Origin: Fulvivirga kasyanovii
GTDB lineage: Bacteria; Bacteroidota; Bacteroidia; Cytophagales; Cyclobacteriaceae
DNA length: 32,469 nt
NCBI RefSeq assembly: GCF_009711405.1
Contig: NZ_SMLW01000638.1
Coordinates: 1 to 32,469, forward strand
Reading direction: 5' to 3'
Shown piece by piece: positions 1-32,469 of the stretch. Below the pieces are notes generated by a model, which searched no databases, was not told where the DNA came from, and saw only the letters and a list, made by a program, of their open reading frames with translations. The first letter of the stretch is position 1. Each line of letters starts with the position of its first letter. The translations under genes were made by a program, and so were the position numbers.

Positions 1-134
1 TGAGCAGGCAAATGTAGCGGGTGATATCGCCAGTTTCAATACCGGGAATCAGGGATTTTAGAAAATTACCGGTTAGCGGCTACAAGAGACTTTGAATCAG
101 AATAATTGTGAAATAAAATCGGGAAGGATTGCCT

Positions 135-1478
135 ATGTTTGAATGCTTAAACCGATGTTACATGGACCTTCCGATCGCTTTTCCTGAAAACAGCAAATTT
201 CAGAACCTCAAAAAATTCCAGGGCTCACCTGTGCTGTACATGCAGGAGGCTGTAGAAAAGTTTGGAGCTCCGGTAGACCTGAATTTGCCTATGGGTGATT
301 TTGTGGTTACCAACTCACCAAAGCATGCACACAGAATACTGGCCACACATCAGGACAGGTATCAGAAAAGCAAGGGTTACCGGGAGATCGCACGGGTATT
401 GGGCCATGGCCTGCTAACTGCGGATGGTGAGCAGTGGCACCAGCAACGCAAAGCACTTCAACCTTCTTTCCATAAAAATGACCTGAGAAAGTTGCTCCCC
501 TCGGTCTGGAATACCGGAACATCCTTTATTCATGGCCTGCAACCCAACACCACACTCGACCTGAGTGAAGAGATGGGAAGGTTAACACTCAACGTATTGC
601 TCAATTCGCTTATCAACTACCAGGATGAAGTGCTGAAAGAGAAAATGATTGCAGACGTGGTGTTTAGCCAGGAGTTCATAACGAACCGCATCCGCTCACC
701 TTTTAAAGTGCCTGTATGGGTGCCTACAAAGCAAAACAGGCGTTACCATACGATGATGAAGGAGGTCAATGACCTGATCAGAAAGTGTGTCAGGGACAGG
801 CAACAAGCAGGTCAGGATAAGTTTAACGATATTCTTACCGTGCTGATGCAGCACCATGACCCTGACGCTGAGTTCATGAAAATAAGAGATGAGCTGATGA
901 CTTTCTTTATTGCAGGACATGAAACCTCTGCATTAGGTCTGGCCTGGGGCTTTCATATGCTGGCACACCACCCTGAGGTACAGCAAAAACTATATGATGA
1001 AGTTAAGGGAATAGAAAAACTTGAAGATATTGATCTCATCAATTTTTCTAACACCGAATATCTTCAACTGACTGTTAAAGAGGTTTTACGCAGGCATCCG
1101 CCCATCTGGAACATTGTAAGGATGGCCAGGGAGGAGGATGAGCTGGATGGGTACAGGATTGCTAAAGGAAAGCAGGTGATGCTTAACATTTACCTGATCC
1201 ATAACAATAATGAATATTGGGACGCTCCCGAAAGCTTTAACCCGGAGCGGTTTAAGGCACTGTCTCTGAAAGACAAATTACAATACATGCCTTTCGGGGC
1301 CGGTCCGCGATTTTGCATTGGCAACAACTTCGCCATATTTGAAATGATGATCCTTATGCTGCAACTGGTAAAGGCGTTTGAGTTAATTCCTTTAACAGAC
1401 AAGAATGTAGGCTTTAACCCTTTATTAACGCTCAGGCCTGAGCAGCCTTTGAACGTTCAACTGAAGGCAAGGCAGTAG
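135..1478 (+). CDS. Cytochrome P450
   Basis: Haem-thiolate monooxygenase of 447 residues, a normal P450 length. The three signature motifs are all present: the I-helix AGHET oxygen-activation motif at about residues 260-264, the K-helix ExxR (EVLR) at 316-319, and the haem-binding loop FGAGPRFCIG with the cysteine ligand at 394. The sequence style (long, AGHET, PFGAGPRFCIG) resembles the soluble bacterial P450s related to eukaryotic CYP4-type enzymes. No ferredoxin, ferredoxin reductase or fused reductase domain is nearby, so electron partners must come from elsewhere and the substrate cannot be read from context. The ATG at 135 is preferred because a purine-rich GGAAGG stands 7 bases upstream; an in-frame ATG at 162 and a TTG at 129 are alternatives. 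It converges with the next gene, with only 20 bases between the two stops. Confidence 0.95.
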   Translation: MFECLNRCYMDLPIAFPENSKFQNLKKFQGSPVLYMQEAVEKFGAPVDLNLPMGDFVVTNSPKHAHRILATHQDRYQKSKGYREIARVLGHGLLTADGEQWHQQRKALQPSFHKNDLRKLLPSVWNTGTSFIHGLQPNTTLDLSEEMGRLTLNVLLNSLINYQDEVLKEKMIADVVFSQEFITNRIRSPFKVPVWVPTKQNRRYHTMMKEVNDLIRKCVRDRQQAGQDKFNDILTVLMQHHDPDAEFMKIRDELMTFFIAGHETSALGLAWGFHMLAHHPEVQQKLYDEVKGIEKLEDIDLINFSNTEYLQLTVKEVLRRHPPIWNIVRMAREEDELDGYRIAKGKQVMLNIYLIHNNNEYWDAPESFNPERFKALSLKDKLQYMPFGAGPRFCIGNNFAIFEMMILMLQLVKAFELIPLTDKNVGFNPLLTLRPEQPLNVQLKARQ

Positions 1479-1498
1479 GCTCATCACCATCCTGTTTA

Positions 1499-2740
1499 TT
1501 ATTGCTCCGGAAACTGGCCTCTGAGAAATTCGGGGAACTTCTGTATCGATCCCTTCAGTTTCAAAGTATTTTCTTTCCGCTCATTTTCATTCTTAATGTG
1601 GTTGTTGTAGCTCATGAAAAGATAATAAGCCAGTACCCTGTTGTAATGATCAAGGTCCTCATCGTCCATCATAGATAACATAGCGCTTACAACCTCTTCC
1701 TTATTATTTGATTCTGCCAGGGCACGCCCTACCCTGCCGACACTTCCGTAGTAATGATTCTCCGCAGGGTTTTCCACTCTTAGAGCAATACCAAACATCA
1801 GGTCTGTTACATTGATGTTGAGCTCTTCCAGCTCCCTGAGGTAGGTTTTTCTTTGGCTCCAGGCATAGCTGCCATCGGATGCCCTGTCGAAGCGGTCGTT
1901 CATGATATCCAGGTGGGCTTTCAGGAATATCTCCCAATGGGTGGTTTCAGCGGATAACATGGCAATATTTACGGCATGCTCTCTCGGTCGGCTGTCCTGA
2001 CTGCAATAGCCAACCACATGGGTACTTCTCATGTTGTCCAGTAATTTTTCCTGCTTCTTTAAGGATAAACTCTGCCAGTTCCCGGGCATATCAACCCACC
2101 CATTCTTTGTATCTTCTTTTAGCTTTAGTGTAGTTGTATCGGTTAAACAATCGGCGTACCCTATCATTTGGGCATATTGAAGTGGAAGGGGCTGGCGCTG
2201 CAATGGCCTGGTGACGTAAAATCCCTGGAGAGACTCTTCCCAATAGTCAGATTTTTTGGTGTGTGAGAACAGCCACGGGTTGGAAAGGTCTCCTTTCAGC
2301 AACGGTGATTTTTTTTCCATACGGTGGTCGTGGCCATAATGCTCTCCCAGACTGACTTCACTGATTTCGATCACATCTCTTCCCTTATAGTCTTCATACT
2401 CAAACTTAACCAATAGCAGATCACTCCTAATGGAAGCTTCAGGGTACTTTTCCTGAAATTCCTCAAATGGAATATTGGCTTTAACATCTTCCCGCGCCTC
2501 TCTTACCCTGTCTCCCGAAAGGTGAAAATAGTGGCCTGTAGTTTGGCTTTGGCTGTAAAATGTTTTATTGAGATCGCAGCTTTGGAAGGACAGGTTTAAC
2601 GAATCGACGATAAACCTGAGCTTGTCCATAGTAGATTCGTTGTAGATCAAGCCATTGGAGTATGTGGTAAACTCCGGTGGCTGGGTATAGGCATGTCCTG
2701 AGAATAGAATGATCAGGCATATCAGAGCTGAGTTTTTCAT
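1499..2740 (-). CDS. Secreted protein of unknown function
   Basis: A 413-residue protein that I do not recognise. It starts with a clear Sec signal peptide (MKNSALICLIILFSGHAYTQ, cleavage probably after Thr-Gln or shortly before). There is no lipobox cysteine and no later membrane segment, so the product is expected in the periplasm or outside the cell. The mature part is polar and acidic; its C-terminal half looks helical and could be a repeat-like alpha fold, but no catalytic motif stands out. It lies 103 bases downstream of kptA on the same strand. The gap is large enough for its own promoter, so co-transcription is uncertain. The ATG at 2740 directly begins the signal peptide, which supports that start. 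Confidence 0.8.
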   Translation of the reverse strand: MKNSALICLIILFSGHAYTQPPEFTTYSNGLIYNESTMDKLRFIVDSLNLSFQSCDLNKTFYSQSQTTGHYFHLSGDRVREAREDVKANIPFEEFQEKYPEASIRSDLLLVKFEYEDYKGRDVIEISEVSLGEHYGHDHRMEKKSPLLKGDLSNPWLFSHTKKSDYWEESLQGFYVTRPLQRQPLPLQYAQMIGYADCLTDTTTLKLKEDTKNGWVDMPGNWQSLSLKKQEKLLDNMRSTHVVGYCSQDSRPREHAVNIAMLSAETTHWEIFLKAHLDIMNDRFDRASDGSYAWSQRKTYLRELEELNINVTDLMFGIALRVENPAENHYYGSVGRVGRALAESNNKEEVVSAMLSMMDDEDLDHYNRVLAYYLFMSYNNHIKNENERKENTLKLKGSIQKFPEFLRGQFPEQ

Positions 2741-2843
2741 AATAGACTGAAGTTAGTTTAACATTTATTATGATGATGCAGTTTACCACCATAATCCATA
2801 AACTCTTAATAGTCACTTAGCTCTGATTGTGATTTTAATATAG

Positions 2844-3401
2844 CTAACTATAATTTTCCATCAAAATATATTGTACAGGTACATTTTCAGTAAGCCATAC
2901 GTCGTTGTCTGACCGGTAGAATTCATAGCCATCATTATGCATGGCTTTTGCTTTTATGGTCAGTACTACAGGTTTGCCGTGCCTCTGTCCTACGTTGATA
3001 GCAGTTTCTACATCCAGGCTGAGGTGTACATGGTGCCTCGATCCTTTGCTGATCCCGGTTTTAAATATATTTCCGGTATTCTGCCGGGCTGTTCCGTGAT
3101 AAAGGACCTCTGGTGGTTCAACCGCACAATATCCAAGGTCTACCTGGATAGAGTGCCCCTGGCTGGCCCTGATCCTGGTCCGGTCTTCATTAAACTTAAA
3201 GCGCTTTTTGTTATTGTTCTCTACGATCAGGTTCAGCGTTTCCATGTCGATGCGTTTCTGGCGGGCATTCATTTTTTCCAGAAGCTCGTTAACGTCTGCC
3301 CACCCTTCCTGGTCAAGTTCAAGCCCGATGGTTTCGGGTTTATGTCTTAGTACCAAACTGATAAATTTGCTCAGCCTGGTATGTTGTTTTTCATCTATCA
3401 T
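2844..3401 (-). CDS. kptA: RNA 2'-phosphotransferase (Tpt1/KptA family)
   Basis: KptA/Tpt1 transfers an internal RNA 2'-phosphate to NAD+, giving 2'-OH RNA, ADP-ribose 1''-2'' cyclic phosphate and nicotinamide. The 185-residue length is typical of bacterial members. An N-terminal winged-helix-like lobe begins with TRLSKFISLVLRHKP, and the ADP-ribosyltransferase-like C-terminal lobe carries LYHGT (100-104) and the SRHHVHLS segment (121-128). Arg19-His20, Arg67 (KKRFKF) and Arg122 fit the Arg-His-Arg-Arg active-site set known for the family. Family knowledge: yeast Tpt1 finishes tRNA splicing, but the natural bacterial substrate is not established. No RNA ligase, RtcB or tRNA nucleotidyltransferase gene is next to it here. 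The upstream gap (3402-3926) contains strong potential RNA structure. Confidence 0.95.
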   Translation of the reverse strand: MIDEKQHTRLSKFISLVLRHKPETIGLELDQEGWADVNELLEKMNARQKRIDMETLNLIVENNNKKRFKFNEDRTRIRASQGHSIQVDLGYCAVEPPEVLYHGTARQNTGNIFKTGISKGSRHHVHLSLDVETAINVGQRHGKPVVLTIKAKAMHNDGYEFYRSDNDVWLTENVPVQYILMENYS

Positions 3402-3567
3402 TTTTGTTAATCTTAATTTGTATTTTGTTTTAAACCTTTCTTATTGGCCAGAGGTTTAAATTTCTGCTTACGAAATTTGGATGGTAGGGTTGGGTGAAGC
3501 AGGTTTTTCGAGGTTAATTTCATGATATGCCTAAGGTTAAAGTTATTTTTTATTTAAGGCTAAGGTG

Positions 3568-3638
3568 CCTGCTTTCTAATCTAGCTTGCAGGTTGGGATA
3601 GCAAGCTTTACTAATCCTTAAAGGCTTAGTAAAGCAGG
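3568..3638. repeat. Overlapping inverted repeats with alternative pairings
   Basis: Three perfect inverted repeats compete for the same bases. GCTTTACTAA (3605-3614) pairs with TTAGTAAAGC (3626-3635), and inside that CCT/AGG closes a 3-base loop. AGCTTGC (3583-3589) pairs with GCAAGCT (3601-3607). CCTGCTTT (3568-3575) pairs with AAAGCAGG (3631-3638), enclosing the second. The first pairing excludes the other two. Such an arrangement can be a conformational switch or simply a decayed palindromic repeat; the sequence alone does not decide. Confidence 0.6.
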
Positions 3639-3831
3639 AGTTAACATCGGTTTTCTTTTTAGGAGGGATTCCTGGTATTTTCATTGATTGGCGTTAAAAA
3701 TAACACTTCCGCGGCATTTCAGCTTACATACCCTTCGACATTATACAGACCTGACTTATGAGGTACTCTTAACCTCGGAACTCATTATTAAGTATGCAGT
3801 CAAACGTCTATGCACTGCCATATCCTGGAGG

Positions 3832-3898
3832 CCCTGAATATTTTCTACGAAGTTTTGTAGTGATATTCAAAGTACAAAACAGAAAATTTCAGGGTGAC
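3832..3898. repeat. Nested palindromic intergenic repeat (CCCTGAA...TTTCAGGG type)
   Basis: The outer arms CCCTGAATATTTTC (3832-3845) and GAAAATTTCAGGG (3882-3894) are inverted copies apart from one extra T. The inner arms GTTTTGTA (3852-3859) and TACAAAAC (3873-3880) are perfect. The element ends in GTGACG. A second element with the same arms lies at 21199-21261, so this is a dispersed repeat, probably of the REP/MITE kind. The reverse complement of its right edge, GTCACCCTGAAAT, is also found at 6551-6563. Confidence 0.65.
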
Positions 3899-3926
3899 GG
3901 TTAGGATATTTTTTTAATTATTTCGT

Positions 3927-4178
3927 TCACCTGCTCATACCCCGGTCACGAACGAATTCATCAAACAGTCTCTGTTCCTCTTGCTGCTCTGGTGAAAGGT
4001 CGTCTAGGGTTTTATCGCTCATGCCTATGGGTGAGTAAAACTTCCATTTCCAGATTGGGCGGTGCTTGACGAAGATATGTTTTTCAAAAAATTCGTCGTG
4101 GATATAAACTCCAAGCCAAAACCTGCCTGCTACCACTGCAAGGGTCAACAAACCGAAGATGAGCAACCGTTTTTTCAT
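3927..4178 (-). CDS. Small single-pass membrane protein, unknown function
   Basis: An 83-residue protein starting MKKRLLIFGLLTLAVVAG, which gives one hydrophobic segment at about residues 4-22 that is either a membrane anchor or a signal peptide. The rest is a polar tail rich in Trp, Lys, Glu and Asp, ending in an acidic QQEEQRLFDEFVRDRG stretch. There is no lipobox cysteine and I recognise no family. It begins 20 bases downstream of the DeoR-family regulator stop on the same strand, so the two are probably co-transcribed. That links it in position, not in proven function, to the amino-sugar locus. The good signal-like start and operon position support a real gene, but its small size keeps confidence moderate. 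Confidence 0.6.
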   Translation of the reverse strand: MKKRLLIFGLLTLAVVAGRFWLGVYIHDEFFEKHIFVKHRPIWKWKFYSPIGMSDKTLDDLSPEQQEEQRLFDEFVRDRGMSR

Positions 4179-4198
4179 AAAACAAGGCGGATACCGGC

Positions 4199-4981
4199 CT
4201 ACTCGGCAATGATTACTTCAATATTGTTTTTCTCCAGAAACTCCCTGTCTTCACGCTCTATGTTGCTGTCGGTAATGATTTTGTCTATTTCGCTGAAACC
4301 ACAGATAAAAGCAAGGCCTGACTTTTTGAATTTTGTGGAATCTGCCACTACGATCACTTCATCGGCTATAGTGATCATAATTTGGTTGAGGTACGCCTCC
4401 TCCATGTGGTGGGTGAACACTCCGATTTTGGGCTTAATGGCATCTACGCCCAGAAAGAGCTTATTGCAAAATAGCTGCTTAAAGTTTCTTTCTGCCATTG
4501 GCCCTACCAGCGACATGGAGAACTCTTTCAGGTAGCCGCCGGGCATGAAGACATCTATATTATCGTAATTTGACAGGTTGTTGACAATGTCAAGGGCATT
4601 GCTGATCACAGTAAGCTTTGAGAAGCCACCGAGGTTGTTGGAGATCTCGAAGGTGGTAGTGCCTGAGTCGAGTATAATGCTGTCTTCTTCCTGTATCAGT
4701 GAAGCCGCCTTTTTGCCAATGAGGCGTTTGAGGTCAAGGTTTATCTTCTTTTTTTCAGTTACCGTAAGGGTAATGTTGCTGGTTTTGAAAGCACCGCCAT
4801 GTGCCCGCACAAGGAGCTTGTTCTGCTCCAGCCTGTCCAGGTCATTACGTATGGTAACTTCACTTACGCCGAGAGATTCACTCAGATCATTTACATTGAC
4901 CTGTCCCTTCTCATCCAGAAGTTCTAGTATTTTCGATCTTCTTTCTGCCGTCTTTTTTGTTGCTCCTGTTTTGTCTTTCAT
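4199..4981 (-). CDS. DeoR/GlpR-family transcriptional regulator (AgaR-like)
   Basis: A 260-residue DeoR-family sugar-phosphate-responsive repressor. The N-terminal winged helix-turn-helix (about 14-68) contains RRSKILELLDEKGQVNVNDL and the recognition segment VSEVTIRNDLDRLE followed by RAHGGAF, all standard for the family. The C-terminal DeoRC effector domain, with the NagB-like fold, carries LDSGTTT (103-109), the usual phosphosugar-binding loop, and GVDAI. E. coli AgaR, the repressor of GalNAc catabolism, belongs to this family, and the genes upstream encode that pathway, so an AgaR-like role sensing a pathway sugar phosphate is likely. Its own operators may be the GAAA/TTTC elements at 11514-11548 and 14298-14331. 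It follows the GH109 gene after a strong terminator (5060-5092), so it probably has its own promoter in 4982-5059 or is read at a reduced level. Confidence 0.92.
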   Translation of the reverse strand: MKDKTGATKKTAERRSKILELLDEKGQVNVNDLSESLGVSEVTIRNDLDRLEQNKLLVRAHGGAFKTSNITLTVTEKKKINLDLKRLIGKKAASLIQEEDSIILDSGTTTFEISNNLGGFSKLTVISNALDIVNNLSNYDNIDVFMPGGYLKEFSMSLVGPMAERNFKQLFCNKLFLGVDAIKPKIGVFTHHMEEAYLNQIMITIADEVIVVADSTKFKKSGLAFICGFSEIDKIITDSNIEREDREFLEKNNIEVIIAE

Positions 4982-5059
4982 GTTAAAACATAAATATAGA
5001 GGAATTTTAAGTAACCTTTGGCCATGCTCCTGCGCAATATACCATTAGTGTGAAAAAAC

Positions 5060-5092
5060 AAAAAGAGCTGACCACGAAAGCCGGCTCTTTTT
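5060..5092 (-). terminator. Rho-independent terminator of the amino-sugar operon
   Basis: Perfect 9-base inverted repeat AAAAAGAGC (5060-5068) and GCTCTTTTT (5084-5092) with a 15-base loop. Read on the minus strand it starts 23 bases after the GH109 stop and ends in a run of T, the classic layout. The A and T runs on both sides mean it could work in either direction. It separates the catabolic genes from the regulator gene. Confidence 0.8.
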
Positions 5093-5115
5093 AATCTAAA
5101 CAAACCTTAAACTAT

Positions 5116-6522
5116 TTACTTGATCAGTACATTGGTAGTACCTGCTCCCTGCAGGGAAATGTCTACCGGTGCATTGGTCTTCCATCTGCCTCCGGTAAAA
5201 TCGGGTACATCTATTGACATCGCCCTATTGGCTACAGATTTCTCACTCAGAAGGCCCACGACACTCCATAAGGCCGCATCATAAACATCCTGATCGAGGG
5301 CCAGGCCATTTCTGAGGCAATCTATCAGTCTCCAGTCCATGATGAAGTCCATACCTCCGTGCCCGCCTACCTTTTTGGCCAGGTCTCCCACCTTCTTCAC
5401 AATTTCCGGCGTATACTCTTTCTCCAGTGCATTAAACTCTTTTTCATTAAGCCAGCTATGCCCCTTGGCAACTTTCTCCGGGCCGGGCCATTTTCTGGCA
5501 AACCCTTCCGTGCCGCTTACCAGATGGATCCTGGAATATGGGCGTGGTGAGCTCACATCATGCTGGATCATCATACTTCTCCCCTTTTTGGTCTTGATCA
5601 TGGTGGTATTCATATTGCCCCGGAACTTATTCTGGGCAAATTCCGAGTATGTGCTATCTGTTTGGGCCAGTTCCGCAGCTCTTTGATGCATGGTAAAATC
5701 ATTACTGGAGAGTGATGTCAGGTAATCCATCTGGTCGCCGCGGTTGATGTTCATGATCTGACAAATGGGTCCCAGTCCATGGGTAGGGTACAGATTACCG
5801 TCCCTGTAGGCATTTTCTTTCAGTCTCCACATGCTCTCATAGTAGGTCTTGCTGAAATTAAGGTCTACCAGGTTGTGAATGTAAGCTCCTTCGCCATGAA
5901 TGATCTCTCCAAAGTAGCCTTGACGAGCCATATTCAATGTAAGTAATTCAAAGAAATCATAGCAGCAGTTTTCCAGCATCATGCAGTGTTTCCGCGTTTT
6001 CTCCGAGGTTTCCACCAACTGCCAGCATTCTTCCATGGTCTGGGCGGCAGGTACTTCCACGGCCACATGTTTACCGGCTTCCATGGCATAGACAGCCATC
6101 GGTGTGTGCCACTCCCATGGGGTAACTATATATACAAGATCGATATCATCACGATCTACCAATTCCTTCCAGGAGTAAGCCTTTCCGTAGTAGAGATCAG
6201 GGTTATGCTTGGTGCCCTTGAGCATCTGCTTTGTTTTCTCAGTTGCCTCCTGCCTCAGGTCGCAGAGGGCTTTGATCTCCACGCCTTCTATGTAGCTCAT
6301 CCTTTTAACTGCTCCCGGCCCACGGTTGCCCAGGCCGATGAACCCGATCCTTACCTTATCCATTTTAGGGGCGGCAAAACCGGACATATTGAAACGTTCT
6401 CCCGAGCTTACGGTTTTCATAAGGGTGTTATCCTGCTTATCAAAGGCCATTAACCGGGTTCCCACAAAGCCAAGACCAGCCATAGAGGTAAGCTTGAGAA
6501 AGTTTCTTCTGCTATCTTTCAT
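5116..6522 (-). CDS. GH109-type NAD-dependent alpha-N-acetylgalactosaminidase, Tat-exported (Gfo/Idh/MocA fold)
   Basis: 468 residues. The N-terminus has a twin-arginine signal (SRRNFLKLTSMAGLGFVG), so the folded enzyme is exported with its cofactor. The Rossmann domain begins at VRIGFIGLGNRG with GxGxxG at 63-68. Segments characteristic of GH109 glycosidases are present: TPWEWH (134-139), the MEECW segment after EVPAAQT, MLENCCYD (182-189), YPTHGLGP (245-252) and GGHGGMDF near 393, and a C-terminal VPDFTGG. GH109 enzymes remove alpha-linked GalNAc by a redox mechanism using tightly bound NAD+; the founding member is from Elizabethkingia, also a Bacteroidota. It is the last catabolic gene of the agaS operon, 40 bases after the amidohydrolase, and supports GalNAc as substrate. 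Another Gfo/Idh/MocA activity is possible, but the motif match to GH109 is strong. Conserved GH109 residues were recalled, not aligned. Confidence 0.87.
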   Translation of the reverse strand: MKDSRRNFLKLTSMAGLGFVGTRLMAFDKQDNTLMKTVSSGERFNMSGFAAPKMDKVRIGFIGLGNRGPGAVKRMSYIEGVEIKALCDLRQEATEKTKQMLKGTKHNPDLYYGKAYSWKELVDRDDIDLVYIVTPWEWHTPMAVYAMEAGKHVAVEVPAAQTMEECWQLVETSEKTRKHCMMLENCCYDFFELLTLNMARQGYFGEIIHGEGAYIHNLVDLNFSKTYYESMWRLKENAYRDGNLYPTHGLGPICQIMNINRGDQMDYLTSLSSNDFTMHQRAAELAQTDSTYSEFAQNKFRGNMNTTMIKTKKGRSMMIQHDVSSPRPYSRIHLVSGTEGFARKWPGPEKVAKGHSWLNEKEFNALEKEYTPEIVKKVGDLAKKVGGHGGMDFIMDWRLIDCLRNGLALDQDVYDAALWSVVGLLSEKSVANRAMSIDVPDFTGGRWKTNAPVDISLQGAGTTNVLIK

Positions 6523-6562
6523 TTCTTAATGTGTTTTAAGTTTTGTAATGGTCACCCTGAAA

Positions 6563-7591
6563 TCATTTCGTGGTAACTTTATCTAATGGGTTAAAAATGT
6601 CTTTTTCAAAACCGTATGTGTTTACGGCATTATCTCTGAATATTTTACTCAGCACCTCCTGAGGCAGGGCAAGCCCCCTAAATTCGCCTTCAAATTCCGG
6701 TGCCGTGAGTATCTTATCAGTGGCAAAGAAATCCCAATGCCTCTGCCACAGGTCGCTAAATCTGTCGTTCAATTCCTTGTCTGATAGTGTGCCGTCATCA
6801 ATTACGTCCGTTCCATAAATGACGCGATCCTGATAGCGCATGAAAAAATCGCGCACTTTCTGATGATCATCCCTTGCCTGCAACTGCACATGGCATACAC
6901 GCTCAGCAAGGTCGGTCATGGTGTTGGGGAACCTGTCCAGCAGGCCGGCCACTTCGTGCAGGTCCCATTCCATACTGAAAAGATGGAGACCGACGAATTT
7001 TAGCTCTTTATGCTTTTCAAGTACATTATTCCGGGCTTGCATCTGCTCTTCATACGAAGGGTACTCCGGATGAAGGTGCATATGGTATTCGGGATGCTGC
7101 TCAAAATATTGCCTGTCGGAGTTTACAGTCATTTTATCCAGTGGCAGCCAGCAGTTGCGTGGCTCACCCTGATGACCGATCAGTAATATATTTTTTTCAA
7201 TCAAAAATTTATAAATGGGATCAAACCGCTCGTCATCCATCATTACAAAACGACCCTTTTCGTCTCTAAGCGCCTTGTCCATGCCGATGTTCTTCCACAT
7301 TTTAACACCAACAGCTCCCTTGCTGATGCCATTATTGATCTGTCTCAGGACGTGGACAAGCCACTTATCCGTATTCCAGTACCGGTTGTCGAAACTGGTA
7401 ATGTGGAGTACCCTGCCAGGATAAAGCGCCTGAAGCTCAAGGACAATCTGCTCCTGTTGTTCGAGGCTCTCAAAATCCGGAATGTCTGTATTGATAGATA
7501 AAAAAGCAGCATTGTGCCGGAGCGCCAGCTCCATCTTGGCCCTGGAGGTGGTATTCAAATGTACATGGGCATCAATGAACGATTTCAACAT
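6563..7591 (-). CDS. Amidohydrolase-superfamily (Amidohydrolase_2-like) metal-dependent hydrolase; candidate GalNAc-6-phosphate deacetylase
   Basis: A 342-residue TIM-barrel metal hydrolase. The ligand set is readable in order: HxH at the end of strand 1 (DAHVH, His9 and His11), Lys97 in VGVKMWK, His140 in GHQGEP, His203 in GLHLFS and Asp262 in YGTD. This matches the Amidohydrolase_2 group rather than the NagA/AgaA group of amino-sugar deacetylases. There is no signal peptide, so it acts in the cytoplasm. It overlaps the upstream aldolase gene by 20 bases and belongs to the AgaS/kinase/aldolase operon, where the only missing catalytic step is deacetylation of GalNAc-6-phosphate. I infer it may fill that step. 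Alternatives are hydrolysis of a lactone, a decarboxylation, or removal of another acyl group from a modified sugar. Confidence 0.85.
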   Translation of the reverse strand: MLKSFIDAHVHLNTTSRAKMELALRHNAAFLSINTDIPDFESLEQQEQIVLELQALYPGRVLHITSFDNRYWNTDKWLVHVLRQINNGISKGAVGVKMWKNIGMDKALRDEKGRFVMMDDERFDPIYKFLIEKNILLIGHQGEPRNCWLPLDKMTVNSDRQYFEQHPEYHMHLHPEYPSYEEQMQARNNVLEKHKELKFVGLHLFSMEWDLHEVAGLLDRFPNTMTDLAERVCHVQLQARDDHQKVRDFFMRYQDRVIYGTDVIDDGTLSDKELNDRFSDLWQRHWDFFATDKILTAPEFEGEFRGLALPQEVLSKIFRDNAVNTYGFEKDIFNPLDKVTTK

Positions 7592-8435
7592 CCGACGAAT
7601 TTTTCATGATCTTCAATTTACCTTTTACCAGCTCAGTGATCTGGCCGGTGGCCTTAGGGAATACTTTCCTAAGGTCTATCTCTGCATTGCCAGCCAACTC
7701 CATTTGCAGGGTTTGCATAAATATATTTTTGATTTCCGTGGCCAGGTTCACTTTACATATGCCATTAGAAATAGCTTTTTGGAGCTGATCTTCCGGCACA
7801 CCTGAACCTCCGTGCAAAACAAGGGTTGCCGGTGTGACTTTCGCAATATTGGCGAGTAATTCTATATCAAGCTCCGGTCTTTTTTTATAAAATCCGTGTG
7901 CTGTACCAATCGCAACGGCCAAGGCATCCACTCCGGTAGCTTCCACAAACTGCTTTGCCTCGGCAGGCTGTGTAAAGCCCTGCCTGGCATGCGACTGCCC
8001 AAGTTTGGCTACGTAGCCCAGCTCAGCCTCCACATGAGCCCCATATTGCTCTGCCCTTTTCACCACTTCTCTGGTGATCTTTATATTTTCTTCGAATGGC
8101 AACTCACTACCATCGATCATTACGGAATCAAAGCCGGCATCGAGGCACCGCTGCGCCAGATCCACAGAACCCCCATGATCCAGATGCAGCCACCCTTCTA
8201 CCCCAAACTGCCTGAGGCCGGCTCTTCCAAGCTTAACTGCGGTGTCAAGCCCCATATACTCAATTGAACTTTGTGTAAGTTGTAAAATCAAGGGTTCATT
8301 TAACTCCTGAGCAGCCTTAAGCACACCGTGAAGTGTCTCCAGGTTATAGAAATTGGTAGCCAATAAACCCCGTTTCTGTTTGGTAAAAAGCTGTAGCTTT
8401 TCTTTTATTTTCATCTTACTGCTATTTTGAACCAT
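7572..8435 (-). CDS. Class II aldolase, ketose-bisphosphate type (tagatose-1,6-bisphosphate aldolase-like)
   Basis: A 287-residue zinc-dependent class II aldolase of the FbaA/GatY/KbaY family. Visible active-site features are LHLDHGG with the catalytic Asp86 and zinc ligand His87, VEAELG (Glu136), IGTAHG (His180) and LHGGSG (His208). In the Aga pathway this enzyme splits tagatose-1,6-bisphosphate to glyceraldehyde-3-phosphate and dihydroxyacetone phosphate, and the neighbouring agaS and LacC-like kinase favour tagatose over fructose as substrate. The ATG at 8435 overlaps the upstream kinase stop by 14 bases. An in-frame ATG at 8414 (MKIKEKL) lies 7 bases after that stop and would give a 280-residue protein beginning nearer the usual family start; either is possible. 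It also overlaps the amidohydrolase gene by 20 bases, suggesting translational coupling. Confidence 0.92.
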   Translation of the reverse strand: MVQNSSKMKIKEKLQLFTKQKRGLLATNFYNLETLHGVLKAAQELNEPLILQLTQSSIEYMGLDTAVKLGRAGLRQFGVEGWLHLDHGGSVDLAQRCLDAGFDSVMIDGSELPFEENIKITREVVKRAEQYGAHVEAELGYVAKLGQSHARQGFTQPAEAKQFVEATGVDALAVAIGTAHGFYKKRPELDIELLANIAKVTPATLVLHGGSGVPEDQLQKAISNGICKVNLATEIKNIFMQTLQMELAGNAEIDLRKVFPKATGQITELVKGKLKIMKNSSDVEIVH

Positions 8436-9369
8436 TTTTTAATATTGCCTGCATTCTCTCCTCAAGTGTAGCCCTGTCAGCAAAAGCCCCGGTACCGCCG
8501 GCGGCAGTAGTATTCAAAGCCCCCGCGAGGTTGCCATGTTTCAGGCAATCAGCCAGTGTGGCTCCTTTGAGGCAGTGATGTATAAAACCTGCGTTGAACG
8601 AATCTCCTGCCCCTATGGCATCTACAAACTGAGCGATTTTAAAGGCAGGCATTTCCGTACGTTGGTCGCCGCGAATACCTATGCTCCCCTTCTCCCCCAA
8701 CTTCAAAGCAATGGTGTTGGCATGTGGCATGATCTGTCTCAATGCCTCCTCTGCATTATGGCTACCGGTCAGGGCCAGTAATTCCGCCTCATTAGGAAGA
8801 AAAATATCCACATAGGGCAGACAGGCCTGATGATCAAATTCCCATGTACCGGCCGGATCCCATTGCAGATCGAGAGAGGTAGTTACTCCACATGATTTGG
8901 CTTTTTTGAAAAGCTCAACGATATCATTCCTGAGCTTCTTCTGAATAAAGAAATTGGAAAGGTGCAGGTGTCTGAATTCATGTAAATTATCCCAAGGAAT
9001 ATCTTCCAGACCCAAGGCCTCCATAGCACCGCAAAAGGTAACATTGGCCCTGTCCTGATCGTAGTTCATCACTACGGTAGCCCCTGTTTTATGATTGGGC
9101 GACCTGGTGATCCTGGTGGTATCCACTCCCCTGCCCTGCAACTCCCCAAGGATGTAATCACCAAAATAATCACTCCCCAATTTGCCACAGAAGCTCGTAC
9201 CAGCACCTAATGCGGCTATATTAGAAGCCATGATAGCCGATGAACTCCCCAGGGTCAGCGTCATATCATGGGCCAGTATCTCCTTTCCGATTTCAGGAAC
9301 GGAAGGCATGCCGCTCATAATGAGGTCAACATTCAACTCTCCGACTACAAGAATATCCTTAGCTGCCAT
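8422..9369 (-). CDS. PfkB/ribokinase-family sugar kinase; candidate GalNAc kinase
   Basis: A 315-residue PfkB-family kinase. It opens with ILVVGELNVDLIM, has the LGSSSAIMASN segment (40-50) in the position where ribokinases carry the GG-containing sugar-binding motif, and ends with the anion-hole and catalytic motif DAIGAGDSFNAG, with the base at Asp256. It differs clearly from the LacC/FruK-type kinase encoded next to it (9359-10282), so two kinases with different substrates are present in one operon. The pathway needs exactly two phosphorylations: GalNAc to GalNAc-6-phosphate, and tagatose-6-phosphate to the bisphosphate. By elimination this one is the candidate sugar kinase, because a symporter rather than a PTS brings the sugar in unphosphorylated. 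Its start overlaps the end of the upstream kinase by 11 bases. The exact substrate is inference. Confidence 0.9.
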   Translation of the reverse strand: MAAKDILVVGELNVDLIMSGMPSVPEIGKEILAHDMTLTLGSSSAIMASNIAALGAGTSFCGKLGSDYFGDYILGELQGRGVDTTRITRSPNHKTGATVVMNYDQDRANVTFCGAMEALGLEDIPWDNLHEFRHLHLSNFFIQKKLRNDIVELFKKAKSCGVTTSLDLQWDPAGTWEFDHQACLPYVDIFLPNEAELLALTGSHNAEEALRQIMPHANTIALKLGEKGSIGIRGDQRTEMPAFKIAQFVDAIGAGDSFNAGFIHHCLKGATLADCLKHGNLAGALNTTAAGGTGAFADRATLEERMQAILKNGSK

Positions 9370-10282
9370 AAGCCATTACTTTTACTTTCACGTTTGGTAA
9401 CAGAGATTCCACATCATCTATTTTCAACTGGCCGATGCCCTCAAAAAGGCAGTTGGCCGCGCCGCAGGCTACTGCATACCGCGCAATATCTTCCAATTCA
9501 AAGCCTTTGTGCACTGCATAGGCCATACCCGCCGTGAGGCAATCGCCACTACCCACGGTACTGATCACATGCTCAATATCAACATTCGCATGGACTACCT
9601 GATCATTATAGCTCAGCCATAGTCCATCAGCTCCTTTGGTAATGGCTACCAGCTCTACATGACGACTAAGCATAGCCAGAGCATTTTCAATATTACCAGC
9701 ACCCAGAGCAAGGGCTTCGGTCTCGTTCAAGTGTATTCCGAAAAACCGCTGCTTTATAATAGGGGTAAGCTGAGCGCCGGAGCAATCCACTATAATTTTC
9801 TTCCCGGCACTTTCCGCCAGTTCGATGATCCCGGCACAGGCATTGGCGGGTGCTCCTTGAGGCCATGAGCCCGAAATACAAATGAGGTCGCTCTGAGGAA
9901 ATTGATGATAGCAAACGTCCCTGAAACGGGCATAGCTGCTTTGTGAGAGTTCCGGTCCGGGTTCAAGAAGCTCCGTGTTGTTAAACCGGTCGTCCTGACT
10001 CCTGAAAGTATAGCACTTGCGGCTGGTACCTGACACGGTAATCCCTCCACAGGCTATTCCGGTCTCTTCGCACTTCTGCCTGATCCAACTCCCGCTATAA
10101 CCGGCCCAGATCCCCAGCAAATTGGCATCTACTCCAAGCTCCTTCAGTGCCATGGCCACGTGAGTTCCTTTGCCTCCGGGGTACTCCTGCAATTTACCGA
10201 TACGGTTTACCTGTCCGGATTCCAGTTGCTCCAGCCAGGCATAAGTATCAATAGAAGGATTCGGGCAAATACTCAATATCAT
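9359..10282 (-). CDS. PfkB-family 1-phosphofructokinase/tagatose-6-phosphate kinase (LacC/FruK type)
   Basis: A 307-residue kinase with the LacC/FruK hallmark N-terminus MILSICPNPSIDTY, the GGKG motif at 36-39 (PGGKGTHVAMALKELG) and the C-terminal catalytic motif GSGD at 244-247 (base Asp247). The family phosphorylates ketohexose monophosphates at the remaining terminal position. In this operon the expected reaction is ATP-dependent phosphorylation of tagatose-6-phosphate made by AgaS, producing the aldolase substrate. Its ATG shares bases with the agaS stop in a TAATG arrangement, a common sign of translational coupling, and its 3' end overlaps the next kinase gene by 11 bases. FruK-like activity on fructose-1-phosphate is the main alternative, but no fructose PTS is present. 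Confidence 0.9.
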   Translation of the reverse strand: MILSICPNPSIDTYAWLEQLESGQVNRIGKLQEYPGGKGTHVAMALKELGVDANLLGIWAGYSGSWIRQKCEETGIACGGITVSGTSRKCYTFRSQDDRFNNTELLEPGPELSQSSYARFRDVCYHQFPQSDLICISGSWPQGAPANACAGIIELAESAGKKIIVDCSGAQLTPIIKQRFFGIHLNETEALALGAGNIENALAMLSRHVELVAITKGADGLWLSYNDQVVHANVDIEHVISTVGSGDCLTAGMAYAVHKGFELEDIARYAVACGAANCLFEGIGQLKIDDVESLLPNVKVKVMAYGS

Positions 10283-11421
10283 TATTTCCCTTTTTTGTAA
10301 ATGTTAACTCCTTTCACTACCCTGCTTATCGCTCCGGTAACGGATGGATTATCAGGGTCGAGGCCGAGGCTTAGTGATTTGTAATACCCCAGTAGCTGAC
10401 CAACCAGCGTAACGGGAATAATCTGAAACTGATCTTCCTGATCTGTATTGAGCGATATCCATACTGAATTCGGGATCTCAGGATCTGACAAACCACCTAC
10501 TGAAATTGACCTGATTTGCCTCGGGTCTTCCGCAATGTTTGCTGCAAGGTCCTTTTCGTATTTTAAAACATGGTCGCTGCCCGAAAATAGGTATACCATG
10601 AGTGTTTTATGATTGACCACAGCCCTTGGCCCGTGCCTGAACGCCAGGAAAGAGTCGTGTTTGCATATGACCTGACCGTCGGTGAGTTCCTGTAGCTTAA
10701 GGCTGCACTCTCTGGCTATCCCCAGCATTTCACCCGACCCCAGAAATACTGCACGCTCGAAGTCATCCGCGATGATACCTTCAAGAATGCTCTTATACTC
10801 AAAAATATATTTTGCCTGCTCAACCATTTTATCCAGTATGAGCTTCATTTTATCAAGGTTCTCCATATCTGCAATCAGCAGGATCGTTAACAGCATTGAT
10901 GTAAAGCTGCCTGTCATGGCGAGGCTTTTATCATTGGTTTCTTCCGGAAGCACAAGGCTCAGGGTCTTGCCATTGGAGTACCCTGCCAACCGGCCATCTT
11001 TATTGCAGGTAATGATAAGATGGTAGACATTTTTATAATATTCATCAGCCAGAGTAACGGCTTCCATGCTCTCAGGACTATTGCCTGAGCGGGCAAATGA
11101 AACCAACAGCACCGGGGTACCATTAGTAAATAATACGTCAGGATGTGTTACAATATCAGTAGTTGGAACTGCTATGGTGGTCCTCCGCGTACTTTTCGCC
11201 ACTATACTTTTTGCAGCTTCTCCTAAAAAAGCCGAAGAACCCGCTCCTGAAAGCACAATCCGGAGATCAGGATTTGACAATACCGGCAAAAGGAAATCTG
11301 TTATCTCTTGTCTCTTACCCTCAATAAAACCAAAAACTTTTCTCCATACACGGGGCTGGTTGAAAATTTCGTTTCCCGTGTTGATATCTATCTTTTTATT
11401 ATTAACCGTGTCTATGGACAT
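10282..11421 (-). CDS. agaS: AgaS-type SIS-domain sugar isomerase (galactosamine-6-phosphate deaminase/isomerase)
   Basis: A 379-residue protein with two SIS (sugar isomerase) domains, at about residues 45-190 and 215-360. Diagnostic segments are LSGAGSSAF (58-65), FARSGNSPES (109-118), LGSGEMLGIARECSLKLQEL (227-246) and FRHGPRAVV (261-269), as in AgaS. AgaS converts galactosamine-6-phosphate to tagatose-6-phosphate with release of ammonia, the committed step of GalNAc and galactosamine catabolism. This is the strongest functional anchor in the locus. It is the first gene of the minus-strand operon and is divergent from the symporter gene, with a 231-base shared regulatory gap. A glucosamine-type SIS protein (GlmS or GlmD) is less likely given the length and the neighbouring tagatose-pathway enzymes. 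Confidence 0.93.
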   Translation of the reverse strand: MSIDTVNNKKIDINTGNEIFNQPRVWRKVFGFIEGKRQEITDFLLPVLSNPDLRIVLSGAGSSAFLGEAAKSIVAKSTRRTTIAVPTTDIVTHPDVLFTNGTPVLLVSFARSGNSPESMEAVTLADEYYKNVYHLIITCNKDGRLAGYSNGKTLSLVLPEETNDKSLAMTGSFTSMLLTILLIADMENLDKMKLILDKMVEQAKYIFEYKSILEGIIADDFERAVFLGSGEMLGIARECSLKLQELTDGQVICKHDSFLAFRHGPRAVVNHKTLMVYLFSGSDHVLKYEKDLAANIAEDPRQIRSISVGGLSDPEIPNSVWISLNTDQEDQFQIIPVTLVGQLLGYYKSLSLGLDPDNPSVTGAISRVVKGVNIYKKGK

Positions 11422-11433
11422 ATTCTAATGATT

Positions 11434-11464
11434 CAAAGTATGTATCCGATCGAATTATTTCCAA
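11434..11464 (-). promoter_or_regulatory. Weak candidate promoter for the agaS operon
   Basis: On the minus strand a TACTTTG (plus-strand bases 11434-11440) resembles the Bacteroidota -7 element TAnnTTTG with one base missing between the TA and TTTG parts. A TTG lies 21 bases upstream (complement of 11462-11464). It stands just before the agaS ATG at 11421. Bacteroidota promoters are poorly conserved, so this is only a suggestion. Confidence 0.25.
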
Positions 11465-11513
11465 CAAGCGAGAATCTTCAGCCAATCCATAACCGATCGA
11501 TGTTTCAAATAAA

Positions 11514-11548
11514 AAGAAATAAAACGAAATACAAAAAAGTTTCGTTAT
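11514..11548. promoter_or_regulatory. Operator-like element shared with the susC upstream region (site 1)
   Basis: AAGAAATAAAACGAAA at 11514-11529 is identical over 16 bases to 14298-14313 upstream of susC, and both are followed after a short A-rich spacer by GTTTC(G/A)TTAT. Here AACGAAA (11523-11529) and TTTCGTT (11540-11546) form a perfect inverted repeat with a 10-base spacer. A further conserved CGAAAGATT follows at 11589-11597. Read on the minus strand the element is a run of TTTC-type units, the style I recall for AgaR and other DeoR-family operators. Its place between divergent agaS and symporter genes suits control of both by the DeoR-family protein encoded at 4199-4981. Confidence 0.65.
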
Positions 11549-11652
11549 ATTTATTTTTTATTACTTTTACGACAAACTAACAAAACAACGAAAGATTGAA
11601 AGCTACTTAAGCTTATGTTTATCATTGCATTGCATTAAAAATTCAAACCTGT

Positions 11653-13488
11653 ATGATATCACTTTCCACACTTGATTATATATTATTAGGCAGTTTTTTC
11701 AGCATCACCCTTGTCATAGGCATACTGGTAGCAAGAAAATCAGGAAAAAGCTCATCAGACTATTTTCTTTCAGGGAAAACGATGCCGTGGTGGCTTTTAG
11801 GCCTGTCTATGGTCGCCACCACCTTTTCTACCGACACACCCAACCTTGTTACTGACATTGTGAGAAATAATGGCGTATCCGGCAATTGGGTCTGGTGGGC
11901 TTTTCTACTTACGGGACTGCTTACCGTTTTTATTTATGCCAGATTGTGGAGAAAATCGAATGTAACCACTGACATTGAGTTTTACGAATTGCGCTACGGC
12001 GGCAAACCTGCCCGGTTTCTGCGCGGCTTCAGATCTGTTTACCTGGGGGTGATCTTCAATATTTTAGCCATGTCGGCAGTTACGTTGGCTGCCATTAAAA
12101 TTGGCCAGATCATGCTGGACCTGAGCCCTTTGCAAACGGTAGGTATTGCAGGGCTCGTGACCGTTATTTTCAGTGCTGCAGGTGGTTTTAAAGGTGTTGT
12201 ATATACAGATTTTTTGTTATTCTTTGTCGCGATGGCAGGGAGCATTGGTGCTGCTTACTACTGTGTAAATTTACCGGAGGTAGGCGGCATCAGCCCCTTG
12301 CTTAATCATGAAAATGTAGCCGGCAAACTCAATATACTACCTGACCTGAGTGACACAAATGCTTTAATAACGCTACTAATCATTCCTCTTGCCGTGCAAT
12401 GGTGGAGTGCCTGGTATCCGGGAGCTGAGCCGGGAGGTGGCGGCTATATTGCACAACGGATGCTGGCCGCAAAAAATGAGAACCATGCGGTGGGCGCAAC
12501 CTTTTTCTTCAACATATTACATTATGCCCTGCGTCCATGGCCCTGGATACTGGTTGCACTGGCCTCCCTGGTCCTTTATCCGGATATTGCCAGCATACAA
12601 CAGGCTTTCCCCAACATCAGCCCAGACAAACTGGGCCATGACCTGGCCTACCCCGCCATGCTGACCAAGCTACCCAATGGCCTGCTCGGACTTGTACTTA
12701 CTTCATTGATAGCCGCATACATGTCTACCATCTCCACCCACCTCAATTGGGGCTCTTCTTACATCGTCAATGACTTTTACCTGCAATTCATCGATAAGGA
12801 AGCCTCGCAAAAAAGGCTGGTAGCCGTTGGAAGGGTTTCAACTATATTACTGATGGTTGTAAGTGCAGCATTAGCACTGGTTTTAAACAATGCATTGCAA
12901 CTCTTCAACATCATACTGATGTTTGGGGCCGGCACCGGCCTGATCTTTATTCTACGCTGGTTTTGGTGGCGGATCAACGCCTGGAGTGAGATTATCGCTA
13001 TGTTCTCATCAGGCCTTATTTCAATCTTAATTAATTTCACTTCGCTTGGAACACAACTATTTGGCGGCACATCAGCCGCCGGAGAGCCAATAAATGGCCT
13101 TATGCCTGACTGGGCTGCTTATCCGGTAGTGGTATTGTTCACAACGGCCGCATGGCTGATCACCACACTAGCAACCCGGCCTGAAACTGATCAGACTTTA
13201 TTCAGCTTCTATAAAAAGGTACAGCCGGGAGGCCCGGGATGGAAAAAGATTGTCTCCCACGCGGAGACATCAGGGCACCGCATTAGCTCTTCTGATCAAT
13301 CATGGAGTGTCCCGTCGGGTATTATTGCCATGCTTTTGGGCTGCCTGATCGTTTATGGCGCGCTGTTCGCCACGGGCTATTGGATCTATGGGATGCATAC
13401 CAAAGCCATGATACTTAGCAGTGTGGTCGTTTTTGGCGCGTATCTGCTTTGGAGGGTTTGGAGTAGGATCAAGGAGCGGGTGTTTTAG
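11653..13488 (+). CDS. Sodium:solute symporter (SSS family), probable amino-sugar importer
   Basis: A 611-residue multi-pass inner-membrane protein of the SSS/SLC5 family. Features in order: a first helix LDYILLGSFFSITLVIGILV followed by the typical ARKSGKSSSDYFLSGKTMPWW loop, many hydrophobic segments (about 13-15 by eye), AAGGFKGVVYTDFLLFF near 175-190, the family signature region, and WGSSYIVNDFYLQF near 365-378. The family couples sugar, amino-acid or sialic-acid uptake to the sodium gradient. It is transcribed divergently from agaS with an operator-like element between them and stands before the SusCD genes, so it most likely imports the GalNAc or small oligosaccharide released in the periplasm. 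It delivers an unphosphorylated sugar, consistent with an extra kinase in the operon. The ATG at 11653 fits the start of the first helix. Confidence 0.92.
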   Translation: MISLSTLDYILLGSFFSITLVIGILVARKSGKSSSDYFLSGKTMPWWLLGLSMVATTFSTDTPNLVTDIVRNNGVSGNWVWWAFLLTGLLTVFIYARLWRKSNVTTDIEFYELRYGGKPARFLRGFRSVYLGVIFNILAMSAVTLAAIKIGQIMLDLSPLQTVGIAGLVTVIFSAAGGFKGVVYTDFLLFFVAMAGSIGAAYYCVNLPEVGGISPLLNHENVAGKLNILPDLSDTNALITLLIIPLAVQWWSAWYPGAEPGGGGYIAQRMLAAKNENHAVGATFFFNILHYALRPWPWILVALASLVLYPDIASIQQAFPNISPDKLGHDLAYPAMLTKLPNGLLGLVLTSLIAAYMSTISTHLNWGSSYIVNDFYLQFIDKEASQKRLVAVGRVSTILLMVVSAALALVLNNALQLFNIILMFGAGTGLIFILRWFWWRINAWSEIIAMFSSGLISILINFTSLGTQLFGGTSAAGEPINGLMPDWAAYPVVVLFTTAAWLITTLATRPETDQTLFSFYKKVQPGGPGWKKIVSHAETSGHRISSSDQSWSVPSGIIAMLLGCLIVYGALFATGYWIYGMHTKAMILSSVVVFGAYLLWRVWSRIKERVF

Positions 13489-13528
13489 GGCAGAGATTTC
13501 ATTGTGACCAGGAGAGTGCAGGCAAGTC

Positions 13529-13554
13529 GTAGAGTCCTCTTCGAGAGACTCTAC
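13529..13554. repeat. Hairpin after the symporter gene
   Basis: GTAGAGT (13529-13535) pairs perfectly with ACTCTAC (13548-13554). After one bulged C the stem continues with CTCT/AGAG around a TCG loop. It lies 41 bases after the symporter stop and may end or protect that transcript, although no T run follows. A related, less perfect copy is at 13850-13875. Confidence 0.6.
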
Positions 13555-14047
13555 CCGGAAATCAGTGTTTTGGGATGGTTAGGCTGGCGGAAAACACCCT
13601 CCGGTCTACGACCATCTCCCTCGAGGGAGGAGTTGTGTAGTGCAAGGATTTTGCTTGGTAGAACAAAGGAAAGTTTTGTTTAAGAATATAGAGGCGTCAG
13701 ACCGGTGACATGTCTTATTAGAGATCAAAAAAGAATAACTTTCTGATATTGCAATTAATCCCCAAAAACCCGTCAAAGCCTGTCGAAACACACGTCATTT
13801 GCATAATGTCAGAGGTATGCAAAACTAAAATATTGTGCATCCGAATGCCGTAGATCCCTCTACGAGAGACTCTACTGGGACGTTAGAAGAAGAAATGGTT
13901 AGCGCGACGGAGAACAAGGGAGTTTTGCTGAAGATATAGAAATGTTAAATCGGGCGACATTTCTCGTCGAGTAGTCAAGGAACAACTCTCAGATGTTGTG
14001 ATTTATTCTCCAAATACTCTTCGAATACCCTCGAAACGCCGTGTCTT
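13529..14047. repeat. Two diverged tandem copies of an intergenic repeat unit
   Basis: Copy A (about 13529-13797) and copy B (about 13850-14047) align by eye along their length. Both start with a GTAGA...CTCTAC hairpin, then share ATGGTTAG plus a CGGA/AACA stretch, then a TTTTG...GATATAGA-like stretch (GAATATAGAG in A), a (G)CGACAT/GTGACAT stretch, and a tail of TCAAAGCCTGTCGAAAC in A against ATACCCTCGAAACGCC in B. Copy A has about 60 extra bases including a perfect CTCCCTCGAGGGAG palindrome at 13616-13629. Identity was not computed. Neither copy keeps a convincing reading frame, so a non-coding repeat or a long-decayed duplicated gene fragment are both possible. Confidence 0.5.
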
Positions 14048-14111
14048 CCTGAAATTTTCTTTTGCGCACTCAAAAATCACCACCGGACTTCATAGAAAAT
14101 ATTCAGTATCT

Positions 14112-14203
14112 CCCCGATCGGGGCAGTGCCCGAACTCTGGACTGCACACTTAATCAGGGTATCCCGGATTCTTACCCGACTACCATCGGGGTGCGTCCGG
14201 GAT
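14112..14203. repeat. GC-rich palindromic repeat cluster
   Basis: CCCCGATCGGGG (14112-14123) is a perfect 12-base palindrome. Next, ATCCCGGA (14161-14168) and TCCGGGAT (14196-14203) form perfect outer arms around the near-complementary ACCCGA (14174-14179) and TCGGGGT (14186-14192). The wording ATCCCGGA...TCCGGGATGAC is a style seen in many Bacteroidota intergenic repeats. This stretch is clearly richer in GC than the susC leader right after it. Confidence 0.6.
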
Positions 14204-14297
14204 GACTTGAGTGGGATTGCATTGGAACATCCATACCTCTGGCTTAGTTTATAGCACCAAAGCAAAGCACAACTTTCTTTACTTTCGAATTTGAATA

Positions 14298-14331
14298 AAG
14301 AAATAAAACGAAAGAAAAAAAGTTTCATTAT
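14298..14331. promoter_or_regulatory. Operator-like element upstream of susC (site 2)
   Basis: AAGAAATAAAACGAAA (14298-14313) repeats site 1 (11514-11529) exactly, and GTTTCATTAT (14322-14331) repeats its second half with one change. AACGAAA (14307-14313) and TTTCATT (14323-14329) are an inverted repeat with one mismatch and a 9-base spacer. CGAAAGATT recurs at 14363-14371, as it does after site 1. The surrounding sequences are otherwise unrelated, so conservation points to a shared binding protein, most simply the DeoR-family regulator of the locus. It lies about 180 bases before the susC start, which leaves a long leader. Confidence 0.65.
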
Positions 14332-14508
14332 TTTTTATTAATTCATATTATTTCTATATTGTCGAAAGATTAAGAAAGAATTAAGCGTTTTTAAGGTCTT
14401 GATTTTCAATAAAAAGCAACGAAATAAAAGATTTAAGAAGACAATTACTTTCATAGTCTTTAAAAGGAAAACTTAAAACAACCGATTAATCTTTTAACCC
14501 ATTTGATT

Positions 14509-17424
14509 ATGAGAAAATTAACGCTCATGCTACTTTGCTTTTCTATATTCTCTGCTTCTTATGCTCAGGAGCAAAGGGTATCAGGAAAGGTACTGGATGC
14601 AGAAACAGGCACTTCCATGCCGGGAGTCAGCGTACTGGTGAAAAACACTACACGGGGTGTAGTTACTGATGTTGACGGCCAGTACACTATCAATGTAGAC
14701 CCCTCTTCTACATTGATATTCAGTTTTATAGGATATGAAACATTAGAAACGCAGGTGGGCAACCGCACCTCGCTGGATGTTACTTTAACGCCTTCTATCT
14801 CTGAGTTACAGGAAATAGTGGTGGTAGCTTACGGCAATAAAAAGAAAGCCGATGTGACTTCATCGGTCACTAGCATTGATGGCGGAGAGCTCACTGATGT
14901 GACTTCCCCGGATGTATCGACTATGCTACAGGGAAAAGCTGCGGGTGTACAGGTAGTTACAGGATCAGGGCAGCCCGGATCCATGCCGGTGATCCGTATC
15001 CGGGGTATAGCCTCACTCAATGGCAATGTTGACCCGCTATGGGTTGTTGATGGTGCTATTTATCATGGCACGCCTAACCTCAACCCTAATGAAATACAAT
15101 CCATCTCGGTACTCAAGGACGCTTCGGCAACAGCACTCTATGGCTCACGAGGTGCCAACGGTGTGATAGTAGTCACCACTACCCAGGCGGAAACAGGAAA
15201 AAGCAAGCTGTCGCTTTCTACTCGGACAGGTTACAGCTATTTCAATCAGGGCAACTTTGAGGTCATGAATTCTGCCCAGCTTTATGATTACTATGGCCAG
15301 TTTGCCAATCCTTCAAGCATACCCACCGAAATCACTGATGACGTGCTAAAAACTGATTTCAACTGGATCGAAAATGGCACACAAACCGGTGTGGTGCAAG
15401 ACCATACGCTGGCTTTTTCAGCAGGAACAGACAAATCAAAAACTTTCATATCCCTGGGTTATTATGACGAAACCGGTACGGTGAAGGGGTATGAGTATGA
15501 CCGGCTGAGCTTCAGGCTAAATCACGACTATAACGTGAGTGAGCGCCTGACTCTTAAACCCAAGATCGCTGCAAACTATAGCAAAAGGGACAACAAACAG
15601 CATTCTTTATATCAAATGTATACTAACCTGCCCTGGGATGCTGCCTATGAAGAAGACGGCACCATTATCAACCCTCAGGACCAGGGTGTGACCTGGTATG
15701 GCCGCGACAGGAGTAATTACCTCTACGACCTGCAATGGAACTATTCGGAAGGTACTTCATTCAATCTGTTTTCCAACTTTGACGTCGAGTTTGACATCTT
15801 GCAGAACCTGACCTTCATCTCTACCAATAACATCACGCTTTATGGCAGTGACAGCAAGTCATACACTGATCCGGCTTCTAATTCCGGCGAGGCCAATAAC
15901 GGAGAGCTTTACACTTACTCAGCCAAACGGATCACAAGGTTCACCAACCAGATGCTCAGGTATTCCAAATCATTTGGATCACACAATCTCAATGCCCTGG
16001 TAGCTTATGAGTACAACGACTATGTGTTTGAAGATCTGGGGGCGACAGGCTATGGCATTATTTCAGGCACGGAAATTCTCAATAATGCCGCCAAGCCTGC
16101 CGATGTCAACGGGTTTAAGAATGATTATGCCCTGCAATCATTCCTGTTCAATACGGATTACTCGTATGACAACCGTTACCTCGCCCAGTTTTCCATCAGA
16201 AGGGATGGAGCCTCAAACTTTGGAAGAAACAACCAATATGGTACCTTTTATTCTTTCAGCGCCGGCTGGAACATCCACAACGAGGCATTTTTTGATGTAG
16301 CAGCGATCAACTCCCTGAAGTTGAGAGGAAGTTATGGTGCGGTAGGAAACCGGCCAAGCTCTCTCTACCCGCAATATGACTTGTACAACCTCAGCAACAC
16401 CTACAATGGTGCGCCTGTAACCACTCCTTCGCAGTTGGGCAACGATGACCTGTCATGGGAAAAGTCGTACCAGACGAATATCGGTATCGATGCTTTCCTT
16501 TTCGAAAGGGTTAATTTCTCGGTAGAGTATTACAACAAAAACACTTCTGACCTGCTCTATTTCGTCACTTTACCTTCCGCTTCCGGTTACACGGGTTATT
16601 GGGAAAATATTGGTGGCGTGAAGAATACGGGTATCGAAACCATGGCATCGGTGGATATTTTTAAAGATGGCGACTTTACCTGGAACGTAGGATTCAATAT
16701 CGGCTCTAACAACAATGAGATCACGGAGCTATATGAGGACCAGGAAATAGACCGGGGAAGGAATGTTTCCCGTGTTGGTGAGGATTTCAACTCATGGTTT
16801 TTAAACAAATGGCTCGGTGTAGACCCTGAAACCGGGGCTCCTTTGTGGGAGGTAGTAGACCCTGAAACCGGCGAAGTTTCTGAAACTACGGACTGGAACG
16901 AAGCTACAAAGCAAATTGTAGGCACTTCTTCTCCTGACTTCTACGGAGGTTTCAATACCAGACTGGGCTACAAAGGCCTTACCCTGTCGGCAAACTTTGC
17001 TTTCTCGAAAGGTGGCAAGATCTACAATGCCAGCCGCGAGCTCTATGACTCTGACGGCGCTTACCCTACATACAACCAGCAGGTGCTTGCCGATGACTGG
17101 AGCCGCTGGGAAAAGCCGGGCGACCAGGCCACTCACCCTCAGGCTTTCTATGGTGGCAACAACTTGTCGAACAAAACCTCTTCCCGGTACCTGGAAGATG
17201 GCAGCTTCCTGAGAATGAGAAATATCCGCCTGGGCTATACACTGCCCACCGGACTGATCAGCAAGCTTAAAATGAGCACGGCGGAAATCTATGTATCTGG
17301 CGACAACCTGCTGACTTTCACCAAATTCACTGGCATGGACCCGGAGGTGGGTATTGAAGGAGTTTACTCTAACCTGTACCCTGTATCACGACGTGTAGCT
17401 GTCGGCCTGAACATTTCATTCTAA
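14509..17424 (+). CDS. susC: SusC/RagA-type TonB-dependent outer-membrane transporter
   Basis: A 971-residue protein, normal for SusC. The signal peptide is MRKLTLMLLCFSIFSASYA. It is followed by a carboxypeptidase-regulatory-like beta-sandwich (about 22-95, VSGKVLDAETGTSMPGV to FIGYETLE), then the SusC TonB-box style segment LQEIVVVAYGNKKK, the plug with ITSIDGG-like and SVLKDASATALYGSRGANGVIVVTT segments, and a large beta barrel ending in aromatic-terminated NISF. It imports oligosaccharides across the outer membrane with TonB energy, in complex with the SusD protein encoded 8 bases later. The ATG at 14509 begins directly at the signal peptide; a TTG six bases upstream is in frame but unlikely. 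The context (AgaS, GH109) suggests a GalNAc-containing glycan. An operator-like element upstream links it to the agaS operon. Confidence 0.97.
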   Translation: MRKLTLMLLCFSIFSASYAQEQRVSGKVLDAETGTSMPGVSVLVKNTTRGVVTDVDGQYTINVDPSSTLIFSFIGYETLETQVGNRTSLDVTLTPSISELQEIVVVAYGNKKKADVTSSVTSIDGGELTDVTSPDVSTMLQGKAAGVQVVTGSGQPGSMPVIRIRGIASLNGNVDPLWVVDGAIYHGTPNLNPNEIQSISVLKDASATALYGSRGANGVIVVTTTQAETGKSKLSLSTRTGYSYFNQGNFEVMNSAQLYDYYGQFANPSSIPTEITDDVLKTDFNWIENGTQTGVVQDHTLAFSAGTDKSKTFISLGYYDETGTVKGYEYDRLSFRLNHDYNVSERLTLKPKIAANYSKRDNKQHSLYQMYTNLPWDAAYEEDGTIINPQDQGVTWYGRDRSNYLYDLQWNYSEGTSFNLFSNFDVEFDILQNLTFISTNNITLYGSDSKSYTDPASNSGEANNGELYTYSAKRITRFTNQMLRYSKSFGSHNLNALVAYEYNDYVFEDLGATGYGIISGTEILNNAAKPADVNGFKNDYALQSFLFNTDYSYDNRYLAQFSIRRDGASNFGRNNQYGTFYSFSAGWNIHNEAFFDVAAINSLKLRGSYGAVGNRPSSLYPQYDLYNLSNTYNGAPVTTPSQLGNDDLSWEKSYQTNIGIDAFLFERVNFSVEYYNKNTSDLLYFVTLPSASGYTGYWENIGGVKNTGIETMASVDIFKDGDFTWNVGFNIGSNNNEITELYEDQEIDRGRNVSRVGEDFNSWFLNKWLGVDPETGAPLWEVVDPETGEVSETTDWNEATKQIVGTSSPDFYGGFNTRLGYKGLTLSANFAFSKGGKIYNASRELYDSDGAYPTYNQQVLADDWSRWEKPGDQATHPQAFYGGNNLSNKTSSRYLEDGSFLRMRNIRLGYTLPTGLISKLKMSTAEIYVSGDNLLTFTKFTGMDPEVGIEGVYSNLYPVSRRVAVGLNISF

Positions 17425-17432
17425 TCCAAAAC

Positions 17433-19091
17433 ATGAACAAGATGAAAAAATTATCTCTACTCATATTACTTTCTTCCATCTTCGTGGCTTGTGAGCTTGA
17501 ACGGTTTCCGTACGACTCCGTAGCCTCGGAAGAGTTATTTGAAAACGAAGGCGGCCTGGAGTCAGCAACTTTGGGCACTTATGCCATTCTTAAGGGTGAT
17601 GCTGATGGCAATGGTTTCGCGCCTCAATTATTCAGGCTCAGTGAATATCCGGGAGACAATGTGTCTTTAAGCGGAAACACGACCGACCCGCTCTTCTATT
17701 CTTATAACTATCAGAATATAACCACTAACAACCGGTCAAACAACATGTGGACGGCGGCATATCAGGCAGTAGTGGGCTGCAATAAAGTGATAGAGCTGGC
17801 GCAGGAAGGTGAATCTCCGGAAAGAGACCAATTGATCGGTGAAAATTATTATCTCCGTGCCCTTATTTATTTTCAGATGGTCAACATTTACGGAAGGCCG
17901 TACAGCCAGGGTACTGAAAACCTTGGAGTGCCCTTAAAACTAACTTCTGAAATTGATGATTTGCCTGACAGGCATACTGTAGGCCAGGTATACGAACAGA
18001 TCGTAAAAGACCTGCTAAAAGCTGAGGTGCTGATGACTATACCCAAAACCAATGCATATGCTACCAAAGAGGCTGCCCAGGCACTGCTTTCAAGGGTGTT
18101 TCTTTACATGGAGGATAACCAAAGGGCAATCGACTATGCAGATAAGGTAATTGCTTCAGGGAATTACAGCCTGATCCCTAATTCGAACCTGGAAGATTAC
18201 TTTAAACTGGCACCAGAGGATAACTCTGAAACCATATTCTGCTTCAGGTACCAGGAAGAGTCGGACTACAACCATGGCTGGTATACGGTGGGTTCTCTTT
18301 TTGCCAACATCAAAGGTACGGGTTGGGGAGAAATGTACGCCTCAAGCACTTACCTCGACCTGATCAACAGGCACCCGGAAGACGCCCGGAAAGGGTTTAT
18401 TGATCCACAGTACATCCTGGATGACAATGGGGATAAGATACCCGTCGTTTACTGGGTTGATGCGGATTATAAATATCAGTTCAGGCTTACTTTTGAAGAC
18501 GGCGGCTCAACATTCTTTACAGATAATAATGTCGATTACGAAGTGCAGTCTGAAGAGGTCAATGGGCGCACGCTTCATTTCTACATCAATGCTTCTGCGG
18601 AAAAAGTATACGTCACCAAAGGCTATGACCTGTATAAGCGTAATGGTTTTCCTAAGTTCTACGTTCTCAAAACTTCGCTCCAGGAGGATGTGGCCCAGCT
18701 TTGGTCCCCGGTAGTTTCTAGGCTTGGGGAGATGTACCTGAACAAAGCTGAGGCTTATGCTAAAATGGGTGATGATGCCCTGGCTCTTGAAAATATCAAC
18801 ATCATCAGGGAAAGGGCCGGTATACCTGCATACAATGGCGTAGGTGAACTTCCGGCCGGCACTACTGTGCTGGATGCTGTACTGGAAGAGCGCAGGCTTG
18901 AACTGGCTTTTGAAGGCCATAGAAAATTCGATGTTTTCAGAAACAACAGAACGATGAACAGAAGTTATCCGGGTTCTCACCTGAACGGAAGCAATCCGTA
19001 CTACCAGGTATTGCCCACCGATGATCGTGTAATAGAGTACATCCCTGAAAGCCAGATCATCGTACAGCCTACGCTGAAACAGAATGATTAA
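17433..19091 (+). CDS. susD: SusD/RagB-type glycan-binding outer-membrane lipoprotein
   Basis: A 552-residue lipoprotein that caps the SusC channel and binds glycan at the cell surface. The signal MNKMKKLSLLILLSSIFVAC has a lipobox with the lipidated cysteine at residue 20. SusD-family features follow: an N-terminal ACELERFPYDSVASEELFEN region, the helical TPR-like part with NYYLRALIYFQMVNIYGRPY (about 135-155), and the conserved C-terminal part with LYLNKAEAYAKMGD-like and LEERRLELAFEGHRKFDVFR (about 485-505). It follows susC by 8 bases on the same strand, the normal arrangement. A strong hairpin lies 30 bases after its stop and may set different expression of the following lipoprotein gene. 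Confidence 0.96.
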   Translation: MNKMKKLSLLILLSSIFVACELERFPYDSVASEELFENEGGLESATLGTYAILKGDADGNGFAPQLFRLSEYPGDNVSLSGNTTDPLFYSYNYQNITTNNRSNNMWTAAYQAVVGCNKVIELAQEGESPERDQLIGENYYLRALIYFQMVNIYGRPYSQGTENLGVPLKLTSEIDDLPDRHTVGQVYEQIVKDLLKAEVLMTIPKTNAYATKEAAQALLSRVFLYMEDNQRAIDYADKVIASGNYSLIPNSNLEDYFKLAPEDNSETIFCFRYQEESDYNHGWYTVGSLFANIKGTGWGEMYASSTYLDLINRHPEDARKGFIDPQYILDDNGDKIPVVYWVDADYKYQFRLTFEDGGSTFFTDNNVDYEVQSEEVNGRTLHFYINASAEKVYVTKGYDLYKRNGFPKFYVLKTSLQEDVAQLWSPVVSRLGEMYLNKAEAYAKMGDDALALENINIIRERAGIPAYNGVGELPAGTTVLDAVLEERRLELAFEGHRKFDVFRNNRTMNRSYPGSHLNGSNPYYQVLPTDDRVIEYIPESQIIVQPTLKQND

Positions 19092-19121
19092 AATAAACCA
19101 TTTATAAATTTCAACCACCGG

Positions 19122-19174
19122 GGTTGCCTGACTGACATTTCTATCACTTGATAAGAAAGATCAGTCGGGCAACC
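19122..19174 (+). promoter_or_regulatory. Long near-perfect hairpin between susD and the following lipoprotein gene
   Basis: GGTTGCCTGACTGA (19122-19135) pairs with TCAGTCGGGCAACC (19161-19174) over 14 positions, with one G-U wobble in RNA. Inside, TTTC/GAAA and TATCA/TGATA continue the stem to a very short loop, so about 53 bases fold almost entirely on themselves. No T run follows, so it is not a standard terminator. It could be a partial terminator, an RNA-stability or processing site, or a leftover repeat. It ends 18 bases before the next ATG. Confidence 0.7.
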
Positions 19175-19192
19175 TTCACAAACCTATTTACC

Positions 19193-21004
19193 ATGAACAC
19201 CTTTAAACCAACATCTTGCTTTATGGCATTTATTATTTCACTTTTTCTGTTCTTTTCCTGCTCACCGGACAGCGACACTCCTGTACCTGATACTGAGGAA
19301 GAAAGCGCACAAAACAACAAGCCGCTGGCGTTGAACATCAGCATACCTCCGGGAGGCAATAGCTGGGTCGTCAATGATATTGAAGAAAACAGCTCCATCA
19401 TCTCTGATGCGGGAATCCATAACTGGACAAACGAGGCCAACATCATCCGAACTTATTTTAAAGTTTATGCTACTGGTATTTTGAATGTGGGGTTAAATGC
19501 CAAGGCTCCAACAGGGGCTTCTACATTAAAAGTAACGATAGGAAGCCAGTCCAGGGAAATTACCATCAGCAATACCAACTACAAAAACATTGAGGTCGGC
19601 ACATTTGACATCGCTGAAACCGGGTATCACTATATTGAAATTGAGTGCACCAGCAAATCATCCAACTATATAGCTGATATTAATGATGTCCTGATCGGCG
19701 GGCCTGCCACTTCATCGGATGTAACTTATGTTAAGGATGAATTCTATTGGGGACGGAGAGGCCCATCTGTTCATCTGAGCTATCAACTGCCTCAGGGCAA
19801 GGATATTTTGTGGTTTTATAATGAGATCACCGTACCCCAGGGGCAGGATGTTATCGGCTCCTATTTCATGGCCAATGGCTTCGGACAGGGATATTTCGGC
19901 ATGCAGGTAAACTCTGAAACTGAAAGACGCGTACTGTTTTCAGTTTGGAGTCCGTACGACACGCAAAACCCGGATGAAATACCGGAAGATTATAAAATCA
20001 TACTGCTGGGCAGCGGTGAGGGTGTTACTATCGGTGAGTTCGGCAACGAAGGCTCCGGCGGACAAAGCTATAAGGTATTTGACTGGCAGGCCGGAACCAA
20101 GTACAAATTCCTGCTCAAAGGTGAGCCTGCACCAAATAATTCTACTGATTACACTGCCTATTTCTATGCTCCCGAAACCGGGGAATGGAAACTGATCGCC
20201 AGCTTTAGAAGGCCATATACAAGCACTTACCTGACCAATTTCCATTCGTTTCTGGAAAATTTTAACACCACAACGGGCTTCATTTCCCGCAAGGGCGAGT
20301 ATACTAACCAGTGGGTGTATGACACCGGCGGTCAATGGCATGAGCTGACCCAGGCTAGATTTACTGCCGATGCCACCGCTCGTAAGGGCAACAGGCTCGA
20401 TTATGCCGGAGGCGCCAGTGGCAATACGTTCTTTATGAAGAATTGTGGCTTTTTCAGCGACAATACCACCATAGACACGAACCACAGCAGAACTGGCAAT
20501 GGTTCAGCTCCCAATATAGACTTTTCACAACTGGAGGTGCCTTCTTTGCCGGAAGAGCCTGTCTATCTTGATAAGGCTGCCTGGAGTGTGATTGATTTCA
20601 GCTCTGAGGCTACCAGCGGCGAAGGTTCCAACGGTTTGGCTTCTTTAGTGCTTGATGATGATGCGGCCACTTACTGGCATAGCTGCTGGTCTGGCTGCGA
20701 TCAGACTTACTCCTACCCACATCACATCACTATTGATCTGGGCAGCTCTTCTACGGTTGATGGCATTCATTTCATACAGCGTGATGGCTCGCGAAAGGTA
20801 AAGGACATTGAAATTTTAGTAAGTGCCGATAACAGCAACTGGCAAAGCCTGGGCGATTATGTTTTGGCCGAAACTGCTGCTTCCCAGCATATTGACCTGC
20901 CGCAGAGTGCGACTTTCAGGTATTTGAAGGTAGTGATGAAATCGGCCCATGACGGTGCTGGTTTTGCTGCTATGGCGGAGATTGGTGGGTATGTCAGGAA
21001 TTGA
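19193..21004 (+). CDS. Surface lipoprotein: DUF5077-like, DUF3472-like and F5/8 type C (CBM32-like) domains
   Basis: A 603-residue lipoprotein. The signal MNTFKPTSCFMAFIISLFLFFSC has the lipidated cysteine at 23, followed by an acidic low-complexity linker. About 45-165 resembles a DUF5077 beta-sandwich (SIPPGGNSWVVN onward). About 170-425 resembles DUF3472 (VHLSYQLPQGKDILWFYNEI, YFGMQVNSE and WKLIASFRRPYT segments). About 460-603 is an F5/8 type C discoidin domain (LDDDAATYWHSCWSG, HHITIDLGSSSTVDGI, FRYLKVVMKS). F5/8C domains of the CBM32 group often bind galactose or GalNAc, which fits the locus. The middle domains have no established enzyme activity that I know of. A TTG-initiated start at 19148 is rejected because ATG 19193 begins at the signal peptide. 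Likely surface-exposed and co-transcribed with susCD. Confidence 0.85.
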   Translation: MNTFKPTSCFMAFIISLFLFFSCSPDSDTPVPDTEEESAQNNKPLALNISIPPGGNSWVVNDIEENSSIISDAGIHNWTNEANIIRTYFKVYATGILNVGLNAKAPTGASTLKVTIGSQSREITISNTNYKNIEVGTFDIAETGYHYIEIECTSKSSNYIADINDVLIGGPATSSDVTYVKDEFYWGRRGPSVHLSYQLPQGKDILWFYNEITVPQGQDVIGSYFMANGFGQGYFGMQVNSETERRVLFSVWSPYDTQNPDEIPEDYKIILLGSGEGVTIGEFGNEGSGGQSYKVFDWQAGTKYKFLLKGEPAPNNSTDYTAYFYAPETGEWKLIASFRRPYTSTYLTNFHSFLENFNTTTGFISRKGEYTNQWVYDTGGQWHELTQARFTADATARKGNRLDYAGGASGNTFFMKNCGFFSDNTTIDTNHSRTGNGSAPNIDFSQLEVPSLPEEPVYLDKAAWSVIDFSSEATSGEGSNGLASLVLDDDAATYWHSCWSGCDQTYSYPHHITIDLGSSSTVDGIHFIQRDGSRKVKDIEILVSADNSNWQSLGDYVLAETAASQHIDLPQSATFRYLKVVMKSAHDGAGFAAMAEIGGYVRN

Positions 21005-21104
21005 TTGTATCGTCTTTGTGATGGGTACGACTGGTGGATGGTGGCTGGGCTGTCTCTGTTTTGAGGTTACTATTTCTGTCACTGCTTCGGAACTGTAAAT
21101 TGAC

Positions 21105-21261
21105 CGTCATCGCGATGAGAGAGGTACGAACGAAGAAGCGATCTCCTCATTATTAGGTGTACTACGTTAGGTTCTGGCACTGCCTCGATCATCGAGATCC
21201 CTGATATTTTCAATAATGTGGCGATGTAATAAAGTTTTATGAAGAAAATTCAGGGATGACG
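21105..21261. repeat. Composite palindromic intergenic repeat
   Basis: The 348-base gap 21005-21352 has no gene. Its centre is this repeat. CGTCATCGCGATGAG (21105-21119) with AAGCGATCTC is the first part. The second part has the arms CCCTGATATTTTC (21199-21211) and GAAAATTCAGGG (21244-21255), followed by ATGACG, the inverse of the opening CGTCAT. The second part matches the repeat at 3832-3898. The flanks after the lipoprotein stop show nothing else that I can identify apart from the palindrome at 21309-21342. Confidence 0.6.
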
Positions 21262-21308
21262 AGGGGCTTAACAGTTTCATTGTTTACTGTTTACTTGTTC
21301 ACGAATTC

Positions 21309-21342
21309 ACCGGTCACCGATTACTTCCTTACGATGACCGGT
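21309..21342 (-). terminator. Palindrome after the TPR membrane protein gene, possible terminator
   Basis: ACCGGTCA (21309-21316) and TGACCGGT (21335-21342) are perfect 8-base inverted arms with an 18-base loop, 11 bases after the stop of the minus-strand TPR gene. It lacks a clear T run, so a terminator role is only suggested by position. Confidence 0.35.
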
Positions 21343-21352
21343 TAACGCGAAC

Positions 21353-22606
21353 TTAAACATTATTCTCCCTGATCAGAAAGAAGTTGGCGGCCCACTGGAA
21401 GCCGATGAAGCCGATGACGAAGATGGGGGTGAGCATGTTGAATATTTCACCTGTGGTGAAGGTTATGTATACTGCTCCTGCTCCGATCAGGGCCATTGCG
21501 GCGGTGTAAATGATGAGGGCGTGTTTGACTTTTGTGGCGTTGAACATGGTGCCGAGGGGCAGCATCATGGCAAAGCCAAAAAAGGCGACGGTCAAAAATT
21601 TATCGTCACTGGCTATAAAATAGAACAGGACGCCAATCAGGAACACAAGCAAACTGGCTCCTACAAAATTGGAGCTGACGATCTCTTTTTTATCCAAAAG
21701 GTGTTTTCCATAGGGGTTTAACCTCAAAAATAGGTTGCTCAGCGGTGATATTACCCAGGTTGAGAATGCTATCAGCGACAACAATATGACCAGAGGGGTC
21801 AAAAATGGTTGCAACGCCTGGTTATTCTGAGCAACGGATTTTAATACTTTCACTCCCAAATAAAAACCTATAATTACACCCCACTGATATTTGGCAGTCA
21901 GGTTACCAATCCAGAAGGCGTACTTCAGGAACAGCCTGTAAAAAAGGTTGTTGGCTTTCAGGGCTTCTACCATACCTGCCTGGGCGTAAGAGAAATTAGG
22001 ATCATTCTTTAACGATTCCCGGAAGTGTTCCAGCGCCTTTTTATGGTCTCCTTTTTCCAGCAATCCCCAGCCGTAATTGGCGTGGGTATAGGCATTGTTA
22101 GGGTCTTCTTTTAAGGCTCCTTCAATGGTTTTGTAGGATTCATCCTTTTTATTGAGTTTCAGCAGCGCTGTACTTCTGATGTTGAGACCAAGTAAATTTT
22201 GAGCGTCCAGCTCCAATGCCTTGTTCGCCAGCTCCAGCGCTTTCTCAAACTGCTTCCGGGTCAACTTTATGGAGGCCCACAGAGCATAAAAGTCAGCGTC
22301 GGCAGGATCAAGTTCCAAAGCGCGGCTTATATTTTCCTCGGCTTCATCGTACTTATCCTGATGTATGGTTATTCTGGCTTTGATATAAAACAGATGGCCT
22401 ATATCAGGGCTCACCCCTATCGCCGAATTGATCAGCATGTAAGCTTCATCATACTTGTTCAGTTGAAGGCTGACCTCAGACAGCAGTGCCAGCACCTGAA
22501 TATCCGTGGGGTTGGTGGCCAGTACATCTCTCAGTATTTTTTCAGCCTCCGAATATCTTTGCTGCTCCATCAGCAGCTCTGCCCTGTTGATTAGGTTATC
22601 TGTCAT
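21353..22606 (-). CDS. TPR-domain multi-pass membrane protein, unknown function
   Basis: 417 residues. The N-terminal half (about 1-215) is a tandem of roughly six tetratricopeptide repeats with spaced motifs such as RYSEAEKILRDVL, KYDEAEENISRALELDP and DHKKALEHFRESLKNDP. The C-terminal half has about six hydrophobic segments (near 242-256, 268-288, 313-332, 336-352, 363-382 and 390-411). There is no signal peptide, so the TPR half is probably cytoplasmic and available to a partner. The gene begins one base after the stop of the AAA+ ATPase gene, which itself has an N-terminal TPR region, so the two are translated together and very likely work together at the membrane. I do not recognise a named system. 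No catalytic motif is visible in this protein. Confidence 0.88.
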   Translation of the reverse strand: MTDNLINRAELLMEQQRYSEAEKILRDVLATNPTDIQVLALLSEVSLQLNKYDEAYMLINSAIGVSPDIGHLFYIKARITIHQDKYDEAEENISRALELDPADADFYALWASIKLTRKQFEKALELANKALELDAQNLLGLNIRSTALLKLNKKDESYKTIEGALKEDPNNAYTHANYGWGLLEKGDHKKALEHFRESLKNDPNFSYAQAGMVEALKANNLFYRLFLKYAFWIGNLTAKYQWGVIIGFYLGVKVLKSVAQNNQALQPFLTPLVILLSLIAFSTWVISPLSNLFLRLNPYGKHLLDKKEIVSSNFVGASLLVFLIGVLFYFIASDDKFLTVAFFGFAMMLPLGTMFNATKVKHALIIYTAAMALIGAGAVYITFTTGEIFNMLTPIFVIGFIGFQWAANFFLIRENNV

Positions 22607-22607
22607 G

Positions 22608-23915
22608 TTATTTCTTGATTTTCAAATAAGAAAGTATATCGTCGTACAAGCCCGCATCATTAGCAAACAGTGCAAAGTTTTTGGCGGTGGCAAACCACTC
22701 CTGGGTACTTGCTTTATGTTTTTTGCTGGCATTGACCAGGTCTGCCGTTTTGATGGGCTTCGGAATGCCATCAGTAAATGAAGACTCCAGCTTTTCTTCT
22801 ATGGCAATATCAATTACCGCTTCAATATCGGCTCCGGAATAGCTCTCAAGCTTCTTTGCAAGTGATTTATAGTCAACCGCTTCCGTAGGCTTGCCTTTTA
22901 GCTTCAACTGAAAAATAGACTCTCTGGCTGTAGCATCCGGTGGCGGCACAAAAATGATCCGATCAAACCTGCCCGGCCTTCTGAATGCCGCATCGAGGTG
23001 CCAAGGGGTGTTGGTAGCTCCTAAAACCAGTACGCCATCATTGCTATTATCAATACCATCAAGCTCCTGCAAAAACTGGTTGATCAAATGTCGTCCGCTG
23101 GATTGTTTCATATCGCTGCGGCTGGCTCCCAAAGCATCTATTTCATCAAAAAACAGTACGCATGGAGCATTTTGCCGGGCGACTTCAAAGATCTGGTGAA
23201 GATTTTTTTCGCTATTGCCAATCCACATGTCGAGGATGTCGTTTAGTCCCACACTGATGAAGCGGGCATTTACCTGTCCGGCAGTGGCTTTGGCAATGAA
23301 AGTTTTGCCGCACCCGGGAGGGCCGTACAGCAGTATGCCTCCTCCTATTTTCTTGCCGTAAGCCTTATACAGCTCGGGGTGTGCCAGTGGTTTTATGATC
23401 TTTAGCTCAATCTCTTTCTTCACATTTTCCATCCCTCCCACATCGTTGAAGTTTACCGATGGCTTTTGCACAAACCTGCTTTCAATAGAGTCGGCCGGGG
23501 CTTCCTCTGCCGGTACATTGGCCTGCCTCAGTTCCTGATCAAGCTCCTCATCCCTGAATGCCGGATTGAGCTCCAAAGCCCTCTGGTATATGTCTATAGC
23601 GCTGGCTATGGATTGCTCCCTCATCAATGCCCTTGCATAGAGGATCAGGGCATCGAAATCTTCAAAACCGCCTTCTATCACTTCTTCCAAAATAACAATG
23701 CATTTGGAGTAGGCTTCTTTCTGATAAAACACGTGGGCAAGACCTACTTTGGTCTTGTTATCGGAGGTAAGCTTAAGTAAGTGCAGGTATTCTTCCTCGG
23801 CCTCATCGAGGCGGTTGGCTTTAAGTAGAACATCGGCAAGGTGTTGCCTCAAGGGTATGTTGTCAGGAGAAAATTTCAGGGCCTCCTTTAAGTTGTTTAT
23901 TGAATTATCGTCCAT
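22608..23915 (-). CDS. TPR-AAA+ ATPase (Cdc48/FtsH/spastin-like AAA module)
   Basis: 435 residues. TPR-like helices occupy about 5-125, then a linker and a single classical AAA module. Motifs: the DVGGMENVKKEI entry segment (158-169), Walker A GPPGCGKT (198-205), pore-loop-like DMWIGNSEKN (229-238), Walker B VLFFDEIDAL (253-262), sensor 1 LGATNTP (298-304), arginine-finger region RRPGRFDRI (312-320) and sensor-2-like GADIEAVI (361-368). All key residues appear intact, so it should hydrolyse ATP and form a ring, probably remodelling or unfolding proteins. It has no protease domain and no membrane segment. The next gene, one base after its stop, encodes a TPR membrane protein that may anchor or regulate it. 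The substrate is unknown. Confidence 0.92.
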   Translation of the reverse strand: MDDNSINNLKEALKFSPDNIPLRQHLADVLLKANRLDEAEEEYLHLLKLTSDNKTKVGLAHVFYQKEAYSKCIVILEEVIEGGFEDFDALILYARALMREQSIASAIDIYQRALELNPAFRDEELDQELRQANVPAEEAPADSIESRFVQKPSVNFNDVGGMENVKKEIELKIIKPLAHPELYKAYGKKIGGGILLYGPPGCGKTFIAKATAGQVNARFISVGLNDILDMWIGNSEKNLHQIFEVARQNAPCVLFFDEIDALGASRSDMKQSSGRHLINQFLQELDGIDNSNDGVLVLGATNTPWHLDAAFRRPGRFDRIIFVPPPDATARESIFQLKLKGKPTEAVDYKSLAKKLESYSGADIEAVIDIAIEEKLESSFTDGIPKPIKTADLVNASKKHKASTQEWFATAKNFALFANDAGLYDDILSYLKIKK

Positions 23916-24108
23916 TTAATAAATGCTTTATAATGAAGCGCATCGGGTATTCGCTAATATTGGTTTAACTCTTATTGTAACCCAACATGGGGAAAGGGAA
24001 ACATCTTTTTAATTGAATATCACAACTCGCTAAAATAAAGGTTTTTACTTAAAAATTTCTATCAGGCTGGGTCGAATTCCATGAAAGGTATGGCGTTATT
24101 TTTCCGAA

Positions 24109-24540
24109 TTAAATATCCAGCCGCATTTCAAATGAGTGGTCATTTTCACCGGTAACAACAAAACCACATTTTTCATAGAGCTTTCTGGCTTTGTTTTCTT
24201 TAAGAACACTTAAAATAAAAAAATCAATGTGTTCTGGTGCCTCAACTATAAGCTTACTGATCACTTTGCTGCCGAGTCCTCTGCCCTGATGTTCCGGGGC
24301 AATCTGAAATTGAATGATCTTTATGTAATTCTCTCCGAATGAAGTTTTGATCAACCCCACACGCTCGTTTCCATAAAATATGATCCTGGCTCCTTCGAAT
24401 TTGTAACTAAGGGCTTTTTGATGATTTTCCTCGTCTACTTTAAAGCCTGCCTGTTTTAAGTGGGGCACCATAGTCTCCTCCCTTAACCAAAGCAGGTAAT
24501 TGATATCTGACGGTAATGCTTTTTCAAAAACGAGTTCCAA
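24109..24540 (-). CDS. GNAT-family N-acetyltransferase
   Basis: A 143-residue GNAT-fold protein. The acetyl-CoA binding segment is visible as IAPEHQGRGLGSKVISKLI (about 87-105; Q/RxxGxG/A motif QGRGLG), preceded by KIIQFQI, the beta-4 strand, and followed by NKARKLYEKCGFVVTGEN, the typical C-terminal motif. The acceptor cannot be read. The only reasonable start is a TTG at 24540 (MELVFEKALPSD). In frame, a stop lies about 30 bases upstream and the first internal ATG would remove the first strand of the fold. It follows the DEAD-box helicase gene by 19 bases on the same strand and may share its transcript; a functional link is not evident. Confidence 0.88.
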   Translation of the reverse strand: MELVFEKALPSDINYLLWLREETMVPHLKQAGFKVDEENHQKALSYKFEGARIIFYGNERVGLIKTSFGENYIKIIQFQIAPEHQGRGLGSKVISKLIVEAPEHIDFFILSVLKENKARKLYEKCGFVVTGENDHSFEMRLDI

Positions 24541-24559
24541 TTTGCTTAGGTAAGTGCTT

Positions 24560-25702
24560 CTAATATCCTTTCAGGTCTAAATTATCGCTATCGATCATGG
24601 TAACGGCCTTGCCCATTTTCTTTTGAATGACTTTAAAATGGTGCTGGTCTTCCGGGGTGATGAATGAAATGGCATCTCCGGTGGCCTCTGCCCTACCGGT
24701 TCTACCTATTCTGTGCACATAGTCTTTGGGTGACCGGGGCAGGTCGTAGTTGATAACGTAAGGTAAAAATTCTATATCTATACCTCTTGCCAACAGATCG
24801 GTAGCTACAAGCACTCTGAGTCTTCCGGTTTTGAAATCAGTCAAAGCCTCGATCCTGGCATTCTGTCCTTTTTTACTATGGATAGCTTCTGCATCTATAC
24901 CGTTTTTGCGCAGTTTAGTGGTTACATTGTCTGCTTTCTGAACTGTGGAAGTAAAAACAAGTACGTGCCTGATGTTATTTTCTTTGATCAAGTACCTCAG
25001 CAAAGGACCTTTCTTCTCCTGGGGCACAAAGTAGGCCAGTTGCCTGATTTGATCAATGTTTTCCTCAACAGCCTCGACTTCGATCACTTCAGGATCATTT
25101 AGTAAAAGCTGATTGATCTCTTTTACATCGTTGCTTAATGTGGCTGAGAATAAAAGGTTTTGCCTTTTGGCCGGCAAAAGTTCAAAAATCCGGTTCATTT
25201 CCTCCTTAAAGCCCAGGTTGAGCATTTTGTCCGCTTCATCGAGCACCAAAGTTTCAATGGCCGATAACTGCACTGCTTTAGACTCTACCAGCTCCAGCAG
25301 CCTGCCGGGTGTGGCTACAAGTACATTTACACCATAGAGCGACTTCATTTGTGGGTTAATGGAAACACCCCCATAAACTGCCATAGACCTGACCTGATCG
25401 GGAAGAACTGAACCAAAGTCGTGAAAAACGTCATTTACCTGTATGGCAAGTTCCCTTGTAGGCACCAATACCAATACGCTGATATATCTGCTTTTGTCCA
25501 TTATCCGGCCTTCCAGGTTGGTAAGTATGGGCAGCACGTAGCTGGCTGTTTTTCCGGAACCTGTCTTGGCTATCCCGAGCACGTCTTTTCTTCGCAAAAC
25601 TGCAGGTATAGCTTTCTCCTGGATGGGATAAGGCTTCAAATATTTTTGACTGGCGAGTGCATTAAGTAAAGGTGGAGCCAGCCCCAGCGTATCAAATGAC
25701 AT
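24560..25702 (-). CDS. DEAD-box ATP-dependent RNA helicase (RhlE-like core)
   Basis: A 380-residue helicase with all family motifs: Q motif YPIQEKAIP, motif I AKTGSGKT, Ia PTRELAIQ, Ib TPGRLLEL, II DEAD (LDEADKML), III SAT, IV VLVFTST, V ATDLLARGID and VI HRIGRTGRA. It unwinds short RNA duplexes using ATP and probably serves ribosome assembly or mRNA turnover. It is close to the bare two-domain core, ending soon after motif VI (FKVIQKKMGKAVTMID...DLKGY), without the basic C-terminal tail many RhlE proteins have. The ATG at 25702 begins MSFDTLGLAPPLLNAL, the normal family start. It may be co-transcribed with the acetyltransferase gene that follows. Confidence 0.95.
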   Translation of the reverse strand: MSFDTLGLAPPLLNALASQKYLKPYPIQEKAIPAVLRRKDVLGIAKTGSGKTASYVLPILTNLEGRIMDKSRYISVLVLVPTRELAIQVNDVFHDFGSVLPDQVRSMAVYGGVSINPQMKSLYGVNVLVATPGRLLELVESKAVQLSAIETLVLDEADKMLNLGFKEEMNRIFELLPAKRQNLLFSATLSNDVKEINQLLLNDPEVIEVEAVEENIDQIRQLAYFVPQEKKGPLLRYLIKENNIRHVLVFTSTVQKADNVTTKLRKNGIDAEAIHSKKGQNARIEALTDFKTGRLRVLVATDLLARGIDIEFLPYVINYDLPRSPKDYVHRIGRTGRAEATGDAISFITPEDQHHFKVIQKKMGKAVTMIDSDNLDLKGY

Positions 25703-25815
25703 GAGAAATTTTTAATTAAAATGAGGATGTATTTCAGATGCAAATATATTGAGAATAATTGGGGAAAGCAGAAGCTAATTTGTAAGTACAACCAGAAGTC
25801 GCTTGCTGTGCAGGC

Positions 25816-26061
25816 TTATCGTCTGAGTTTGCTGACCTCTTTTAAATATAGCTGCTCCACTTTTTCCCTTGCCCAGGGGGTTTTTCTTAGAAATTTAAGG
25901 CTTGATTTTACAGATGGATCGCTGTTAAAGCAGCGTATATTTATTTTAGCTCCCATTTCGGCCCACCCCAATCTATCCACGAGAAATTCCAGCACATCAG
26001 CCAGCTTCACTCCGTGCAGAGGGTTATTGGGTTGTTCTTCGGGGCTATTTGTTTTTGACAT
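25816..26061 (-). CDS. VF530 family (DUF2132) putative DNA-binding protein
   Basis: An 81-residue protein with the highly conserved family core [20 protein letters not shown], then [34 protein letters not shown] and KVEQLYL. The founding member is Vibrio VF530, described from structure as a small helical protein with likely DNA-binding character; the biological role is unknown. Its first 17 bases overlap the end of the metallo-hydrolase gene, so the two are translated together. The length matches the family. Confidence 0.92.
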
Positions 26062-26794
26062 TTATTGAAATCTTATCCGGGGATGTCCCCAGGTATTTGT
26101 TATAGTAATCCATTACCTGCTTTCTGTTCACCGGCCCTCCATGCCCAAGATAGTACAACTCTCCTTTTGCCGCCAGCACTTTTTCAAAACTAGACTTTAA
26201 TTCGATCAGATCATCATGAAAGGGCGGGTGTTTGATCCTTGAGCGAAACATAACACCTCCAAGCAGTATCCCTGATGCCATCATATCCACAATGATAGCT
26301 TCGCCGTTGTCAAGTATTACAGATAAAGAGCCGGGGGTATGGCCGGGAGTATGGATCACCTTGCCGTTCGTTCCCCATGGAGTCAGGTCATAGCCCGTTC
26401 CTTCCTCCATTAAAATATCCGGTTCAAAGCGTTTTGCCCGCTGATCTTTAACCAAAGCGCGAAATAGTTTCCATTGAGGTTTGTTTACTTTCATCGTTGA
26501 AATGTCTGCGTACCCGGATTGGTAAGCCTCCTCATCAGCTTTATGGGCCAGTATGGATGCTCCGAATATGTCTTTCAATTTAGCCGCACTTCCAAAATGG
26601 TCTATGTGGCCATGGGTAACCACAATCAGGTCAATATTGCCGGCATCAATGTTATGCCGCTTCAACTGCCTGAGTATCCTGCCTTCGCTGTTGGGGATGC
26701 CTGTATCTACCAGTATGTGCTTTTGAGTTCCTTTGATGAGAAAGCAGTTGATCAAACCTCCTGGCCAGATAGAAATTGGGATTATTTTGCTCAT
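26045..26794 (-). CDS. Metallo-beta-lactamase-fold hydrolase
   Basis: A 249-residue MBL-fold enzyme. The metal motif HGHIDH sits in [13 protein letters not shown], followed by [12 protein letters not shown] (second-site histidine region), an acidic VDMMASG segment in the bridging-aspartate position, and a late GHGGPV with the last histidine. This pattern fits general MBL hydrolases such as glyoxalase II-like or lactonase-like members. There is no signal peptide, so it is cytoplasmic. The substrate is not determinable. It is the first gene of a two-gene unit with the VF530-type protein, and a good candidate promoter lies upstream at 26812-26839. Confidence 0.92.
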
Positions 26795-26811
26795 AGTTTC
26801 GAATTTTTATT

Positions 26812-26839
26812 CAAAATTATGAGTCACCCGACCGGCAAA
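26812..26839 (-). promoter_or_regulatory. Candidate Bacteroidota-type promoter for the metallo-hydrolase gene
   Basis: On the minus strand TAATTTTG (plus 26812-26819) is a perfect TAnnTTTG -7 element, and TTTG (plus 26836-26839) stands 16 bases upstream, slightly closer than the usual spacing to the -33 element. It begins 17 bases before the ATG at 26794. Confidence 0.45.
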
Positions 26840-26851
26840 AAATCACATTTG

Positions 26852-27433
26852 TTACTTAATGTCTTTCCTGATCCTGCTGAGGGATTGTGGTTTGATGCCG
26901 AGGTAGGAAGCCAAATGCTTGACCGGTGTGTGAAGGGCTATTTCGGGCTGTTTGTTAAGCAATTTTTCATAACGGTCTGACGCAGAAAGGGTCTGTAAGG
27001 CATTGATCCGCGATGTCATCTTCAGGATATGGCTCTCATAAACACCCTGACAGAATACCGGCCAGCCCTCCACTTTTTGATAGAGTGCCTGATAATCCTG
27101 CTTTGATATGAACAGCAGCTCACAATCGGAAATGCACTGGATGCTATAAGAAGAAGGTATGTCTTTAAGAAAGCTCTCAAAAGATGTTACCAGCTCACGG
27201 GCCGACAATATATCGGTGGTTATTTCATTGCCCTCATCATCGACATAAAAGCACCTGACATAGCCGGAAACAATAAAATATAGTTGCTGTGGCTTTTGAC
27301 CGGATTTAAGCAGGAACTCATTTTTCTTGCTGCTTTTGGGATGGAATGAGGCAGTTAAGAGTTCTTGTTCTTCCGGAGAAACAGGCACTCTGCTTTCTAC
27401 TATATTTATTAATGTTTTGTGGTACTGCTCCAT
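26852..27433 (-). CDS. Crp/Fnr-family transcriptional regulator
   Basis: A 193-residue regulator. The N-terminal cyclic-nucleotide-binding-like jelly roll (about 10-125) carries GQKPQQLYFIVSGYVRCFYVDDEGNEI, while the C-terminal helix-turn-helix HTPVKHLASYLGIKPQSLSRIRKDI ends the protein. It lacks the FNR cysteine cluster at the N-terminus, and the cAMP-contact residues of Crp are not evident. This form is very common in Bacteroidota, where the ligand is usually unknown. The ATG at 27433 is chosen; a TTG four codons upstream is in frame but less likely. It starts 14 bases after the stop of the GldL-like gene and is probably co-transcribed with it. Targets are unknown. Confidence 0.92.
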   Translation of the reverse strand: MEQYHKTLINIVESRVPVSPEEQELLTASFHPKSSKKNEFLLKSGQKPQQLYFIVSGYVRCFYVDDEGNEITTDILSARELVTSFESFLKDIPSSYSIQCISDCELLFISKQDYQALYQKVEGWPVFCQGVYESHILKMTSRINALQTLSASDRYEKLLNKQPEIALHTPVKHLASYLGIKPQSLSRIRKDIK

Positions 27434-27447
27434 ACAAAGCTTCAATC

Positions 27448-27645
27448 TCAGCTATTCAAAAAATCCCTGAATTTCTCAGTGGTATACACTTTCCATATGG
27501 CCAACAAACCCGCCATTGTCTTCAATACTGATGCTACACCAATCGTGATATTCGCACCAGGCAAATGCAATATCTTTAAAAGCGCACCCACTACCATGAT
27601 GGTAATACCTAAAAGGAAAATGGCTATTATATGTTTTACTTTCAT
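27448..27645 (-). CDS. Small GldL-related membrane protein
   Basis: A 65-residue protein with two hydrophobic segments. The start MKVKHIIAIFLLGITIMVVGALLKILHLPGANITIG closely resembles the N-terminal helix of the gliding-motility motor protein GldL, where a VGALFKIxHWPGA segment is conserved. Only that helix pair is present, not the long GldL cytoplasmic tail and not a GldM partner gene, so it is not GldL itself; short relatives with this motif occur in Bacteroidota. A longer non-ATG extension upstream is possible but adds only a basic, unhelpful stretch. It lies just before the Crp-family gene. Confidence 0.75.
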   Translation of the reverse strand: MKVKHIIAIFLLGITIMVVGALLKILHLPGANITIGVASVLKTMAGLLAIWKVYTTEKFRDFLNS

Positions 27646-27710
27646 ATATTTTGAAGACTTCGATAGAGAAAGGCCTTGCAAAGGCAATTCTTGCTTACCT
27701 CTTTTCAAAA

Positions 27711-27718
27711 CAAAGATA
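27711..27718 (-). promoter_or_regulatory. Candidate -7 element for the GldL-like/Crp gene pair
   Basis: On the minus strand TATCTTTG is a perfect TAnnTTTG element, 65 bases before the ATG at 27645. I find no clear TTTG or TTG at the usual distance upstream, so support is partial. Confidence 0.35.
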
Positions 27719-27759
27719 GTAATCTTCTTCATACAGGTTAGCCAGACCTGCAAGTTGAC

Positions 27760-30123
27760 CTAATCATCCCTCAAGCTATCCACAGGATTAGCTTTTGCCG
27801 CTCCAAGGGATTGAAAACTGATCAGCAGCCACGTAGGTATGATGGCCAGAATAGCTCCAATAATATATACCTCTGCTCCGGGGTTTATACGATAGGCAAA
27901 ATTGGCCAGCCACAGATCGGAAAAATACCAGGCAACGGGGACAGAAATAACAAAGGCCAGCAGGATCAATCTCGTAAACTGGCTGCCCAACAGCATGATT
28001 ATATTTTGCCAGCTTGCTCCCAGCACTTTTCTTATTCCTATTTCTTTGGTTTTACGCTCTACTGTGTACGAACACAGACCCGCTAGCCCCAGCAATGAAA
28101 TAATAATGGCCACACCGGTAAGCAGGCTGATGGCTTTGGCTATATTTTCTTCTTTTTCAGCCATTCTAGCATAGTTTTCATCTAAAAATGAATAATCAAA
28201 AGTGGCCTCGGGGTTGTGCTTAGACCATAGCCCTCCAATACTTTTCAATAACCGCTGAACATCTGCCTCCTGCCCCAGCTTTACCAGCATTACACCCTCA
28301 GATGTATGTCTGTTAAATATGATCAGCGGCTCTATCTGACTTTTCAATGACTTAAAGTGGAAGTCACTAACGACACCAATGATGGTGTACTTTTCATCAA
28401 AGATTTTACCCACCGGATCATCATATCCAAGCAGCTCAACTGCCTTTTGGTTGAGTATCACTGATGCTGTATCTGCTATGCGCTGCCGGTCAAAGTTTCT
28501 TCCTTCTATCATCATGAGGTTCAATATTGGCACCAGATCAGCATCGGTAGCCATATGCTCAAAGTTATAAGTGACCCCAGCCTCTGTAATGGAGTAAACA
28601 CCGGTATTCTGATCCCCGGGTGTGCGGTCAGTAATACTAACTGCCTCCACACTACTTAAATTGAGTAGCTCTCCTCTCAGTTCGTCAGGCGTACTTATGT
28701 TATCCAGGTTCTTGATGATAAGGCTGTTTTCCTGATCAAAGCCTAAATCCTTTTGCTTCATAAAATTGAGTTGCTGGTAAATGACCAGAGAGCAAACGAC
28801 CAGGGCCATGCTAATGGTAAACTGCCCCACAACCAGCAGGTTCCTTAAAATACCTGGCTTACCTGAAACATAGTTTCCTTTAAGCACCCTACCCGGAGAA
28901 AACCTGCTGAGATATAATGCAGGATAGATAGCTGAAAACACGCCGACCAATACAATGAAGAGCGATAGGATGATGATATTTTCCTTCTCGAGGAAAACAC
29001 CTATACCCAATTGAGAGCCGGCCAAATTACTACCCACTATAATGAGTAGCTCTGTCAACCCCATAGCCAGTATCCCTGCTATAAAAACTATGAGCACAGA
29101 CTCGGTAAGAAATTGTGCCACCAACTCTATTCTGCCTGAACCTAACGTTTTCCTTATCCCAACCTCAGTGGCCCTTCGCATACCTTGGGCAGTGGCAAGA
29201 TTAATGTAATTAATGCTGGCTATAGCCACGATCATCAAACCTATCACTGAAAAAATGATGATGTTATCTAAATTACCTCCGGCAAAGGGCTCAAATTTCA
29301 GTTTGGCGTCAAAATATATATCCTTTAAGGGATAAACATAAAACCCATAGCCTCTTTCACCGGTGTACCAATTCTCAAATTTTGTATCGGTATTAGAAAC
29401 TACTTTGGGGAAAATTGATTTTTCCGTAAAGTCTTTCATATGCTGCTCTACTTCTATTTTGGAAAGCTGCTTACCCAGTTTGACATAAGTCAGCGGCCCT
29501 ACGCTCCACCAGGGGTTATCATAGTCAACTACATTGTGCGACATGTAGATATCATTTTTCAAATGGGTCAGCATACCGGAATCGTCAAATACCCCAACTA
29601 TCTCGAAGTTATCAGGCTGCCCATCTAAGGTGAGTACTTTTCCCAGTGCCGGCTGATCGCCAAAAATCTTTGCGGCCACCGCTTTAGAGATCACGAGCGT
29701 GTTTGGCTTATTCAGAACATGCCTTGAATGTCCCTCTACAAAAGGATAGTTAAACACCTTAAAAAACGAAGAATCAGCCATTGCGATCCGTCCGATATGG
29801 ACTTGCGTCTGGTTATACTTCGCCGTAGCCGGCCCCATAACCACCACGCGTGTGGCCTCCTCCACCCAAGGTTTTTCTTTTAGTTCAGAGGCCAGTACCG
29901 GCGAAGCTCCTGCAAAATCACCAATACCGAAAAATTTAGTACTCAAGCGGTAGATCTTTTCACTGTCAGAGAAAGATTTTTCATAGTTGAATTCGTGGCG
30001 AACAAAAAGAATGACAACCATGGCACAGGCCAGCCCTACTCCAAGCCCAAAAACATTAATGGCAGTGTAGTACCTGTCCCTCAGAATATTACGGATAGCT
30101 ATTTTAATAAAATTACGTATCAT
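27760..30123 (-). CDS. MacB/FtsX-type ABC transporter permease
   Basis: A 787-residue inner-membrane permease of the long Bacteroidota type. It opens with MIRNFIKIAIRNILRDRYYTAINVFGLGVGLACAMV, a first helix, followed by a large periplasmic MacB-PCD domain (about 45-280), a central FtsX-like helix set (about 285-450) that includes the conserved RRATEVGIRKTLGS loop, a second periplasmic domain (about 460-665) and a second FtsX set with ERKTKEIGIRKVLGAS. It ends in KANPVDSLRDD, the family's usual terminal motif. Such proteins act in mechanotransmission or lipoprotein/peptide export with a separate ATPase. No ATPase gene is within the window. It is a paralogue of the gene 17 bases upstream, with the same ending. 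Confidence 0.95.
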   Translation of the reverse strand: MIRNFIKIAIRNILRDRYYTAINVFGLGVGLACAMVVILFVRHEFNYEKSFSDSEKIYRLSTKFFGIGDFAGASPVLASELKEKPWVEEATRVVVMGPATAKYNQTQVHIGRIAMADSSFFKVFNYPFVEGHSRHVLNKPNTLVISKAVAAKIFGDQPALGKVLTLDGQPDNFEIVGVFDDSGMLTHLKNDIYMSHNVVDYDNPWWSVGPLTYVKLGKQLSKIEVEQHMKDFTEKSIFPKVVSNTDTKFENWYTGERGYGFYVYPLKDIYFDAKLKFEPFAGGNLDNIIIFSVIGLMIVAIASINYINLATAQGMRRATEVGIRKTLGSGRIELVAQFLTESVLIVFIAGILAMGLTELLIIVGSNLAGSQLGIGVFLEKENIIILSLFIVLVGVFSAIYPALYLSRFSPGRVLKGNYVSGKPGILRNLLVVGQFTISMALVVCSLVIYQQLNFMKQKDLGFDQENSLIIKNLDNISTPDELRGELLNLSSVEAVSITDRTPGDQNTGVYSITEAGVTYNFEHMATDADLVPILNLMMIEGRNFDRQRIADTASVILNQKAVELLGYDDPVGKIFDEKYTIIGVVSDFHFKSLKSQIEPLIIFNRHTSEGVMLVKLGQEADVQRLLKSIGGLWSKHNPEATFDYSFLDENYARMAEKEENIAKAISLLTGVAIIISLLGLAGLCSYTVERKTKEIGIRKVLGASWQNIIMLLGSQFTRLILLAFVISVPVAWYFSDLWLANFAYRINPGAEVYIIGAILAIIPTWLLISFQSLGAAKANPVDSLRDD

Positions 30124-30140
30124 GGTTTTAACATTTTAGT

Positions 30141-32469
30141 TTAATCATCCCTTAAACTATCCACCGGGTTAGACCTTGCGGCCTGCAATGACTTATAGCC
30201 CGTGGTGACCATAGCTATTACAATGGTGACGGCGAGTGCAATGGCAAAAACGTCCAATCCAAGGCTGATTTTGTATTGGTAGTTTTGGAGCCACTCGTTC
30301 ATCAGGTACCAGCCTAGTGGTGCTGCTATTACAAACCCGACCAGCACGGGTGCCATAAATTCTCTCGACACCAGGCCAAGAATGTTCTGAACGGATGCGC
30401 CCAGCGCTTTGCGGATGCCGATCTCTTTCACCTTCTGATTGGTGGTGTAAGAAACCAGGCCAAACAAGCCCAGACAGCCTATAAAAATGGCGACTGAAGA
30501 AAAGAAGGTGAAAATGACGGCCATCTCTTCTTCCGACTCATACATAGCGGCGACTACCTCGTCTACAAATTCATATTCAAAGGTGTATTCCGGGTACACC
30601 TGCTGCCAGGCTTCTTTGATGTCATCAAGTTGAGCATTAAAATTTTGCCCACTCAGCTTTACGGAAAGTGTCCGGGCATTACCAGTGCCATTGACGAGCA
30701 TTACAGGCTCTATCTTCATGCGCAGGTTTCTGGAATAAAAGTTCTTAACTACCCCGGTTATTGGAACGTCACTACCCCAGATCTGTACCATTCTGCCCAA
30801 TACCTCCCCGGGATCACTTATTCCCGCCACTTTGAGAAACTCCTCATTGACCACCACCCGCGTCAAAGTATCAACCGCTTTCAGTCCTTCTCCTGCTTTG
30901 AGTTCAATATCGTAAATAGGAATATAATTTTCATCGGCCCATTTTATATCACAATAATATTCCCGCGGGTCATTTTCCAGCTTTATATCCGTGACCGAAA
31001 TGGAGCCTGAAAGTGGCGTTCTGCTGGCAAGGCTCACCTGCTGAACTCCGGTAATTCTCTCTATGCTGTTTTTCAACGTCTTCTTTTGCAGGTCTTTGCT
31101 CTCCGGTATATCAATAGCAATGACGGCATCCATTTTAAACCCAAGGTCTGACTCTTTGATGAATTTCATCTGAGCGACCAAAACCAACGTACCAATGATG
31201 AAGAATGGTGTGATCACAAACTGAAGACCGACAAGAACTTTGCGCAGCGAGATCCCTGAGGTTTTGACATTTGAAAGCTGATTTTTAATAATTACGGCGG
31301 GCTTCATTCTCGCCATTACAAAGGATGGATAAAGCCCGGCAATGAATGTAACCATGATGAGTGTACTCAAGATGAATAGCTCAATCTTACCATCTGTAAA
31401 CCAATTGATGCTTAGGTCGATATCCAGAAATGGGTTGATGTAGATAAGCAACAGCTCTGCCAGGCCCAGGGAAACGATGATGGAGAGTAAAACAATAAAG
31501 AAGGTCTCGCCCATAAACTGTTTGACCAATTCCTTTCTGGTGCTGCCCAGTACCTTCCTCACTCCTACTTCTTTGGAACGTTTTACTGCCACGGCGGTGG
31601 ACAGGTTAATAAAGTTGATACAGGCCGTAACCAGGATAAAGAAGCCTACCAACACCATGGTGATAATATTGCCATCGCTAACCGTGGCATAACGGTAATT
31701 ACTAAACCTCGTATCAAAGTGCAGGTCTTTAAGGGGCTGCAGAAAATAGGAGCGGTCCTGATCGTCATTAGGAAATTGTTTTTCCTTGAATGCTACCAGG
31801 CTTTCATTAATGGTTTCTGGTTTTACTGATTCGTTGATGAGTAAATAGATCTGGTCATCGCTGCTGACGCTTCCCCAGCCATGTTCTTCGTAGCCTTTTT
31901 TAATAGTGGAGTAAGAGATAAACATCTCAAATGGGAAATCGCTGTTACGGGGTACATCTTCCATTACTCCAGTTACTTCCAGTACCTGCTCCTTGTTCAG
32001 CACAATCTCTTTGCCCACAATATCGGTTGAGCCAAAGTACTTATCCGCCAGTTTTTCTGACAGGATCACCTTTCCGGGCTGGCCAAAACCTGCTCTGTTC
32101 CCTTTGATGATGGGGCGGGTGAACAGGTCAAAAAAAGTTTCTTCTATATATGCTACTCCTTCCCGCTCTTCAAAATACTGCCTGCCTCCACTGGCTTCTT
32201 TATCTTCTATAGATACGAGTGTATTACTATACTTATTTGAAACAAAGGCCAGCTTTTCAATACCAGGCACCTCTTCCCTCACAGCATCAGCCATCGGCGA
32301 AGGCACACCGTTGTTATAAACCCGGTTCCCTTGCTGGTCATTTTCCGAATGCACGATCCGGTAAATCCGGTCGAAGTTCTCATGGTACCGGTCATAACTC
32401 AGCAGAAAAGTAGCCAACAGGAACAATACCAGGCTACAGGTAATACCCAACGACAAACCAAAGACATTG
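30141..32469 (-). CDS. MacB/FtsX-type ABC transporter permease, 5' end outside the window
   Basis: The coding frame is open to the right edge of the window, reading NVFGLSLGITCSLVLFLLATFLLSYDRYHENFDRIYRIVHS near the start, so the first dozen or so codons are missing and no start can be given. It shares the layout of the following gene: two FtsX helix sets with KRSKEVGVRKVLGSTRKEL and NQKVKEIGIRKALGAS loops, two periplasmic domains, and the terminal SNPVDSLRDD. The two proteins look like old tandem duplicates that may form a heterodimer or serve two exporters. It ends 17 bases before the next gene's ATG, so they are one transcript. The matching ATPase may lie beyond the window. Confidence 0.94.
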   Translation of the reverse strand, partial: NVFGLSLGITCSLVLFLLATFLLSYDRYHENFDRIYRIVHSENDQQGNRVYNNGVPSPMADAVREEVPGIEKLAFVSNKYSNTLVSIEDKEASGGRQYFEEREGVAYIEETFFDLFTRPIIKGNRAGFGQPGKVILSEKLADKYFGSTDIVGKEIVLNKEQVLEVTGVMEDVPRNSDFPFEMFISYSTIKKGYEEHGWGSVSSDDQIYLLINESVKPETINESLVAFKEKQFPNDDQDRSYFLQPLKDLHFDTRFSNYRYATVSDGNIITMVLVGFFILVTACINFINLSTAVAVKRSKEVGVRKVLGSTRKELVKQFMGETFFIVLLSIIVSLGLAELLLIYINPFLDIDLSINWFTDGKIELFILSTLIMVTFIAGLYPSFVMARMKPAVIIKNQLSNVKTSGISLRKVLVGLQFVITPFFIIGTLVLVAQMKFIKESDLGFKMDAVIAIDIPESKDLQKKTLKNSIERITGVQQVSLASRTPLSGSISVTDIKLENDPREYYCDIKWADENYIPIYDIELKAGEGLKAVDTLTRVVVNEEFLKVAGISDPGEVLGRMVQIWGSDVPITGVVKNFYSRNLRMKIEPVMLVNGTGNARTLSVKLSGQNFNAQLDDIKEAWQQVYPEYTFEYEFVDEVVAAMYESEEEMAVIFTFFSSVAIFIGCLGLFGLVSYTTNQKVKEIGIRKALGASVQNILGLVSREFMAPVLVGFVIAAPLGWYLMNEWLQNYQYKISLGLDVFAIALAVTIVIAMVTTGYKSLQAARSNPVDSLRDD

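Follow-up and report, generated by a model that had tools for sequence, protein, structure and literature searches.

A candidate Amidohydro_2-family de-N-acetylase in an N-acetylgalactosamine operon of Fulvivirga kasyanovii

Gene content of the agaS operon

The window, i.e. the whole 32,469-nt stretch of DNA analysed here, is contig C48 of a draft genome of 7.17 Mb in 680 contigs. A run of seven genes lies on its minus strand in the order agaS, PfkB2, PfkB1, class II aldolase, AMH2, GH109 and agaR, where AMH2 denotes the Amidohydro_2-type gene under study. The features are as follows.

2844-3401, minus strand: Tpt1/KptA RNA 2'-phosphotransferase gene (PF01885, 184 bits)
4199-4981, minus strand: AgaR-type DeoR regulator (NF040755 AgaR, 266.5 bits, above the cut-off of 260)
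5116-6522, minus strand: GH109-type alpha-N-acetylgalactosaminidase (PF21252, 150 bits)
6563-7591, minus strand: AMH2, Amidohydro_2 (PF04909) candidate GalNAc-pathway de-N-acetylase; ATG at 7591, stop codon ending at 6563, 342 aa
6806-6808, minus strand: Asp262 codon (metal-site/catalytic type), ahead of the I264-D265-D266 loop that characterises the cytosolic form
6983-6985, minus strand: codon of His203, metal-site type
7172-7174, minus strand: codon of His140, metal-site type
7559-7567, minus strand: codons of His9 to His11, HxH metal motif
7572-8435, minus strand: class II aldolase, tagatose/fructose-1,6-bisphosphate type (PF01116, 292 bits)
8422-9369, minus strand: PfkB1, ribokinase-like kinase, candidate GalNAc or GalN kinase
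9359-10282, minus strand: PfkB2, LacC/1-PFK-like kinase, candidate tagatose-6-phosphate kinase (PDB 2awd)
10282-11421, minus strand: AgaS-like SIS-domain protein, galactosamine-6-phosphate deaminase/isomerase type (TIGR02815, PDB 3odp)
11653-13488, plus strand: SSF sodium:solute symporter (PF00474, 111 bits), a candidate sugar importer that diverges from the operon
14503-17424, plus strand: SusC-like TonB-dependent receptor
17433-19091, plus strand: SusD-like protein
19148-21004, plus strand: DUF5077/DUF3472/F5_F8 C-type protein

A preliminary description of this DNA had placed an Amidohydrolase_2-type ORF beside AgaS, two kinases and a class II aldolase, and this arrangement was borne out, with the AgaS-like protein, two PfkB kinases and the aldolase all in the same gene run. 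The first five genes, with AMH2 the fifth, overlap in succession by 1 to 20 nt. The largest overlap, 20 nt (7572-7591), lies between the aldolase gene and AMH2, so the translational coupling asserted previously is plausible. GH109 starts 40 nt past AMH2. A promoter and terminator scan of positions 3400-14600 was uninformative, as counts matched those in shuffled sequence (18 vs 18.9; 11 vs 10.7).

The AgaS-like protein scored 351 bits against TIGR02815 (cut-off 529), and 395/395 phylum genomes were likewise below this cut-off. It matched PDB 3odp at 266 bits, and its best PDB relatives are annotated as putative tagatose-6-phosphate isomerases. The top PDB match of PfkB2 was the tagatose-6-phosphate kinase 2awd (113 bits), with a fructose-1-phosphate kinase at 112 bits, and for the aldolase, fructose-bisphosphate aldolases and the tagatose-bisphosphate aldolase AgaY (1gvf) scored alike. 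Fructose-phosphate kinases and fructose-bisphosphate aldolases cannot be told apart by similarity from the kinase and aldolase of the window; in related operons, the presence of GatZ/KbaZ-like or LacD-like partners favours the tagatose route.

The GH109-type protein belongs to that family, scoring 341 bits against 6t2b (GH109) and 244 against the alpha-N-acetylgalactosaminidase 2ixa, and its N-terminus carries SRRNFLK, which we take to be a twin-arginine-like motif. Its position beside AMH2 implies an acetylated sugar. GH109 homologues (at least 40% identity) occurred in 20/50 aga-linked cytosolic AMH2 operons. The preliminary description had mentioned neither this protein, encoded directly downstream, nor two NagB-PIG-L fusions found elsewhere in the genome. 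Homologues of the DUF5077/DUF3472/F5_F8 C-type protein (at least 40% identity) were present on 12/50 aga-linked loci; this protein recurs in GalNAc-type clusters and possibly acts on GalNAc-containing glycans.

Fold, active site and distribution of AMH2

PF04909 was the sole model in Pfam and NCBIfam to recognise AMH2, at 45.4 bits (gathering cut-off 26.4); no NCBIfam model, TIGR00221 included, matched at E 0.001. The same Pfam model was matched at E 0.001 or better by 54/54 members of an alignment comprising the window AMH2 and 53 of the best 80 of 537 named loci. PDB sequence searches, with AMH2 itself and with its profile, returned no credible relative. The metal site, previously described as intact, was present in full, H9, H11, H140, H203 and D262 each being conserved in at least 97% of 93 sequences (46 cytosolic and 47 exported, window included). 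AMH2 is a real, conserved and uncharacterised gene. Its product is predicted to be cytosolic, since no signal peptide was seen at the N-terminus. An Amidohydro_2 paralogue in the same genome (contig C260, 28% identity) was set aside, as it has an exported-looking N-terminus and none of the window-operon genes nearby.

The structure model built from these 54 sequences shows an amidohydrolase fold with high confidence (pLDDT 93.6, pTM 0.91). The top Foldseek ranks were IDCase, ACMSD, LigY and LigJ (best E 5e-9, 10-13% identity), i.e. TIM-barrel matches to the ACMSD-like branch with probability 1.00, TM of about 0.45-0.5 and rmsd of 7 and more. A putative pyrone-dicarboxylate hydrolase was also among the nearest folds, whilst hydantoinase, uronate isomerase and dihydroorotase ranked below the ACMSD-type folds. 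NagA structures (PDB 3iv8 and 1ymy) were found at lower ranks (E 2-3e-4), and comparison of the AMH2 profile with an alignment of nine NagA sequences (hhalign) gave a probability of 0.5%, i.e. no profile-level homology. On the basis of this Foldseek ranking and the null profile comparison, AMH2 as modelled belongs to the ACMSD-like branch of the amidohydrolase superfamily and is not a NagA.

The absence of NagA/AgaA from the operon, noted previously, was confirmed and extends to the genome. Nothing there exceeded 32 bits against TIGR00221, whose cut-off is 225.65, and that score came from parts of longer ORFs; no NagA hidden elsewhere in the genome turned up. A single-contig genome of the same genus (G014) carries the same operon, with an AMH2 92% identical to that of the window and the same neighbour genes, and likewise no NagA was found in it. 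A named-genome scan retained the best 80 of 537 AMH2 loci, and among these, agaS was in the same operon in 27/31 loci with at least 52% identity (L052-L081, L112). This conservation, together with the identical neighbours in G014, argues that the AMH2-agaS arrangement is not due to chance. The four other loci are L063 and L064, where the gene run stops at a contig end, L065 and L076. In the Leeuwenhoekiella genomes bearing L064, L065 and L076, a cytosolic AMH2 was kept and agaS was not found at E 1e-20; a 34-residue aldolase match directly before AMH2 in L064 suggests that an operon was lost there.

Co-occurrence with agaS, proposed earlier as a check, was observed among 395 phylum genomes: agaS occurred in 21, AMH2 in 19 and both in 17 (Fisher p 3.6e-24, kinship ignored; thresholds of at least 150 bits for agaS and at least 240 bits for AMH2, chosen on seeing the lists). 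Four of the 21 genomes with agaS had no AMH2 at this threshold (G066, G202, G213 and G336), of which only G213 had NagA. The companion expectation, that AMH2 and NagA/AgaA avoid each other, did not hold as a phylum-wide rule. NagA (E 1e-20) was found in 70/395 genomes: 3/17 with agaS and AMH2, 1/4 with agaS only and 66/374 without agaS. In G226 and G257, NagA, AMH2 and agaS share one contig. In the named genomes (44 of the best 80 of 537 loci were queried and L062 was left out), 18/43 were positive for NagA at E 1e-10. Where the aga operon holds a cytosolic AMH2, NagA was detected in 9/29 genomes and absent in 20/29; it was detected in 5/10 genomes with AMH2 outside such an operon and in 4/4 with only an exported AMH2 in one (L093, L109, L121 and L123); the difference between 4/4 and 9/29 gave a Fisher value of 0.017, kinship ignored. 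Genomes with both cytosolic and exported copies (L084, L097) were counted as cytosolic, and L074 and G327, which have identical AMH2, belong to different surveys.

Operon position, co-occurrence with agaS, the lack of NagA, the lack of a NagA alignment and the ACMSD-like fold make a non-orthologous GalNAc-pathway deacetylase the best reading of AMH2. Counting against it, decarboxylases, hydratases and a C-C hydrolase make up its nearest folds, with amide hydrolases further down. The Leeuwenhoekiella genomes with AMH2 and no agaS found, the four genomes with agaS and no AMH2, and G226 and G257 with NagA on the same contig also weigh against this reading. We therefore consider AMH2 a probable cytosolic de-N-acetylase of the GalNAc operon that fills the place of NagA/AgaA, an assignment made from context and with its substrates inferred. 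In the proposed pathway, GH109 would free GalNAc outside the cytosol and the SusCD proteins and SSF carrier would import it. AMH2 and PfkB1 would then jointly convert GalNAc to galactosamine-6-phosphate, in either order. AgaS would turn this into tagatose-6-phosphate, which PfkB2 would phosphorylate before the class II aldolase splits the product.

Cytosolic and exported forms and the competing readings

We extended each AMH2 homologue to its start and applied a simple hydropathy rule for signal peptides, leaving out rows with less than 34% identity or fewer than 250 aligned residues. Copies in aga operons mostly lacked a signal, whereas other copies mostly had a lipoprotein-like one. The 112 rows comprised 51 cytosolic in aga operons, 14 cytosolic elsewhere or at contig edges, 7 exported in aga operons (on six loci) and 40 exported elsewhere or at edges. 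In a quick tree of 111 rows (L099, with ambiguous letters, was left out here and from the column comparison), localisation changed six times, and all 47/47 exported rows fell in one 53-row clade (SH-aLRT 100), the remaining 6 rows of which were called cytosolic. One locus, L180, bears an AMH2 at 35% identity.

The preliminary description had named GalNAc-6-phosphate as the substrate. The replacement of AgaA within the pathway stood, on position, co-occurrence, NagA absence and the neighbouring GH109; the preference for the phosphorylated over the free sugar found no support, as exported relatives keep the invariant residues. Residues conserved at 97% or more across both forms include H9, H11, K97, K100, H140, E143, W148, R187, H203, E208, R231 and D262, to which the cytosolic form adds A8, T35, F40, E230, I264, D265 and D266. 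A check for a phosphate pocket had also been suggested, and the column comparison of 46 cytosolic with 47 exported sequences (L083, L097_9938, L177 and L178 left out of the cytosolic set) gave no clear pocket residue specific to the cytosolic form: no basic residue was specific to it at the chosen cut. The nearest case was H234, a column 100% basic in the cytosolic form vs 74% in the exported.

These patterns bear on the order of steps. Within the deacetylase reading, one tentative refinement is that deacetylation comes first, with AMH2 acting on free GalNAc and PfkB1 serving as a galactosamine kinase; this runs counter to the GalNAc-6-phosphate substrate named previously. All 47 exported rows of the clade would reside outside the cytosol, where sugar phosphates are unexpected, and the sister clade nevertheless keeps K97, K100, R187, R231, E208, H140, H203 and D262, so the substrate is perhaps free GalNAc. 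Consistent with this, the seven exported copies on six loci sit inside aga operons, the conserved residues that set the cytosolic form apart near D262 are acidic (D265 and D266), and the GSS.AI core of PfkB1 (G41, S42, S43, A45 and I46) is conserved at 93% or more over 60 rows, drawn from operons whose AMH2 is cytosolic or exported and from three that have none (L170, L173 and L175). One genome, G066, has agaS and PfkB1 with neither AMH2 nor NagA above threshold in a search that covered those two. Taken from sequence comparison, the conservation of these residues and of PfkB1 is mild evidence that AMH2 may see unphosphorylated GalNAc. Against this, the presence of NagA in all four genomes with an exported-only AMH2 aga operon suggests that NagA may do the job there, with a different role for the exported copy. 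Conservation of H234, R160 and H166 is somewhat higher in the cytosolic form, K97, K100, R187 or R231 could bind phosphate, the signal peptides rest on the hydropathy rule, and G336 (L175), which has no AMH2 or NagA, has a distant (25% identity) Amidohydro_2 protein beside PfkB1. A wider and somewhat doubtful proposal is that of a new amidohydrolase-superfamily family of GalNAc de-N-acetylases acting on the free sugar. Its members would be cytosolic where they belong to agaS operons and exported in the sister clade, and would define a GalNAc route in Bacteroidota and Balneolota in which deacetylation precedes phosphorylation.

The surroundings of exported copies outside aga operons were varied. 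Seven of the 40 rows (4 loci: L046, L095, L105 and L124) had GH109 (at least 40% identity) in the operon and no agaS on the locus. Other neighbours without agaS nearby were a Melibiase (L098) and PALP with abhydrolase (L092), and members of an AP_endonuc_2-type cluster (L100, L105, L110, L113, L115, L120 and L126). This periplasmic context possibly involves other amino sugars, and the substrates of exported AMH2 may have drifted. The operon of L123 also contains an M20 peptidase-family gene. A cluster of nine members, with Melibiase domains in the two representatives scanned, recurred both next to certain exported copies and within certain agaS clusters. In several GalNAc-type clusters, the gene next to PfkB1 or to the aldolase belongs to a second, distant Amidohydro_2-type subfamily (22-25% identical; L174:17931-19031, L175:1619-2707, L087:5660-6754 and L082:17723-18799), and in L082, L087 and L175 this gene adjoins a member of the Melibiase-type cluster (L082 assigned without a Pfam scan).

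That AMH2 is no deacetylase at all, but a lactonase, hydratase or decarboxylase, or else an enzyme whose substrate is a keto-sugar produced by Gfo/Idh/MocA proteins (GH109 relatives, for example), is fairly unlikely. The nearest folds (IDCase, ACMSD, LigY, LigJ and the putative pyrone-dicarboxylate hydrolase) would suit such chemistry, as would the AP_endonuc_2 TIM-barrel cluster (one member scanned) beside exported relatives in 7/40 rows (7 loci) and the exported AMH2 of L123, whose operon holds Gfo/Idh/MocA and 3-keto-disaccharide hydrolase genes. However, the aldolase route encoded by the cytosolic operon is nearly complete and has its deacetylation step unassigned, and the GH109 family releases an acetylated sugar. 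The fold itself permits deacetylation, because NagA also belongs to the amidohydrolase superfamily.

An unlikely alternative assigns the deacetylation of GalNAc-6-phosphate to the PIG-L domain of a NagB-PIG-L fusion, or to another PIG-L protein, and a different reaction to AMH2. On the point of another deacetylase in the genome, raised in the preliminary description, no NagA homologue was found and two such fusions were (656 and 645 aa, PF01182 and PF02585; contigs C154 and C353, L264:6464-8431 minus and L265:6850-8784 plus). One lies in an evident GlcNAc cluster with a ROK kinase and GH20, identified by Pfam, and a symporter and SusCD-like proteins, identified by size and sequence, so the GlcNAc arm also appears to run without NagA. 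This cluster also contains a DUF5009 gene. A PIG-L match in a 600-700 aa frame was present in 13/20 NagA-lacking named genomes with the operon. It was absent, however, from the other 7/20 (four Echinicola, two Belliella and Litoribacter ruber; G463, G465, G467, G471, G473, G474 and G491), whose PIG-L proteins were limited to lengths of about 220-260 and 824-844 aa. Apart from these proteins, AMH2 was the only candidate found there in a search that covered NagA and PIG-L, and no PIG-L gene was seen among the identified operon members, whose neighbours were scanned in part. The Echinicola loci L267, L268 and L269 have a stand-alone NagB of 276-285 aa, and neither NagA nor a NagB-PIG-L fusion was found in their genomes.

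Reported phenotypes formed a small and mixed set. Galbibacter kalidii EGI 63066 is reported as using N-acetyl-D-galactosamine and as negative for N-acetylglucosamine assimilation (PMC13166967). Its locus (L052) carries agaS, PfkB1, the aldolase, AMH2 (68% identical), GH109 and agaR, with PfkB2 absent from the locus, and its genome has two NagB-PIG-L fusions and no NagA that we could find. With two fusions present and PfkB2 missing, this phenotype cannot be credited to AMH2 in particular; the phenotypes establish no more than reported GalNAc use in the absence of a detected NagA. GlcNAc phenotypes and NagA matches agreed in 3/5 cases: G. kalidii, and the GlcNAc-negative G. orientalis and Robertkochia solimangrovi, in whose genomes no NagA was found. 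The two disagreements were G. marinus (L054), listed as GlcNAc-positive though no NagA was found, and G. pacificus, GlcNAc-negative in strain CMA-7 with a NagA-like match of 184 bits in the genome of strain CAA-3.

Significance and comparison with known enzymes

GalNAc catabolism is usually called from AgaS together with AgaA/NagA. Should AMH2 supply the deacetylation, such rules would be overlooking a GalNAc pathway in many environmental Bacteroidota, and new chemistry would be defined within the Amidohydro_2 family. An enzyme that selectively de-N-acetylates GalNAc, especially in exported form, could serve work on glycans and the blood-group A antigen, for which other enzymes are in use. A study of 397 human gut genomes reported the GalNAc pathway from Actinobacteria, Firmicutes and Proteobacteria only (PMC5583593).

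Among the matches listed in a search of open PMC titles and abstract starts, none described an Amidohydro_2 GalNAc deacetylase. Shewanella AgaA-II is tabulated as a novel GalNAc-pathway enzyme alongside AgaK and AgaS (PMC2996990). By this listing, AgaA-II has a place in the pathway for which AMH2 is a candidate. The NagB-PIG-L fusion (NF002557) resembles AMH2 as a possible NagA-free deacetylase in the same genome, its activity being assumed, and differs in its unrelated Pfam family (PF02585) and in its location, one copy lying in the GlcNAc-type cluster, outside the agaS operon.

NagA/AgaA (TIGR00221), the N-acetylhexosamine-6-phosphate deacetylases of CAZy family CE9, have the superfamily fold and the proposed pathway step in common with AMH2, but AMH2 lacks profile similarity to them and has H9, H11, H140, H203 and D262 as its metal-type set. 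The closest structural likeness is to ACMSD, LigY, LigJ and IDCase, which belong to PF04909 as AMH2 does, and AMH2 has the metal-site pattern of ACMSD (HxH, His, His, Asp). These enzymes act on carboxylated aromatics or dicarboxylic acids, and we know of no amide hydrolysis on sugars in the ACMSD-like branch. They share the fold of AMH2 at 10-13% identity, whereas AMH2 itself is found in GalNAc operons.
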